Below are positions 1 through 58,067 of a stretch of 58,067 nt of DNA, piece by piece (the stretch's first letter is position 1; the number at the start of each line of letters is the position of its first letter). Position numbers and translations under genes: made by a program. The notes below the pieces were generated by a model that was not told where the DNA came from, ran no database searches, and saw nothing but the letters and a program-made list of their open reading frames with translations. The stretch is from Oscillospiraceae bacterium (GTDB taxonomy: Bacteria; Bacillota; Clostridia; Oscillospirales; Ruminococcaceae): positions 1-58,067 of the forward strand of contig JAAVIC010000032.1 of assembly GCA_014799385.1 (NCBI GenBank). The letters run 5' to 3'.

Positions 1-147
1 AACCGTCAGCCCGGAAAGCCGTACATTCCTCCGGAGAAGGCGAACGACAAGGAATTTATAAGAGTTGCGACCGAAAATTACAACAAGTTCATAAATTCCG
101 CTGCCGGAAAGAAACTGGCTCAAGAAATGAACCTCACCGATCTCTGA
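1..147 (+). CDS. C-terminal end of an unidentified protein (partial)
   Basis: The window opens inside a reading frame that runs 48 codons to a TGA at 145-147, followed directly by a good terminator. The visible tail is hydrophilic (ends in KLAQEMNLTDL) with no membrane segment or recognisable motif. I do not recognise the family. The host-like codon use and the terminator at 164-191 support a real gene end. Confidence 0.6.
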   Translation, partial: NRQPGKPYIPPEKANDKEFIRVATENYNKFINSAAGKKLAQEMNLTDL

Positions 148-163
148 TAGACTTAAATCAAAC

Positions 164-191
164 AGCCCCGCCTCAAAGCAGCGGGGCTTTC
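164..191 (+). terminator. Rho-independent terminator of the first gene
   Basis: Stem AGCCCCGC / GCGGGGCT (164-171 and 181-188) with a 9-nt loop followed by T-rich sequence, 17 bases after the stop codon. Confidence 0.8.
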
Positions 192-210
192 GGTTTGTGG
201 AAAAACAGCA

Positions 211-247
211 AATCAGCGCGGAGGCAATGCCCTCGCGCTGATTTTTT
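211..247. terminator. Hairpin, probably a bidirectional terminator
   Basis: AATCAGCGCG pairs with CGCGCTGATT, with an inner GAGG/CCTC extension and a run of T on the + strand and a shorter T tract on the - strand. It lies between the convergent first gene and the surface protein, whose stop is at 270. Confidence 0.65.
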
Positions 248-269
248 ATGTCTGTGGTTTCGCGTTGGA

Positions 270-2663
270 TTACTTTCTCCGCTTCAATGCTGCGATAACC
301 ATCGCGCCGCTTGCCAGAACCGCGGGGACGAGGAACGCTAACGCGCTGCCTGTCGGCGGGTTTGTCGGCGGATTTGACGGAATGCTTTCCGGCCTTGAAT
401 TGTCGGGTTCGGAGGTGCCCGGATTGGAACTTTCGGGATCGGAAGTTCCCGAGTCGGAACTGTTCGGCTCTGAACTATCGGGCTTAGAGGTTTCCGACTC
501 TGAACTCTCCGGTTCGGAGCTGCCCGGGTCGGAGCTTGTGGGTGGCGGAGTCGGTGTTGAAGACGAATCGGGGTCAGAACCCTTCTCGTTCTCAAATACG
601 GGCGGAGTTGTGTCGGAAGGAACCGCGTCGGGGTCGTTAGTGTAAAATGCTGCTATTTTGCCTCTTTGGGCTTTGTCTGCATCGAACTCTGCCTTGACCA
701 CCTGATCGGAAATCTTATAGCCGCTTGGAGCTTTAGTTTCCTTGATGTAATACATTTGATATTTCAGCCACTCATCAATGCTGATGGAGAAAACCGCTTC
801 GCCGTTAGCACCTGTTGTTTGGCTTTTGAGCAGCTTTGTGCATGCCTTGTCGGTGTAAATGCTAAATTCAGCACCTGCAAGGGGGGCTTGGGTTTCACTG
901 TCCACTTTATTTACAATGATTTGGGGTTGGAAAGAAGACAAGCCCGGATCTTCAAAGGTTTCGTTATCGATTATTGGAGCCGAGTTATTTGTTGGCGGGC
1001 GGTAAGTGGGATCATAGTCTGCTTCGAATTTAAAATGTGAACCATCGGGGTTGTGGTAAAGCTCTCCAACTGTTCCATCTGCGCTTATAGCCGCAACAGT
1101 GAGGACATACTGCGTATTCCTTACCAATCCCCTCAGTTCGATAGTAACATTGCCGTACTCATCAATCGAGTTTGACGGAATATAATTCATATACCAGTTA
1201 CTGTACATATGGGGGTCCGGTCCACTAATATACTTACGATACATAAATATGTATTTCGATGCTCCTGCTACCGGCTGCCAGCTAATTTGAACGTCTCTTT
1301 CACTCACCGATACATAGCTCAAACCGGTAGGAGCGGGAAGCGAATTATCGATTGGGGTTCCTTCACCCCCGGCAATTGTGACATTTAAAAGATAACCATT
1401 GCCTGTAATTTGGCTAGGGTCATACGGATTCCTCCTTACTTCCAGACCCAACTTATCCCATTGTGCTTGGGTGCCATCAAAGGTAATTTCGGTTTGAGTT
1501 GCAGGAAATGCATCATCACCGAGTACAACAATATTAGCGGGAATATTTGCCTTTCTTAAATTACGGCAATTTGAAAATGCATTGTCGCCAATTGTTCTAA
1601 CACTTTTTGGAATCGTGACAGAGGTCAATCCGCTTGAATTAAATGCTCTTTGCCCAATTGAGTCAACACTTTCGGGAATTTTGACAGACTTTAATTGTGG
1701 GCAGGACATAAATGCGCCATCGCAAATTGATACAACACTATTTGGAATGCTAATTGTTTCCAATATCGAACACATTGCAAACATATTGGTGGGAATCGTT
1801 TTCACGCCTTCTTCAATTATGACATTTTTCAGGCTATAACATTGGGAGAATATGCCGATTCCCATAGTATTAACACTGCCGGGAATCGTGACAGATTCAA
1901 GCATTGAAGACTGAAACGCACCTCCGCTGATGTTTGTAACGCTGTTTGGAATGATGATCGATGTTATCGGAGTAGAAGAAAACGCTAATTCTTCGATTGA
2001 TTCAACGCCATTCTGAATCGTGACTGTTTTTAACATAGTGCAATTAGAAAATGCGTACATACCAATTGATTTAACGCTGCCCGGGATATTAATGGAAGTC
2101 AACATCCCACATCCGGTAAATGCACTACCGTCAATTCTTTCAACACCATCCGAAATTGTGACGTTGCTCAAGGCATAGCAGCTTGCAAATGCGCTATTAC
2201 CAATTATTTTAACACTGCCCGGAATTGTAATAGATCTCAAATATTGAGCATAATAAAATGCACTATTATTGATTTTTGTGACAGTGTTTGGAATCGTGAT
2301 CGTCTCAGCTCGGCAGCCATATGGAAGCACCGAACTATAATATCCATTTTCACTTCCAATTTCCGTTACCGTATATTCTTTTCCATTACTGTCTGTTACG
2401 GTGGACGGAATATCAATCGTAAAACCAGTCGGACGATAGTCGGCACTATCATTATATCCGGTGAGCGTCACCGTATCGCCGTCCGAATTAACCTCATAGC
2501 GGAATGTGCCGGTTGCGTTGTTGCTGTCGGCTATTTCTATGGTTTCTCCCGCGTTTGCCGCAACAGCTACATTTTGGCTGCGTTCTATGTACAACGTAGT
2601 TGTCAGCATTCCCATTGCGACCGCAACGGCTATTAAACCGTATAAAAACTTTTTGAATTTCAT
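270..2663 (-). CDS. Sortase-anchored surface protein: BspA-type LRR, FN3 and Cna-B domains
   Basis: A 797-aa secreted protein likely displayed on the cell wall as an adhesin. It has an N-terminal signal segment (about residues 5-36), then about 13 LRR_5/BspA-type repeats (about 85-400) built on a repeating SITIPGSV..IG..AF..C unit. A fibronectin type III-like domain follows (about 425-535), then a Cna-B/SpaA-like domain (about 585-680, with VDSETQAPLAGAEFSIY and IKETKAPSGY). A Ser/Pro/Glu/Asp stalk (about 685-765) leads to the sorting signal NPPTG (768-772), a hydrophobic segment and a KRRK tail. NPPTG differs from the classic LPXTG, so a non-class-A sortase may attach it. The start has a GGGGGG-type ribosome site and a consensus promoter upstream. 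No sortase gene is visible here. Confidence 0.9.
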   Translation of the reverse strand: MKFKKFLYGLIAVAVAMGMLTTTLYIERSQNVAVAANAGETIEIADSNNATGTFRYEVNSDGDTVTLTGYNDSADYRPTGFTIDIPSTVTDSNGKEYTVTEIGSENGYYSSVLPYGCRAETITIPNTVTKINNSAFYYAQYLRSITIPGSVKIIGNSAFASCYALSNVTISDGVERIDGSAFTGCGMLTSINIPGSVKSIGMYAFSNCTMLKTVTIQNGVESIEELAFSSTPITSIIIPNSVTNISGGAFQSSMLESVTIPGSVNTMGIGIFSQCYSLKNVIIEEGVKTIPTNMFAMCSILETISIPNSVVSICDGAFMSCPQLKSVKIPESVDSIGQRAFNSSGLTSVTIPKSVRTIGDNAFSNCRNLRKANIPANIVVLGDDAFPATQTEITFDGTQAQWDKLGLEVRRNPYDPSQITGNGYLLNVTIAGGEGTPIDNSLPAPTGLSYVSVSERDVQISWQPVAGASKYIFMYRKYISGPDPHMYSNWYMNYIPSNSIDEYGNVTIELRGLVRNTQYVLTVAAISADGTVGELYHNPDGSHFKFEADYDPTYRPPTNNSAPIIDNETFEDPGLSSFQPQIIVNKVDSETQAPLAGAEFSIYTDKACTKLLKSQTTGANGEAVFSISIDEWLKYQMYYIKETKAPSGYKISDQVVKAEFDADKAQRGKIAAFYTNDPDAVPSDTTPPVFENEKGSDPDSSSTPTPPPTSSDPGSSEPESSESETSKPDSSEPNSSDSGTSDPESSNPGTSEPDNSRPESIPSNPPTNPPTGSALAFLVPAVLASGAMVIAALKRRK

Positions 2664-2736
2664 AAAAATCCCCCCAAAAATAGTTCTGCAAAATTTGCCA
2701 ATCTATCGTGTATTAATTATGTTTGGCTTTTATCAT

Positions 2737-2765
2737 ATTATATCATAAGAAATTTATTTTGTCAA
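2737..2765 (-). promoter_or_regulatory. Promoter of the LRR surface protein
   Basis: Reading the minus strand, TTGACA and TATAAT are separated by exactly 17 bp, about 75 bases before the start codon at 2663. Confidence 0.8.
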
Positions 2766-2827
2766 TACCATTTTACAGATTCGACATAATTATTAAACAT
2801 TCAGTGGTAAATTTGTATAAAATGATG

Positions 2828-2856
2828 AAACTCCGTATGAAAAACACACGGAGTTT
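2828..2856 (-). terminator. Hairpin after the GH25 gene
   Basis: AAACTCCGT pairs with ACGGAGTTT just past the GH25 stop codon (2866). The following minus-strand sequence is only moderately T-rich, so termination efficiency is uncertain. Confidence 0.45.
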
Positions 2857-2865
2857 CATATTTAA

Positions 2866-4356
2866 TCAATCATCAAGGTGGTTGTAACCGCCGTCCCTGA
2901 TGATTTTCGCGTAGTCCTTGTAGCCGATGTTCGCGTCAACCTCGCCCTCAATGCCGGAGACCTGAGCAATAACGCCGTATTGCCACATTCCGTATTCTCC
3001 CGTGTAACCGCAATAACCGCGCCAGTCGGCAACCCACAGCTCCACATCGGAGAGCCTGTCCATATCGAAGCTGTTGTTCAGCCAGTTGGTGCTGCTGTAC
3101 AACATCGGGTAATACCCCGCCGCTTTGATTTCGTCAATAAACACGCGAGCCATTTCGGTGCGCTCTTCGTTGGTGAGATTATTGAGCTGCCACGGCTCTT
3201 CCATATCCAGAACAACGGGATAATCCACCTTGTAATTCTTAAGCAGATTAAGCATAAATTGCGCCTCGGCGCGGGCTTCTTCTACCGTATGCGCTTTAAG
3301 ATAGTGGTAAACTCCCACATGGATTCCCGCCTTGAGAGCCTCGGTGATGTTGTAGTCCGAGCGCGAGTCTTGTCCGTTGTACGGATCTTCGACAGAGCCG
3401 AGCGACAGGCGAATCATCGCGAATTCCACACCGGACGCCGCGACTTTTTCCCAGTCGATTGCGTTCTGATAGCGCGACACGTCAATTCCCTTGATATTTA
3501 ATTTATTGCCCGATGCGGAGCTGTGACTTTGAGAAATGGTAACTCTGCGGTGGTCGTTGAACCGCCCGCTCTGCGAACGCATCAGCTTTCCCGTTTCGTA
3601 CCGATAGAATCTTATCCACTCTTGAAATTCAAGCGTTCCGCTGTTGTGCAGCTCTCCCGACAGCGACATATACCCCGCAACGTCCATTTTTCCGCTGAGC
3701 GTCAGCAGAAGTTGTCCGCGCATAAACAGCTTTCCGCTTTCGGGAATTGTAAGTTTTCCCGTAACGGTCACAACGCTTCCGCTCTGGAACGTTGTTGAGC
3801 CGGCTGCGTTTATTGAGCCGCTTTTGTAGATGTTCAGCGTACCGGCGCAGTTGATGTGAGAATCTTCGGGCGATTCGACCGAGGTGCGAAGATTCACAAC
3901 AGCGCTGGGCGTAAGAACAAGGTTTCCGAGATTGTCCATTTTGGTGGAGCTTGTCGTTTGCATTGTTCCGGAAATCGTTAACGCTCCGTTCGGCTCTATC
4001 AGCAGCTCTCCGTCAAGATTCAGAAAGCTCCCCACGAAAATCCTCAGATCCCCGCCGTCTCGAATCACCAAACGGCTGCCCTCGGGCAGCGTCCGTGTGG
4101 TTTTCATATTTATATCGGTCTGCTTGTCTATGTAATAATTCACGTCGTTTTGGAAGTCCGATGTGCCGTCCCACAGCGTGTATCCCGTGATGTCAACGGG
4201 TGTGTAACCCTCGCCTTGTTCCTCGTCATCGGGTGTATCGGAAGTCCCGCCCGTTTGCGAAACATCGGGTCTTTCCGCGGTTTCCGCGAATGCCGATACC
4301 CCCGATGTGAATATCACTGCCGCCATAAACAGTGCCAGCAATCGTTTTATTTTCAT
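2866..4356 (-). CDS. Secreted GH25 lysozyme with N-terminal beta-rich domain
   Basis: A 496-aa exported muramidase predicted to cleave the MurNAc-GlcNAc bond of peptidoglycan. A signal peptide (about 1-24, AFA cleavage region) is followed by an acidic linker and a repetitive, adhesin-like beta region (about 70-270, repeated SGT/LNLDGELLI-type strands). The GH25 catalytic domain fills about 287-496 and shows the family signatures IDVSRYQ, the VVLDMEE acidic motif and the closing WQYG segment. The catalytic acids expected for GH25 are present. The start is backed by TCAGGAGG eight bases upstream. A palindromic leader repeat (4379-4432) and a TTGACA-17-GATAAT promoter precede it. The beta region probably targets the enzyme to the wall; that is inference. 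Confidence 0.9.
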   Translation of the reverse strand: MKIKRLLALFMAAVIFTSGVSAFAETAERPDVSQTGGTSDTPDDEEQGEGYTPVDITGYTLWDGTSDFQNDVNYYIDKQTDINMKTTRTLPEGSRLVIRDGGDLRIFVGSFLNLDGELLIEPNGALTISGTMQTTSSTKMDNLGNLVLTPSAVVNLRTSVESPEDSHINCAGTLNIYKSGSINAAGSTTFQSGSVVTVTGKLTIPESGKLFMRGQLLLTLSGKMDVAGYMSLSGELHNSGTLEFQEWIRFYRYETGKLMRSQSGRFNDHRRVTISQSHSSASGNKLNIKGIDVSRYQNAIDWEKVAASGVEFAMIRLSLGSVEDPYNGQDSRSDYNITEALKAGIHVGVYHYLKAHTVEEARAEAQFMLNLLKNYKVDYPVVLDMEEPWQLNNLTNEERTEMARVFIDEIKAAGYYPMLYSSTNWLNNSFDMDRLSDVELWVADWRGYCGYTGEYGMWQYGVIAQVSGIEGEVDANIGYKDYAKIIRDGGYNHLDD

Positions 4357-4378
4357 TATGTACCTCCTGATTTTGAAA

Positions 4379-4432
4379 GCAAATTCAAAACCGTGCGCAC
4401 TCGCTGAGCGTTACCTCACGTTTTGAATTTGC
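4379..4432 (-). repeat. Palindromic leader repeat before the GH25 gene (copy 1)
   Basis: Perfect 13-bp arms GCAAATTCAAAAC (4379-4391) and GTTTTGAATTTGC (4420-4432) enclose a short variable core. The element lies in the 5' leader between promoter and ribosome site. The flank at about 4433-4485 matches flanks of the other copies (ends near AAACTGCG). Confidence 0.75.
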
Positions 4433-4525
4433 ACTAGCCTCCTATAGGCTGTTTCGGGTTTGAATGCGCTAAACTGCGATTTTATAGTGTGCTTTGATTG
4501 CCCGTCTAAATTATACCCTATTTAC

Positions 4526-4554
4526 ATTATCCCATATTTTCGACGATTTGTCAA
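4526..4554 (-). promoter_or_regulatory. Promoter of the GH25 gene
   Basis: Minus-strand TTGACA, 17-bp spacer, GATAAT. It implies a transcript leader of about 160 nt containing the palindromic repeat. Confidence 0.7.
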
Positions 4555-4610
4555 ATGTTTTTTCGTGGAAATTTATGCGAATGGCGGAATTTTCAGGAAA
4601 CTTTCACATA

Positions 4611-4718
4611 TCAGACTGTCGATAAACCCTCATCTACTTCGTCAGGCACACACGCGGCAGCCATTAAGGCTAGCCGCGGTGTGCCTTCCTCGTATCTGAG
4701 GGCTTCTCGACAGTCTGA
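4611..4718. repeat. 108-bp imperfect palindrome, MITE-like
   Basis: Outer arms TCAGACTGTCGA (4611-4622) and TCGACAGTCTGA (4707-4718) are perfect. Nested arms CCCTCA/TGAGGG and GGCACAC/GTGTGCC continue inward to a central GGCAGCC/GGCTAGCC stem. It has no coding capacity and sits between divergent genes. It could be a small non-autonomous element or a large hairpin. Confidence 0.7.
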
Positions 4719-4783
4719 AGGTAGTCTTTTTCTGCAAACTGACATACATTATTGTCCGCGTTTTTAGATTTGCTGTTTGGTAT

Positions 4784-4812
4784 GAATATTTTTCCGCGAA
4801 ATGGCAAAACTA
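4784..4812 (+). promoter_or_regulatory. Possible forespore-type (sigma F/G) promoter
   Basis: GAATA at 4784-4788 and GGCAAAACTA at 4803-4812 resemble the -35 and -10 elements of forespore sigma promoters, and no sigma-A promoter is visible. Spacing is not ideal, so this is suggestive only. It fits the sporulation role of the next gene. Confidence 0.35.
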
Positions 4813-4860
4813 TCCACATACCCCTATAAAGGCAAACAAACCACCGAAAGGAAGTATCTT

Positions 4861-5574
4861 ATGAAGAACAGAAAGCAGAATAAAAACAGTTGGAAAATCA
4901 CGGCAGCAGCATCGGCGATTGGTGTTGCGGCTGTGGCGGTTACGGCGGTGGCTGCGTATCAATCGATGACGCGGCGAATGATTCCCACCGCTACAAACAC
5001 CTCAACGAATGTCTGGAGCTACACTCCCCCCGCCGAATCGGACGTTCCGGTTCAGAAACCTATCACGAACGTCCCAAAGGACGACGACTCCAAACCGCAA
5101 AGCTCCTCCAACAAGACCCCCGTTGAATCCCAACCTACGGAGCCGGTCAACAAGCCCGTAAACACCGCTATCGGAAACATTATGCCCGTTGAGGGCGAGG
5201 TTTCAAATCCGTTCAGTAACGGTGAACTTGTGAAATCCCAGACGCTGGGCGTGTGGAAGTCTCATGACGGGTGCGATATTCTCTGCGACCTCGGAACGGA
5301 AGTCAAGTCGATGTCCGAGGGCGTGGTCAAGCAGATAGAGAACCACGCTGTCTGGGGAGTTACCGTCACGATCGAGCAGAGCAACGGGCTTACCGTTCAG
5401 TACTGCGGGCTTGCCAAGGAACTGAACGTCAAGAACGGCGCACAAGTTAAACAGGGCGAAATCATTGGCAAGACCGGAGACACTAACCAGGCGGAGATTC
5501 TTCAGGAACCGCACCTGCATATCGGCGTAAAGCAAGGCGACAAGTGGATAGACCCCATGAGCGTGATTTCATAG
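4861..5574 (+). CDS. spoIIQ: SpoIIQ-like M23 metallopeptidase
   Basis: A 237-aa membrane-anchored protein with one N-terminal transmembrane segment (about 13-33), a Ser/Pro linker (40-110) and a LytM/M23 domain (about 112-237). Sequence around MPVEGEV, LVKSQTLGVWKSHDG and the C-terminus resembles SpoIIQ, the forespore partner of SpoIIIAH during engulfment. Both metal-binding motifs are intact (H135xxxD139 and HLH near 218-220), unlike the degenerate B. subtilis SpoIIQ and as in clostridial ones. The start at 4861 is chosen over an in-frame ATG at 4801 because GAAAGGAAG sits just before it and the upstream ATG falls in the presumed promoter. It is monocistronic. A general wall M23 peptidase is the alternative. 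Confidence 0.75.
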   Translation: MKNRKQNKNSWKITAAASAIGVAAVAVTAVAAYQSMTRRMIPTATNTSTNVWSYTPPAESDVPVQKPITNVPKDDDSKPQSSSNKTPVESQPTEPVNKPVNTAIGNIMPVEGEVSNPFSNGELVKSQTLGVWKSHDGCDILCDLGTEVKSMSEGVVKQIENHAVWGVTVTIEQSNGLTVQYCGLAKELNVKNGAQVKQGEIIGKTGDTNQAEILQEPHLHIGVKQGDKWIDPMSVIS

Positions 5575-5629
5575 TTTTTCGGGCTGCCGAGAAATCCTCA
5601 CCGGTCTGAAAGGCAAATTTTTACAGTTT

Positions 5630-5744
5630 GAATCCCCCGAATTGAATCGGGGGATTCAGTATGTATATAAACTACATATCACAATCCGATGTGGGGGCAA
5701 TCCTTACGCCCCCACACAAGAATCCCCCGAATCGGGGGATTTTT
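5630..5744. repeat. Cluster of three hairpins, including two AATCCCCCGA repeats
   Basis: GAATCCCCCGA/TCGGGGGATTC (5630-5657), TGTGGGGGC/GCCCCCACA (5690-5717) and AATCCCCCGA/TCGGGGGATT followed by T's (5721-5744). The last can terminate the spoIIQ-like transcript. The same CCCCCGA hairpin recurs after ppk (16463-16490). Confidence 0.7.
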
Positions 5745-5783
5745 CCGATGTGTGCTTGACGAAACATAGAAAACACTATCGAA

Positions 5784-5806
5784 AATTTGTGCAATATGCA
5801 CAAATT
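5784..5806. promoter_or_regulatory. Operator-like palindrome upstream of the EAL-HDOD promoter
   Basis: Perfect 9-bp inverted repeat AATTTGTGC-5-GCACAAATT centred about 25 bp upstream of the -35 box at 5820. The size and symmetry fit a dimeric regulator site; the regulator is unknown. Confidence 0.55.
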
Positions 5807-5819
5807 ATTCGGAGCGTTA

Positions 5820-5848
5820 TTGAAAATAACAAATAAATAGTGTATAAT
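5820..5848 (+). promoter_or_regulatory. Promoter of the EAL-HDOD gene
   Basis: TTGAAA-17-TATAAT. It rules out the GTG at 5840, which lies inside the promoter, as the start codon. Confidence 0.85.
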
Positions 5849-5917
5849 AGAAATGATGGTATATCAGCACATAATTATAAAAAGGTTAATCTTGATAAAT
5901 TCGGGGGGAATTGTTCA

Positions 5918-7135
5918 GTGAATTTCTATGTGGCGCGACAGCCGATTCTTGATTGTGATAACAATGTATACGCATATGAGCTGCTTTACCGCAGCAATGG
6001 CGAACTGAATATGTATAATGGCGTTTCGGGCGATGAATCCACTGCGGATGTGGTTCAAAACGCGTTTATGGGTCTTGATGTAAGACAAGTCATTGGCAGC
6101 GGGACGCGCGCGTTTATCAATTTCACCGGAAATCTGCTTAAACGCGGGCTTCCCAAGCTGATTTCGCCCGATATTCTTGTGGTGGAGGTCCTCGAAAATC
6201 AGCTCGCGGATAACAACCTTCTTGACGCGGTGTTGGAGCTTCGTGAGCGCGGATATACGATCGCTCTCGATGATTTTGAATACTCGTCTGCGTATACCGA
6301 GTTGTTCAACCTGTGCGATTTGGTGAAAATCGACTTCCGCACATCGCTTAAATCCATTAAGGAAACGGCGTATGTTTGCCGATATTCAAACAAGATTATG
6401 CTCGCGGAAAAGGTCGAAACCCGCGAGGAGTGCGAGTTTGCCAAGAAACTCGGCTGTACATATATGCAGGGATATTACTTCGCGAAGCCCTCTATTATGT
6501 CGGGAAGCGCGGTGCAGCCGCTGCCCGTGAATCTGATGCAGGTTATGCAGCTTATGGCTGAGCCGGAGCCGGAAATATCCGATATTGTGGAGATTCTTTC
6601 GCGTGACGCGGCAATGTGCCAAAGGATTTTGAGACTTATCAATTCCGTATATTTCGGAATGTCAAACAAGGTTTCCACGATTAGCCAGGCGATTTTGATT
6701 CTCGGGTTGGATTATCTGCGCGAGTGGGTGTATCTGATGGGAATGCAGAAAATCACGAACAACGAAAGTGCCGAGGCGATTCGGCTGTCGCTGCTGATGG
6801 CAAAATTCTGCAAGAAGATCGCACTGAATATTCCCGATGCCGCCGATAATGCGGAATCGTTCTACCTGATGGGACTGTTGTCTATGGTGGTGTTCGGCGG
6901 GGATCGCGCGCTGGCGCAGGTTCTCGATGAGTTCCCGCTGACGGACGACATCAAACGCGGTCTGCTTCGGCGCGGCGGAATTTACAGCGATATATTCGAG
7001 ATGGCGATGTTGTACATAAACGCCGATTGGGAGCACTTTGACGAGATACTCGCGCAGTATTCGCTCCGTAGTGAGCTTGTTGCGGATATGTTCGTGGAAT
7101 GTACTCAAGAAATCGAAAAAGTGAACATAATGTAA
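5918..7135 (+). CDS. EAL-HDOD signalling protein (YuxH family)
   Basis: A 405-aa cytoplasmic protein with an N-terminal EAL-type domain (about 1-200) and a C-terminal HDOD domain (about 205-395). The family is linked to cyclic-di-GMP binding or signalling. The GTG at 5918 is chosen because GGGGGGA lies 8 bases upstream and VNFYVARQPI matches the usual family N-terminus; an earlier GTG at 5840 overlaps the -10 box. EAL-domain positions visible include YELLYR in place of the EAL motif, VVEVLEN, LDDFEY, KIDFR, AEKVE and QGYYF, so several metal-site acids persist, but phosphodiesterase activity cannot be asserted. It is apparently monocistronic, with a strong promoter and an upstream palindrome that may serve as an operator. 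Confidence 0.9.
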   Translation: MNFYVARQPILDCDNNVYAYELLYRSNGELNMYNGVSGDESTADVVQNAFMGLDVRQVIGSGTRAFINFTGNLLKRGLPKLISPDILVVEVLENQLADNNLLDAVLELRERGYTIALDDFEYSSAYTELFNLCDLVKIDFRTSLKSIKETAYVCRYSNKIMLAEKVETREECEFAKKLGCTYMQGYYFAKPSIMSGSAVQPLPVNLMQVMQLMAEPEPEISDIVEILSRDAAMCQRILRLINSVYFGMSNKVSTISQAILILGLDYLREWVYLMGMQKITNNESAEAIRLSLLMAKFCKKIALNIPDAADNAESFYLMGLLSMVVFGGDRALAQVLDEFPLTDDIKRGLLRRGGIYSDIFEMAMLYINADWEHFDEILAQYSLRSELVADMFVECTQEIEKVNIM

Positions 7136-7207
7136 ACGAATTTTCGACAACTTATCGGGATGAAGTTTTAGCACGTTCAATCTCGCAACAACGCAATGAT
7201 GATCGGT

Positions 7208-7382
7208 GCAAATTCGTTCGATGTTGAATTTGCTTTTGTAAGATAAACGAGTTTACAACAACTTGCCGGGGTGAAGCGCAAATTCAAAACGCGAGTGACG
7301 CGGCATACCGCGACATGAAGTCGCGGTGTGACGTGTCACTCAGGCGAGTGCACACCGCAGGTGTGCACGGTTTTGAATTTGC
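7208..7382 (+). repeat. Palindromic leader repeat before the FkbM gene (copy 2, with a mini copy)
   Basis: A miniature copy (GCAAATTC...GAATTTGC, 7208-7233) precedes a full copy with arms GCAAATTCAAAAC (7278-7290) and GTTTTGAATTTGC (7370-7382). The core holds further small hairpins (CGCGGCATACCGCG-like, GTGCACACC/GGTGTGCAC). The right arm runs straight into the ATTAAAATAAGGGG ribosome site of the next gene. Confidence 0.75.
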
Positions 7383-7401
7383 CATTAAAATAAGGGGTAA
7401 T

Positions 7402-8499
7402 ATGGATAGTTTTAGTGAAGATTTATGGCAATATCTGGGCAATACCTGCAAGAAAATCGTTCTGTACGGAATGGGAGACGGAGCGGAAAAAATCAAGCGC
7501 GTGCTGGACGACAAGGGAATCGGTGTGGCTGAGGTAATGGCTTCCGATGAGTTTGTGCGCGGACATAGTTTCTTGGGGTATAAGGTGCGGAAGTTGTCCG
7601 AAATCGAGGAGCTGTACGGCGATGATTTCGTGATTCTGACGTGCTTCGGTTCGCAGCTTCCCCAAGTTATGGAGCATATTTACGGTGTTGCCGCGCGTCA
7701 CGAGCTGTATGCGCCGTGCGTCCCGGTGGCGGGCGATGGATTGTTTGATTTGGAGTACGCGAGAGAACATTCCGCGGAGCTGAAAAAGGTGTACAAAATG
7801 CTTGCGGACGAGCAATCCAAGCGGGTTTTCGAGAACGTTATCCGTTACAAACTGACGGGGAAAATCGATTTCCTGCGCGAGGTGGAAACTCCTGACGAGG
7901 AGAAATTCGATCTTCTTAACATCGGTACGGAGGAAATATATGTGGATCTCGGCGCATACAACGGCGACACGGTGGTGGAATTTCTGAACGAAACCTCGCT
8001 TCAGTTCAGCAAGATATACACTATGGAGCCCGATGTAAAGAATTATCGGAGAATGAAACGCGCGCTGTATAGGATAGGTTCTGCGTTGTTGGAGTGCTAC
8101 AATTGCGGCGCGTGGGACGAGGATACAACGGTTACGTTCAATCTGCGCGGCGGACGCTCCGGGAGTGTTGTGCCGAGCGACGCAAAGGCTGCGGACGGCA
8201 AATCGCTGAATCCCGCGCGATTCCGTGAGGTCAAGATGATGAAAACCGACACGATGCTGCGCGGCGAGTCGGCAACGTATATCAAGATAGATGTTGAGGG
8301 CAGCGAGAGCCGCGCTCTTGAGGGCGCGCGGAATACTGTTTCGGAATACAAGCCAAAGCTGAATGTCGCGCTCTATCACCGAAATGAGGATATGTTTGCG
8401 CTGCCGATGATGATAGGTGAAATGAACAGAAAGTACAAGCTGTATATGCGTCACCACCCCTATATCCCCGATTGGGATACTAATTTGTACTGCGTTTGA
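7402..8499 (+). CDS. FkbM-family SAM-dependent methyltransferase
   Basis: A 365-aa cytoplasmic protein. The C-terminal half (about 170-355) is an FkbM-type methyltransferase with the SAM-binding YVDLGAYNGDTV motif (about 178-189), the MEPD segment after the second strand and the family motif KIDVEGSESRALEGA. The N-terminal 150 residues carry a KIVLYGMGDGAEKIKRVLDDKG stretch resembling a nucleotide-binding Rossmann start, as in proteins of glycan or capsule loci. FkbM enzymes typically O-methylate sugars or polyketides; the substrate here is unknown. ATG 7402 follows AATAAGGGGTAAT; an in-frame ATG at 7315 lies within the leader repeat and is rejected. The neighbours are unrelated, so no pathway can be read from context. 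Confidence 0.85.
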   Translation: MDSFSEDLWQYLGNTCKKIVLYGMGDGAEKIKRVLDDKGIGVAEVMASDEFVRGHSFLGYKVRKLSEIEELYGDDFVILTCFGSQLPQVMEHIYGVAARHELYAPCVPVAGDGLFDLEYAREHSAELKKVYKMLADEQSKRVFENVIRYKLTGKIDFLREVETPDEEKFDLLNIGTEEIYVDLGAYNGDTVVEFLNETSLQFSKIYTMEPDVKNYRRMKRALYRIGSALLECYNCGAWDEDTTVTFNLRGGRSGSVVPSDAKAADGKSLNPARFREVKMMKTDTMLRGESATYIKIDVEGSESRALEGARNTVSEYKPKLNVALYHRNEDMFALPMMIGEMNRKYKLYMRHHPYIPDWDTNLYCV

Positions 8500-8548
8500 C
8501 GCTTGAATATTGCACGTTATAACTCTCAGCAAGTTATCGGCGACCGGT

Positions 8549-8651
8549 GCAAATTCAAAACGCAAGCAAGGTGCAACACCGTGAAACGGTGTTGCGGCTT
8601 GCTTAGCGAACACAGACGAGCGAAAGCTCGTCTGTGTGGTTTTGAATTTGC
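8549..8651 (+). repeat. Palindromic leader repeat (copy 3)
   Basis: Arms GCAAATTCAAAAC (8549-8561) and GTTTTGAATTTGC (8639-8651). The core holds two perfect hairpins, CAACACCGTgaaACGGTGTTG and CACAGACGAGCgaaaGCTCGTCTGTG. It is followed directly by TTTAAGATAAGGAG and the start codon. Confidence 0.8.
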
Positions 8652-8672
8652 TTTTAAGATAAGGAGCAAGAT

Positions 8673-9449
8673 ATGAAAGTTGTTGTTGGAATTGTCGCCG
8701 TGGCGGTCGTTGCCGCAGCATTGGCGCTGTATATTATTATGATGCTTAATTCCCATGATTTGGTGTTCTGCGGGGATATTCGGCAGAACGACGGAAATAC
8801 GATGTCCGTGACGAGGGTGTATTCTACCGATTTGAACGCGAATCAGATGCTCTCGGAAATCGTTACGGCAATGAATGAGTCCGAAACGGGCAATATTTCC
8901 GCCGAGGAACTGGCTGAACTGCTTGCAACGTATCAGGAAGTGATTTACGCTCCGAAGATGGTGTTCACCCTCGAACAGATCGATACGCACACCTATATTC
9001 TTACGGGCAACGTATATAACGGTATAGACGAGGACGGCGAGCCTATTACCCCGGATTATGTGTTCAGAGAGCTGACTATGACTGCGGGAATCGCCAACGG
9101 GCGTATCCTCGCGGCGCAGAATCTATATGATGACGATGAGCAGGACGAGGAAGAGCCGACATTCAAGGAGCGTCCGAAGGTGGTTGACCCCGTGCTTGTC
9201 GAGGGCGAAACAGCCGCAGCGTTCGCGTTTAAGGATTGCAGCGGTTTCCGTATGGTGCTGACAGGCGTTGAGGGATACCAGACCGCCGTGTCCTTGGGAT
9301 TTACATATAACATTGCGGCTCGTAATCCCATGAACTTCACACACGTGAGCGATGTGGTTCTCAGCGTCACCATTGCCGCCGCTTATGATGAGAACGGCAA
9401 TCTTACTCCGCAGCTTACTATCAACCGCAATATCGTGACTGAGGAATGA
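8673..9449 (+). CDS. Membrane-anchored protein of unknown function
   Basis: A 258-aa protein that I do not recognise. An N-terminal hydrophobic segment (about 2-24) is probably an uncleaved anchor. The rest is acidic and extracytoplasmic-like, with a DDDEQDEEEP run near 150-160. ATG 8673 has AAGGAG at good spacing and follows the leader repeat closely. No cysteines, lipobox or enzyme motif are evident. It is separated from the patatin gene by about 160 bp. Confidence 0.65.
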   Translation: MKVVVGIVAVAVVAAALALYIIMMLNSHDLVFCGDIRQNDGNTMSVTRVYSTDLNANQMLSEIVTAMNESETGNISAEELAELLATYQEVIYAPKMVFTLEQIDTHTYILTGNVYNGIDEDGEPITPDYVFRELTMTAGIANGRILAAQNLYDDDEQDEEEPTFKERPKVVDPVLVEGETAAAFAFKDCSGFRMVLTGVEGYQTAVSLGFTYNIAARNPMNFTHVSDVVLSVTIAAAYDENGNLTPQLTINRNIVTEE

Positions 9450-9612
9450 TTTTGCAATTTCACGCAAATCATATCGGTTGGTTTCCGTTAAACCGAAGGT
9501 TGGAGCAACGACCGAGAGAAAAAGTCAATTTTTACACAATTCCAAAAACTTAATAAAAAGTTAATTTTCAAGTGATAAAATGTAGTGAGTGCCGAAAGGA
9601 TTGGTGATAGCA

Positions 9613-10479
9613 ATGAAAACGGGACTGATACTTGAGGGCGGCGCGGTTCGCGGGATTTTTACCGCGGGTGTGCTGGATAGATTGATGGAGAACGGAATTT
9701 ACTTTCCGTATGTAATAGGAGTATCGGCGGGCGGCGGAAACGCGATGAGCTACGTTTCGCGGCAAAAGGGCAGAATGGCGAAAATGATAAGGGTTCCGCG
9801 AAATGAATCGTACTACGGGTTCAGGCAGTTCCTTAACTCCAAGAAGATTATTAATCTCGATAAAATGGCATTTGAATATCCGTATAAGCAGTTTCCGTTC
9901 GATTTTGATACATATTTTAACAGCGGAATCGAAACGGAATATGTCTGCACGTGCATGGAAACGGGCGAGGCGGAGTATTTCTCCGAGGAAAACGACTGTG
10001 AGCGGCTGCTGAAGATCACCAAGGCGACCTGCTCCGTGCCAATGCTGTGCGCACCGGTGGAGCTTGACGGCAAGCATTATCTGGACGGTTCGATCGCCGA
10101 TTCGATCCCGATTGAACACGCGTTGGATATGGGCTGCGATAAACTGATCGTTGTGCTGACAAAGCCCGGGCGCGACACTCGACCCACGGACTACACAAAA
10201 TTCCGTAGGATAATACATACGATGTATAAGCAGTATCCTGCGTTTGAGGAAGCGTGTATGACACGCGTGGAACGGTACGGTAAAACCGTTGAGCTGATGG
10301 AGGAGCTTGAGGAACAGGGCAGACTGATGGTATTCAGACCAACGCTGCCGCCGATTTCCAAGTTTGAAAAAGACGCGGACAAAATCAACGAGTCCTATCG
10401 TGACGGCTATACTCAAGCGGACAGCCGAATCGCGGAGCTTATGCAGTTTATGAGCACCGTGGAAAGCAAGGTTTCGTAA
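9613..10479 (+). CDS. Patatin-like phospholipase (RssA/YjjU-type)
   Basis: A 288-aa predicted lipid acyl hydrolase with the Ser-Asp dyad of the patatin family. The oxyanion-hole motif LEGGAVRGIFTAG lies near residue 8-20, the nucleophile elbow GVSAGG places Ser at about 38, and YLDGSIADS supplies the catalytic Asp at about 158. The length fits cytosolic bacterial patatins of the YjjU type. ATG 9613 is preceded by GGTGAT; a GTG at 9589 is in frame but has no ribosome site. A clean terminator (10486-10516) ends the unit. The substrate is unknown. Confidence 0.88.
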   Translation: MKTGLILEGGAVRGIFTAGVLDRLMENGIYFPYVIGVSAGGGNAMSYVSRQKGRMAKMIRVPRNESYYGFRQFLNSKKIINLDKMAFEYPYKQFPFDFDTYFNSGIETEYVCTCMETGEAEYFSEENDCERLLKITKATCSVPMLCAPVELDGKHYLDGSIADSIPIEHALDMGCDKLIVVLTKPGRDTRPTDYTKFRRIIHTMYKQYPAFEEACMTRVERYGKTVELMEELEEQGRLMVFRPTLPPISKFEKDADKINESYRDGYTQADSRIAELMQFMSTVESKVS

Positions 10480-10485
10480 TAGTTT

Positions 10486-10516
10486 AATTCCCCTATCGCA
10501 AGGTAGGGGAATTTTT
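10486..10516 (+). terminator. Terminator of the patatin gene
   Basis: AATTCCCCTA pairs with TAGGGGAATT and is followed by TTTG, directly after the stop codon. Confidence 0.85.
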
Positions 10517-10539
10517 GTCTCAAAATCCCGAATAACCTC

Positions 10540-10568
10540 TTGAAATTGTTTGCGGAATGTGGTATAAT
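10540..10568 (+). promoter_or_regulatory. Promoter of pyrG
   Basis: TTGAAA-17-TATAAT, with GTGG before the -10 box. It gives a leader of about 330 nt occupied by palindromic repeat copy 4. No pyrimidine attenuator can be recognised with confidence. Confidence 0.8.
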
Positions 10569-10681
10569 TAAATATGTATGATTAATGCAAGCGGCACAAG
10601 TGGGAGCGTTATAAAGCATATCAACGCAATAAAAACGCAGGTGAGGGTGCTATAATCCAAAGCAACCTACCGACAACCAGT

Positions 10682-10881
10682 GCAAATCCAAAACGCGAGC
10701 GTTGCCGAGCACCGCGACACGAAGTCGCAGGGTGACCGCCCAAAGCGCGGCAAGGATGCCGCGCTTTGGGCGGTCACTCCGCGAAGCGGTGAGAGGTAAC
10801 GCAAAAGCTCGCTTGCGAGATTTAATGCAAGCACAGATGGAAATTGCAAAGCAATTTTCATCTGTGCGGTTTTGGATTTGC
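10682..10881 (+). repeat. Palindromic leader repeat before pyrG (copy 4, longest)
   Basis: Arms GCAAATCCAAAAC (10682-10694) and GTTTTGGATTTGC (10869-10881). The arms share a compensating change (T to C / A to G) relative to the other copies. The core contains several hairpins, including CCGCCCAAAGCGCGGCA paired with TGCCGCGCTTTGGGCGG and CACAGATG...CATCTGTG. It ends at AATTAAGATAAGGAG, the pyrG ribosome site. Confidence 0.8.
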
Positions 10882-10893
10882 AAATTAAGATAA

Positions 10894-12513
<1,620 letters not shown>

Positions 12514-12525
12514 GGGGAATTAAAA

Positions 12526-12852
12526 ATGATTTATGATTTGGATAAAATCGATCATGTAAGATATGACAAGTTCAAAAAGACGATTTATATGTCTATATAT
12601 GATACAGTTTTGCCGCCCGATGAAGCTGAAAAACACAGTTATTACTTTGACAGAAAAATTGAAATGTATGTGAATTATATATTGTGTGACGGCTTGTTCG
12701 ATCATTTTTCCTTAAAAGAGGGGAAAAAGTACAAATATGTCATTCAAATTGTCATGGACTTTGCTCCAACTCAACAATATATTGAATATCTCAAATCGGT
12801 CAACGTTCAGGTGATCGAGCACACAAAAGGGCAAGTAAAATTAAGTTGGTAA
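12526..12852 (+). CDS. Small conserved-type protein, resembles DUF6572
   Basis: A 108-aa cytoplasmic protein rich in Tyr, Lys and Asp. Its layout (short N-terminal strand, IYMSIYDTVLPPDEAEKH, long helix, then YKYVIQIVMDF) reminds me of DUF6572-like proteins, but I cannot confirm the family. GGGGAATTAAAA precedes the ATG, 12 bases after pyrG, so it is probably expressed with pyrG. It is more AT-rich than pyrG. Confidence 0.65.
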   Translation: MIYDLDKIDHVRYDKFKKTIYMSIYDTVLPPDEAEKHSYYFDRKIEMYVNYILCDGLFDHFSLKEGKKYKYVIQIVMDFAPTQQYIEYLKSVNVQVIEHTKGQVKLSW

Positions 12853-12911
12853 TCGGGGGCAACCGAACAATGAATCATATTGCGTTTTGAACAGGCTTTG
12901 CACAAAACCTC

Positions 12912-12940
12912 TTGAAATTCCGACAAAAGTGTGGTATAAT
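12912..12940 (+). promoter_or_regulatory. Promoter of the 48-aa gene
   Basis: TTGAAA-17-TATAAT with TGTGG before the -10 box, about 30 bp before the ribosome site AGGGGGTGG. Confidence 0.8.
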
Positions 12941-12974
12941 AAGGATAAGGAACTTTATAAAGGGGGTGGAAACA

Positions 12975-13121
12975 ATGCCAAAAGTTGCTTTGACAGTTGG
13001 CGACATCTGCAAAATTAAAGATATTTTGGCGGAAAAGCAAGGGCAAGAAGATAATGCTGCCAAAAAAGAAGAAATTGCCGAACTGATTAAAAAGCTTGAT
13101 GAAATGGAAATCAGGTCATAA
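12975..13121 (+). CDS. 48-aa charged helical protein, unknown
   Basis: ATG 12975 follows AAGGGGGTGG with good spacing, 35 bases downstream of a consensus promoter. The product is highly charged (Lys/Glu rich) and predicted helical (DILAEKQGQ...EIAELIKKLDEME). I do not recognise it, but the dedicated promoter, strong ribosome site and following hairpin argue that it is expressed. Confidence 0.65.
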   Translation: MPKVALTVGDICKIKDILAEKQGQEDNAAKKEEIAELIKKLDEMEIRS

Positions 13122-13126
13122 CAGTA

Positions 13127-13179
13127 TTAAGGCAGCACCGCACAGTTATCGCCCTACGGGATTGTCGGTGTTGCCTTAA
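13127..13179. repeat. Dispersed hairpin, AAGGCA..CACCG family
   Basis: TTAAGGCAGCACCG (13127-13140) pairs with CGGTGTTGCCTTAA (13166-13179). Related hairpins occur at 23330-23358 and, in part, at 25277-25313. It may act as the terminator of the 48-aa gene. Confidence 0.65.
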
Positions 13180-13201
13180 ATTAGTATTGGAGAGGTATCT
13201 T

Positions 13202-13630
13202 ATGATTAATTGGCATAATAAGGAAGACTCTTCGTGGGAGGGGAGCTTCACAAGCACTTTCTTTTGCGATGATGAAAACAGTCACGAATTGTCTATAGGC
13301 ATTCAAAATTCGAGCTTGGTCGATTACGCGGAAAAATGCGTTGAGTCATTCAACTCTCTGCCCGATGATATTATCGACAAATTATGCACGAAAATCATCA
13401 AGTGCGCAAAGCGCAGCGATGATGAGTTTAAGCGCCGTTCGTTTGACAACGTGCGCGATATTTTGAAATATTGCTGGTTTACAATGGTTTATGTGGGCAC
13501 GCCCAAAAATCCGAATCAGGCGTCTTACGTTGTTGAGGGCGAGGGGGAATGGGGCGAGGAAATCGGGTTTGCTGTTAAAAATGACAAGCTCGTTTATGTG
13601 GGCGTTGATTATTTTGATTATCTGAAGTGA
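13202..13630 (+). CDS. 142-aa protein, DUF6985/DUF2004-like
   Basis: A cytoplasmic 142-aa protein whose C-terminal GEGEWGEEIGFAVKNDKLVYVG segment resembles the DUF6985/DUF2004 type often found among immunity-like proteins; the assignment is from memory of the pattern. ATG 13202 is preceded by GGAGAGG. The next gene starts 17 bases downstream, suggesting a two-gene unit. No toxin gene is adjacent. Confidence 0.65.
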   Translation: MINWHNKEDSSWEGSFTSTFFCDDENSHELSIGIQNSSLVDYAEKCVESFNSLPDDIIDKLCTKIIKCAKRSDDEFKRRSFDNVRDILKYCWFTMVYVGTPKNPNQASYVVEGEGEWGEEIGFAVKNDKLVYVGVDYFDYLK

Positions 13631-13646
13631 TGAAAGGGATTTTTTT

Positions 13647-14243
13647 ATGTCACAGATATTTAACGAGCAGAATATGATAAAGTCGCTGTCGGGTTCTATT
13701 CCCGATGGGGAAACGTTTGTCGCGGGATTTTGCGCCGACGCCAAGGAAACCGCGATTATCCGCGTGTACTCAAATTGCGTTCCCGTAATGGACACGAAAG
13801 GTCAAGTTGATTACATACTCCCCGCGATTGAAAATGGGGAACCGCTTGACGGCGCGGTGACGTTTAAGGTGACGAAGAAAAAATACGCGGAACACAGCGT
13901 TTATATCGGTATAACGCAGAATTATCTTGTGCTTACCGAGTGTTCGGAAAATATGCATTATTACGAGTTTGATATAATTAAATCCTCGCCGTTTGCCGTG
14001 GATTTGACGGAGAAAATCACTCCTCGGGATATTAAGTATGTGTTCCCGTTTGATGATATTCAGGATGTGACGATAAAGAAGGGAATATTCGGTTCGCTGA
14101 AGTGCAATATTACAATAAAAGACGGCAGTTACTTCAAGCTGATGTTCCCGAAACGGAACGGATTGGGCGGCGGTATGCCTCATTTTGATGAATACCGCGA
14201 GAAAATCGTTAATAAGCTTAGTTCCGTTAGGGGGCGTTCATAA
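13647..14243 (+). CDS. 198-aa protein with a PH-like domain, unknown
   Basis: A soluble 198-aa protein. Alternating beta strands in the second half (VYIGITQNYLVLTECSENMHYYEFD through SYFKLMFPKRNG) resemble bacterial PH/YokE-like domains. I cannot name a function. AAGGGA precedes the ATG, 17 bases after the 142-aa gene, so the two are probably cotranscribed. Confidence 0.65.
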   Translation: MSQIFNEQNMIKSLSGSIPDGETFVAGFCADAKETAIIRVYSNCVPVMDTKGQVDYILPAIENGEPLDGAVTFKVTKKKYAEHSVYIGITQNYLVLTECSENMHYYEFDIIKSSPFAVDLTEKITPRDIKYVFPFDDIQDVTIKKGIFGSLKCNITIKDGSYFKLMFPKRNGLGGGMPHFDEYREKIVNKLSSVRGRS

Positions 14244-14311
14244 GATACTAATTTGGTTTTCCCCGCCAACCCGATTCGTTGAGGGAAACCACATAAACAA
14301 GGGGTGGTTTT

Positions 14312-16453
14312 ATGTCCTACTATGATAATCGTGAGCTTTCATGGCTGAAGTTTAACGCGCGTGTTCTTGAAGAGGCTCAGGACACAACAACGCCGCTGTT
14401 CGAGCGGCTCAGGTTCGTGCGTATCTTCTGCTCGAATCTGGACGAGTTCTTTATGATTCGCGTGGGGAGCTTGCGCGATAAGCTGCTCTGCGAGCCTAAA
14501 GACCGTGAAAACAAGACCAATATGACTCCCAAGGAGCAGCTTAACGCTATCGCGCGTCAAGTCAAAAAGCTGCTACCCCTGAAAGACGCGGCATACGCGG
14601 ATATAATGGGAGGTCTGACGGCTTTTGGGGTGGAGCACCTTGATGAAAATCGGCTCAGCGCCGAACAGGACGCGTTCTTTAAGGCGTTTTTTGCGCGGGA
14701 GATAAGACCGCTGCTGTTCACGGGAATTATGGACAAGAAACACCCGATTCCGTTTCTGAAAAACTGCGAGATATATGTTGCGTGCAAAATCCACCGTAAA
14801 GGAGACGCGCAAGGGAAATACACGTTCGGGATTCTCCCCGCATCGGAGAATCTCCCGCGAATCGTGTTCCTGCCAAATACGGAGGGAATGGGATTCTCGG
14901 GGAAGTTCCTGTTGATTGAGGAGATCATCAGACGTTACGCAAAGCAGATCTGGGATAACTTCGAGGTTCTCAGTTCCGCGATTTTCCGCGTGACGCGCAA
15001 CGCCGATATCGAGATAAACGAGGGGCTGTTCGACCACGATGTGGATTTCCGCTCGGTGATGGAAAAGCTCGTCAAAAAGCGCAAGAAGCTGCACCCCGTA
15101 AGAATCGAGTTTCAGGGCAGTCCCGATTCGGATATGACAGACGAGATTCCGAAGCTGTTGGATATTGGCGAGAATTTTGTGTTCAAGCAGTCTGCGCCGC
15201 TGTCGCCGGAGTTTATGTCGGTTCTGGAAAAGCGGTTGGAACGGTATCCCGAGTTGTTCTTCCGCCCGCTGACACCTCAGCGTTCTCCGCAGATATTGCC
15301 GGGCAAGCCTCTGATCGAGCAGATTCGCCAACGCGATATTCTGCTCTCTTACCCGTATGAAAGTATCGGACAGTTTATCGGTTTGTTGGAGGAGGCGGCG
15401 GTGAATCCGAGCGTTACTTCCATCAAGATCACGCTCTACCGCGTTGCGCGGGACAGTAAGATCATAGGTGCGCTGAAAACCGCCGCCGAGAACGGCAAGC
15501 ACGTTCTTGCGCTGGTGGAGCTGCGCGCGCGGTTTGACGAGGAGAACAACATCGGCTGGTCGAAGCAGCTTGAGGACGCGGGTGTCAATGTAATTTACGG
15601 GCTGGAGGAACTGAAAGTCCACTCAAAGCTGCTGCTGATAACGCTGCGTGACGGAAACGAGGTTTCGTATATTACGCAGGTCGGCACGGGCAACTACAAC
15701 GAGCGCACCTCCGCGCTGTACACCGATATGACTTTAATGACCGCCAACCGCGACATCGGCTCGGACGCGTCCGTGGTGTTCAATGCTCTGATGACGGGTT
15801 CGACCGTGGAGAGCACCAATCGGCTGCTCGTCGCGCCAAAGGGATTGAAAAGCGGAATCGTGCGGCTTATCGACAACGAGATTTCTTACGGGCGTGACGG
15901 ATACATCGGTATCAAAATCAACTCGCTCACCGACCGCGATCTCATTGAAAAGCTCGCCGAGGCGGCGCGCGTGGGAGTTCGCGTGGAGCTTATCGTGCGC
16001 GGAATCTGCTGTCTGATTCCCGGGAGCGATAACGCGGATAACACGATGACCGAGAATATCCGCGTGATTTCCGTTGTGGGGCGGTTCTTGGAGCATTCGC
16101 GTATCTACATCTTCGGCAGAGAAAACAGAAAACAGGTGTACATCTCCAGCGCGGATTTTATGACGCGCAACACCGAAAAGCGCGTGGAGGTCGCCGCGCC
16201 GATTCTCGACAGCTCTCTTGCCGAGCGCGTCTGCGGGATTTTCAACACCATTCTGCGTGATAACGTCAAGGCGCGGGAGTTGTGCGCGGACGGGAAATAT
16301 CGCCGAGTTTCCTCTGATGGGAATCCGCCGCTTAACTCTCAGATTTGGTTCTATGAGCAGGCATACAAAGCAAACGAGAACAGTTATGCGGCAATCGCGG
16401 AATCCAAGCCGAGCAATTCGCCGGTTAAAGTGAAAATTCGGCGTATAAGATGA
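14312..16453 (+). CDS. ppk1: Polyphosphate kinase PPK1
   Basis: A 713-aa enzyme that reversibly transfers the gamma-phosphate of ATP to polyphosphate. All four domains are present: N-terminal helical (YYDNRELSWLKFNARVLEEA), head, and two PLD-fold catalytic domains. The autophosphorylated His is H437 in LKVHSKLLLI, and the second catalytic His is H595 in LEHSRIYIFG. ITLYR, ARFDEENNIGW and TQVGTGNYNE are typical. The length is standard. GGGGTGG precedes the ATG. A GGTTTTCCCC...GAGGGAAACC stem (14255-14290) lies in the leader and could be the terminator of the previous gene or a regulatory hairpin. Confidence 0.97.
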   Translation: MSYYDNRELSWLKFNARVLEEAQDTTTPLFERLRFVRIFCSNLDEFFMIRVGSLRDKLLCEPKDRENKTNMTPKEQLNAIARQVKKLLPLKDAAYADIMGGLTAFGVEHLDENRLSAEQDAFFKAFFAREIRPLLFTGIMDKKHPIPFLKNCEIYVACKIHRKGDAQGKYTFGILPASENLPRIVFLPNTEGMGFSGKFLLIEEIIRRYAKQIWDNFEVLSSAIFRVTRNADIEINEGLFDHDVDFRSVMEKLVKKRKKLHPVRIEFQGSPDSDMTDEIPKLLDIGENFVFKQSAPLSPEFMSVLEKRLERYPELFFRPLTPQRSPQILPGKPLIEQIRQRDILLSYPYESIGQFIGLLEEAAVNPSVTSIKITLYRVARDSKIIGALKTAAENGKHVLALVELRARFDEENNIGWSKQLEDAGVNVIYGLEELKVHSKLLLITLRDGNEVSYITQVGTGNYNERTSALYTDMTLMTANRDIGSDASVVFNALMTGSTVESTNRLLVAPKGLKSGIVRLIDNEISYGRDGYIGIKINSLTDRDLIEKLAEAARVGVRVELIVRGICCLIPGSDNADNTMTENIRVISVVGRFLEHSRIYIFGRENRKQVYISSADFMTRNTEKRVEVAAPILDSSLAERVCGIFNTILRDNVKARELCADGKYRRVSSDGNPPLNSQIWFYEQAYKANENSYAAIAESKPSNSPVKVKIRRIR

Positions 16454-16462
16454 TAAAAGCAA

Positions 16463-16492
16463 AATCCCCCGAATCGCATTCGGGGGATTTAT
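16463..16492 (+). terminator. Terminator of ppk1
   Basis: AATCCCCCGAAT pairs with ATTCGGGGGATT, ten bases past the stop. Same hairpin family as the cluster at 5630-5744. Confidence 0.8.
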
Positions 16493-16514
16493 GTTTCGTA
16501 AATTCGATACAGAA

Positions 16515-16620
16515 TCAAACCGCTCTCTGAACCTTTCCGGAACGCAGGCAGCGCGAGCATACGTTCACTCTGCACGGAGTGCCGTTTACAACAACTCTTG
16601 TTTTCATTGGCTCTGCGTCT
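16515..16620 (-). pseudogene. 3' half of a second rpmB (ribosomal protein L28) copy
   Basis: On the minus strand, MKTRVVVNGTPCRVNVCSRC continues to RSGKVQRAV and a stop at 16515-16517. It is nearly identical, DNA and protein, to the C-terminal half of the intact rpmB at 17168-17356. The sequence upstream retains AGACGCAG (L28 HRRS codons) joined by a deletion, and no N-terminal half or zinc CxxC start is present. It is therefore a remnant, not a functional L28. The intervening 138-codon frame separates it from the intact gene. Confidence 0.8.
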
Positions 16621-16682
16621 AATTGTCCGACTATTTGATGGTATGTTATTTTGATTGATAATCGGGAGTTTGTTTCATCATT

Positions 16683-17057
16683 TCAGTGCGTCAGGGCAGT
16701 TATCCAAAAGCATACCGCTGAAATTGCAGAAAGCGGTGTCATCACATATTTTTCTTTCTTGCTTTTGGAGATGAAGTTCATAATTGTATTAAGCGAGAGA
16801 TATATCGCCATAACAATGCAGATTATCTTTGTGATGTTATCTGAAAACCATAATGGTATAAATCCTCCTACTTGCAAAATTATAATTACAAAAAAAATCT
16901 GTAAAATAAGTTGCGTCACCAAAATAATCCTTAGTTTCTTTGGAAAAACTTTATATTGTCCTCCCATTGTCAGTTCTCCCAATGGTAAGCCGCAAATTAT
17001 AAGAAATGATAATATAATTACTATCGAAAAGACACTGGCTCCTATAATAGCTGTCAT
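16683..17057 (-). CDS. Small four-helix membrane protein, unknown
   Basis: A 124-aa integral membrane protein with four hydrophobic segments (about 4-25, 42-62, 70-92 and 105-122). The loop between helices one and two (GLPLGELTMGGQYKVFP) looks conserved-family-like, but I cannot name it. The ATG at 17057 follows a near-perfect AAGGAGG, favouring it over a start at 17099. It is AT-rich relative to its neighbours and lies between the rpmB remnant and intact rpmB, so it may have arrived with the rearrangement that duplicated rpmB. Confidence 0.7.
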   Translation of the reverse strand: MTAIIGASVFSIVIILSFLIICGLPLGELTMGGQYKVFPKKLRIILVTQLILQIFFVIIILQVGGFIPLWFSDNITKIICIVMAIYLSLNTIMNFISKSKKEKYVMTPLSAISAVCFWITALTH

Positions 17058-17167
17058 AGCCAACCTCCTTAAATTTTGAATGCTGAGCCTTTTAGGCAAT
17101 TTCGGCGAAAAAAATTTTCCACCCCTCAGCCATTGGACAAGGAGTGGGAATTAATTGTCAATTAGAA

Positions 17168-17356
17168 TCAGCTTGCTCTCTGAACCTTGCCGGAGCGCAG
17201 GCAGCGCGAGCATACATTCACTCTGCACGGAGTGCCGTTCATGACAGCCTTTACTTTCATAACATTGGGTTTGAAAGTTCTGTTGCTGCGTCTGTGGGAG
17301 TGGGAAACCTTGATTCCGAAGGTTACGCCCTTTCCGCAAATTTCACATTTAGCCAT
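17168..17356 (-). CDS. rpmB: 50S ribosomal protein L28
   Basis: A 62-aa large-subunit protein of the zinc-binding (C+) type, with Cys pairs at CEIC (4-7) and VCSRC (near 48-51). MAKCEICGKG and SHSHRRSNRTFKPN are canonical. The leader contains repeat copy 5, and a TTGAAA-17-TATAAT promoter lies at 17528-17556. Confidence 0.97.
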   Translation of the reverse strand: MAKCEICGKGVTFGIKVSHSHRRSNRTFKPNVMKVKAVMNGTPCRVNVCSRCLRSGKVQRAS

Positions 17357-17382
17357 ATATTACACCGTCCTTATCTGAATTG

Positions 17383-17483
17383 GCAAATCCGTCAACGTCA
17401 AGATGAGCTTCGCTCATCTTGACTCGCTAAGCAAACCACTTCACGCTGTCGCGTAAAGTGCTTTGCTTGCGTGACGAATTTGC
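17383..17483 (-). repeat. Palindromic leader repeat before rpmB (copy 5, variant arms)
   Basis: Arms GCAAATCCGTCAACG (17383-) and CGTGACGAATTTGC (-17483) are a diverged version of the family. The core has a perfect TCAAGATGAGCttcGCTCATCTTGA hairpin. As in the other copies it sits between promoter and ribosome site. Confidence 0.7.
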
Positions 17484-17527
17484 ATTACTTTGCATTCACT
17501 GCTTTACTCTATACCGTAACAAATAAT

Positions 17528-17556
17528 ATTATACCAGAAAATCGCGGGAATTTCAA
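17528..17556 (-). promoter_or_regulatory. Promoter of rpmB
   Basis: Minus-strand TTGAAA-17-TATAAT with GG before the -10 box. Confidence 0.8.
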
Positions 17557-17626
17557 GTGGGTTTTTGTATTTTCCGCGAATTTCGTGATTTTTCACAAAC
17601 TTTCGGAAGCACAGCCGTGAATATTC

Positions 17627-18628
17627 TCACAATTGCACAAATCCGACTTTCTTTTGCACCTTTTGGAGCGTCTTGCGGGAAACCTTATACGCTTTCTCCG
17701 CGCCGGACTTCATACATTGCTCGATGTATGCCTTGTCCTCCGAGAGCCGCTTGTATTCCGCTTGTAACGGCGCGAGCTTATCCGCGACCGCCTCTCCGAC
17801 CGCTAGCTTGAAGTCGCCGTAGCCCTTGCCCTTGAACTCCGCCTCTATTTCCTCGAACGATTTGCCCGCAACCGCGCCGTAAATGGACATCAGGTTGATA
17901 ATGCCGTCCTTGCCCTCGCGCGCGCAGACTTCCGTTTCGCTGTCCGTAACCGCGCGTTTGAACTTGCGGATTATCGTGTCGCGGTCGTCCAGAATCGACA
18001 CGGACGCGTTTACGTTCTCGTCCGACTTGGACATCTTCTTTGCCGGGTCTTGCAGCGACATCACCTTTGCGGTGGACTTGGTTATATACCCCTCGGGCAT
18101 TGTGAACACATCGCCGTAAACTCCGTTGAACCGCTGAACGATGTTCCGCGCAAGCTCCAAATGCTGCATCTGGTCAACTCCCACGGGCACTAAATCCGCT
18201 TGATACAGCAGAATATCCGCCGCCATCAGCACGGGATATGTGAACAAGCCCGCGTTGATGTTGTCGGGGTGCTTTTGGGATTTGTCCTTGAACTGCGTCA
18301 TACGCGACAACTCGCCGAATTGGGTGTAGCAGCTCAGAATCCACGCAAGCTCCGAATGATGGGGATTATGTCCCTGTACAAACAGCGTAGACTTTTCGGG
18401 GTCAAGCCCCGCCGCGATAAGCAGCGTGTAGCTCTCCTTGATTTGCGCGCGGAGCTTTGTCGGGTCTTGCCGCACGGTTATTGAGTGCAAGTCCGCGATT
18501 CCGTAGGTGCAGTCGAACTCCTCCTGCATTTTCACCCAGTTGCACATCGCCCCAAGGTAATTCCCAAGGTGGGGAGTGTTGGTGGGTTGGATTAGGCTTA
18601 ATATTCGTTTCTTCTGTTCCTGTTCCAT
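17627..18628 (-). CDS. trpS: Tryptophanyl-tRNA synthetase
   Basis: A 333-aa class I synthetase that charges tRNA-Trp. The HIGH-type motif is TNTPHLGN (near residue 15-22) and the KMSKS loop is intact (AKKMSKSDEN). GVDQMQHLELAR is typical of bacterial TrpRS. The start at 18628 (MEQEQKKRI) is chosen because AAGG precedes it and upstream codons would overlap the aminotransferase. It is 19 bases downstream of the aminotransferase gene, so the two form an operon driven from 20175-20203. No T-box is visible in the leader. Confidence 0.96.
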   Translation of the reverse strand: MEQEQKKRILSLIQPTNTPHLGNYLGAMCNWVKMQEEFDCTYGIADLHSITVRQDPTKLRAQIKESYTLLIAAGLDPEKSTLFVQGHNPHHSELAWILSCYTQFGELSRMTQFKDKSQKHPDNINAGLFTYPVLMAADILLYQADLVPVGVDQMQHLELARNIVQRFNGVYGDVFTMPEGYITKSTAKVMSLQDPAKKMSKSDENVNASVSILDDRDTIIRKFKRAVTDSETEVCAREGKDGIINLMSIYGAVAGKSFEEIEAEFKGKGYGDFKLAVGEAVADKLAPLQAEYKRLSEDKAYIEQCMKSGAEKAYKVSRKTLQKVQKKVGFVQL

Positions 18629-18647
18629 AATTATAACCTTTCTATAA

Positions 18648-19835
18648 TCACTTAAAGTATTCCTTAGCGCACGCTCCCAGAATCTCGACACCGCGGACAA
18701 TCTGCTCGTCTGTCGGGGTGGAGAAGTTCAGTCTGAACGAATGCGAAACCGCGTTCTCATCGGTGAGGAAAGCGTTTCCGGGGACGACCGCGACTTTCTG
18801 ATGAACCGCCTCGGTACAGAACGCGTTCATATCGTACCGTTCGGGAATCGTTGCCCAGATGAACAGTCCGCCCTCGGGCTTGGAATACGTCACGCAGTCG
18901 GGCATATGCTCACGCAGAGAGTCTGCCATTAATTGGTATTTCGCGCGGTAAATCCCGCGAAGTCGCTCCAGATGTTCATTGAAGTCCACTGTGGTGACAA
19001 ATCGGTGCGTCAACATTTGCGCCCATATATTCGTGTGGACTGTGCTTGTTTGCAGTCCGACCACAGCTTTCCGAACAAGCTCGGATTCCGCGCAGAGGTA
19101 ACCCACGCGCAGCCCCGGCGCAAGCGTTTTGGAGAACGTCCCCGCATAAATCACCACTCCATCGGAATCAAGCGACTTATAGCTCGGTACGTTCTCCCCC
19201 GCGAAACGCAGATCTCCGTAGGGGTTGTCCTCCAGAATGTAGACTCCGTGCCGTTTCGCAAGCTCCAACACCGCTTTTCGGCGGGGGAGTGAGGTGGTGT
19301 TGCCGGTGGGGTTTTGGAAATTCGGTATCGTATAGATGAATTTCGCGCTCGGATTGGCTTGCAGAGCCGCTTCAAGCCGTTCGGGGATAAATCCCTCGGA
19401 ATCGGTATCCACTCCGACCAACTTCACTCCGTAGCTCCTGAACGCGTTCAGCGAGCCGATAAAGCTCGGATTTTCGCATAGAATCGCATCGCCCTCATTG
19501 CATAGAATCTTTGCGGTGGTTTCAATCGCCTGCTGTGCTCCCGAAGTAACAACGACCATATCGCCGTCCGCGAACATATCCTTTGCGCGCAAATCGCTCT
19601 CCAGCCACTGCCGCAGCGGCGCGTAGCCCTCGGTTACGGAATATTGCAGAGCGTTTATCGGCTCTTCTGCCATTATTTCGTCCGACAGCCGCCGTATCAC
19701 GTCCGTAGGGAATGCCTCGGGCGCGGGATTCCCCGCCGCGAAGCTGATTACCTCCGGGTCTGCCGTGAATTTCAGAATCTCTCTGATCGCCGATGGTGTC
19801 AGATTTGCCATTTTATCAGAAAACGGTTTCAGCAT
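18648..19835 (-). CDS. PLP-dependent class I/II aminotransferase
   Basis: A 395-aa fold-type I aminotransferase of the LysN/2-aminoadipate or aromatic aminotransferase-like group. The opening (FSDKMANLTPSAIREIL and VISFAAGNPAPEAFP) is typical of this group. The PLP lysine lies in GTFSKTLAPGLRVGY, and the pyridine-N-binding Asp in LEDNPYGDLRF. The substrate is not determined. An aromatic amino-acid role would suit its operon with trpS, but that is inference. AAGGAG precedes the start, just after palindromic repeat copy 6. Confidence 0.92.
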   Translation of the reverse strand: MLKPFSDKMANLTPSAIREILKFTADPEVISFAAGNPAPEAFPTDVIRRLSDEIMAEEPINALQYSVTEGYAPLRQWLESDLRAKDMFADGDMVVVTSGAQQAIETTAKILCNEGDAILCENPSFIGSLNAFRSYGVKLVGVDTDSEGFIPERLEAALQANPSAKFIYTIPNFQNPTGNTTSLPRRKAVLELAKRHGVYILEDNPYGDLRFAGENVPSYKSLDSDGVVIYAGTFSKTLAPGLRVGYLCAESELVRKAVVGLQTSTVHTNIWAQMLTHRFVTTVDFNEHLERLRGIYRAKYQLMADSLREHMPDCVTYSKPEGGLFIWATIPERYDMNAFCTEAVHQKVAVVPGNAFLTDENAVSHSFRLNFSTPTDEQIVRGVEILGACAKEYFK

Positions 19836-19856
19836 TTTTTTCTCCTTATCTTAAAA

Positions 19857-20063
19857 GCAAATCCGAAACCGCACAGATGAAATCCGCAAAGCGGATTTCA
19901 TCTGTGCTTGCTGAGCGACCCACTGCACGCTGTGCGTGCAGTGCGCCGCTCACATTTCGGATTTGCACGAGTTACCTGAAGGTGGATTTGGGTTATAACG
20001 CACCTGAGTTTTACTCTTACAGGTTTCTTTGAATTTTACGCGCCGCTCGCGTTTTGGATTTGC
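19857..20063 (-). repeat. Palindromic leader repeats before the aminotransferase (copy 6 and a half copy)
   Basis: The full copy 19857-19966 has arms GCAAATCCGAAAC and TTTCGGATTTGC. Its core contains CACAGATG...CATCTGTG and ACTGCACGCtgtGCGTGCAGT hairpins. A second right-arm-only remnant (GTTTTGGATTTGC) lies at 20051-20063. Both sit within the roughly 330-nt leader. The conserved flank (TTATAACCCAAA..CAACCT) precedes each in the minus-strand direction. Confidence 0.75.
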
Positions 20064-20174
20064 ATGTGTTACCGGCAGGTTGTTTTGGGTCAAATGCTCT
20101 AAACTGCGCCGCCGATAGGCGGATTATGGTTATAATCCCAATAACTAACTTCTAACAATTAATCTCCAGCTACT

Positions 20175-20203
20175 ATTATAGCACATTTTCACAAATTTGT
20201 AAA
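20175..20203 (-). promoter_or_regulatory. Promoter of the aminotransferase-trpS operon
   Basis: Minus-strand TTTACA-17-TATAAT. It lies only 6 bp from the divergent promoter at 20210-20238, so the two may interfere or share a regulator. Confidence 0.7.
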
Positions 20204-20209
20204 TACCAT

Positions 20210-20238
20210 TTGACAAATTTTTTGTTTTATGGTATAAT
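20210..20238 (+). promoter_or_regulatory. Promoter upstream of the first sigma factor gene
   Basis: TTGACA-17-TATAAT, full consensus. The leader to the presumed start at 20458 is about 210 nt and contains a tandem GGGTGCAAAA repeat at about 20383-20405. I see no riboswitch fold that I can name. Confidence 0.8.
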
Positions 20239-20457
20239 GTATAATGTATAGCTATGAGATGGTTATTAATCACATAAGGCAAGGATTATTTGTGGAAGTT
20301 GTACAATCATTCCGGATAATGTTATAAAATGCCCGTAAATTTGTGAAACTTTTTTCCTGTATTGGCAGACTACGGTATTGCAAGGGTGCAAAAGGGTGCA
20401 AAAGGGAAAAAAGTCGGGCGCAGACGTTTCGGACACGAAAGGTGAGGTGAAGCGGCA

Positions 20458-21003
20458 TTGGGCAAGCCCGAAATCGATTCCTATTTTAATGACGTTTATG
20501 CCGCTACGTTCACTGCGGTGTCACGGTTCGTCACAAGCCACGCTTCACGGCTTCAGGACGCGGAGGACATTATACAGAACGTCTATACCCGATTCTACAA
20601 GCGCATTTCCGACAAGGGCTATGATGATATCGAGTCTGCGGAAGCGTTCCTTATAAATATCGCGAAATTTGAGTGTCGGAGTTTTCTGGCGAACTTTATC
20701 AAGCGCCGCGAACGCGTTAAAAATATGTCGGACTTCTCCGAGGAGGAATCCGCTGCATTGGACGCCGAGCTGTCGCGTGATGAACCGCTGCTGGAGGACG
20801 TTCTGACCAACAAGATCCTTGCGAAACAGATTTTCGATGACATTATGAACCGCGATGAAACGGTGGGGCGGATTTTCTACCTCCATTTCGTCTGCGATAT
20901 GAAGCTGGACGAGGTCGCCGATAAGCTCGGGCTGAACGTTTCCACGGTCAAGACCAAGCTGTACCGCACCATCGAAAAGCAAAAAAAGAAGTTTGGGCTG
21001 TGA
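20458..21003 (+). CDS. ECF-type RNA polymerase sigma factor
   Basis: A 181-aa sigma-70 family protein with region 2 (SRLQDAEDIIQNVYTRFYKRI, near 30-50) and region 4 helix-turn-helix (MKLDEVADKLGLNVSTVKTKLYRTI, near 145-170). Regions 1 and 3 are absent, as expected for ECF factors. TTG 20458 is used as the start, with GGTGAGGTG ahead; an ATG start is not available. The membrane protein downstream looks like its anti-sigma/sensor partner. A housekeeping-type promoter, not an obvious ECF promoter, lies upstream. Confidence 0.88.
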   Translation: MGKPEIDSYFNDVYAATFTAVSRFVTSHASRLQDAEDIIQNVYTRFYKRISDKGYDDIESAEAFLINIAKFECRSFLANFIKRRERVKNMSDFSEEESAALDAELSRDEPLLEDVLTNKILAKQIFDDIMNRDETVGRIFYLHFVCDMKLDEVADKLGLNVSTVKTKLYRTIEKQKKKFGL

Positions 21004-21125
21004 GGGCGGCAAGAGATTGGATAGCCGCTTAAATCACAATAAAAAGCTGCTCAATTCGGCGGCGGGGGCAATAGTCCTCGAGGGTCGGGGCGGTTAAATC
21101 AAGAAACCAAGAAAGGAGGGGTACT

Positions 21126-23189
21126 GTGAATAAGCACGATTTTTACAAGGAGCTTATGAGCGAATACACGTTTGATAAGGACAAAATCCTGAGTAATGCC
21201 AAAAAAGGCAAATACGCGGGAAGAAAGCCCCTCCCATTATATATAGGTATGACTGCTGCCGCTGCGGCATTGGTTGTTGCGGTAGGCACTGCCGCGTTCA
21301 GCTTGGCTAACCCCGGGGGCGCGGTTTACAACGGCGGAAATCTCGCCGCGCTTGACGAAAAACAGCGTATCGACAAGGCGAAAACCGAGGCTGACCAAAA
21401 CGCAAATTCCGTTGAGTTGTACGATGTGATGGTGTCTTTCAACGGCGCGTTGTCGCCTTCCGAGGTTCAGAATGTTCTGACAGCGTATTCGGACAGCAGT
21501 ATTCCCGTGAAGCTGCTGTTTTTGGCGGACGGCTCAAAGGCGGTCGGCGGTGAACAGGTCGGAGAGGTTTTCGAGAGCGGAAACGGCTTGATTACGGGCG
21601 CGATAATCAACTGTCCGGGGCGTTTGATGAAGTCGCTGATGAACGATTCGCGTGTTTTTCTTGCGGAAATCGCTACTCAAGAGGACTTTAACAACGCATT
21701 GCCGATTACAACTCCTATCGGTGATTTGACAAATATTGGCAACGGAGATTCCGAAAATTCTCATAATCCGCCGGATATTGACGTTTCGGGCGGCGGGATT
21801 GACGGCGATAACAGCAATAGCGATGTTCCGGATAATTCCGGCGCGGACGACCCGATCATTATGCCGCAGAATACGGAAATCAAGCTGCCGGCCGGGGTTA
21901 ATCTTCCGACCGGACATAACGCGGGATTCTCGTATATCACAGACGATCTGGGCGCGGAGAGAACGTATTTCCTTAATGAGAACGTGTTCTATGTCAAGAC
22001 CGCAAATTCCGTGCGGTTGTACAAGTGGAACGGCGAATCCGAATCTTTGGCGGTATCTCAGAGCATTGAGGACGCTCAGGTATGCTGGATTTCCGAGAAC
22101 GGCTCGCGGCTGATAGTTACGGGAAAAGAGAACGGAATCCGAAATAAGATGTTCATTGTCGATGCGTACAACTGCACGATAAACGATATGGGCGCGGAGA
22201 GCTTTGTCGGAGATGGCACGATTGCCGAAGCGGCGTATAATGAAAATGACGATGTTCTGGCGGTGAACGTATTTGACGGAGAGAATTATTTCCTCTATAC
22301 CGCGCATCTGAACGGCTATCAGGCGGCAGACGCTGCAACGCTGTTTATGGACGGCGCGAACGTGAATATTCTCGGCGAGGTTGGCGGAACTGTGTATTTC
22401 AGCGATTCCGCAGACGGCAAGACAACGATTTACAAGGGCGAGGCAGGAGTTGCCCTCGGTGCTGTCACGGCTGTGGAGCTTGAGGGAGTTTACGGTGCGA
22501 ACGTGAACTCCGCGTTTACTCACGCGGTTATGAACAGCGACACGGAAAGCTCGATTTTCGACCCCGCAACGGAGAGCCTGATTCCCGTGAGCGGAAACGT
22601 TTCGTTCGGTGTTGCGCTTCATACTTTCGAGATGAACGGCGAATACTGCAAGGTGGAAAACGGTGCGGTTGTCAAGATTGATAAGTCCGTTGCGAATGCG
22701 GCTAAAATCGACTTCAAACGCAGTTTCTCCGCAACATATATGGCTCTGGTGAGCAACGGTTCTGTGCGTATCGTTCCGTCTGTTTACAATTCCGCAAATA
22801 AGAGCGCGATTCTTGGACAGCCCGCGGAGGATTCCACCGAGGAGCTTCGCGCGGCGCTGAATCTCGGCGCGGGCGTGATCAACGCGCTGGCGACCGATAA
22901 ATGCGCGGAGTCGGGATTGGATACCGCTGAAAAGCTCTCCGAGGCGATTGACGAGTGTTTTACCGAGTCTGCGGAAGAGGATTTGAAGTCCCGAAACGAA
23001 AGCGGAAATCTCACAGCGGTTGACATCTCCGAGGCGGTTCTCGTAATAGACGAGAACAACGGGGATAAAGCCGAGGGTACTCTGTATGTAAAAGTCGGTA
23101 CATTTGACGGCAAGAACGGTTATTTTGCGTACAGCGTGCGGTTCGCCAAGGAGCGTGGGTGCTTCAGGCTGGATTGTGTGATAGGTTAA
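21126..23189 (+). CDS. Large single-pass membrane protein, probable anti-sigma/sensor partner
   Basis: A 687-aa protein with a short cytoplasmic N-terminus (about 1-36, DFYKELMSEYTFDKDKILSNAKK), one transmembrane segment (about 37-60) and a roughly 620-residue external part. The external part has an Asp/Asn/Ser-rich linker near 205-240, then strand-rich sequence suggestive of a beta-propeller-like fold (repeated YFLNENVFYVKT / LYKWNGESE segments). Placement directly after a sigma gene and this topology suggest that the N-terminus binds the sigma factor, though no zinc anti-sigma motif (HxxxCxxC) is seen. GTG 21126 follows AAAGGAGGGG. The function is inferred from context. Confidence 0.7.
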   Translation: MNKHDFYKELMSEYTFDKDKILSNAKKGKYAGRKPLPLYIGMTAAAAALVVAVGTAAFSLANPGGAVYNGGNLAALDEKQRIDKAKTEADQNANSVELYDVMVSFNGALSPSEVQNVLTAYSDSSIPVKLLFLADGSKAVGGEQVGEVFESGNGLITGAIINCPGRLMKSLMNDSRVFLAEIATQEDFNNALPITTPIGDLTNIGNGDSENSHNPPDIDVSGGGIDGDNSNSDVPDNSGADDPIIMPQNTEIKLPAGVNLPTGHNAGFSYITDDLGAERTYFLNENVFYVKTANSVRLYKWNGESESLAVSQSIEDAQVCWISENGSRLIVTGKENGIRNKMFIVDAYNCTINDMGAESFVGDGTIAEAAYNENDDVLAVNVFDGENYFLYTAHLNGYQAADAATLFMDGANVNILGEVGGTVYFSDSADGKTTIYKGEAGVALGAVTAVELEGVYGANVNSAFTHAVMNSDTESSIFDPATESLIPVSGNVSFGVALHTFEMNGEYCKVENGAVVKIDKSVANAAKIDFKRSFSATYMALVSNGSVRIVPSVYNSANKSAILGQPAEDSTEELRAALNLGAGVINALATDKCAESGLDTAEKLSEAIDECFTESAEEDLKSRNESGNLTAVDISEAVLVIDENNGDKAEGTLYVKVGTFDGKNGYFAYSVRFAKERGCFRLDCVIG

Positions 23190-23199
23190 GAGATGGTTG

Positions 23200-23232
23200 C
23201 TCCACCGCGTCTGTTGGCGCGGTGGAGTTATT
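23200..23232 (+). terminator. Terminator of the first sigma/anti-sigma unit
   Basis: CTCCACCGCG (23200-23209) pairs with CGCGGTGGAG (23218-23227), followed by TTATT, 10 bases past the stop. Confidence 0.8.
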
Positions 23233-23329
23233 GATATAATGGGTGAACTGTTGAAATGCAACCCCCGGTTGACAGATTGAAAAGTGATGGTTGATTGTAT
23301 GCAACCGCGTAAAATGCTAAAATATAATT

Positions 23330-23358
23330 AAGACAATACCGCTGCGCGGTGTTGCCTT
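23330..23358. repeat. Dispersed hairpin, AAGGCAACACCGC family
   Basis: AAGACAATACCGC/GCGGTGTTGCCTT inverted repeat, the same family as 13127-13179. It lies in the leader of the alpha/beta hydrolase gene. Confidence 0.6.
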
Positions 23359-23389
23359 ATCCAATTTTGCTTATTATGAGGTGCTTAAA

Positions 23390-24469
23390 ATGGGAAAAAC
23401 GACATCAAAAAAGAAAAGGGTTCTCGTTATTATTTTATGTGTTGCGGTTGTGTTGATTATTGCAGGCGATTGGGTGTTAACCGTAACTATTTACAACGAG
23501 AATTTTAATCTGCGTTTTGAAAGCTATGAACCGCTGATGCTTTCTATTGATGATTTTGATAACCTCCAACGCACAAAATATGTTTTCCCCTCGGACAAGG
23601 GGCAGAAGCTGACCGGATATATGTACAGCTCGGGAGAAAATCAGCGCGGAATAGTTGTAATGGCGCACGGTTTTGGCGGGGGCGGGCATAATTCATATAT
23701 GGACTGTGCGAATTATTTTGCCCATAACGGCTATTATGTTTTCGCTTATGACGCGACCGGGAATGACGAAAGCGAGGGCGAGGGAGTCGGCGGTGTTCCG
23801 CAGGGGGTCATAGACCTTGACTACGCAATCTCATTCGTTGAGGGGGAAGAGAATTTCCCGAATTTGCCGATAGTTCTGTTTGGGCATAGCTGGGGTGGTT
23901 ACAGCGTTTGCAGTGTTCTTACATATCACCCGGAGGTGAAGGCTGTTATAGAGTGTTCGGGATTTAACAGCTCGTCCGATTTGTTTGAGTCGGAGGGTAA
24001 AAAGATGATAGGGAACGGGATTTATTTGATGATGCCGTTTGTGAAGCTGCACGAGCGTATAAAATTCGGGAAATACGCCGCGAACACCGCGATGGACGGC
24101 TTTGCCGCGTCCGATGCCGCTGTTTTGATATTGCATAGTTCCGATGATACTGTTGTTCCCACCGATTACGGTTATGACGTCTTTTATGAAAAATACAAGG
24201 ACGATCCTCGGTTCAGCTTTGTTCGTCTCGAGGATAAGGGGCATAACTATGTTTATCACGATACGTCCTATGTCGATAAATTTAACGCGGAATTTGACAA
24301 GTGGCGTGAAACGCTGGATTATGACTATAATCTTGAGGAAAACAAGGAGCGTTTCTCCGCGGAAAAAGCGGAGTATATACACAACAATCTTGATAGAAAC
24401 AGATGGGGGAATATGCTGAATTTGGAGTTGTTTGAGAAATTTGTGAGGTTTTATGATGATCATTTATAA
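23390..24469 (+). CDS. Membrane-anchored alpha/beta hydrolase
   Basis: A 359-aa serine hydrolase with an N-terminal transmembrane anchor (about 10-32), so the catalytic domain is probably outside the membrane. The nucleophile elbow FGHSWGG gives Ser at about 167. VMAHGFGGGGHNSY is the oxyanion-side motif. LHSSDDTVV supplies the acid and DKGHNYVYH the catalytic His. Length and layout match clostridial extracytoplasmic hydrolases of the DUF1749/BAAT-like type; the substrate is unknown. ATG 23390 has GAGGTG upstream. The CPBP protease gene follows 48 bases later. Confidence 0.88.
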   Translation: MGKTTSKKKRVLVIILCVAVVLIIAGDWVLTVTIYNENFNLRFESYEPLMLSIDDFDNLQRTKYVFPSDKGQKLTGYMYSSGENQRGIVVMAHGFGGGGHNSYMDCANYFAHNGYYVFAYDATGNDESEGEGVGGVPQGVIDLDYAISFVEGEENFPNLPIVLFGHSWGGYSVCSVLTYHPEVKAVIECSGFNSSSDLFESEGKKMIGNGIYLMMPFVKLHERIKFGKYAANTAMDGFAASDAAVLILHSSDDTVVPTDYGYDVFYEKYKDDPRFSFVRLEDKGHNYVYHDTSYVDKFNAEFDKWRETLDYDYNLEENKERFSAEKAEYIHNNLDRNRWGNMLNLELFEKFVRFYDDHL

Positions 24470-24517
24470 CAAAAAATCCTCGAAAAATGCTTTACAAAAC
24501 AGAAGAGGAGGAATACA

Positions 24518-25276
24518 ATGAGAAAACACAAAAATTTGATTTTGTTTTTACTCATTTCGTTTTTAATTCCTTTGGTCGCTGTTGTTTCTCAAACAATTAT
24601 ACCCAATGATTTCATTTGCTTTGTTCTTTATGGAATACAAGCTGCTTCTCCGACAATTTCCGCAGTTGTTGTACTTTGCCTGAACAAAGAAGTAAAGACG
24701 CATTTTACGCAGATTTTTCGGAAAGAGAGTTTGCTGATAGCTGTCATTCTTCCGACTATTATTGCGTGTACAACAATGATTTTGGCAAAAATGATTTATT
24801 GTGTCTTATTTGGAATAGATTTTATGTTGGGGAACATCTCGACGGCTCAATTTATTATCATACTATGGGCATTTGTGGCGGAAGAAATAGGTTGGCGGGG
24901 ATATTTAGAGCCATTGCTCAAGACGTATAATATCCCCAAACAGACCGTTCCCTGTATCGTAGGTATGATATGGTGCTTGTGGCATTATCATTTCTTTTTG
25001 CAAAACGGCATAGAGATTCCGATTCCGTTGTTTTTCATCAGTTGTATCGTCGAAAGTTACATTTACAGTTTTCTGATGAGTGTTACCGGTGATAATATCG
25101 TATCGGCAATGACATATCATTTGATGTGGAATTTATTAGTACATATAGCAGCAATAAACCCCGCCGATAACAACGGAAGCATATTTCCATATATTATTTT
25201 GGTTGTATTGGAAGCAATGTTGTTAGCTGCGTTTATAGTGTTAAAGAGGTATAAGAAGTCCTCGAAAAATACTTGA
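24518..25276 (+). CDS. CPBP family intramembrane glutamic protease
   Basis: A 252-aa protein with about seven to eight transmembrane helices and the conserved motifs of the CPBP/Abi (CAAX protease-like) family: EExxxR as AEEIGWRGYLEP (Glu122-Glu123, Arg127) and the His motif in WCLWHYHFF, with a second His in TYHLMWN. Members process or modify membrane peptides, including bacteriocin-immunity cases; no bacteriocin gene is seen nearby. GAGGAGG precedes the ATG. A terminator follows. It is more AT-rich than the hydrolase upstream. Confidence 0.88.
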   Translation: MRKHKNLILFLLISFLIPLVAVVSQTIIPNDFICFVLYGIQAASPTISAVVVLCLNKEVKTHFTQIFRKESLLIAVILPTIIACTTMILAKMIYCVLFGIDFMLGNISTAQFIIILWAFVAEEIGWRGYLEPLLKTYNIPKQTVPCIVGMIWCLWHYHFFLQNGIEIPIPLFFISCIVESYIYSFLMSVTGDNIVSAMTYHLMWNLLVHIAAINPADNNGSIFPYIILVVLEAMLLAAFIVLKRYKKSSKNT

Positions 25277-25283
25277 GACAATA

Positions 25284-25313
25284 CCGCACAAAGACCGCGC
25301 TTTGTGCGGTTTT
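25284..25313 (+). terminator. Terminator of the CPBP protease gene
   Basis: CCGCACAAAG (25284-25293) pairs with CTTTGTGCGG (25300-25309), followed by TTTT. Confidence 0.85.
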
Positions 25314-25424
25314 CAATCGCTGCGTTGCTGCTCAAAAAAATACAAAAACAAGTGAGACTTTTATCGAGCTTATCCGACTAATAAGTAAAGGAAATAAAAA
25401 TTCCTTTCGGAAAGGAGCAAGTCA

Positions 25425-25982
25425 ATGGACAACGGTGCAAGTAGCTACCGCCGTTACCTTGACGGCGATGATAACGGTCTTTCGGAGATTGTGGGAGATT
25501 ATAAAGACGGACTGATACTTTATCTGAATCAATTTGTAAACAACGTCTGCGTTGCTGAGGAATTAACCGAGGACACGTTCTTTCGGCTGATTACAAAAAA
25601 GCCGAAATTCTCCGGGAAAAGCAGTTTTAAGTCATGGCTATACGCGATAGGGCGAAACGCAGCAGTTGATTACATAAGGCATAACTCTAAGCTAGTGAAT
25701 ATTCCCATTGAGGAAATGGACATCTGCATAAGCGACCGGAAGAGCCTTGAACAAGCCTATATAACGGAGGAAAGCAAGCAGGCTCTGCATAGCGCGCTTG
25801 AAAGGCTCACCCCCGATTACAGGCAGGTGCTGTGGCTGGTGTATTTTGAGGACTTTTCAAATCGCGAGGTCGCGGTCATTATGAAAAAGAACAGCCGTCA
25901 GATAAAAAATCTGCTTTATCGCGCAAAAAAATCTCTGAAAGCCGAGCTTGATAAGGAGGGCTTTATTTATGAAAACTTGTGA
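25425..25982 (+). CDS. ECF-type sigma factor (second)
   Basis: A 185-aa sigma factor with region 2 (AEELTEDTFFRLITKKPKF and SFKSWLYAIGRNAAVDYIRH, near 40-85) and region 4 (LTPDYRQVLWLVYFEDFSNREVA, near 125-175). GGAAAGGAG precedes the ATG. Its stop overlaps the next gene by 14 bases, so the two are translationally coupled, which is typical of sigma/anti-sigma pairs. Confidence 0.9.
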   Translation: MDNGASSYRRYLDGDDNGLSEIVGDYKDGLILYLNQFVNNVCVAEELTEDTFFRLITKKPKFSGKSSFKSWLYAIGRNAAVDYIRHNSKLVNIPIEEMDICISDRKSLEQAYITEESKQALHSALERLTPDYRQVLWLVYFEDFSNREVAVIMKKNSRQIKNLLYRAKKSLKAELDKEGFIYENL

Positions 25983-26967
25983 CGAAATGGTAAACAGCTT
26001 GCTTAAACGCAGAGAACAATTTCTCCTGGAGCAAAAGAAAAGAAGAACTGTCGCGAAAATAACCGCTGCCGGAGGCTGCTGCTTGATGGCGGCAATTATC
26101 GGCGCAGGGATTTGGAACAGCGGAATGCTGCGTGAAAAAGGGACTATGATTTCCGACAATTCTTACGCTATATCCAACAATCCTTTCCCGGTAAACAGTG
26201 AACCTGTCGAAAATTTGGTGCCGCCTGTCCTCGACCGTTCTTCGGTAATATGGGCTGAATCGGGCGTTGAAGATAATGTAGGTATCATCGTCATTGCAGA
26301 GGAGGGCGCATTGAAAGAATTCGGCGGCAAGACGGTTACTAAAACGTTATTTGAGGCTTTCAAGGAACACGGTGATGACAGCGTTTTCGCTGTGGCTGTA
26401 TTTTATTTTTCTTTCGGTCAAGAGGAAAAGGATTTTATTTACAACGGAAAAACCTTAGCCGAGTATGATGAGGACGCCTTGGAAAAATGTCTCAGATCCA
26501 TGGATCTGAGTTATATCAGAAATAATGCCGAATATTTGAAATACGGCAGGGAGTATTATATAACAAACACGGTCAAGATCGACGGGATTCCGTGGACAAA
26601 ATACGACTACGACCATGCGGTGGAGCTTGTCGGCGAAGAATTTATCTCGAAGTATTTCGTTGACGGGGAATTTTTGGAGGATGAGTTTACCAGTGTTTAT
26701 GACAAGGCAAGGGAGGAATATCAAAATTCGGAGGATGCTTACAGACAGGCATACAGCGCATGGAAGACCTCGCGGCTTGAAAAAGAGACCGAACGCCTTA
26801 CATCTCTGGGAATAAACTGCGAGCTCAGAAACAGCCCGGATTCGTTTGTTATGTTTGTTACCAAGGACGAATTTGCTGCACTCGCCTTTGATAATTCGGG
26901 GAATTGGTTTTTTGGCTTAGCGCAGGAAAATAAACGTGATGTTATTGGCAGCTTTATTGATGAATGA
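25969..26967 (+). CDS. Probable membrane anti-sigma factor
   Basis: A 332-aa protein with a short cytoplasmic N-terminus (MKTCDEMVNSLLKRREQFLLEQKKRR), one transmembrane helix (about 33-54) and an extracytoplasmic domain. The overlap with the sigma gene and AAGGAGG at ideal spacing before ATG 25969 support the pairing. MKTCDEMVNSLLKRREQF is a helical segment suited to binding sigma. No zinc anti-sigma motif is present. The external domain is unrecognised and ends with a repeated charged helix (AREEYQNSEDAYRQAYSAWK). Confidence 0.75.
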   Translation: MKTCDEMVNSLLKRREQFLLEQKKRRTVAKITAAGGCCLMAAIIGAGIWNSGMLREKGTMISDNSYAISNNPFPVNSEPVENLVPPVLDRSSVIWAESGVEDNVGIIVIAEEGALKEFGGKTVTKTLFEAFKEHGDDSVFAVAVFYFSFGQEEKDFIYNGKTLAEYDEDALEKCLRSMDLSYIRNNAEYLKYGREYYITNTVKIDGIPWTKYDYDHAVELVGEEFISKYFVDGEFLEDEFTSVYDKAREEYQNSEDAYRQAYSAWKTSRLEKETERLTSLGINCELRNSPDSFVMFVTKDEFAALAFDNSGNWFFGLAQENKRDVIGSFIDE

Positions 26968-26995
26968 GAATAACATTGTCGGATAATCCGGCATG

Positions 26996-27140
26996 GGAAC
27001 GCTTCGGAATCCAACAAGGCAAAGGAGCTCTGTGCGGAACTGAATGTTACCGAGTTGAAACAATATATGCTTGAGGTCGGGAAAAATCCCCCGGAAAATC
27101 ATTGACTGCCTGACATTGCAACAAGTCAAGAATAATGTGC
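26996..27140 (+). pseudogene. Internal fragment of a DinB-like gene (decayed paralogue)
   Basis: This stretch aligns with 27616-27760 of the intact DinB-like gene just downstream, sharing AATGTT.CCGAGTTGAAA and CAATATATGCTTGAGGTCGG, with small frameshifts and a stop. It has no start or C-terminus. It ends exactly where the promoter of the intact gene begins, pointing to a past tandem duplication followed by deletion. Confidence 0.75.
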
Positions 27141-27169
27141 TTGACAAAGCAGAATAAGTGTGGTATAAT
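27141..27169 (+). promoter_or_regulatory. Promoter of the DinB-like gene
   Basis: TTGACA-17-TATAAT, full consensus, with TGTGG before the -10 box. Confidence 0.88.
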
Positions 27170-27225
27170 TTGGTTATAGATAAAGTTCATTATATTATAA
27201 TAATACGAATACACGGAGGTAGAAA

Positions 27226-27936
27226 ATGACAAAAGAGAATCTGTACGCGCCGTTTCACGTGAAATATGACGCACTGAAAAACGAACTTATGGGGAACGAC
27301 ATCGCGGCGATTCGAGAGCTGACCTTGGAGGTTCACGCAATGGTTCACCCCGCAGAGGTTTCGAGATGTAAGGAAAAGACCATTGCCGATTTGGTTCTGG
27401 ATTATGTGCTGGACGGACATCAAAATGTTCCGACCTCGCGTATGAACAGCGGCATTGACCTCACTTATGCGGGTACTGACGTTGTTCCGATGGCGTGGCA
27501 TTTGTGGCATATTTACCGCATTGAGGATTTGGTGAGCAATCCGTTAATTGCCGGAAAAGAGCAGATTTTCAACGCGGACTGGCAGTCGCGAATCGGCGCG
27601 TCAATTACCGACACGGGGAACGCTCTTGAATACGCTGAGGCAAAAGAGTTCTGCGCGGGGTTGAATGTTGCCGAGTTGAAACAATATATGCTTGAGGTCG
27701 GAAAAAATACTCGGAAAATCATCGCCAATCTGACGCTACCGCAAGTGAAAAATATGGTTCCTGAAGAGAATGTGATGGAGATTTTGCGTGTCGGCGGCGT
27801 TACAACGGATTTCCGTTCAGTGTGGCTGCTTATCTTCTGGGGGCGGCTGACTGTCGGCGGAATGATTCTTACGCCGCTTACCGACCACCATATGTACCAT
27901 CTCCCACCCTGTTTGGACGTAATAATGCCGGATTGA
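27226..27936 (+). CDS. DinB-like four-helix-bundle protein
   Basis: A 236-aa cytoplasmic protein of the DinB/YfiT-like superfamily. Candidate metal-binding histidines appear in the expected spread (VHAMVHP near 43-48, AWHLWHIYR near 88-95 and DHHMYHLPP near the end), a three-His arrangement typical for thiol-dependent members. CGGAGG precedes the ATG. It has its own promoter and lies next to a decayed copy of its middle portion. The substrate is unknown. Confidence 0.75.
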   Translation: MTKENLYAPFHVKYDALKNELMGNDIAAIRELTLEVHAMVHPAEVSRCKEKTIADLVLDYVLDGHQNVPTSRMNSGIDLTYAGTDVVPMAWHLWHIYRIEDLVSNPLIAGKEQIFNADWQSRIGASITDTGNALEYAEAKEFCAGLNVAELKQYMLEVGKNTRKIIANLTLPQVKNMVPEENVMEILRVGGVTTDFRSVWLLIFWGRLTVGGMILTPLTDHHMYHLPPCLDVIMPD

Positions 27937-27978
27937 ACACTTTTTTGAAAATTTTATCAAAAAATTTTCAAAACCCCC

Positions 27979-28007
27979 TTGACAAATCGGAAAATGTGTG
28001 GTATAAT
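27979..28007 (+). promoter_or_regulatory. Promoter of tRNA-Leu
   Basis: TTGACA-17-TATAAT with TGTGG before the -10 box, about 35 bp upstream of the mature tRNA. Confidence 0.9.
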
Positions 28008-28042
28008 TAATATCGGTGAGTGATTGCGCTCGCCGAATATTC

Positions 28043-28129
28043 GCGAGTGTGCTGGAATAGGCAGACAGGCTAGCTTGAGGTGCTAGTGGCAGTATTGCCG
28101 TGTGGGTTCAAGTCCCGTCACTCGCACCA
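28043..28129 (+). tRNA. tRNA-Leu(GAG)
   Basis: An 87-nt tRNA including an encoded CCA. The acceptor stem GCGAGTG/CACTCGC closes perfectly. The anticodon stem CTAGC/GCTAG encloses loop TTGAGGT with anticodon GAG, decoding CUC/CUU. A long variable arm, typical of class II tRNA-Leu, and the T-loop GGTTCAAGTCC are present. The 3' 23 bases are duplicated at 46853-46875, marking the insertion site of a mobile element. Confidence 0.95.
28107..28129 (+). other. attL, left attachment repeat
   Basis: The 3' end of tRNA-Leu from the T-loop to CCA, identical over 23 bp to 46853-46875. Flanks differ outside (GGG vs ATT on the left, C vs T on the right). Confidence 0.88.
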
Positions 28130-28139
28130 CTTTGGGTAT

Positions 28140-28175
28140 CGCCGAATGGCTTTGCAGAGCCGTTCGGCGGTTTCT
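28140..28175 (+). terminator. Terminator just after the tRNA, supplied by the element
   Basis: CGCCGAATGGC (28140-28150) pairs with GCCGTTCGGCG (28159-28169), followed by GTTTCTATTTTT. It lies inside attL and so came with the element. Confidence 0.75.
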
Positions 28176-28193
28176 ATTTTTACCGAATTTGTG

Positions 28194-28219
28194 TTTTGTC
28201 CGCTGTTTGTCCGCTATTT
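28194..28219. other. Probable integrase arm-type site, left end
   Basis: A tandem pair of TGTCCGCT (TTTTGTCCGCT then GTTTGTCCGCTATT). The right end carries the same arrangement at 46713-46737, about 24 of 25 bases alike. Paired short direct repeats near both ends are typical arm-binding sites of Tn916/lambda-like integrases. Confidence 0.6.
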
Positions 28220-28242
28220 CAAAATTTTTCGTATTTGGGGCG

Positions 28243-29424
28243 TTACGCGCCCCGTTTGTCTTTCAGGAACCCGAACGCTCCGTCCATAGCCTCGCTAACT
28301 CGCGCTTGTGCTGTCTGGAACATATGACTGTATGTATTCAAAGTCGTTCCGCTGTTGCAATGTCCTAAAGCGCCCGATACGGTCGTCACGTCCAGACCTG
28401 CCGAAATTAGGGAACTTGCCGCGAAGTGACGAAAACTATGCAAACCGTGGAACGGCAGTCCGTTCCTTTCGCAAAAGCGTTTTAGCCAAGTGTAGGTCGT
28501 GTTTGGGTGCTGAGGTTCGCCGTTGTCTTTAGTGAACAGTCGGTCGTTATCTACCCAATAATCGCCGAGCTTGAGAGCCTCCTCGTCCTGTTCGTCTTTC
28601 AGTTCTTTGAGTATGCTCATTATGTACGGCGAGATTTTCAGTGTCCGCTGGGAGCGTTTTGTCTTAGTCGTATCGGTGTAGATACCGCGCGCTTTGGTCT
28701 GGTTAGATGTTCGATGAACACTTATAATATTGTTTTCAAAGTCAATATCTTTCCATTCCAAGCCTAGCATTTCACCACGACGAAAACCGCTGTATGCCAT
28801 AAGATAAAAGAACGCTCTGTATTTCAGCGGCTCGTCCTCCATTTTAGTGAGTAGCAATGCCATTTCCTCTTGCGAGTAAATTTGCTTTTCCTTGACCTCG
28901 CCTTTAGGTATCGACACCTTAGAACAAGGATTATCGGGAACAATGCCCATTTTTACGGCATAACCGAACACGTCCGAAATAAGACTTAGGTTGTGCCGTA
29001 TAGTTTTAGGAGCAAGCGGCTTTCCGTTGACCTCGTTCGCGCCGTCCTTTGCAAGAGAATTGACGAACGCTTGAAGTTGTCTGGGTGTTATCTTGTCAAC
29101 TCGTAAATGACCTATCGCGGGATAGATACGGTGTTTTAGCTGTTTCAGCCGTTCATAGATCGTACTGCGGAGGTTATATTTTGCGTATTCCTCGAACCAC
29201 TCCTCGCACAGTTCCTCGAACTTTACAGCCTTTGTCGAAAATCCGCGCATACACGCGTCCTCGAACATCACCGCTTGGCGGTTCAGCTCTTTCTGGATTT
29301 GCCGATCTGTCATTCCCTCGGGAGGTTTCCACGTCATAGCCTGTTCCTTGTGGTTGCCTTTAATGTCGTAGCCTACGGAAACTCGTATTTGATACGAGTC
29401 GCCTCTTTTTCTGATGGTTGCCAT
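28243..29424 (-). CDS. int: Tyrosine site-specific integrase
   Basis: A 393-aa phage-type integrase. The N-terminal arm-binding/SAM-like region (1-170) contains the core-binding domain around YERLKQLKHRIYPAIGH. The catalytic domain shows the Arg in SGFRRGEMLGLEW, the HxxR box HSFRHFAAS, the GHCNS box and the nucleophile Tyr in TLNTYSHMF. The second ATG (29424, MATIRKRG) is chosen because GGAGAG is 8 bases before it but only 2 from the first ATG. The gene abuts attL and reads toward it, the usual geometry. It presumably recombines the 23-bp att sites, with the excisionase-like protein at 32582 as partner. Confidence 0.95.
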   Translation of the reverse strand: MATIRKRGDSYQIRVSVGYDIKGNHKEQAMTWKPPEGMTDRQIQKELNRQAVMFEDACMRGFSTKAVKFEELCEEWFEEYAKYNLRSTIYERLKQLKHRIYPAIGHLRVDKITPRQLQAFVNSLAKDGANEVNGKPLAPKTIRHNLSLISDVFGYAVKMGIVPDNPCSKVSIPKGEVKEKQIYSQEEMALLLTKMEDEPLKYRAFFYLMAYSGFRRGEMLGLEWKDIDFENNIISVHRTSNQTKARGIYTDTTKTKRSQRTLKISPYIMSILKELKDEQDEEALKLGDYWVDNDRLFTKDNGEPQHPNTTYTWLKRFCERNGLPFHGLHSFRHFAASSLISAGLDVTTVSGALGHCNSGTTLNTYSHMFQTAQARVSEAMDGAFGFLKDKRGA

Positions 29425-29553
29425 AAACATCTCTCCTTTCGATTTCGATGTCGCGGATTTATGACATACCCCTGTACATAATTTATTATACCACTTTCTC
29501 GCTTTAAAGTCAAGAGTTTAATAAATATTTTTGGCAGAGGTATGCCGATTTCT

Positions 29554-30912
29554 TTATCTTTTATGTCGCTGTGAGGTGTCCTGTTTCCGCTGTCGTTCGA
29601 TTAGCTTGCTAATGTAATCGCCTTGTGAAATTTCTTCGTATGTAGTTTCGATATCGGAGTACTCTTTCAAGAGAGTGACACACTTATTATAATGTTCTCG
29701 AACGGGCGCGGCTTTCTGCTCCGTTTCAGCGATAACCCCTTTGAGGTAGTCCAAGTCTGAACGGCTCCCAATATTTTTCTGGGCAAGGGTTTCCCTGTAC
29801 ATTTCCACCCGAAGTTGTTCCTCCGCCGTAAGCGATGGCTTGTCTGTAAGCGAGAAATATTCTTCTGTTTGTGCCGCAAGGCTCTTCAATAAATTGCACT
29901 TTGTTTCCATAGTGTTTACCTCCTGTCTGGATTTTTCCGATTCAAATTTTATTTGCTCAATTTTGCCGTCAACCTCTCCGATACTTTGTAGGCGGTCACG
30001 GTTTATAATCGAGAGCAGAGTTCCGAGTTGTTCAAGTGACGGATGCGAAACATTGACCTCTTGAACACTGCTGATTGTTTCAGAATACTTGTCGCGAAGT
30101 GCCGACCTCTCGCACGGATTATTTATTCCCGCTCCGACATCGCGCCACAAAATTCTAGAATCAAGGCTTTCAACGGTGTAATCCTCACCCAAAGTTTTCA
30201 AGCGTACCGCTCGTTGCTGATCCGGTGCTTTGACCGAGATATATTTTCCGAGCTTGACTGTGTAGCCGAGCATTTCCAACTCAGCAAGAAGCTCGTCAAC
30301 ATTCTTGACCCAACCGACAAGCTTGTCAATCTCGTCACAGATTTTCTGTTTCCATGAAGTACCGTGCTTTTCATTTTGCCATTCGTTATAAGCGATAGTT
30401 TTTCGCTTGGCTTTGGATTTATCGAACGGTTGAACCCCAAGAGCAAGGCATACCCTGTCGGAGATTTCTTTTATCTCGTCAAGCGTTTTCTTGTTGGCAT
30501 TGAACTTTTTGCCGTCAACGCCGTAGGTGTTTATGATGATGTGGTTATGCAAGTGACCTTTGTCAATATGGGTCGCGATTACCACTTGACAATTATCGCC
30601 AAACGATTTCCTTGCAAGTGTTCTGCCTATCTTGTGTGCGAGTTCCGGCGTGATGTTGTCTTTCGGGTCGAACGATTGAATGTAGTGGATAGCTTTTACT
30701 CTGCTCTTTCCATTTTGCGATAACGGCTCGTCAAATTTGTATCCCGAAAAATGTTCATACACCGTTTTCATTGCAAGGTATGCGCACTTCGGATCGGGAA
30801 TACAATTCATCGAGTTGGTGAGAAGCAGACTGTCCGTCTTTTCGGGATTGAGTATGTAGGCTAGGCTACGTTCGACTGTGCTGTGAATACTGACTGATTT
30901 AATGTACGGCAT
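29554..30912 (-). CDS. MOBP-type relaxase
   Basis: A 452-aa nicking-transesterase expected to nick oriT and lead the strand in conjugal mobilization. The metal-binding three-His motif is intact (HIDKGHLHNHIII, near 116-128), and the first motif includes the N-terminal Tyr region (AYILNPEKT near 18-26). The C-terminal third (about 300-452) is coiled-coil rich. Its start overlaps mobC by 52 bases, indicating coupled expression. Related relaxases are common in Clostridia mobile islands. Confidence 0.9.
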   Translation of the reverse strand: MPYIKSVSIHSTVERSLAYILNPEKTDSLLLTNSMNCIPDPKCAYLAMKTVYEHFSGYKFDEPLSQNGKSRVKAIHYIQSFDPKDNITPELAHKIGRTLARKSFGDNCQVVIATHIDKGHLHNHIIINTYGVDGKKFNANKKTLDEIKEISDRVCLALGVQPFDKSKAKRKTIAYNEWQNEKHGTSWKQKICDEIDKLVGWVKNVDELLAELEMLGYTVKLGKYISVKAPDQQRAVRLKTLGEDYTVESLDSRILWRDVGAGINNPCERSALRDKYSETISSVQEVNVSHPSLEQLGTLLSIINRDRLQSIGEVDGKIEQIKFESEKSRQEVNTMETKCNLLKSLAAQTEEYFSLTDKPSLTAEEQLRVEMYRETLAQKNIGSRSDLDYLKGVIAETEQKAAPVREHYNKCVTLLKEYSDIETTYEEISQGDYISKLIERQRKQDTSQRHKR

Positions 30913-31199
30913 AAGTTCGTGACCTCCTGTTGTAATTTTTCGATATCCTCGGCATAAATGCTGTTGGTTTCGTTCGCTTTCTTTGCAATCTGGTTGATAT
31001 TTCCGCCGATGATTCTGAGAGCGTTCATAATCCGAGTGACATCCTCCATATTGTAAAATGTGATCTGACCGTCGAGTGACATCTGTCTTATAAACGTTCC
31101 CGTTTTCATCAGAATCGAGGCGGCGCGTTCCTCAATCAGTTTCCATTCATCAAGCGAATAGATCACTTTCTTCTCTTTGACCTGTTTGTACTTTCGCAT
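30861..31199 (-). CDS. mobC: MobC-like relaxosome protein
   Basis: A 112-aa basic protein of the bacterial mobilization (MobC) type, with an N-terminal ribbon-helix-helix-like segment (KVIYSLDEWKLIEERAASILMKTGTFIRQMSLDG) followed by the conserved NALRIIGGNINQIAKKAN. It is expected to bind oriT and help the relaxase open it. AAGGAGGTTAAGAAT precedes the ATG. It is the first gene of the mob operon. Confidence 0.88.
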   Translation of the reverse strand: MRKYKQVKEKKVIYSLDEWKLIEERAASILMKTGTFIRQMSLDGQITFYNMEDVTRIMNALRIIGGNINQIAKKANETNSIYAEDIEKLQQEVTNLCRTLNQSVFTAQSNVA

Positions 31200-31204
31200 A
31201 ATTC

Positions 31205-31346
31205 TTAACCTCCTTGTGATGATTTGAATTTTTCATTTCAAAGCCTAGTGCTTTGGGGTAATTAGTCTTAGGGTTGGGTTCCCTGAGAAATATTTGGAGG
31301 GGGCATTCCGACAAATGGAAAAAAGTGGCATAGTATGCACTTTTTT
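31205..31346. other. Candidate oriT region upstream of mobC
   Basis: Noncoding sequence before mobC with inverted repeats CAAAGC-5-GCTTTG (31239-31255) and a longer AAAAAAGTGGCATA/TATGCACTTTTTT (31319-31346). oriT usually lies next to mobC/relaxase genes. The nick site cannot be pinpointed, and the second hairpin could instead be a terminator. Confidence 0.4.
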
Positions 31347-31559
31347 CTATGGCTTGCTATGATGACAAAAAACACAAGAATACGTATTCCGAATTTTTCA
31401 TTTTTTCAGAGCGTATGCGCACCCCCTTGAAAAATTTTTTTAAATGCTGACGCTAAAATGGTATGACCCCTACGTTTTTTTCTTTAACCGTTCTTCGGTT
31501 AGTTGAGGGTAACACAAAATATTTCTCGGAAAATTTTTCGAGCAGCAAGGTGGATGGCA

Positions 31560-32575
31560 GGGCGATTTTCAGCGGAAAATATTTTCAACAAAGTTGACCG
31601 CGGCCGATTTCGATTTTGCTCGCTCCATAGAAGATTGTCAATAACTCCCGTTGTTAAGAAATACACTACTGTTTTCAGATAGCCGATCAATACCGACTTC
31701 GGTACATAAATTTTCCGCGCTTGCCCTGTCACATTCGGATATGCAGCAACTTGTTTTGAAGAACCAACTGTCGGACGGTGTGTTCAGACAGTCCACTAAT
31801 CCGCCAAACCGGTTCATTGCTGTCGAGCGGTTCAACCCGTTCATGGCTCGAATCGGAAGTGGTGGGCGTTCTAAGGCAAAGAATATTTATTCATTGAAGT
31901 TGACCGCCTACAGATTTCGATCTTGCTTGTTCCACTAAAAAGCTGATAACCCCCTGCTGTTAAAAAATAAGCGACTGTCCTCAAATAATCAACGGTGCCA
32001 ACTTCAAAGCCAAGATTATTCCGCACTTGCCCTACTTCGTTCTTATATGCGGTATCTCGTTCCGAAGAGCCTATACTGTCTGACAGTATGCTCGAACAGA
32101 CCGCTGATCTGCTGTGCGCACCCCTTGATGGCTAGCATTTCGACTAGAGCATTGCTTGTCGCAGATGTGGTAGGCAGCTGTTCCTCGGCAGAAAAAATTT
32201 TTCAACAAATCCATCAGTTTACCGATTTCGTATTGCCCGTTCCTAAAAAAGTTGAATGCGCTTGATGTCAAGCGCTACGCCGCCGATTTCAAATAGTCCA
32301 GCAACGCCGACTTCGGCACGAGGATTTTCCCGTGCTTACCATGTCCGTTCTGATATGCGGGAATTTGTTCCGGAGAGCCAACTATCGGACGGTCTGCTTG
32401 GACAGTCCGCTGATTTGCTGAGCGTGTCCCTTGATGGTGAGCAACTTTAGTTGGTTATTGCTTGATGCAGAAGTGGTAGGCAGTCATTTCAAGACAGAGG
32501 AATTTTTTATTGAAGTTGACCACCTACCGATTTTGTTTTTGCTCGTTCCACGAAAAAAGCTGATAGCTATGCACT
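31560..32575 (-). pseudogene. Tandem array of decayed excisionase-like genes (three copies plus a fragment)
   Basis: Three units of about 300 bp (about 31660-31965, 31970-32270 and 32275-32575) and a partial fourth (about 31560-31650) align with the intact gene at 32582-32869. All retain the stretch encoding QQISGLSEHTVRQL or a close version. Each has its own lesion: a TAG after TVR and a one-base deletion in the nearest copy, a TAA after RYRI in the next, a TGA after HIRM in the farthest. All lack the start codon. Confidence 0.8.
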
Positions 32576-32581
32576 CAATTG

Positions 32582-32869
32582 TTATGCTGCTGATCTCAAA
32601 TACTCCAACAGAGCCGACTTTGGCACGAGTATTTTCCCGCGCTTGCCCTGACCCGTTCTGATGTGTGGCAGCTTATTCTGAATCACTAACTGCCGGACGG
32701 TATGCTCGGATAGTCCGCTAATCTGTTGCGCGCATTCCTTGATGGTTAGCATTTCCATCTGATCATTGCTCGGCGGCGGTGGGGCTGATGGTAACTCCTC
32801 AACCTTGATCATTGTGTTCAGCAGATTGACCACCTGCTGTATAAGTTCTTGCTTGTTTCTCATTGTCAT
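32582..32869 (-). CDS. xis: Excisionase-like helix-turn-helix protein
   Basis: A 95-aa DNA-binding protein of the excisionase/HTH_17 (MerR-like winged helix) family. The domain runs from about 40 to 93 (LTIKECAQQISGLSEHTVRQL, then GKILVPKSALLEYL). The N-terminal 30 residues form an amphipathic helix, and a Pro-rich linker (SAPPPPSND) follows. Start ATG 32869 has AAAGGAGG eight bases upstream. It is likely a recombination directionality factor for the integrase or a regulator of the element. It is the only intact member of a four- to five-copy array. Confidence 0.82.
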   Translation of the reverse strand: MTMRNKQELIQQVVNLLNTMIKVEELPSAPPPPSNDQMEMLTIKECAQQISGLSEHTVRQLVIQNKLPHIRTGQGKRGKILVPKSALLEYLRSAA

Positions 32870-33306
32870 AATATAGACCTCCTTTTGGAAAATAGCTTTG
32901 AGAGAAAAAATAGTTCCATATATTCCGGTCACTTTGCCCCCTGTTTTTAAACCCTTTTTTGAAAAAATCTTGCTTTTTGTCGAAATTTTGTGGTATTGTA
33001 CAATTGCACGCAATATTTGGCGCTTGCTTTATGCAAAATGACATAGACTAAAACGGAGCAAAATTTTGTCTCTCACTTATAGGAAAAAAATCGCCGTTTT
33101 TTATATGGGCAAATTGCACAAATTTGCAAATTTTTCTGATTTTTCGTGATTTTGAATAACTTCAAGTGAATTGTTAAATTTTCCTTTGTTGAAAATAACG
33201 CGAACAAATTATAATTTCTAAATTTGTAAAATAATATAATTAATCCCACGCCCTAAAAGGGGAAATCACTAAAATATTGCATTCCTGAAGAATCCTAGTA
33301 TTAAAC
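32870..33306. other. AT-rich spacer between the excisionase and the defence operon
   Basis: I see no gene or RNA that I can support here. The stretch is rich in A/T runs and separates minus-strand mobility genes from plus-strand cargo. The ribosome site of the excisionase gene is at its left edge. Confidence 0.5.
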
Positions 33307-33335
33307 TTGACTTTTGTAGAAATTTGTAGTATAAT
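33307..33335 (+). promoter_or_regulatory. Promoter of the type III R-M/helicase operon
   Basis: TTGACT-17-TATAAT, about 60 bp before the helicase start. It is the only clear promoter before the six-gene operon. Confidence 0.8.
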
Positions 33336-33395
33336 ATAAATTGGTTATTTATGTCTTTTCTTTTGTAACATTAAAAGTTCAAGTAATGAAGAAAT

Positions 33396-36300
33396 GTGGT
33401 GATTTTTATTAACACGGCTACCGAATTTGTCGATAAGATCAATTCAATCTTATCTTCACAAAAAAGTTCAAATGTGTATATTCTTAACGATAAACTTACG
33501 TTGTCGGTTTTTTCGATACTTGAAAAGAACTTGAAAAACGTCAATAAGATATACTTTATTATTCGTGACCCCCATCGCCTTCCGCAGGAGCAGGTTTCAA
33601 GAGAGTTTGAAATGAATCCGAACGAAACACTGTTCAACGAGTATGATATCATCGAAAAGAACGAGCTTACACACTTTGCAAAAGCTAAAGCTATGCACGA
33701 TTTTATTCAAAAGAACGTTGAAATAAGAAGAATTAAACCATCAATAAAAGTTGGAAGCAATATACTCATAATAGATGAAAAGTATATGATCAGCGGAACA
33801 ACCTCTTTGGAATTAAACGACGGACATTCCGAGCAAACCGTTAATTTCAACGCTGTTGTCAATGAGGCTATGGATAAAGAACAGATCGTTCAAGCCAAAA
33901 GAGAGTTTGAGCGGGTCTGGCATTCCGATGAAATAACAACCGATTACAAGGAAAAGCTGCTACAAAGTCTTGCTTTTGTGTACAAAGAGCATTCTCCTGA
34001 GTTTGCGTATTACTTTACCCTTAACGAACTGTTCGGTAGCAAAATCGGCGAGGGTGTTGATATCTTTGAGAGAGATAATATTGATCTTAAAGACAGCAAG
34101 ATTTGGAATATGCTGTTCGATTTCCAAAAGGAAGCAGTTATATTTGCTATAAAAGCAATAAACAAGTACAATGGCTGTATTATTGCCGATAGCGTAGGTC
34201 TTGGAAAGACATTTGAGGCTCTTGCCGTAATGAAGTATTATTCGGACAGGCAGGACAATATTCTTGTGCTGACCCCCGCGAAGCTCTATAACAACTGGGA
34301 TTCCTATCGCGATAATGATTACAGCGACAATCCGCTTATTGATGACAATATAAAATATAAGGTTTTGTGCCATACCGATCTGTCGCGTTATGAAGGAACT
34401 TCAAGAAGCGGAATTGACCTTAAACGTATCGACTGGAGCCGTTTTGATCTTATTGTCATAGACGAATCGCATAATTTCAGAAACCGTGTTGAGAAAGAAG
34501 ACGGCGAGACACGTTATCAGCGCTTGCTCGAAACGGTTATCAAAAAGAAAAGCCGAACCAAGGTGCTCTTATTATCCGCAACACCTGTAAATAACAGCCT
34601 TGCCGATCTAAAAAATCAGATTAGCATTATAACTGCCGACAAGGACGAGGCATTTGAACGTGAGGGCATTGAAAGTGTTTCGGGTACGCTCAGACGCGCT
34701 TCTGCGGCATTCAACGCGTGGGAAAAGGAAGGACGAAAGGCAAAAGACGATCTGTACGATTCTCTTCCCAAGGATTTCTTTAATTTGTTGGAACTGCTGA
34801 CGATCAGCCGCAGCCGCAAGCATATCACCAATTACTATAACAGCGATGTAGGGAAATTTCCGACGAAACTTCCTGTTTCAACATACACTCCCAATATCGA
34901 CCGCGATGGTGAATTGCTGAATTTCAAAGATACGTTAGCCGTTCTGGAAGAACTGCTACTTTCGGTGTACACTCCTATGAGATATCTGAAAAAAGAGTAT
35001 GTGAAGATGTATCAGGAGAAGTATCAGACAATTCACAAGGGCAAGGTTATCTTTACTCAGGACAACCGCGATAATACCACTAAAATTTTACACATGTTCA
35101 ACCTGTTCAAGCGTTTGGAAAGCTCTGTTTACTCTTTCGATAAAACTCTTGAGAAAATGCTGAACAGAATAGACAGCTATCTCGATCTGCTTACCAACAA
35201 CACAAGCGGAACTATTTCCCGCTCGGAAGATACGGAAGATCGGGAAGACGAAGATTTTGCCTCGCTTGATTACAAGCTTGACATAAAAGTAGCGCACCTT
35301 GATATACCAAAATATATTGAAGATTTGAAATTTGACAGAGGTATCGTTATCAGCTTGCGTGAACAAGCGCAAAAGGTTCTCAATAACAACAGAGATGAGA
35401 AGCTTGAAAAGCTCAAAGACATTGTTTTCGAAAAAATCAAGAATACACCTTATAACAACGGCAATAAAAAGGTGCTGATATTTACGGCGTATGCGGATAC
35501 GGCGCGTTATCTCTATAATCAACTTTCAAGCGAACTTTTTGCAAACGGATACTATTCCGCAATGGTAAGTGGTTCGTATAAACCGTTTACTACCCTGCCT
35601 CCAACAAAACGCGGGTATGACTTTAACGGAATACTTTCTCATTTTTCTCCGAAGTCAAAAAATCTTGATATTCCCGCCAAAAAGGAGATCACCGTGCTTA
35701 TAGGCACCGACTGTATTTCCGAGGGACAGAATTTGCAGGACTGCGATACGGTGATAAATTACGATATTCAGTGGAATCCCGTTACGCTTATTCAGCGTTT
35801 CGGAAGAATAGACCGTATTGGCAGCGTAAACAGCAAAATAAAGCTTGTGAATTTCTTCCCCGCAATGGATTTGAATGAGTATCTGGGATTGGAAAGCCGC
35901 GTTAAGAAGAAAATGGTGCAGTCAAACGTTGTATCAACGGGCGCGGACGATCTTCTTACCCCCGAAATGAACGATCTTGGTTTCAGAACAAGGCAGATGG
36001 AAAAGCTGCGGAGTGAGGTTATTGATATTGATGAGGCGAATGACGCGATCTCGCTTACCGATCTGAATATGAATCAGTATCTTTATGAGTTGTCGCAGTA
36101 TATCAAGCGTATGCCCGAAGTAACAGAGACCCCGAGAGGCATATATTCAATTGCTAAAACGAATGAGATCGGACTTGAAAAGGAAGGCGTGCTGTTCTGC
36201 TTCAAGTATAAAAATAACGAGGACAAGCCCAATTCCGACAGCTCGCTTTTCCCGTATTATCTCGCATTTGTGTCCGATGACGGCGAGATAGTTTATGATA

Positions 36301-36584
36301 GCACAAGAGCACGTGAGCTGCTTAAGCGTTTCCGTGGTTTGTGCTATGGAAAAGACCTTGTGAATGATTCTCTTGTAGAGGAATTCCTGCGTGAAACAAA
36401 GGAAACTCATGATATGAGCCGTTATTCCGAGCTTTTAAGCAAGGTAGTATCATCTATCCAAAAGGTAGAGGAAGATAACGCTGGTTTGACTTTGTTTGAC
36501 TTCGGCGGTTTTAAAAACAATTTTGCAAACAAAACCAGCGATGATTTTGAACTCGTATCGTTTGTAATTATTAGAAAGGACTGA
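33396..36584 (+). CDS. SNF2-family helicase with degenerate PLD-like N-terminus
   Basis: A 1062-aa DNA translocase-type ATPase. The N-terminal 200 residues resemble the PLD-like domain seen in related defence helicases, but the HxK motif is not obvious. The motor has a Q-motif region (FDFQKEAV), Walker A SVGLGKT (about 265), the DESH box (about 355), motif III LSATPVNN, and motifs V/VI in LIGTDCISEGQNLQDCD and QRFGRIDRIGS. GTG 33396 is the best available start, with a weak ribosome site. The DUF4391 gene follows 4 bases later. The likely role is to move along or remodel DNA within the type III restriction system. Confidence 0.88.
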   Translation: MVIFINTATEFVDKINSILSSQKSSNVYILNDKLTLSVFSILEKNLKNVNKIYFIIRDPHRLPQEQVSREFEMNPNETLFNEYDIIEKNELTHFAKAKAMHDFIQKNVEIRRIKPSIKVGSNILIIDEKYMISGTTSLELNDGHSEQTVNFNAVVNEAMDKEQIVQAKREFERVWHSDEITTDYKEKLLQSLAFVYKEHSPEFAYYFTLNELFGSKIGEGVDIFERDNIDLKDSKIWNMLFDFQKEAVIFAIKAINKYNGCIIADSVGLGKTFEALAVMKYYSDRQDNILVLTPAKLYNNWDSYRDNDYSDNPLIDDNIKYKVLCHTDLSRYEGTSRSGIDLKRIDWSRFDLIVIDESHNFRNRVEKEDGETRYQRLLETVIKKKSRTKVLLLSATPVNNSLADLKNQISIITADKDEAFEREGIESVSGTLRRASAAFNAWEKEGRKAKDDLYDSLPKDFFNLLELLTISRSRKHITNYYNSDVGKFPTKLPVSTYTPNIDRDGELLNFKDTLAVLEELLLSVYTPMRYLKKEYVKMYQEKYQTIHKGKVIFTQDNRDNTTKILHMFNLFKRLESSVYSFDKTLEKMLNRIDSYLDLLTNNTSGTISRSEDTEDREDEDFASLDYKLDIKVAHLDIPKYIEDLKFDRGIVISLREQAQKVLNNNRDEKLEKLKDIVFEKIKNTPYNNGNKKVLIFTAYADTARYLYNQLSSELFANGYYSAMVSGSYKPFTTLPPTKRGYDFNGILSHFSPKSKNLDIPAKKEITVLIGTDCISEGQNLQDCDTVINYDIQWNPVTLIQRFGRIDRIGSVNSKIKLVNFFPAMDLNEYLGLESRVKKKMVQSNVVSTGADDLLTPEMNDLGFRTRQMEKLRSEVIDIDEANDAISLTDLNMNQYLYELSQYIKRMPEVTETPRGIYSIAKTNEIGLEKEGVLFCFKYKNNEDKPNSDSSLFPYYLAFVSDDGEIVYDSTRARELLKRFRGLCYGKDLVNDSLVEEFLRETKETHDMSRYSELLSKVVSSIQKVEEDNAGLTLFDFGGFKNNFANKTSDDFELVSFVIIRKD

Positions 36585-36588
36585 CATC

Positions 36589-37329
36589 TTGTTATCTCTT
36601 CCCGAAAAATACAAGAAAGACAACCGAATAGCCGTAAAACCGTTTCTCACGCCTACGCTCTCTGCTGCCGAAAAGAAACGTTTTAAGGACGCAGTTGAGG
36701 AAATACGGATAACCTATCAGATTGAGGGCTTTGATATTCCGAATCTGGTCAATGAAGAGTATAATTGTCAGGTGATCGCGTTCTTGAGCGTTCGGCTGAA
36801 AGATCTGAAAAGCGCAGCGTTTGCGGGTCGTGTAATACAAAGCGCGGTAAAAACCTTATGTGTTATTGAGTTCACGGACGGCATTGATGAGTGTTGGTGC
36901 TTTGCCGATAAAAGGCTTAATAAACAGGATAACAACGAGATCGTTGTTGAGAGCGTGTTCTTGACGGAAAAGATGCCGCTTAATTTCGATAACGATACAA
37001 AAACGTTGTTCAAACTCTACATAGATCACGGCTCTGTTCTCAACCGAAGCAATAAGCACGCTTATTATATGGAAATGATGACAAAAGCGTTTATTGTGTT
37101 CAATCAGACCCTGTATTCGGGGTGTATGAAAATCCTTGACAGCAAGCTGTGGTACAGCGAGAATAATGTGATACGTTGTTACTCGCTTTTGATGCAGTTG
37201 AAAGCAATGAAAAGTGCCGCTTTAAAACTTACATCAATAGCTGACAAGGGTGCGACGAACAGGCAGATGAAAGAGGTAATCTCGCAGCTTGCGGATATGC
37301 TGGAGGGGAGTGGTGAAAACAATGAATGA
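36589..37329 (+). CDS. DUF4391 family protein
   Basis: A 246-aa soluble protein matching my memory of DUF4391 (LPEKYKKDNRIAVKPFLTPTLSAAEKKRFKDAV and the FTDGIDECWCFADKRLNKQ segment). Such proteins are typically encoded beside SNF2-type helicases and type III-like methyltransferases, as here. The biochemical role is unknown. A TTG start at 36589 lies 4 bases after the helicase stop with AAAGG upstream, and the 3' end overlaps the zinc-ribbon gene by 8 bases, so translation is coupled. Confidence 0.8.
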   Translation: MLSLPEKYKKDNRIAVKPFLTPTLSAAEKKRFKDAVEEIRITYQIEGFDIPNLVNEEYNCQVIAFLSVRLKDLKSAAFAGRVIQSAVKTLCVIEFTDGIDECWCFADKRLNKQDNNEIVVESVFLTEKMPLNFDNDTKTLFKLYIDHGSVLNRSNKHAYYMEMMTKAFIVFNQTLYSGCMKILDSKLWYSENNVIRCYSLLMQLKAMKSAALKLTSIADKGATNRQMKEVISQLADMLEGSGENNE

Positions 37330-37786
37330 TTCGATTAAATTTGAAATATCTATACCAACAGACGTTGACGGTTTCGTGCTAATGCAATGCGAATATTGCG
37401 GAGATTATTTCAAATGCAAACCATCAGATGTCAAGGATGATGAAGTACTTTTTATTCATTGTCCAAGTTGTGGTTTAGTAAGTGAAGATTATTTGACAGA
37501 TGACATACGCGAGCTTGCGATGACAATGGCTGAAAACTATGCAAGTGAGTACTTGAATAATGAATTGAAAAAGCTTGAAAGAAGATTTTCTTCAAACAAG
37601 TTTTTTAAAATAAAAGTAGAAAATAAGTCTAAACCGAAATATGAAAGTCCAATTTATTCAAGTATTGACGCATTGGAAGAAAAGAGTTTCGTATGCTGTG
37701 AACGCAGCGCAAAGATTAAGTCGATATTAAAGATGTCGGCTTGTTATTGTCCGTTTTGTGGAGGGATTACTTTTGAAGATGAATAG
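37322..37786 (+). CDS. Zinc-ribbon protein of unknown function
   Basis: A 154-aa protein with three Cys pairs: CEYCG (near 23), CPSCG (near 47) and a terminal CPFCG (near 145), plus CC near 120. The first two pairs probably form one zinc ribbon. A charged helix (ELKKLERRFSSNKF) links the ends. ATG 37322 overlaps the DUF4391 stop. The gene is noticeably AT-richer than its neighbours. It ends inside the next gene's start region, so the operon is tightly packed. Function is unknown; an accessory or nucleic-acid-binding role is possible. Confidence 0.7.
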   Translation: MNDSIKFEISIPTDVDGFVLMQCEYCGDYFKCKPSDVKDDEVLFIHCPSCGLVSEDYLTDDIRELAMTMAENYASEYLNNELKKLERRFSSNKFFKIKVENKSKPKYESPIYSSIDALEEKSFVCCERSAKIKSILKMSACYCPFCGGITFEDE

Positions 37787-38594
37787 AAAAGAATTGAAGA
37801 AAACCATAAGTGATTTTAACACCATATCCACTAGGCTGCTACAATCCGATTATGATGAATATATTGGTGTATTAAAAAGGTTTCTTAATTTTATAGAATC
37901 AACAGAAATTGTTAATGATTTTATACAAGATTGTGGTGGGTATTGCGCTGACATAGAAGAAAGCTTCAATGAAGTTTGTCAAAGCTTTGAGCCCACACGC
38001 TTTAATTTCAGCATTGGCACGGAAGAAGAAACCTCGGAAATTTACTCTTTGGTGAAACTTCTATGTGAGAATAACTTTCAGCATCCGCCACTGGAATTAT
38101 TAACTGCGTATTCGTATGCCAAAAAGTACAACGATATGGTTAAAGACTTTAACCATAAGGTGATTTTTGTGCTTGTAGGTCATATTGAGAATTATTTAAA
38201 GAAAGTAGGTATCGACATGGGATTAGACAGTAACATAACGTACAACATAAACGGCAATCAGGTAAACGTTGCCAACGATAATGCAACGATCAACGCTACT
38301 CAGAACAACGGAATTGACGCCGCTGAGCTGAAAAAGCTTTTTGATTCAATGCGCAACAGCCTCTCCGAGGAGCTTTCCGAAGAGGATAAAAAAGACGCTG
38401 AAGAGTGCATTGATATTATTGAGCAAGAATTGCAGTCGAACAATCCAAACGAAGAAACGGTTAAAACACGTTTTAAGCTTCTGAAAAGGATTGACTGTAG
38501 CGTAAAGTTTTTAAGCGCATGTGCTTCTGTTGCGACATTCGCAAACAGATTCTATCCCTTTTTAGATCAAATCGCCTTGATGTTCCAAGGCTAA
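37779..38594 (+). CDS. 271-aa protein with Asn-rich linker and helical C-terminal domain
   Basis: The N-terminal part (about 1-145) is helical and acidic, without recognisable motifs. A linker rich in Asn, Gly and Thr (NITYNINGNQVNVANDNATI, near 150-170) leads to a C-terminal helical domain (about 180-271). Proteins with this kind of Asn-rich hinge plus helical tail occur as candidate effectors in phage-defence loci (AbiTii-like), but I cannot place it firmly. Start ATG 37779; a TTG at 37773 has better spacing to GGAGGG and is an alternative. The AT-rich N-terminal half and host-like C-terminal half suggest domain exchange. Confidence 0.68.
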   Translation: MNRKELKKTISDFNTISTRLLQSDYDEYIGVLKRFLNFIESTEIVNDFIQDCGGYCADIEESFNEVCQSFEPTRFNFSIGTEEETSEIYSLVKLLCENNFQHPPLELLTAYSYAKKYNDMVKDFNHKVIFVLVGHIENYLKKVGIDMGLDSNITYNINGNQVNVANDNATINATQNNGIDAAELKKLFDSMRNSLSEELSEEDKKDAEECIDIIEQELQSNNPNEETVKTRFKLLKRIDCSVKFLSACASVATFANRFYPFLDQIALMFQG

Positions 38595-38618
38595 AAAACA
38601 AAAGTGAGGTACACCAAA

Positions 38619-40646
38619 ATGGAAAAATATCCGCACATTTCGGAAGGCATTCTCGGCGAAGAAACGGTCGCCAAAACCAACACAAAGCTTTTCCTTGATC
38701 TGGTAGAACAATATTTCCCCGAAGCGATAAAGGACGGCGAGGTCGATTTTACCGCGCTCAAAGAGGAAATGGGCGAGTTCCCCGAAGTCGGAGCGGAACA
38801 CTATGACTTCACATGGGCGGGCAAACAGGCGGCTAAAAAGGAAGCTCAAGACGACGCGTTCGGGAGAACTCTGCGTTTTTATCCCGATGAGAGTGTAAAT
38901 CCCGACAGCACCGAAAACCTCTATATTGAGGGCGATAACCTTGAAGTGCTGAAATTGCTGCGCCGTAACTATCGTGGGCAAATCAAGATGATCTATATAG
39001 ACCCGCCGTATAACACTGAAAAGGATAGAATATATCGTGATAATTTTACAATGACCGAAGAAGAATTGGCTAAATTATCAGGTGATATTGTTGATAATGT
39101 GCGTTTCCAAAAAGCCAAAAAGGACGGAGCAAAATATCATACTAATTGGCTGAATATGATGTATCCTCGATTAAAGCTTGCCAGAGAATTGCTTGCCGAA
39201 GATGGTGTTATATTGATCAATATGGATGAGCATGAGATAACCAATTTACATATTTTAATGAGATCTATTTTTAACGACCGAAACGATCTCGGTGCGATTG
39301 TTTGGGATAAAAGGAATCCTAAAGGTGATGCAAATGGTATTGCTTATCAGCATGAAAACATCCTAGTTTATTCCAAAAACAAGATTGAATTTTTCTCTAA
39401 ACACGATGTTCAAAGAGCAAAGAAAAATGCAAAGCGTATGATTGCTAAAGCCAATCAGTTGTTTATGAAGAAATCAGATGATTATACTCTCGAAGATATA
39501 AATAAAGACTTTTCCGAATGGATAAGAAAACAGGATAACTTAAGCGGTGGTGAAAGAGGATATTGTAAAATTGATGAAAACGGGAAGATTTATCAATCAG
39601 TGTCAATGGCATGGCCAAATAAAAAGAAAGCTCCTGATGATTATTTCATTCCATTAGTACATCCAACTACAGGAAAGCCCTGTCCAGTTCCAAACAAAGG
39701 GTGGAGAAATCCAAGTGCAACAATGAAAGAACTTTTAGAAAATGATTTAATAATCTTTGGGGATGATGAAACTACACAGCCAAGAAGGAAGTATTTTCTT
39801 GAAGAAAACATGAGTGAAAACATTCCGTCCATACTCTACTATGGTGGAAGTGATACAGATATACTTGCAGATATGGACATTCCATTTGATAATCCCAAGG
39901 TTGTAGATGTTGTCAAGGATCATATTAGTGCGTTTGCACATGATAGTGATATTGTTCTTGACTTTTTTAGCGGGTCTGCCACTACCGCTCATGCTGTTAT
40001 GCAACTCAATGCTGAAGACGGTCAAAGTCGTAGATTTATTCTTGTTCAATTTCCTGAATTGTGTGAGGAGGATACGGAAACATATAAAGCAGGCTTCCAA
40101 AACATCTGCGAGATCGGCAAAGAGCGCATCCGTCGCTCCGCCAAGAAGATCGCCGAGGAAAATCCCGATGCAAAGTTTGACGGCGGCTTTAAAGTCTTTA
40201 AAACAGCCGACACCACTATCCGTTGGAACAAGCTGAATGACACTGATCTTTTGGAACTTGAAAAGTCGCAGAAGACAAGCAATGATAAAATAGATTTCAC
40301 CGACGGTTATAATGATATCGACGTTGTGTACGAAATTATGCTCCGTCATCACAATATCCCGTTGTCAACTCCGATTGAAAAGCTCGATGAGGTCGGCGAA
40401 CGCACCTTTATTTTCGCCGATTCCGTTGTGGTTTGCTTAGAACCGCAGATCACCGATGAACTTATTGAAAAACTCGCCGCGCTTGAACCCACACCTGCTA
40501 AATTTATCCTTCGCGACAGCGCGTTCGGTGATGATATTGAGTTCAAGGACGTTTCTTTCAGAAGACTTTCCGCGCTTATTCAGAATCATCAGTCCGAGGA
40601 AGAAAAGAAGAGCAAGTACAACAGCTATACCGTTGAATTTATTTAA
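38619..40646 (+). CDS. mod: Type III restriction-modification methyltransferase subunit (Mod)
   Basis: A 675-aa adenine-N6 methyltransferase of the beta class: catalytic DPPYN (in YIDPPYNTEKD, about 129) precedes the SAM-binding FFSGSAT (about 449). The central region between them (about 140-440) is the target-recognition part. The N-terminal region is typical of clostridial Mod proteins. ATG 38619 has GAGG upstream. It is followed 11 bases later by res, the usual mod-res order. The middle (about 39030-40070) is far more AT-rich than the two ends, indicating replacement of the specificity segment by recombination. Mod acts alone as a methylase and with Res as a restriction enzyme. Confidence 0.95.
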   Translation: MEKYPHISEGILGEETVAKTNTKLFLDLVEQYFPEAIKDGEVDFTALKEEMGEFPEVGAEHYDFTWAGKQAAKKEAQDDAFGRTLRFYPDESVNPDSTENLYIEGDNLEVLKLLRRNYRGQIKMIYIDPPYNTEKDRIYRDNFTMTEEELAKLSGDIVDNVRFQKAKKDGAKYHTNWLNMMYPRLKLARELLAEDGVILINMDEHEITNLHILMRSIFNDRNDLGAIVWDKRNPKGDANGIAYQHENILVYSKNKIEFFSKHDVQRAKKNAKRMIAKANQLFMKKSDDYTLEDINKDFSEWIRKQDNLSGGERGYCKIDENGKIYQSVSMAWPNKKKAPDDYFIPLVHPTTGKPCPVPNKGWRNPSATMKELLENDLIIFGDDETTQPRRKYFLEENMSENIPSILYYGGSDTDILADMDIPFDNPKVVDVVKDHISAFAHDSDIVLDFFSGSATTAHAVMQLNAEDGQSRRFILVQFPELCEEDTETYKAGFQNICEIGKERIRRSAKKIAEENPDAKFDGGFKVFKTADTTIRWNKLNDTDLLELEKSQKTSNDKIDFTDGYNDIDVVYEIMLRHHNIPLSTPIEKLDEVGERTFIFADSVVVCLEPQITDELIEKLAALEPTPAKFILRDSAFGDDIEFKDVSFRRLSALIQNHQSEEEKKSKYNSYTVEFI

Positions 40647-40657
40647 GGAGAGCCGTC

Positions 40658-43600
40658 ATGAGCGAGAAAATCACTTTCAAATTTGAAGAACTCGGATATC
40701 AGACCAACGCCGTTAACGCTGTTGTCGATCTGCTCCAAGGCATAGACCGCGGCACGGTCAACAGCATCTATTCAAATACCCGCGCAACAAGAACTTTCGA
40801 TTCAACTCACCCCGAAGCAAACGCGCGGTTCTCGGTCGGGTCAAGACTTATTGCTAATATGCAGAAGGTTCAGTACAGGAACGGGCTTTTCAAAGATAAT
40901 GAGATCGTCGGCAGAATACCGCAGTTTACCATAGAAATGGAAACAGGCACGGGTAAGACGTTTGTTTATTTGAAAACTATTTTGTCGTTGTGGGCTACAT
41001 ATCACGAGCAGTTCAAGAAATTCATTATCGTTGTGCCGTCAAATCCTATTCTGCTTGGTGTAAAGAAGTCGGTAGAAATGCTGTCCGATTATTTTAAGCC
41101 GCAGTTTCAGAATATAGACTTGTCAAAGCATACGTTTGTATATGACAAAAACTGCGAGGTTGGAGCCGTAACAAGCAGATTTATCGAAAATACCGATCTT
41201 TCGATAATGCTTGTAACATATCAGTCTTTCAACAAGGACACAAACCGCCTGCGCACCCCAAACGAGAACGGAGTTGTAGTCTGGGAAGATATCAAGGACG
41301 TTGCGCCTATCGTAATCATTGACGAGCCCCAGAAGATCGACGGCACGGGCAGAAAGAAAAGTAAGGCATTGGAAGCTATCGAGGAATTGAACCCTCCTAT
41401 GATACTTCGATATTCCGCAACACATAAAAACCTGTATAATCCGATTTATAAGCTTGATTCTTTTCAAGCATATCAGGAAAAGCTCGTAAAGCAAATCAAA
41501 GTCACCACAATACACAGCCTAATGTCAAAAGAAAAACCATACATTCGCTTTATAAAGATCACTCCTGATCTGAAAGCACTGATAGAGATATTCTATTCCG
41601 ATCAGGGCAAGGAAACCAAGTTCAAGAAATTTGAGGTTGAGAATAACGCGCCTTTGGAGGAACTTTCAGGAGGACTTCCTCAGTACAAGAATTGGTTTAT
41701 CGCCGAACAGCCGAACAAACAGAAGCCGCTTGCAATCTCGTGCGGTGATGGTAATATGATGTATCTCAACGCGGGAACAAGCAACGATGATCAGTCTCCA
41801 GAAGTTTCCGCCGAGATGCAAATGCGTATAGCTATTAAAGCACATATTACAAAGCAGATAGAGATACTTAACGAGGGCGGCAAGATAAAGGCTCTCGCGT
41901 TGTTCTTCGTTGATTCGGTATCCAAAGTTCGCGGTGACGCACCCGACGGACGCGGTGAATATCTTGTTATGTTCGACAGAGTATTCGACGAGATCAGAGA
42001 AGAAATGATGACTAATCTTTTGGTTCTCGACGCGTTTAAGAAATTCCCCAAAGAACTTGCGATACTTGATAAGAAAATCCCCGCAAGCGCAGTGCGCGAG
42101 GGATACTTCGCCGTGGATAAAAATAAAAAAGCCGTTGAGATAGAAAAATGGAATAGTGATGTTTCTGACGAAGATGTATCTTTTGACGCAAAAACGCAAG
42201 AGAACATCGACAGAGGCGTAGACCTTATCCTCAACAAAAAGGACGAGCTTATCTCGTTCGGAGAACCGCTTACATTTATCTTTTCCCACTCGGCATTGCG
42301 CGAGGGCTGGGATAATCCCAATGTGTTCACGCTTGTGACATTGAAACACGGCAGTAATGATATTGCCAAGAAACAGGAAGTAGGTCGCGGCTTGCGTCTT
42401 CCTGTAAACACAAACGGTGTACGCTGTAAACTTGATAACATAAATCAGCTCACAGTGGTTGCCAACGATTATTATGATCAGTTTGCGGCTTCTCTTCAAG
42501 AGGACTACAACAATTCCATGGGCTTTAATAAAAACGAAGTCAGCGCGGATATTGTTAAAAACACAATGAAGAAAGCGGGCATACCCGAGGCTAAGATCGA
42601 GACTGCTTGCGACGCGTTTAAGCGTGAGATCATTGCGGCGGGGATCGTAAAACCCGATAAAAACGGAAAGCTTATCCTTACTTCCGAAGCCGATGAGCGG
42701 CTTCGGAACATAACTTTCGTTGACCCTGTTTTGATAGAGCATTCCGCAACAGTTGTAAACTCTTTTGTGGATTTGATGACCAACAAGGGAACAAAGAAGA
42801 TCACAGTAATAAACGGCGACGAGCCCGCTTCGGAGAACGGCTTTCAGAAGTACTTCCAAGAGGAAACGTTCTATTCTCTGTACCGCAATATGCTTGAAAT
42901 ACTGCAAATGCGATCGGTTTACCGCTACAATTTCGATAAGGACAAGTTTATCGCCGATGTTTCGGCAGAGCTTGAACGCCTGTTTGCTAAAAAGAACGAC
43001 AAGCTGAAATTTGAGATCACCAATGCTTATGTTGATTTCAACGAGGCGCAACGTATGCAAATGTCAGGTGTTACATCGAGCATTGAAGAAGACGAATTCC
43101 GCGAGAACGTATACGCGGAGCGTCCGTTGTTTGATATCGTGAATTTTATCATGCAGCAGACGATGCTTCCGAGGCTTGCGATCATTAAAATAATAAATAA
43201 CCTTAAAGATACATCAAAAAACAAGCTGAACGACCAAGATCATCTCGAAGACGCGGTTGATCTGATCAACAAAAAATTAACCGAGTATAAACGCGACTTC
43301 ATCGAAGCGCAGTTAGTTTCTGGTGTATCAGCAAACGAGAAGCAAATCTTTGAGGTTGATCAGATAATCGATGAGGAGAATATCAAATATTTTTTCAAGC
43401 CCAATCCCGCGCACCACAGAGCGTTAAATCTGAAATACAAGTTTGACAGCGATGGTGAAGAGAAATTTGCTAAGGCACTTGACGAGGACACTAGTGTTCT
43501 TATGTGGACTAAGCTGAAAAAGGGCGGCTTTGTGATAGAAACTCCTGTGGGCGATTATTCTCCCGATTGGGCTATCGTTTATCAAAAAAGCGGCGAAAGC

Positions 43601-43846
43601 ATTTCCATGTACTTTATTGCCGAGACGAAGTGCGATGAAGAATGGAATGATCTGACAGAGGACGAGCAAATCAAGATACGCTGCGCCGCGATGCACTTTA
43701 AGGCAGTAGATAAAGCAAGCTCAAAATCTGTAAAGTACAAATGGGTGAACGCCTATAATGATACCACAAAAAACAATAGTTTTCCTCAGATATTTGTAGA
43801 TGAGAACTACGAAAACTCAATTGCTATAGATCGGACTTCCGGCTAA
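40658..43846 (+). CDS. res: Type III restriction endonuclease subunit (Res)
   Basis: A 1062-aa helicase-nuclease. Walker A METGTGKT (about 95), the DEPQ box IIDEPQKIDG, SATHK, then SHSALREGWDNPNVF and KKQEVGRGLRLPV give a complete SF2 motor. Near the C-terminus, GDYSPDWAIVYQ and YFIAETK (about 965-990) form the PD-(D/E)XK nuclease core. It should cut unmodified DNA in a complex with Mod, driven by ATP. AAGGAGA precedes the ATG. A strong terminator follows at 43891. Confidence 0.95.
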   Translation: MSEKITFKFEELGYQTNAVNAVVDLLQGIDRGTVNSIYSNTRATRTFDSTHPEANARFSVGSRLIANMQKVQYRNGLFKDNEIVGRIPQFTIEMETGTGKTFVYLKTILSLWATYHEQFKKFIIVVPSNPILLGVKKSVEMLSDYFKPQFQNIDLSKHTFVYDKNCEVGAVTSRFIENTDLSIMLVTYQSFNKDTNRLRTPNENGVVVWEDIKDVAPIVIIDEPQKIDGTGRKKSKALEAIEELNPPMILRYSATHKNLYNPIYKLDSFQAYQEKLVKQIKVTTIHSLMSKEKPYIRFIKITPDLKALIEIFYSDQGKETKFKKFEVENNAPLEELSGGLPQYKNWFIAEQPNKQKPLAISCGDGNMMYLNAGTSNDDQSPEVSAEMQMRIAIKAHITKQIEILNEGGKIKALALFFVDSVSKVRGDAPDGRGEYLVMFDRVFDEIREEMMTNLLVLDAFKKFPKELAILDKKIPASAVREGYFAVDKNKKAVEIEKWNSDVSDEDVSFDAKTQENIDRGVDLILNKKDELISFGEPLTFIFSHSALREGWDNPNVFTLVTLKHGSNDIAKKQEVGRGLRLPVNTNGVRCKLDNINQLTVVANDYYDQFAASLQEDYNNSMGFNKNEVSADIVKNTMKKAGIPEAKIETACDAFKREIIAAGIVKPDKNGKLILTSEADERLRNITFVDPVLIEHSATVVNSFVDLMTNKGTKKITVINGDEPASENGFQKYFQEETFYSLYRNMLEILQMRSVYRYNFDKDKFIADVSAELERLFAKKNDKLKFEITNAYVDFNEAQRMQMSGVTSSIEEDEFRENVYAERPLFDIVNFIMQQTMLPRLAIIKIINNLKDTSKNKLNDQDHLEDAVDLINKKLTEYKRDFIEAQLVSGVSANEKQIFEVDQIIDEENIKYFFKPNPAHHRALNLKYKFDSDGEEKFAKALDEDTSVLMWTKLKKGGFVIETPVGDYSPDWAIVYQKSGESISMYFIAETKCDEEWNDLTEDEQIKIRCAAMHFKAVDKASSKSVKYKWVNAYNDTTKNNSFPQIFVDENYENSIAIDRTSG

Positions 43847-43890
43847 TTTATCCGCCTAATAGTGGTTTTAATGTAGATTGAGAGTTTAAA

Positions 43891-43918
43891 GCGAGGGATA
43901 ATCTTCCCTCGCCCTTTT
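43891..43918 (+). terminator. Terminator of the type III R-M operon
   Basis: GCGAGGGA pairs with TCCCTCGC, followed by CCTTTTG. Confidence 0.85.
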
Positions 43919-44015
43919 GTTCTAACAAAATATAAAAATATTGAAAAGTAAGTTTGATTCGCATGAATAATTTTAAGTTTTTTGATATAAAATATAACGT
44001 ATTTTTAAAAATGCA

Positions 44016-44044
44016 TTGACAAATCGAATTATATGTTGTATAAT
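44016..44044 (+). promoter_or_regulatory. Promoter of the AAA ATPase/TOPRIM operon
   Basis: TTGACA-17-TATAAT, 40 bp before the ATPase start. Confidence 0.85.
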
Positions 44045-44084
44045 ACATTATATAATTATATAACCACAGTTGGAGGGCGTTGAT

Positions 44085-45404
44085 ATGTTCACTTATGTAA
44101 AATTGAAGAACTTTAAGTCGTTTGGCAATATTTGCTTTGATTTTAAGAAAACTCAAAAGGAAACAAAAAAGTTTATTGCTATCTATGGCGAAAACGGCAG
44201 CGGTAAGTCGAATTTCGTATCGGTTTTCGAATTTATGTACTATTCGTTTAACTCGATAAAGCTCAATGATGTCTATAATTTGATTACAGTCAATGCAAAA
44301 GAACTGTCTATTAAAGTTCCGCAAATGCCAATGAATTCTATTCTAAATCAAATTTCCATGAAACTGAACGATTACCGCATGATCGGGTGTTCGGAACCAA
44401 CAACAGTCGAGTTGGGATTTGAGATTGATGGAATTGAGGGATATTATAGCGTTAAGTTTACTGATATCATTCTATCTGAAGAACTTTATTATCTTTGCGG
44501 CAAAAAGCGCGGGAAAATTTTTTCATTAAACTCTGATGATAAAAAAGTCAGCAGCGGATCATTCTCTTCCGATTATATGGAGGACTTTGAAAAAGCACTG
44601 GATAAGTATTGGGGCAAACACACTTTATTTGCCATATTATGTCGTGAAATGAATGAAAAAAATCCGCATTATATTGAAAGCAATGTTTCAAAAGCATTAC
44701 TTGATGTATATTATTCACTAAACAAAACTTTTGTATCATATACAAAATATGATCTTCATGTGCCGTTAAGCGGATCTGGTGTGGAAAGCTATTCGTATGA
44801 CGGAATCCTTCCGATAAAAGACGAAAAGCTGCTTGACACGAACGAGAAAATCCTCAATGAATTGCTGGTGCAGCTTTATCCCGATATCAAGTGCGTATAT
44901 TATGAGAAGAAAATCAAGAATGACAAAATCGAGTATTCGCTTCATGCAAAAAAGGTAATTGCTAACGCAATAAGGGATATTCCTTTTGATTATGAATCCA
45001 CGGGTACAAGAGGATTGTTGAGAGTTTTAAGCGCCGCTGTTGCTGTTATGAATGGCGAAACTGTGATTTACGATGAAATAGATAGCGGAATTCACGATCT
45101 TCTTATGAAAACGCTGATTACTTCTTTGGCTAAAGCAGCTTCCGGTCAACTTATCATAACTACTCACAACACTTTATTGCTTGAATCAATTGATTCACAA
45201 TCTGCGTATGTCATTTATATGGATTGCGATGGAAACAAAGAGGCTAGGTGCATTGCCGATTATGGCGATCGCGTCCAAAAAAACAATAATATGCGTAACC
45301 TTTATCTTAAGGGAATGTATGGTGGAATTCCATATACATCCGAAATCGACTTTTCTTATATTTTAAATACTATTGAAAGGGCAGGTGATGGCAATGCCGA
45401 ATAA
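44085..45404 (+). CDS. AAA15/AAA21-type SMC-like ATPase (RloA/AbiL/OLD-like)
   Basis: A 439-aa ABC/SMC-like ATPase that opens with FTYVKLKNFKSFGNI, the family signature. Walker A is YGENGSGKS (about 35-43), the signature-like region precedes ESTGTRGLLRVL (about 305-316), and Walker B is TVIYDEIDSG (about 326-335), with the His switch in ITTHNTLLLES. Such ATPases pair with TOPRIM-type nucleases in OLD, PARIS and Rlo/AbiL systems. ATG 44085 has GGAGGG upstream. The 3' end overlaps the next gene by 11 bases. It is a probable sensor/activator subunit of a phage-defence pair. Confidence 0.88.
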   Translation: MFTYVKLKNFKSFGNICFDFKKTQKETKKFIAIYGENGSGKSNFVSVFEFMYYSFNSIKLNDVYNLITVNAKELSIKVPQMPMNSILNQISMKLNDYRMIGCSEPTTVELGFEIDGIEGYYSVKFTDIILSEELYYLCGKKRGKIFSLNSDDKKVSSGSFSSDYMEDFEKALDKYWGKHTLFAILCREMNEKNPHYIESNVSKALLDVYYSLNKTFVSYTKYDLHVPLSGSGVESYSYDGILPIKDEKLLDTNEKILNELLVQLYPDIKCVYYEKKIKNDKIEYSLHAKKVIANAIRDIPFDYESTGTRGLLRVLSAAVAVMNGETVIYDEIDSGIHDLLMKTLITSLAKAASGQLIITTHNTLLLESIDSQSAYVIYMDCDGNKEARCIADYGDRVQKNNNMRNLYLKGMYGGIPYTSEIDFSYILNTIERAGDGNAE

Positions 45405-45999
45405 ATTTCAAGCAAATTATTGCCGCGCACTTGTCATTGCCCACGGAGCGTCTGAATATCAGATAGCTTCGTACATAAAACGAAATCTGCGTATTCCAAT
45501 GGAGATAAAAGCAAGAGATAGCGGAAGGCATAGTATACAAATAAATGGTTTGGCTGCCTACTTGAAAAAACTTTATCCAAATCAGAACGCACTTTTGGAT
45601 GATGTCAATGCAAATCAGAAGAATAAGAAGCTTGTTGATTTTGCCGTGTTTACGATTATGGATACTGACGATTGCGATCCGCCATCGCTATGCCAAAAAT
45701 ACAAGGACAGAACCATTTTTGACGGGCTTTGGATTCAGCCGTATATCTATCCTATATACAACACACCATCCTTAGAGCATATTCTTTACAATGCTAATAT
45801 CATTGATAAGATGCTTTCCGATGATGAAAAAATGCGTGTTTATCGAAAAATATTCCCGTTGGATAAAAACAATCCCATTCAAAAAGGGATCACAGAAATG
45901 GAAGCATTTCGTGACGAGATCAGAAATGTCAATAATACAAACTTAGATGAATTTGTTGACTACTGTATCAGATGGGCTGCTTCAAATCGTGTTAACTAA
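45394..45999 (+). CDS. TOPRIM/RloB-like partner of the ATPase
   Basis: A 201-aa protein with a TOPRIM-like plan: hydrophobic strand plus acidic loop LVIAHGASE (about 14-22, cf. hGxSE) and a later DTDDCD motif (about 90) after VFTIMD. Size and partner match RloB/AbiL-like proteins. It would be the nuclease or effector. The start ATG 45394 is favoured over ATG 45388 by spacing to AGGTG. Overlap with the ATPase gene implies coupled translation. The exact family (RloB or the DUF4435 of PARIS) cannot be settled by eye. Confidence 0.75.
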   Translation: MPNKFQANYCRALVIAHGASEYQIASYIKRNLRIPMEIKARDSGRHSIQINGLAAYLKKLYPNQNALLDDVNANQKNKKLVDFAVFTIMDTDDCDPPSLCQKYKDRTIFDGLWIQPYIYPIYNTPSLEHILYNANIIDKMLSDDEKMRVYRKIFPLDKNNPIQKGITEMEAFRDEIRNVNNTNLDEFVDYCIRWAASNRVN

Positions 46000-46012
46000 G
46001 GAGAACTTACTT

Positions 46013-46363
46013 ATGGATGAATTTATAAATAATCCTTTAAATTTGACAATGGAAACGTCCGTGCAATATGCAATTTTGATTTTAATAGGTGTGATTGCTT
46101 TTTTAATTGCATGGATTACCGTAGGAAAAATGTATGATCATAGAATTATTTCCGGCAAGGCAACAGGCTCTTTAGCCCATTGGACAATTCGCATTGCTGC
46201 ATTTTTCTTGATATGTATAGTTTTTCGATCAGCAGTTATTGCTTTTCAGTTTGTGATGTCTAATTGGCAAGCAATTTTGATAATATGTGGCTGTATTTTT
46301 GGAACAGCTTCAATATGCTACATTGTTGTTTCAATCTTAAGAAAAAACAAAGAAGCAAAGTGA
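46013..46363 (+). CDS. Small membrane protein in the ATPase/TOPRIM operon
   Basis: A 116-aa protein with three hydrophobic segments (about 20-38, 59-78 and 83-107) and a short basic tail (RKNKEAK). ATG 46013 has AAGGAG at good spacing, 13 bases after the TOPRIM gene. I do not recognise it. Its place in the operon raises the possibility of a membrane effector or immunity component, or simply a passenger gene. Confidence 0.65.
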   Translation: MDEFINNPLNLTMETSVQYAILILIGVIAFLIAWITVGKMYDHRIISGKATGSLAHWTIRIAAFFLICIVFRSAVIAFQFVMSNWQAILIICGCIFGTASICYIVVSILRKNKEAK

Positions 46364-46370
46364 AAGTGAA

Positions 46371-46397
46371 GAGCCGACCTCACAATGAGATCGGCTC
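46371..46397. terminator. Hairpin between convergent genes at the right end of the element
   Basis: GAGCCGACCTC-acaat-GAGATCGGCTC, one mismatch, located between the convergent membrane-protein gene and the DUF6809 gene. T-tracts are weak on both strands. Confidence 0.6.
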
Positions 46398-46403
46398 CCG
46401 TTA

Positions 46404-46667
46404 TTAAAGTTCTTTTAGCATCTCAAGCATAAGCTGCGCTCCAACTCGAACACCTACCGAGAACTCGTGAAAACGTCCAAGTTCGCTCTGTTCCATTTGT
46501 GCGTTCTCGTATTCTTCCATAATTTGCGCTAAGTCGGGGAATTGTTTAAGAATGTTTGCTCTGCACTCGCTCACCTTATCGCCCGCTCGGTAATATTCAG
46601 GGCAGTTCATATCTACCTCGTCAAAAGGTACTTGACTTCCGAAAAATAATCCTTCCAAAATGCTCAT
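46404..46667 (-). CDS. DUF6809-like small protein
   Basis: An 87-aa acidic helical protein (SILEGLFFGSQVPFDEVDMN through GVRVGAQLMLEMLKEL) resembling DUF6809, found widely in mobile islands of gut Clostridia. Start ATG 46667 follows GGAGGAAATATCA. It is the last gene before attR and reads inward. The function is unknown. Confidence 0.75.
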   Translation of the reverse strand: MSILEGLFFGSQVPFDEVDMNCPEYYRAGDKVSECRANILKQFPDLAQIMEEYENAQMEQSELGRFHEFSVGVRVGAQLMLEMLKEL

Positions 46668-46712
46668 TGATATTTCCTCCAAAAATCAAAATTTGTACAG
46701 GGATATATCAAA

Positions 46713-46737
46713 TTTTGTCCGCTATTTGTCCGCTATT
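46713..46737. other. Probable integrase arm-type site, right end
   Basis: TTTTGTCCGCTATTTGTCCG and the following CTATT match the left-end site at 28194-28219 in the same orientation, with one difference. Confidence 0.6.
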
Positions 46738-46852
46738 GGTACGAAAAATTACTGAAAGTTACGAAAATACCCTTACCGATAAGGTGCGAAATTTGCCTTA
46801 GGTATGCGGAATTTTCGAGGTAGCAAAAAGTTAGAAAAAGTGCTCCGAGATT

Positions 46853-46875
46853 TTCAAGTCCCGTCACTCGCACCA
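46853..46875 (+). other. attR, right attachment repeat
   Basis: A 23-bp copy of the tRNA-Leu 3' end (TTCAAGTCC through CGCACCA), identical to 28107-28129 but not part of a full tRNA. Confidence 0.88.
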
Positions 46876-46883
46876 TACCGAAC

Positions 46884-46922
46884 AAAGGAGAACCACCTAG
46901 ATGGCTCTCCTTTATTTATTTT
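46884..46922 (+). terminator. Terminator outside attR, probably the original tRNA-Leu terminator
   Basis: AAAGGAGA..CC pairs with GG..TCTCCTTT, followed by a long T/A-rich tail (TTTATTTATTTTTT). It lies 9 bases past the att site, the position expected for the native tRNA terminator before insertion. Confidence 0.75.
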
Positions 46923-46988
46923 TTATCCCGGAAAAGCTGTGTTTGGTGTGGTTGTTCCGAGGGTATAAGTGGTGAGCCAATAACACAT

Positions 46989-47030
46989 AATCCGAACACA
47001 TTCGTTACTTGTGATGTGTTCGGATTTATT
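46989..47030. terminator. Hairpin between attR and the methyltransferase module
   Basis: A perfect 13-bp stem AATCCGAACACAT / ATGTGTTCGGATT with 12-nt loop and trailing TATTGTTTATT. Confidence 0.65.
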
Positions 47031-47120
47031 GTTTATTACTATTTGTAATGAGGCGCAGACTATTGCCATATTGTAATTAAATTTATTCTTTTAAATCTTG
47101 TTCAAAATGTCAAAAAATAC

Positions 47121-47149
47121 TTGTAAATTTGTAAAAAATGTGATATAAT
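47121..47149 (+). promoter_or_regulatory. Promoter of the methyltransferase/ATPase module
   Basis: TTGTAA-17-TATAAT, about 40 bp before the first gene. No further promoter is evident until 53.2 kb. Confidence 0.75.
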
Positions 47150-47187
47150 ATATAGTAGAGAAATTATTTATAAATTTTGGTGAAAAT

Positions 47188-47919
47188 ATGGATATAAACA
47201 GCCTTAGGGTTAAATTTAACGAATTGACTTTAGAATCAGAAAGTCATTGGGATTATCAAGGTAAAGGTAGAAGTGAACGTGATTATGTTCATGGTGTCTG
47301 CACTTATCCTGCAATGATGGTTCCCAAAATGCAACGCGAAATACTTGAAGTTTGCCTTTCTCAAATTGATGAAAATGAGAGAATCTGTTTACTTGATCCG
47401 TTTGCCGGATCAGGAACCATATTGGTTGAGGGAATGTTGAAAGGTGTTGATATTGTTGGCGTTGATATAAATCCTCTCGCCATTCTGCTATGTAAAGCAA
47501 AAACAACAATTATTCTTCCTGAAATTTTAATAGATTGTTCTAAACAACTGAAGTCTAGAATAAATAAAATAAGATCAAAAAGGTTAAAAGATTTCCATTT
47601 TGATGGAATTGACAAATGGTTTACAAATGCTGCAATAAAGGATTTAACCATACTACGCAAGTCGATAATTGAAGAACCTCTGGTTGAAATAAGACGTTTC
47701 TTTTGGGCAGCTTTTTGTGAAGTTGTTAGAATTGTCTCTAATTCTAGGGATTGCACCTATAAATTACATATAAAAACTCAAGAAGATATAAACAATTATA
47801 ATAAAGATGCCATAGAAATATTTGTTCAAACATTAGATTATAATATTTCTAAATATTTGTCGTTCTACTCCAACTTAAAAGACAATGGAAGATTAAAAAA
47901 GGGGGGGGAGGTCATATAA
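47188..47919 (+). CDS. DNA methyltransferase, N-terminal part (frame broken at a G8 tract)
   Basis: This frame encodes 243 residues containing the SAM-binding motif LLDPFAGSGT (about 69-78) and the acidic second-strand motif VGVDINPLA. It then runs through A6G8 (47895-47908) and stops at once. The following sequence continues the protein in another frame, where the catalytic TSPPYGDN motif lies. With seven instead of eight G, the two parts join as ...RLKKGG-RSYKG... into a protein of about 458 aa. The SAM motif preceding SPPY indicates an amino-methyltransferase (N6-adenine or N4-cytosine). The truncated form lacks the catalytic motif and should be inactive. It is the first gene of a four-gene, AT-rich module. 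Confidence 0.85.
   Translation: MDINSLRVKFNELTLESESHWDYQGKGRSERDYVHGVCTYPAMMVPKMQREILEVCLSQIDENERICLLDPFAGSGTILVEGMLKGVDIVGVDINPLAILLCKAKTTIILPEILIDCSKQLKSRINKIRSKRLKDFHFDGIDKWFTNAAIKDLTILRKSIIEEPLVEIRRFFWAAFCEVVRIVSNSRDCTYKLHIKTQEDINNYNKDAIEIFVQTLDYNISKYLSFYSNLKDNGRLKKGGEVI
47901..47908 (+). repeat. Poly-G tract (G8) inside the methyltransferase gene
   Basis: Eight consecutive G after six A. The reading frame is open on both sides in different phases, and a change to G7 restores one continuous frame. Confidence 0.85.
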
Positions 47920-48052
47920 AGGATTCATTGAAATAAGATTATCTAATTCAATTGAATATCTTAAACACACAAGAAGAAAGTTCAACCTGGTTCTTACCTC
48001 GCCTCCTTATGGAGATAACCATACCACGGTTTCGTATGGTCAATATTCAATT

Positions 48053-48565
48053 ATGCCTCTACGGTGGATACAATGGACGGACATTGACGACGCAGTAAAT
48101 GCCGAGGTTCTTAAAACGCTATCTGGAATTGATAAGATATCTTTAGGCGGAAGGTCATCAAATGACTTTTTGAACGATAAACACATGGATGTTTTGAACC
48201 ACTCAGCAAAGCTGAATAATCAATATAATCAAATTGCTGCAATTGATACTGAAAAGGTTCAAAAATTGGTTGCTTTTTATAGCGAATATGATGAACTCCT
48301 ATCAGCGATATCAAAAAGATTGAGAGGCAAAACCGTTTCTGTTTGGACATTAGGAAATAGAAAAATTGCCAAGCAAGAGATTTGTATGAATGAAATTATG
48401 GAAGAACTATGCCATAACCATAATATGACACTTCTGACTAGTTTTACAAGAAAAATTTCAAATAAAAGGATGCCTGAACTAAATTCATACACGGGAAAAG
48501 AAAAATCTCAACAGTCTACTATGACAAGAGAACATATCTTGGTTTTTGTTAAGGAGGATACCTAA
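48053..48565 (+). CDS. DNA methyltransferase, C-terminal part
   Basis: The continuation of the methyltransferase after the poly-G frameshift. The frame is open without stops from about 47900; the first ATG in it is 48053, but the catalytic motif (LVLTSPPYGDNHTTVSYG) lies before that ATG at about 47990-48040. The fragment alone (170 aa from the ATG) would not be an enzyme. The C-terminal half contains KRLRGKTVSVWTLGNRKIAKQE and ends in TREHILVFVKED, typical of SPPY methyltransferases. It ends one base before the next gene's start. Confidence 0.75.
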   Translation: MPLRWIQWTDIDDAVNAEVLKTLSGIDKISLGGRSSNDFLNDKHMDVLNHSAKLNNQYNQIAAIDTEKVQKLVAFYSEYDELLSAISKRLRGKTVSVWTLGNRKIAKQEICMNEIMEELCHNHNMTLLTSFTRKISNKRMPELNSYTGKEKSQQSTMTREHILVFVKEDT

Positions 48566-48566
48566 G

Positions 48567-49082
48567 ATGAATAATCAAATTTCGTTGTTTGACAATGATT
48601 CAGAATTTTATGAATCTGATATGTCAAGTTTTAATAAAACGGCTGCAAATTTTCGCGTACATGCCTCTTTAATATATAAGTTGGGAGAATCTCTTATTGC
48701 AGACGAAGTGACAGCGCTTTCAGAGTTAATCAAAAAAGCTTATGATGCCGATGCTACGTTCTGCTCGTTATTAATAGATACATCTTATCAAGAAACGGCT
48801 GGAGAAGATGTTTTTTACGGGAAAATAGAATTAGTTGATAATGGCTGTGGTATGGATTTACCGACAATTGTTAATGGTTGGTTAACAATATCCAATTCAC
48901 CAAAAAAGAAAATGAAAAAAGAGAAGAAAACTACAAATAAATTTCATCGCTACCCTTTGGGCGACAAGGGGTTAGGGCGTCTTTCTGTGCAAAAACTTGG
49001 AAAGTACATGCAGCTTATAACAAAGAACTCTCAATCAAATATTGAGTATAGTGTAAATATCCCTTGGGGGGGATTTTCTTAA
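48567..49082 (+). CDS. Hsp90/MORC-like GHKL ATPase domain (N-terminal part of a split gene)
   Basis: 172 residues up to a stop just after a G7 tract. ATG 48567 has AAGGAGG upstream. All ATP-binding boxes of a GHKL (HATPase_c_3) fold are present: ELIKKAYDADA (N-box, about 52-62), LVDNGCGMD (about 90-98) and GDKGLGRLS (about 130-138, with the preceding lid). Removing one G from the tract joins SVNIPWG to DFLKNTTIDQ and yields a continuous protein of about 840 aa with the downstream frame. MORC/MutL-like ATPases have been reported in bacterial restriction loci, fitting the adjacent methyltransferase. Confidence 0.85.
   Translation: MNNQISLFDNDSEFYESDMSSFNKTAANFRVHASLIYKLGESLIADEVTALSELIKKAYDADATFCSLLIDTSYQETAGEDVFYGKIELVDNGCGMDLPTIVNGWLTISNSPKKKMKKEKKTTNKFHRYPLGDKGLGRLSVQKLGKYMQLITKNSQSNIEYSVNIPWGGFS
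49066..49072 (+). repeat. Poly-G tract (G7) inside the ATPase/kinase gene
   Basis: Seven G. The downstream frame is open for over 2 kb in the phase obtained by deleting one G. A further G7 run lies in frame at 49807-49813 in the same gene. Confidence 0.85.
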
Positions 49083-49335
49083 AAATACAACTATTGATCA
49101 AATTTCTATATCTATAAATGAAAACAAAATAGATAATGATAAATCATATACTAAAATCATTATTAAAGATTTAGTTGATAATGAACTGTGGAATAGTAGT
49201 GAGCAAGTTAATATTTTAAGTAATACTATAAATAAAATTGTCTCTCCATTTAGAAGTAAGGAAAACAATTTTAAAGTTATTGCAAGTGTTAATGGTAAAC
49301 CCATTGAGACAGTTGAAACAATTTTTAATGAGATT

Positions 49336-51090
49336 TTGTCCAGAGCTATAGCTAAACATGTTATCGCTTATGCCGATGGTAAGAGTACAATTCATTCGCT
49401 TTATACTCCGTCATTTCTTTATAATAGAGAGATGATGGGCGAGATGGGAAATAAAAGATTTTCTTTGAACAAATCTGCACTAACTGATTTTTGGAATATA
49501 TTTAACACAAAATTATCTGGATTTAGTTATGATTCTGAAGAGAAATATCCATTTAAATCTGATGATTTCTACATTTTTGAAGAACTGACACATACAGGGG
49601 ATTTGTCTGAAAACACAGATCCCGGAGAATTTGAATGTGAAATTTATGAATATACTTTAGATCCGATTTTTATAGAAAATTATTATCAAAATATTAGTTT
49701 TTCGGCTTCGATAAATCAAAAGGAATACAGAGAATTTGTTAACAGATTTCATGGAATAAAGGTAGTTCGTGATGGCTTTGTTGTACAAGGCCTTGGCGAA
49801 GGAGATGGGGGGGATTGGCTCGGCTTGGCATCTTCATCAAAAACCAAGGGAAGATATAATGACCTCAGAAATGATAGTGTTATTGGGTGTGTTTATCTTA
49901 CTGGCAAAAATAATTATGTGTTAAAAGAAACCACCAATCGTGAGGGCTTTGTTGAAGATGGGTTCTATTTGTCTTTTAGAAAAATTTTAAGTGAATCAAT
50001 TAAAAGAATTAACAAGAACAGAGACAGATTTAATTCATCTATGCGATCATATTTAAGAGGATCAATTAGTACCACTGCTGATACGAATAAAAACGCATTG
50101 GTATTTCAACCTGTGATTGACGAAATAAAGGGCAAGCTAGAAGAATCACAATCTGGGGTCGCAGAAAAATCACAGGCTATAGCAGACACTTTAAGCAATT
50201 TCGTTTCTATAAAGAGCGACTTGTCTAATAATCCCTTTGTATCTAAAGAAACTGTTGCAACATTTGAAAATACATATAGTAATATTCAAAAGCTTGCGGA
50301 TAACTATAGGCAGATGGATGAAGCACAGCAGTATTTGGCAAAAATGATTGATGAGATTTCATTTGAGTATGAAAAATTAACTGATAAATTGCGAGATCTG
50401 TTTGAACTTGCAGGATTGGGTTTGTCAGTAGAAATGTTTGCGCACGAATTTGACTCTTCAATAAGAAATATAAGATCAAATAATGATAAACTATTAACCT
50501 CTGATTCTCACTCAATTGAAGCACTTGTTCGTCAGATACATTATGTTAATGTGTCATTAGATACATTGAGGAAACAGATGTCATATTTTAACCCGGGTTT
50601 AAAGTTTGTGCGATCAAAGAAACAAACAATCTCATTCTTGAAATTCATTCAAGATCACCAATCGTTTTATTCCGAACGTTGCAAAGCAAAGAAAACTGAA
50701 TATATTATTGATATCAAATCTGATTTCGAGATAACCGTTAATAGGGGAATGATAAATCAAGTGTTTGATAATCTGTTTAACAACTCTGAGTATTGGTTAA
50801 ATTTCTCTGAAGAACATGATTTGATAGATATTAAAACGTTTACCGTTCAAAGTGTCGAAAAAGGGATCGTGATCGTATTTGATAATGGCATTGGAGTTAG
50901 TGAAGATATTGAAAATCGCCTTTTCGAACCGTTTGAAACTAAGAAAGAAAACGGCAGAGGGTTAGGTTTATATATTGTTGCTAATAATCTTATGTATCAT
51001 TCTGCCCGAGTTCGTTTGTTGGGAGAAAGAAATTCCCATGGTAAATTGTTCAAATTTGAATTGGATCTTTCAGCCATAATGGCTGACTGA
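49336..51090 (+). CDS. Histidine-kinase-like C-terminal part of the split ATPase gene
   Basis: A continuous frame from 49072 (first ATG 49336). In the restored 840-aa protein, about 170-500 is the rest of the MORC-like module. A coiled coil follows (about 510-610), then a DHp-like helix with a candidate phospho-His at about 626 (MFAHEFDSSIRNI). The histidine kinase ATPase domain (about 715-835) has the N-box QVFDNLFNNSEYW, DNGIGV, LFEPFETKKENGRGLGLYIV. The architecture is thus two GHKL ATPase domains in one chain. The receiver-like protein encoded 17 bases downstream is the natural phosphotransfer partner. Confidence 0.85.
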   Translation: MSRAIAKHVIAYADGKSTIHSLYTPSFLYNREMMGEMGNKRFSLNKSALTDFWNIFNTKLSGFSYDSEEKYPFKSDDFYIFEELTHTGDLSENTDPGEFECEIYEYTLDPIFIENYYQNISFSASINQKEYREFVNRFHGIKVVRDGFVVQGLGEGDGGDWLGLASSSKTKGRYNDLRNDSVIGCVYLTGKNNYVLKETTNREGFVEDGFYLSFRKILSESIKRINKNRDRFNSSMRSYLRGSISTTADTNKNALVFQPVIDEIKGKLEESQSGVAEKSQAIADTLSNFVSIKSDLSNNPFVSKETVATFENTYSNIQKLADNYRQMDEAQQYLAKMIDEISFEYEKLTDKLRDLFELAGLGLSVEMFAHEFDSSIRNIRSNNDKLLTSDSHSIEALVRQIHYVNVSLDTLRKQMSYFNPGLKFVRSKKQTISFLKFIQDHQSFYSERCKAKKTEYIIDIKSDFEITVNRGMINQVFDNLFNNSEYWLNFSEEHDLIDIKTFTVQSVEKGIVIVFDNGIGVSEDIENRLFEPFETKKENGRGLGLYIVANNLMYHSARVRLLGERNSHGKLFKFELDLSAIMAD

Positions 51091-51107
51091 TTATGAAAGG
51101 ATGTAAA

Positions 51108-52685
51108 ATGATGACTGCTGTTAACACAATGATAGATAAAGCTTTAATTGACATTTTTCGTCTTGAAAATATCAAGTATGTAATAAGTGTCGATGATTGT
51201 TTTTCCACCGACTATGCTGATAAATTACGGCAGGAGTTAATCATTGATTTTTCAATGTCGACTGATAAAGTTATGGAATTCCTCCGTCGATTGGGTAAAG
51301 ATATCAATAATATAAGCCAAATTATTGAGTTTGGAGGAGATGTTCAAAACGAAATACAAGAATTAATTAATGGCTTGAGTGACATTGAGGTTCAGAAATA
51401 TGTTGATTTTGCTCCGGAGAGTAAGTCTAACTTAAATATGAAGAGCGATAAGGAGGAAATTCTTTATTTTTTGGATATGTTAAAAGAAGATGGGATTATT
51501 GATGGATACAGGACGTTTCAAAGCACACATGAAGCAGAAAAGTTTTATTCCGAGGGCATAGAAATAACTAGTGGTTCTATTCTATGGCTTATTGATAAAA
51601 ACTTTGAAAATGTAGGTGAATCATCTGAAGCTGGATTGGAATTTGCTAAAAATAGAATTAGTGAAAGTGATGATAAAAATTTCTTTTTCTTTCTTACAAA
51701 AATTGGGAATGATTCAGATAGCGAAAAAGATATTGATAAGGAATTTGATGACCTTTTAGTTCAGATGAGCTATGAAACACCTTCACTAGTTTATTATATC
51801 GCAAAAGACAAGTTGCTTGCAAAAAGATATGACAAAGTCGCCCAAAGTTTGGCAAACGGTTTTAACAGAAAATTATATTTTAAAATCATAGAGCAATATT
51901 GTGAGTGCTTATTTTGCAGTTGTAAAAATTCAATTCCTAAGTTGCATGAAATTAGAAGAGCTGCGTTAAGTTATATTTTCTTTAAAAAGGTTGATTATAG
52001 GGGTGAATCGTATTTTGATTTTTTTGCAAGGCTAGTTCAGATTTTCCACAATGACGAATACAGCAAATTTATAGCCAATAAAAGATTGCAAATTTCTAAG
52101 CAAATTAAACATTTTGAAGAGCTTGTAAAAATTATTCAAAGCGGAGGCTCTGTTAAAGAGTTTGCGGAAGACTTGATTGCAATAAGAGAAAGGGAGTTAT
52201 TTGACACTCAAATAAATAAAAAGCATTGTGAAATTTCTAGTGGAGATATTTTTAGAATAGGAGATGATTATTATATTCTAGCGACACAGTCTTGTGATAC
52301 ATTTTTACGAACAGAGGGTGAACGAAGACTAAAGTCTTGCGCTACTTTACTTAAAATAGCAGACAATAATAACGAGGATTTTAGATATGAATTGTCTTGT
52401 TTTAATGATGAGGAAGTTAGATTGAATAAACCCTCAATTATATATCGCGATTACATTTTTATACTATTTGAGATTTTAGATCTGTGCGTGGCTAATGAAC
52501 ATGGAATTGCTTGTATTAAGTTGCAAGATCTAACGTCTGATTCTAATTTGGATATTGGTTTTACTACTAATTACAAGAAAAGGTATGATAAAGTTAAAGA
52601 AGAATTGTGCTTTGTACATACTAACCTGCAAATTATTCAATCTTTTTTTATACTGACGGATCTGGATATGAGATTGAGAAAGTGA
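51108..52685 (+). CDS. Receiver-like response protein with unknown C-terminal domain
   Basis: A 525-aa cytoplasmic protein. The start at ATG 51108 follows AAAGGATG. The N-terminal part looks like an expanded response-regulator receiver: an acidic pair after the first strand (IKYVISVDDCFS, about 20-32), a candidate phospho-Asp in SILWLIDKNFE (about 160-170), and a strand FFFFLTKIG with the Lys expected in receivers. The 120-residue insert between them is unusual. The C-terminal half (about 230-525) includes GDIFRIGDDYYILATQSCDTFLR and is unrecognised; it may be the effector. It follows the kinase gene closely and is coupled to the 71-aa gene by a 4-base overlap. Confidence 0.78.
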   Translation: MMTAVNTMIDKALIDIFRLENIKYVISVDDCFSTDYADKLRQELIIDFSMSTDKVMEFLRRLGKDINNISQIIEFGGDVQNEIQELINGLSDIEVQKYVDFAPESKSNLNMKSDKEEILYFLDMLKEDGIIDGYRTFQSTHEAEKFYSEGIEITSGSILWLIDKNFENVGESSEAGLEFAKNRISESDDKNFFFFLTKIGNDSDSEKDIDKEFDDLLVQMSYETPSLVYYIAKDKLLAKRYDKVAQSLANGFNRKLYFKIIEQYCECLFCSCKNSIPKLHEIRRAALSYIFFKKVDYRGESYFDFFARLVQIFHNDEYSKFIANKRLQISKQIKHFEELVKIIQSGGSVKEFAEDLIAIRERELFDTQINKKHCEISSGDIFRIGDDYYILATQSCDTFLRTEGERRLKSCATLLKIADNNNEDFRYELSCFNDEEVRLNKPSIIYRDYIFILFEILDLCVANEHGIACIKLQDLTSDSNLDIGFTTNYKKRYDKVKEELCFVHTNLQIIQSFFILTDLDMRLRK

Positions 52686-52897
52686 GAAATGCGTATGAGA
52701 ATTTAAGTTTAATTGAAACCGCATTGAAAAATTACAGGACAGATGATGAAATGATGATATACGATGTTCGACGTATCTCTCGATTAAACGAGTTAGAAAC
52801 AATATCAATGCTCAATGGTTATAGTGTCGCGTTGTCAAGGGTGGGTAAGCCGTTTGATTATATGGAAGATGATTCCACCAAAAAGCAAAAAAAGTAG
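52682..52897 (+). CDS. 71-aa protein ending the module
   Basis: A GTG start within GTGA overlaps the stop of the preceding gene, indicating translational coupling. The product is soluble and helical, with a basic tail (STKKQKK); I do not recognise it. It reads as part of the module, perhaps a regulator or accessory subunit. A terminator follows at 52931. Confidence 0.65.
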   Translation: MRNAYENLSLIETALKNYRTDDEMMIYDVRRISRLNELETISMLNGYSVALSRVGKPFDYMEDDSTKKQKK

Positions 52898-52930
52898 AAC
52901 TAGATTTTCTGTTATAGAATTTAGCATCAT

Positions 52931-52958
52931 AGAGGACAGTTAGAACAGACTGTCCTCT
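52931..52958 (+). terminator. Terminator of the methyltransferase/ATPase module
   Basis: AGAGGACAGT pairs perfectly with ACTGTCCTCT, followed by TAT. The stretch to 53179 beyond it is AT-rich with nothing I can identify. Confidence 0.8.
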
Positions 52959-53179
52959 TATAGATTATGTATGCGCCATAGAGATATTGTTTGCAAGAGT
53001 AATTTTAACATCATTGAAGGTATCTGTTAAGATTTTGATACTATCTCTAAATCATTTGTAGAAAGAATATATGTTTGCTTAAAAAGTCAATGCGAATAAA
53101 TCTGAAATAATTAACAGCAACTAAGTCATTTGTTTTCATTTATTTTTCGCCTAAAGTTTATCCAATCAACATAAACCCT

Positions 53180-53209
53180 AACCAAAATCTAATAAAGCTA
53201 TGATATAAT
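53180..53209 (+). promoter_or_regulatory. Regulator promoter with 18-bp box
   Basis: The box AACCAAAATCTAATAAAG (53180-53197) ends 6 bp before TATAAT (53204-53209), replacing a normal -35. The same box and spacing occur before the first permease at 55327-55356, differing at two positions. Confidence 0.65.
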
Positions 53210-53228
53210 CTAATGGGGGTGATATATC

Positions 53229-53897
53229 ATGGCAAAGAAAATTCTGATAATTGAAGACGATGAAGCAATTCAAAAGATACTGACCGAACCCCTCACCGCA
53301 GAGGGGCATGAAGTCGCTACGGCGTCCGACGGTGCCGAGGGTATAACGAAATTTCAAAAACAGGAGTACGACCTGATCCTGTTAGATTTGATGCTGCCAA
53401 AAATTGATGGATATACCGTATGCGAAATGATACGGCGGGAATCACAAATTCCGATAATTATTTTAACCGCGCTTGATTCGGAAGATGCTCAAATTAAAGG
53501 GTTTGACAAATTGGCAGATGATTACATCACAAAACCGTTTTCCATAAAGCTTGTTTTAAAGCGCGTCGAAGCTCTTTTACGGCGCACATCATCGGACGTG
53601 CTGTCCGACACAATTCGTTACAAGGAGATTGTTTTAAGCGAATCCGAGCGAAAAGTTACCGTTTCCGGAAACGAGGTAGCACTTACCCACTTGGAGTTTG
53701 AAATACTCTTGCTGTTCCTTAAAAACAGGGGTCGTGTTTTTACAAGGGACGATCTTCTGAATCTTGTTTGGGGCTATGATTTTATTGGAGATGAAAAGGG
53801 CGTAAACTTCCATATCATGAACCTGCGCAGGAAATTAAATGTTGATTATATTGAAACGGTCAGAGGGGTGGGATATAGGATTGCTAAGCAAAATTAA
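53229..53897 (+). CDS. OmpR/PhoB-family response regulator (VncR-like)
   Basis: A 222-aa DNA-binding regulator. The receiver domain (1-118) has DD at IIEDDEA, phospho-Asp at about 53 in LILLDLMLPKIDG, Thr in ILTALD and Lys in YITKPF. The winged-helix output (about 128-220) shows LTHLEFEILLLFLKNRGRVF and GVGYRI. GGGGGTG lies upstream of the ATG. It forms an operon with the sensor kinase, whose start lies within its 3' end. The shared 18-bp box suggests it controls itself and the adjacent permeases, as two-component/ABC permease systems for peptides or antimicrobials do. Confidence 0.93.
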   Translation: MAKKILIIEDDEAIQKILTEPLTAEGHEVATASDGAEGITKFQKQEYDLILLDLMLPKIDGYTVCEMIRRESQIPIIILTALDSEDAQIKGFDKLADDYITKPFSIKLVLKRVEALLRRTSSDVLSDTIRYKEIVLSESERKVTVSGNEVALTHLEFEILLLFLKNRGRVFTRDDLLNLVWGYDFIGDEKGVNFHIMNLRRKLNVDYIETVRGVGYRIAKQN

Positions 53898-55250
53898 GAA
53901 CAGCCTGACCGCAAAAGTATTTCTGTTGGTTTTCACCGCGCTTGGTGTTTGCTGTACGCTGATATATTGTATATTGATCGCGGTTCTCCCTAAGCAGTAT
54001 CAATTCACACAAGACAAACAGTTAAATGCAAACGCGGAGATTTTTATTACGGAGCTTAAAAATTTACAATATGAAGATGGAATCAAAGCTATATATGATT
54101 TCTGTATCCAAAACAGCTCGGCTGTCGTTCTGGTTAATGAAAATCAAACCTTGACATTCGGAAAGATAAATTCTGACGAACAATCCATAGCTACATCAAG
54201 TGTTACAGCTAATATTAGTTTTTTAAACAGCGATTCTGACTATACTATCGTGATTTCTTCGGCTATGCACGCGGTGGATAAGATTTTAAGGCTGCTTTTA
54301 AGTCTTTTGCCAGCGGTTTTTCTGATAATAATTCTTCTATCGGTTCTGAGTGCGTTTGTTTGCAGTAAAATAATAGTCTCACCGATAGCGAAAATCAGCC
54401 AAATATCCAAGCGTATGGCGTCTTTGGATATGACATGGAGATGCGATTATGCTAGCCAAGACGAGATTGGTGTTTTGGTATCAAATCTGAATACTATGGC
54501 ATTAAATCTTCAAAATTCAATGCGGGAACTGACACTTGCCAATGAGCAGCTTGCTGTTGATGTCAAGAAACTTCAAGCCTTGGATGAACAGCGCGGATAT
54601 TTTTTTGCGGCGGCATCTCACGAGCTTAAAACGCCTCTGACTATATTAAAGGGACAAATTGAAAATATGATTTTGGGATACGGCGATTATCAAAATCACG
54701 AAAAATATTTGCCGGAAGCGCTTAAAGCTACGGAAGATATTGAACGCCTTGTCAAGGAGATAATTACAATATCCAAAATGGAAAGTATGGACTTAAAAGA
54801 TACCTTGCAGGACGTTTCGATAAAGCAGACGGTCAATGATATTGTACAAATTATTTTGCCGCTTGCACAGGGTAAGCAAATTCAGATACATCAAAATATC
54901 GCTGCGATAAGTTTATATCCGTCAATCCTAACCTTTGGAATAAAGCACTATCCAACATTATCGGTAATGCCGTTCGACATTCTCCGTGCGGCGAAAATGT
55001 TTTTATTTCTTTGCAGTCTTGCGAAAACAGAAACGTGCTTGTTATCAAAAATACCGGAGTTTCCATTCCGGAAGATGACCTTTCCGAGATATTCACGCCA
55101 TTTTTTCGGGTCGACAAATCTAGGAATAAGGCTACCGGCGGAAGCGGTTTGGGATTGTACATCGTCAAAACTATTCTTGATCTGCACGGTATGATCTATT
55201 GTATAAAAAATACGGAAAACGGATTAGCCTTTTCCATTTATCTGAATTGA
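53881..55250 (+). pseudogene. Sensor histidine kinase, frameshifted (VncS-like)
   Basis: Partner of the upstream regulator. TTG 53881 lies inside the regulator gene, with AGGGGTGGG ahead. Two transmembrane segments (about 12-35 and 128-158) flank a small extracytoplasmic domain; then come HAMP and the DHp helix with phospho-His about 247 in AASHELKTPLTIL. Near 54915-54925 the frame shifts: the first frame runs on to 55194 as nonsense, while the true ATPase domain (LWNKALSNIIGNAVRHSP, VIKNTGVSI, FTPFF, GGSGLGLYIV) continues in another frame to 55250. One missing base explains it. No homopolymer is involved, so it is either a real mutation or a sequencing error; the broken form would lack kinase activity. 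Confidence 0.85.
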
Positions 55251-55265
55251 ATAAGTTTCTCCATA

Positions 55266-55298
55266 AAAGCTGTCGGTAATTTTGCCGGCAGCTTTTTT
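55266..55298 (+). terminator. Terminator of the two-component operon
   Basis: AAAGCTGTCGG (55266-55276) pairs with CCGGCAGCTTT (55285-55295) with one G-T pair, followed by TTTT. Confidence 0.85.
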
Positions 55299-55326
55299 AT
55301 ATCTAATCAAAATCATATAAAAAGCA

Positions 55327-55356
55327 AATCAAAAACTAATAAAGCGGCGGTATACT
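55327..55356 (+). promoter_or_regulatory. Permease promoter with the 18-bp box
   Basis: AATCAAAAACTAATAAAG (55327-55344) lies 6 bp before TATACT (55351-55356). It shares the box of the regulator promoter at 53180-53209. Confidence 0.65.
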
Positions 55357-55382
55357 GTTTTAGAAGGGAGTTGAGACTGCGA

Positions 55383-56720
55383 ATGAACCTTTTAAAACGA
55401 GCCGTTCTTTATTCTGTACGCAAAAAAGGAAAAACTCTGACATTATTTTTATTGATTGGGCTTGTTTCGACTTTTTTGCTCTCCTGCTTTTCAATTTTGA
55501 GCGCGGTGGAAATTTTAAATGCGAATATCCGAAAATCGATAGGCGCGGCATTTTACATAAGAGCAAATTCCAATGTTGTTCAAAACGATAAGGGTGAATT
55601 TTCTATTGAGGACAAGCGGATTCGCATTACCGACGATAATATATCCGAGATTGAGAAATGCGGTGAAGTAGCTTATTGCAACCCTATTAATTATGGTTAT
55701 GCGAAAAGTGAGGATATTAAATTTATTCCCGGTGATCGGGACGAGCCCGACAATAATATGGGTCAGATAACCGCGCTGCGCTATTCATTTTTACACTCGG
55801 ATTTTTCGGACAAGGGCGTTTCCCTTAGTGACGGAAAACATATTGATAAAACGAGTGAAAAATCGATAATTATCAGCCGCGAGCTTGCTCTGGCAAACGG
55901 TATTTCTTTAGGTGATAAGGTAATTCTTAAATCCGCAAAATTCGGAACCGGCGACGGAAAATACACCGATATTTGGGGGGACGGTCGTAAAGAAGTTGAG
56001 GTCATTGTAACGGGCATTTACGAAATTCTCAAAGAAAACAATTCCGTTACCGCAACGGCAGCAAAGCAGGAAAACCGTATTTACGCGAGCTTGGACGTCC
56101 TTTCGGAATTAGGTGAATCCGAACCGTCGGTATATACGGGAGAGGTCGATTTTTATGTTATCGATCCTGCCGAATTAACGCAAATCGTTCCAAGAGTGCG
56201 CAAAATCGACAGTATCGATTGGATAACACATTTCATTCGCACAAATGATTTTCAATACTCAAAAATCTCCGAAAGTATGGAATCTTTTAGCGGTTTTGTT
56301 AAGGCTTTGCTGATATGCGTATCGGTTGTGAGCGTTGCTATCATTACCTTGATACTGGCATTAAGTATGCGGAATCGAGTTCGGGAATCGGGGATTTTAC
56401 TTGCGGTCGGCATATCCAAAAAGGAGATATTGACGCAGTTTATCCTTGAAACTTTAATGGCTGCAATTGCGGGTTTTATCACGTCGTATATCGTTTATTA
56501 TGCTGTGCGAGACAGCTTGGCGAATATGTTGTTTGCCGATTATCAGCCGAATTTGATTACCGATGAATCATTGAAAAACGGTATTGAATTTAGTTTGAGC
56601 ATTTGGATAATCATATCGGTGTATCTTTGTCAATTGATCGTAATTGTGCTTTCTGTGGTGATCTCATCAATGACGATCCTTAGGCTCAAGCCAAAAGAGA
56701 TATTGAATAAAATAAGTTAG
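55383..56720 (+). CDS. FtsX-like ABC transporter permease (Vex-like)
   Basis: A 445-aa permease of the MacB/FtsX type: one N-terminal transmembrane helix (about 16-42), a large external domain (about 45-285), then three C-terminal helices (about 292-325, 345-372 and 400-432). SGILLAVGISKKEILTQFILE is the conserved cytoplasmic loop after the second helix. ATG 55383 is used; TTG 55371 sits too close to GGGAG. The next gene begins 11 bases on and is a paralogue, suggesting a heteromeric permease. The ATPase subunit is not in the window. It is likely a peptide or antimicrobial exporter controlled by the adjacent two-component system. Confidence 0.9.
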   Translation: MNLLKRAVLYSVRKKGKTLTLFLLIGLVSTFLLSCFSILSAVEILNANIRKSIGAAFYIRANSNVVQNDKGEFSIEDKRIRITDDNISEIEKCGEVAYCNPINYGYAKSEDIKFIPGDRDEPDNNMGQITALRYSFLHSDFSDKGVSLSDGKHIDKTSEKSIIISRELALANGISLGDKVILKSAKFGTGDGKYTDIWGDGRKEVEVIVTGIYEILKENNSVTATAAKQENRIYASLDVLSELGESEPSVYTGEVDFYVIDPAELTQIVPRVRKIDSIDWITHFIRTNDFQYSKISESMESFSGFVKALLICVSVVSVAIITLILALSMRNRVRESGILLAVGISKKEILTQFILETLMAAIAGFITSYIVYYAVRDSLANMLFADYQPNLITDESLKNGIEFSLSIWIIISVYLCQLIVIVLSVVISSMTILRLKPKEILNKIS

Positions 56721-56731
56721 GAGGGCGAACA

Positions 56732-57967
56732 ATGAGCTTTTTGAAAAGAGCTGTTTTATACAGCTTTAGACAGAAAACCAAGTCATTAATTCTGTTTTTA
56801 ATGCTCACGGTTATATTTTCGCTTTTGTTTAACAGCTTTGCTATTCGCGATGCCTCGGAGGCTGCCGTGTCGGAAATGCGAATGGGAATCGGCGGCAAAC
56901 TGAAATTGGAGATCGACACCGAGGGCAATTTCGGAAATGTACAGGAAAATGATTACGGAACCACTTCTGTTTATATTGGCGACTATGTTACCAAACCCAT
57001 TATTGACGCAGTTTCAAAAATCAAAGGTGTTGTAGATTATAATGTTGAAGATCCCGCCTCGGTATATTACGCCGGAGTGAGTTTTCAATTTATCCCGACA
57101 AGCTGGAATATCAGCACGACAAAATACGGCGCAAATGTTTCGTTTACTTCCTGTCTTTCTTCGGAGAGATGTTCGGCGTTTGAAAGCGGAAAATACACTC
57201 TGGTTGACGAAAGGCATATTAAGCCCGATGATTCTTATGCTTTGCTGATCTCAAAGGAGCTTGCGGATTACAACGGAATAAAAGTCGGCGATATTGTGAA
57301 GGTGTATTCTTCATACTTGGACTTGGAGTGCGAGGGTATGAATCCCATTGTTGAAATGGAGATCGTCGGAATATTTAACGGCACCGAGGGCACCGCGACG
57401 GGAACCGAAATAATTGCCGATCAATTACAGGCAAACTGCGGATATGTTGCATACAATACGCTCTTTAATATGTTTGCCGCCGACTATAAAAACGGTGCGG
57501 AATATCAATCGGTCACCGTGTATGTTGATGATCCTGCCGAGATTCAAAAGGTCTATGATGAAATATCTTCTCTGCCGGAAATTAAAGGCAAAACCCTAAA
57601 GCTAAGCATTGTCAACGAGGAATACCAAGCCGTTGAAACGCCTTTGGATACCCTGGGAAAATCGATAAACGCAGCGATTATAGTCATCACACTAGCAAGT
57701 TTTGCTGTGGTGACGCTGTTTCTCAATTTTTGCATTAAGGGCAGAAAAAACGAGATCGGGATACTGCTTTCGGTCGGGCAAAGCAAACTTAGTATTGTTG
57801 CGCAATTTATGACAGAAACGGCAATGACGCTTGTTGCGGCGTTTTTGGTATCGATTGTTTTGAGCAATTTGACAGTTTCCGGAGTATGCGGGATTTTTAT
57901 TCCGCAGGCGGAAAATGATCATTCAATCTCTGCCGTGAAGGTTCCCAGTCAGACCAACAGCATTTAA
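56732..57967 (+). CDS. Second FtsX-like permease, truncated at the C-terminus
   Basis: A 411-aa paralogue of the first permease with the same start (MSFLKRAVLYS, GGAGGG upstream), one N-terminal helix (about 15-38), an external domain, then helices at about 312-335 and 355-382 with NEIGILLSVGQSKLSIVAQFMTE. It stops shortly after the third helix, without the last loop and helix present in its neighbour. The final residues (about HSISAVKVPSQTNSI) do not resemble this family. The sequence after about 57915 appears foreign, so an insertion or rearrangement probably truncated it. Confidence 0.85.
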   Translation: MSFLKRAVLYSFRQKTKSLILFLMLTVIFSLLFNSFAIRDASEAAVSEMRMGIGGKLKLEIDTEGNFGNVQENDYGTTSVYIGDYVTKPIIDAVSKIKGVVDYNVEDPASVYYAGVSFQFIPTSWNISTTKYGANVSFTSCLSSERCSAFESGKYTLVDERHIKPDDSYALLISKELADYNGIKVGDIVKVYSSYLDLECEGMNPIVEMEIVGIFNGTEGTATGTEIIADQLQANCGYVAYNTLFNMFAADYKNGAEYQSVTVYVDDPAEIQKVYDEISSLPEIKGKTLKLSIVNEEYQAVETPLDTLGKSINAAIIVITLASFAVVTLFLNFCIKGRKNEIGILLSVGQSKLSIVAQFMTETAMTLVAAFLVSIVLSNLTVSGVCGIFIPQAENDHSISAVKVPSQTNSI

Positions 57968-57969
57968 AA

Positions 57970-58067
57970 TTAAGCATAAGAAAGCAAAATATTCAAAAGC
58001 ACGTCCGGATTTAGTGCGGCTTTGAACATCATTTTGCGCTTGCCTAATCGGCCGGTTTTGGCTTTAC
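57970..58067 (-). CDS. Possible 3' end of an unidentified gene (partial)
   Basis: On the minus strand an open frame enters from the window edge and ends at TAA (57970-57972), giving a 31-residue basic tail (KAKTGRLGKRKMMFKAALNP and 11 more). It might be the C-terminus of a transposase or other protein inserted into the permease gene. It is short, so this is tentative. Confidence 0.3.
   Translation of the reverse strand, partial: KAKTGRLGKRKMMFKAALNPDVLLNILLSYA

Follow-up and report, generated by a model that had tools for sequence, protein, structure and literature searches.

The window analysed here, a stretch of 58,067 nucleotides (58 kb), carries at positions 47188-52897 an operon with a GC content of 32%, comprising an N4/N6-type DNA methyltransferase, a fusion of a GHKL/MORC-like ATPase to a histidine kinase, a receiver-like responder and a 71-aa open reading frame (ORF), all on the plus strand. 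A putative sigma-70-type promoter of the operon lies on the same strand at 47121..47149 (TTGTAA-17-TATAAT with TG), a weak prediction, as five such sites occur in the stretch against 2.5 expected. The methyltransferase is present as two pieces in different frames, which align consecutively to the intact 453-aa enzyme of a relative, L042. The N-terminal piece (47188..47919, motif I DPFAGSGT at 47395) is 63% identical to residues 1-237 of that enzyme, matches UPF0020 above and N6_N4_Mtase below the cut-off, and is recognised by the PADLOC model MTase_II (E 1.6e-48). The C-terminal piece (47909..48565, with a listed ORF from the ATG at 48053) carries SPPY at 47999 and is 58% identical to residues 239-453. 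Alignment to L042 and a tract scan place the frame break at a run of eight Gs (G8, 47901..47908). With the SPPY motif in place and both pieces colinear with the intact enzyme, the SPPY DNA methyltransferase proposed in a sequence-only reading of this DNA is confirmed.

The kinase gene is similarly divided. Just downstream of the ribosome-binding site AAGGAGG, its N-terminal piece (48567..49082) encodes a GHKL/Hsp90-like ATPase (HATPase_c_3, PF13589, E 1.4e-11; 72% identity to L042), and the tract scan and alignment put the frame break at a G7 tract (49066..49072). The C-terminal piece (49073..51090) follows in a stop-free frame and contains the post-GHKL region, which is conserved and by eye may correspond to the S5 domain that adjoins the GHKL module in paraMORC proteins, a coiled-coil-like region, an HEF_HK domain (PF19191, 50416-50595, with the His at 50443-50445; E 2.7e-6, 28.2 bits against the Pfam cut-off of 24.1) and an HATPase_c domain (about 50752-51069, E 6.6e-11). 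A third G7 tract, detected by the same scan, lies in frame within this piece (49807..49813). The three domains, spread over two pieces in the window, occur together in the single L042 kinase, where HEF_HK scores 20.8 bits and falls below the cut-off. In addition, the kinase profile matches solved histidine kinases and its N-terminus matches Hsp90s. The earlier description of one protein with an Hsp90/MORC-like ATPase and a histidine-kinase C-terminus therefore holds, on the basis of the three domain matches. Among 33 relatives (from the best 80 of at least 527, plus L007 and L008), each residue examined in the GHKL, H-box and kinase parts is shared by 30 to 33, and the N-box Asn and H-box His by all 33; the window retains this His and has a Lys codon (48735..48737) in place of the N-box Asn.

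The responder gene (51093..52685) encodes a protein of 530 aa, or of 525 aa if translation starts at the ATG at 51108, whose ribosome-binding site looks the better one by eye. It combines a divergent receiver, with an acidic pair (Asp34-Asp35, 51192-51197), an acceptor Asp168 (51594) and Lys238 (51804), and a C-terminal domain marked by the motif GD-F...Q-x-CD (52242-52310). The 71-aa ORF (52682..52897) overlaps its end.

At least 527 relatives were confirmed, and 81 loci were examined, namely 79 from the best 80 together with the plasmid loci L007 and L008. These fall into 36 class A loci, with a long kinase and a long responder (the length limits being chosen after the lengths had been seen), 34 class B loci and 11 that fit neither, being truncated at a contig end or of unusual length. 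A near-duplicate of L080, L081, was excluded from the alignments, which hold 35 loci and the window (A3), 33 and the window (A6) or 33 (A7). Within this sample of the best 80 plus L007 and L008, a methyltransferase is found in 35 of the 36 class A loci, which leaves the proposed linkage unrefuted, and it stands directly upstream, in the order methyltransferase-kinase-responder, in 31 of 36 (phmmer with the window piece). Clustering under a 50% length rule gives a methyltransferase in 31/36 loci, 27 of these entries being upstream. The protein trees correlate (kinase-methyltransferase 0.85, kinase-responder 0.91, methyltransferase-responder 0.82; 34 loci), a level reached in 0 of 2000 permutations each. 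The set is kept across distant bacteria with matching trees and a shared gene order, which supports the first reading of the three genes as one unit. Among the clustered ORFs of at least 70 aa in the flanks examined, no other neighbour family occurs in more than 3 of the 36 class A loci and, for this reason, the effector is probably the responder itself.

The distribution of these genes is sporadic. The methyltransferase was found in 1/297 genomes of the family and the responder in 1/398 genomes of the phylum sample; relatives also reside on two plasmids (L007 and L008), and the full gene set is present in 3 of 79 viral-contig loci. The window responder as query found no match among plasmids, phages and viral contigs; across 295 genomes of the order it found, apart from itself, three weak matches. 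One of these, L003, is a relative, as the ORF adjoining the responder match resembles the kinase. The other two were rejected: L004 gave no match in a later comparison, and the match in L005 has internal stops and lies beside an unrelated ORF. The gene set is rare and probably mobile.

In the responder alignment (33 class A proteins and the window), the receiver residues Asp18, Asp152 and Lys225 (L042 numbers) are present in 34 of 34 rows and Asp19 in 90% or more. Class A responders compared with class B responders by hhalign reach 96.7%, and class B receivers compared with canonical receivers of the genome that carries the window reach 96.6% (21 of 25 genome matches were taken, and 20 were left after a motif filter). 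In an insert-free comparison with five cut points tried, class A responders reach 25-50% against the canonical receivers and 72-89% against class B. These profile comparisons, the one line of evidence for the receiver identity claimed for the 525-aa protein, support a receiver-like domain in its N-terminal part. None of the 36 class A responders, the window included, matches Response_reg_2 (PF19192) at E 0.01; this model is narrow and also matches only 1/34 class B responders and 0/3 plasmid relatives (L009-L011). A form of the GD-F...Q-x-CD domain is present in both classes, and the search of the responder against solved structures gave nothing convincing (best E 0.033). The idea that the C-terminal domain is a PemK/MazF-like barrel was discarded: in profile comparison with 19 PemK sequences from 24 loci, the class A core reached 6% against a shuffle maximum of 4.3, and the whole C-terminal parts 0.9% (class A) and 1.4% (class B), so that one short motif is alike, which is not evidence.

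The 71-aa ORF had been read as a fourth, separate protein coupled to the responder by a GTGA overlap. The overlap is confirmed; an unrelated protein it is not, as it is homologous to the C-terminus of intact responders, matching residues 514-576 of the L042 responder (46% over 63 aa) and positions 525-591 of the class A profile. We lean slightly towards the view that the C-terminal module of the responder naturally has a gene of its own, coupled to the responder in translation, since L175, a diverged relative on a viral contig, is split in the same linker, with an ATGA overlap. This recurrence sets the responder split apart from the two other breaks, and the idea that all three are of one kind was dropped. 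Against a natural split, the segment stays fused in all 33 other class A responders aligned, the frame 5' of the 71-aa ORF stays open and runs colinear with L042, and by identity L175 and the window are not each other's nearest relatives, which would require two origins of the split or its loss.

The initial reading could match this combination to no named system, but the general kind is already in print. From computational analysis, Bellieny-Rabelo et al. 2021 (PMC8011034), in the sections of that paper on these proteins, describe HEF_HK/Response_reg_2 pairs beside restriction-modification genes and their link to paraMORC, and the present set is a variant of these: a protein with HATPase_c_3, HEF_HK and HATPase_c is followed directly by a receiver-like protein, beside DNA methyltransferases. 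In those same sections, however, the responders carry Response_reg_2, a narrow model that 0/36 class A responders match at E 0.01, and the common methyltransferase is a C5 enzyme, often with Vsr, whereas that of class A is of the N4/N6 type. Class B fits this published context better, with a C5 methylase and Vsr by Pfam in L058, the one locus tested. Judged from sequence, what is new is a coherent class in which a long kinase and a long responder accompany an N4/N6 methyltransferase and the responders have no Response_reg_2 match. In the literature searched, we found no phage-defence record or phage test of these proteins, nor a test of the pairs described in 2021.

PADLOC knows pieces of this system and not the whole, because its models leave the responders unmatched (window, L042, L084 and L054) and match the kinases in part: the GHKL end is recognised by models of type II restriction enzymes, and the middle of the L054 kinase (Niastella populi) also gives weak matches to LmuB (1.4e-6) and DruC. 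No Detocs model was among the PADLOC matches of kinase or responder. In Detocs, too, a kinase hands phosphate on to an effector in defence against phage; the system is not known to include a methyltransferase, and its effector is another one. That MORC-type ATPases can neighbour bacterial methyltransferases was described in 2008 (Iyer et al. 2008, PMC2292703), but for most of them the mechanism is still a matter of prediction. As in these paraMORC/MORC ATPases and in the BbrUII/HgiDII enzymes (NF050001), the N-terminal GHKL domain adjoins a methyltransferase; unlike them, as far as the available descriptions go, the kinase runs on into a histidine-kinase core, with no endonuclease domain there, and it scores 59 with NF050001 against a cut-off of 550. 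That a GHKL ATPase can act against phages has a precedent in VcSduA (PMC12137116), a paraMORC3-like Shedu protein that needs this ATPase for defence; in contrast to the present kinase, that ATPase is fused to a PD-(D/E)xK nuclease, and the available portion of that article describes no kinase core or responder.

The state of the copy in this genome deserves separate attention. Apart from the three G tracts, the 58-kb window has no run of at least seven Gs or Cs; the whole genome, of 2.69 Mb, has 31. The chance that at least 3 of the 31 fall in one given 1.9-kb stretch is 1.6e-6, and in a given 5.7-kb stretch 4.1e-5; corrected for the roughly 1,400 or 470 stretches of these lengths, it becomes of the order of 0.002 or 0.02. 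Only two of the 31 tracts look like frame breaks, the G8 and the first G7 of this operon, which supports the earlier reading as far as G tracts at the breaks are concerned. We consider it improbable that these breaks are sequencing or assembly errors in intact genes. Both certain breaks do fall on homopolymers, and a neighbouring kinase (53839-55240) is also frame-broken, though away from homopolymers; against this, nine of the 31 tracts, the third G7 among them, are read through by open frames of at least 200 codons, genome completeness is 99.91%, and all 25 receiver-domain matches in the genome are free of internal stops.

By its sequence, the copy thus looks switched off or broken. Phase variation fits the clustering of the tracts, which at 7-8 Gs are at the edge of the lengths given for phase-variable poly-G genes in the relevant part of PMC6321876, where PhasomeIt sets its cut-off at poly-G/C of 7 or more and expression in Campylobacter is said to be switched by tracts from a length of 8 upwards. 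Recent decay has about the same likelihood, because the relatives lack such tracts and the catalytic Asn is lost here. In its full form, decay would make the locus a recently dead remnant, with two G-run frame-shifts, the N-box substitution, a possible third break in the responder and no switching, to which we give somewhat less than even odds. Besides the loss of an Asn that is invariant in 33/33 relatives, this account draws on the 14 tracts of 7 or more Gs in 881 kb of the 79 loci, none of them within a class A operon (compared by hand, with L007 and L008 outside the count), on their absence from L175 and on the profile matches of the responder and the 71-aa ORF, between which 26 bases stand for 8 model positions, as expected of a frame break. 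However, decay would not usually leave three long G runs so close together in an operon with 32% GC. Furthermore, the kinase has 70 columns in which at least 32 of the 33 other relatives agree, and the window deviates at five of these: the start residue is missing, three changes are common to the window, L042 and L043, and only the one at Asn61 is peculiar to the window.

With a probability of roughly 0.5, we propose that the genes form a horizontally spread, self-contained, restriction-modification-like defence unit in which a MORC ATPase acts as DNA sensor and signals by phosphotransfer. The methyltransferase, from its family, would mark the cell's own DNA, and the GHKL/MORC-like ATPase at the N-terminus of the kinase may serve as an ATP-driven sensor, most likely of unmarked or invading DNA. 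Sensing would release the DHp/CA core, so that the conserved His is phosphorylated and, as predicted from the conserved residues, passes the phosphate to the conserved receiver Asp; the two-component features for such a transfer appear to be in place, with the H-box His in DHp and the kinase CA domain on one side and the acidic pair, acceptor Asp and Lys on the other. The phosphorylated responder would then switch on its C-terminal domain, which is the unit's strongest candidate for the effector. The search for an effector family in the responder yielded just scattered weak matches of single members, and attack on DNA is for that reason unproven. With the frames of methyltransferase and kinase broken at G tracts, the copy in this genome would be off, in a phase-variable state or through recent decay.

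Two-component logic normally ends in regulation, and the unit could instead be an epigenetic regulator whose kinase and responder control the methyltransferase or neighbouring restriction-modification genes. We regard this as rather unlikely. It agrees with the suggestion, in the 2021 paper's treatment of the pairs (PMC8011034), that signalling controls restriction-modification directly or indirectly, and with our finding no nuclease family in the responder. On the other hand, the scarcity of recurrent neighbours other than the methyltransferase leaves no common target set nearby, and the C-terminal part of the responder has no DNA-binding family match in Pfam or NCBIfam.

Returning to the defence reading, it is tempting to speculate further on an epigenetically gated phosphorelay immunity, in which a MORC clamp reads methylation, the signal passes from His to Asp, and a new effector domain (GD-F...Q-x-CD) rides on a diverged receiver, with marking and sensing each under its own G-tract switch in this lineage; in this complete form we hold the idea to be doubtful. 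If true, it would join classic signalling with the discrimination of self from non-self DNA and point to a new effector domain. Moreover, since the class is compact, with three genes, an invariant His-Asp relay and a single candidate effector, it allows a test of whether a GHKL clamp reports DNA status by phosphotransfer.

As to how the operon came to its present site, the genes downstream of it gave only three short matches in 25 other genomes, and no empty-site comparison could be made. An integrative element lies upstream, ended by a 23-bp tRNA repeat of which no further copy (of at least 14 bp) occurs in 44000-58000; since this repeat closes the element at 46875, before the operon, the operon is not part of it.

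The operon at 47188-52897 (plus strand, GC 32%), which comprises a DNA methyltransferase, a kinase in which a GHKL ATPase precedes a histidine-kinase core, a responder of 530 aa and a small ORF of 71 aa, is a real, well-conserved unit. We scanned genome contigs for the GHKL piece and took the best 80 of 527 relatives, which gave 79 loci; with two plasmid loci, L007 from Hymenobacter and L008 from Rhizobium, 81 loci were examined. Class A, with a kinase of at least 800 aa and a responder of at least 500 aa, accounts for 36 of them, class B, in which both proteins are shorter, for 34, and 11 belong to neither. A methyltransferase of the window's type lies directly upstream in 31 of the 36 class A loci and elsewhere in the locus in four more (in one, L044, the piece is cut by the locus end), leaving a single class A locus, L099, with no homologue. 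The trees of methyltransferase, kinase and responder are congruent (r 0.82-0.91, 0 of 2000 permutations each, 34 loci). The components of the operon are linked, carry conserved residues and share ancestry. Apart from the methyltransferase, no neighbour family occurs in more than three of the 36 class A loci, neighbours having been clustered and not annotated. Class A hosts include Bacillota, Bacteroidota, Actinomycetota, Pseudomonadota, Chloroflexota and others, with phyla assigned from organism names.

Class B loci have different surroundings. A different methyltransferase family, whose member in the class B locus L058 is a C5 methylase, is present in 21 of the 34, mostly adjoining the kinase/responder pair, while the class A type is found in three. 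Another family, whose L058 member is Vsr, occurs in 10 class B loci and one class A locus. This is the context described by Bellieny-Rabelo et al. 2021 (PMC8011034) for HEF_HK (PF19191)/Response_reg_2 (PF19192) pairs. The same text already predicts the kinase/responder pair, its restriction-modification link and its descent from paraMORCs, so the operon is not the new kind of system that the sequence-only reading had proposed. Nevertheless, because its responder does not match Response_reg_2, we place the window system beside that family, not inside it; among class B responders, too, the Response_reg_2 model matches only one of 34 and so misses almost all of them.

The window responder has no match in Pfam, PADLOC or NCBIfam at E 1, and its relatives give weak matches of single members only, to unrelated families (Pfam, PHROGs, NCBIfam), the one exception being the receiver-type family cREC_REC (E 0.0097). 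The relatives nonetheless have in common an acidic pair, an acceptor Asp and a Lys, ordered as in a receiver. In profile comparisons, class A and class B responders matched over their whole length at 96.7%, and class B receivers matched the canonical receivers of the window genome at 96.6%. In class A receivers the first strand is followed by a long insert. Compared with the insert in place, they gave a match of 10% to class B and a poor one, 1.4%, to canonical receivers; without the insert columns the values were 72-89% and 25-50%, respectively, over five cut points, whereas 60 column shuffles of the best cut point reached maxima of 0.8 and 1.8. A receiver in class A responders is therefore likely rather than proven. 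In their C-terminal part, GD-F, a Cys and an Arg are invariant across the class A alignment and Q-x-C-D is mostly conserved; the majority of class B responders have a similar CD motif (Cys in 88% and Asp in 79% of rows). The class A responder of the Hymenobacter plasmid (L007, 7537-9333) is annotated as a cytochrome P450, which looks wrong. A 684-aa responder relative from another family of the order (L003, 910-2964) follows an ORF that matches the kinase C-terminal region.

The first kinase piece in the window contains HATPase_c_3 and the second HEF_HK plus HATPase_c (Pfam); the class A profile matches Hsp90s at its N-terminus and solved histidine kinases in its C-terminal part. The Asn of the GHKL N-box and the His of the H-box are invariant in all 33 aligned relatives, and the remaining checked kinase residues are conserved in 30 to 33 of them. 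Most likely, the methyltransferase would mark self by methylation, the GHKL ATPase would sense DNA, the kinase core would pass the signal via His-Asp transfer, and the responder would act on receiving it; all of these functional steps are inferred. In the chief alternative, the relay would serve regulation and not attack. Our literature search found no functional test of HEF_HK/Response_reg_2-type proteins. Among the papers searched, two give the domains by accession: the available text of PMC8011034 refers to increased expression, in Pectobacterium on potato, of three genes of this type and contains no such test, and that of PMC10663231 mentions PF19191 once. The operon offers a testable mechanism.

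The operon has a sporadic distribution, consistent with horizontal spread. Among 297 genomes of the family, one contained the methyltransferase piece (E 1e-20); the responder profile matched one of 398 genomes in the phylum and one of 391 in the class (E 1e-6). In every case this was the window's own genome. HEF_HK was found in 2 of 391 genomes of the class. An integrative element ends shortly before the operon and does not include it. Its boundaries are tRNA-Leu (gag) (28043-28129) and a 23-bp direct repeat of the tRNA 3' end (46853-46875), and it carries genes for an integrase, a relaxase, type III restriction-modification and an AbiLi-like ATPase. At 33396-38594, an SNF2/HKD-type helicase, a DUF4391 protein and the PADLOC candidate pair PDC-M14A/B precede the methyltransferase and restriction genes of the type III set.

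In the window genome the operon is apparently off. Methyltransferase and kinase each occupy two reading frames, and unbroken copies of all three genes exist among relatives. Both methyltransferase pieces are colinear, end to end, with one intact protein from a Lachnospiraceae MAG (L042, 453 aa), and likewise with one from a Dethiobacter MAG (L043); these alignments place the frame change at a G8 tract (47901-47908, plus strand). The kinase frame changes at a G7 tract (49066-49072, plus strand), and a third G7 tract (49807, plus strand) is in frame. There are 70 kinase columns that 32 or more of the 33 other relatives keep, and the window kinase deviates at five of them: the start residue, three columns shared with L042 and L043, and the N-box Asn, replaced by Lys (codon 48735-48737). 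The 71-aa ORF, read earlier as a fourth protein, matches the C-terminus of intact responders (46% over 63 residues with L042; class A profile positions 525-591) and is therefore the responder's last segment. It may be a naturally split gene, as the responder has the same split, with an ATGA overlap, in a close operon relative on an IMG/VR viral contig (L175, 4635-10251) whose methyltransferase and kinase are intact; however, the frame leading into the ORF stays open in the window and is colinear with L042, and the split may instead be a third frame break. In the downstream two-component pair, the reading frame of the histidine kinase (53839-55240) is broken near 54900, at a place that lacks a homopolymer.

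The whole window genome (2.69 Mb, 33 contigs) holds 31 G/C tracts of at least 7, three of them inside a 1.9-kb stretch of the operon. Long open frames run through nine of the 31, and only the methyltransferase G8 and the kinase G7 coincide with a break, so these breaks do not reflect a general assembly habit. Switching would be another explanation; however, G/C tracts of at least 7 are absent from the class A operons of the 79-locus scan (positions matched by hand), and G7-G8 is the lower edge of the lengths called phase-variable in Campylobacter (PMC6321876), both of which we count against it. Downstream of the class A operon on an Allosphingosinicella contig (L117) there is a run of 13 G at 11617, and a contig titled uncultured Cenarchaeum, an archaeon (L094), has two relatives of the kinase together with four G7 tracts in the space of 12 kb.
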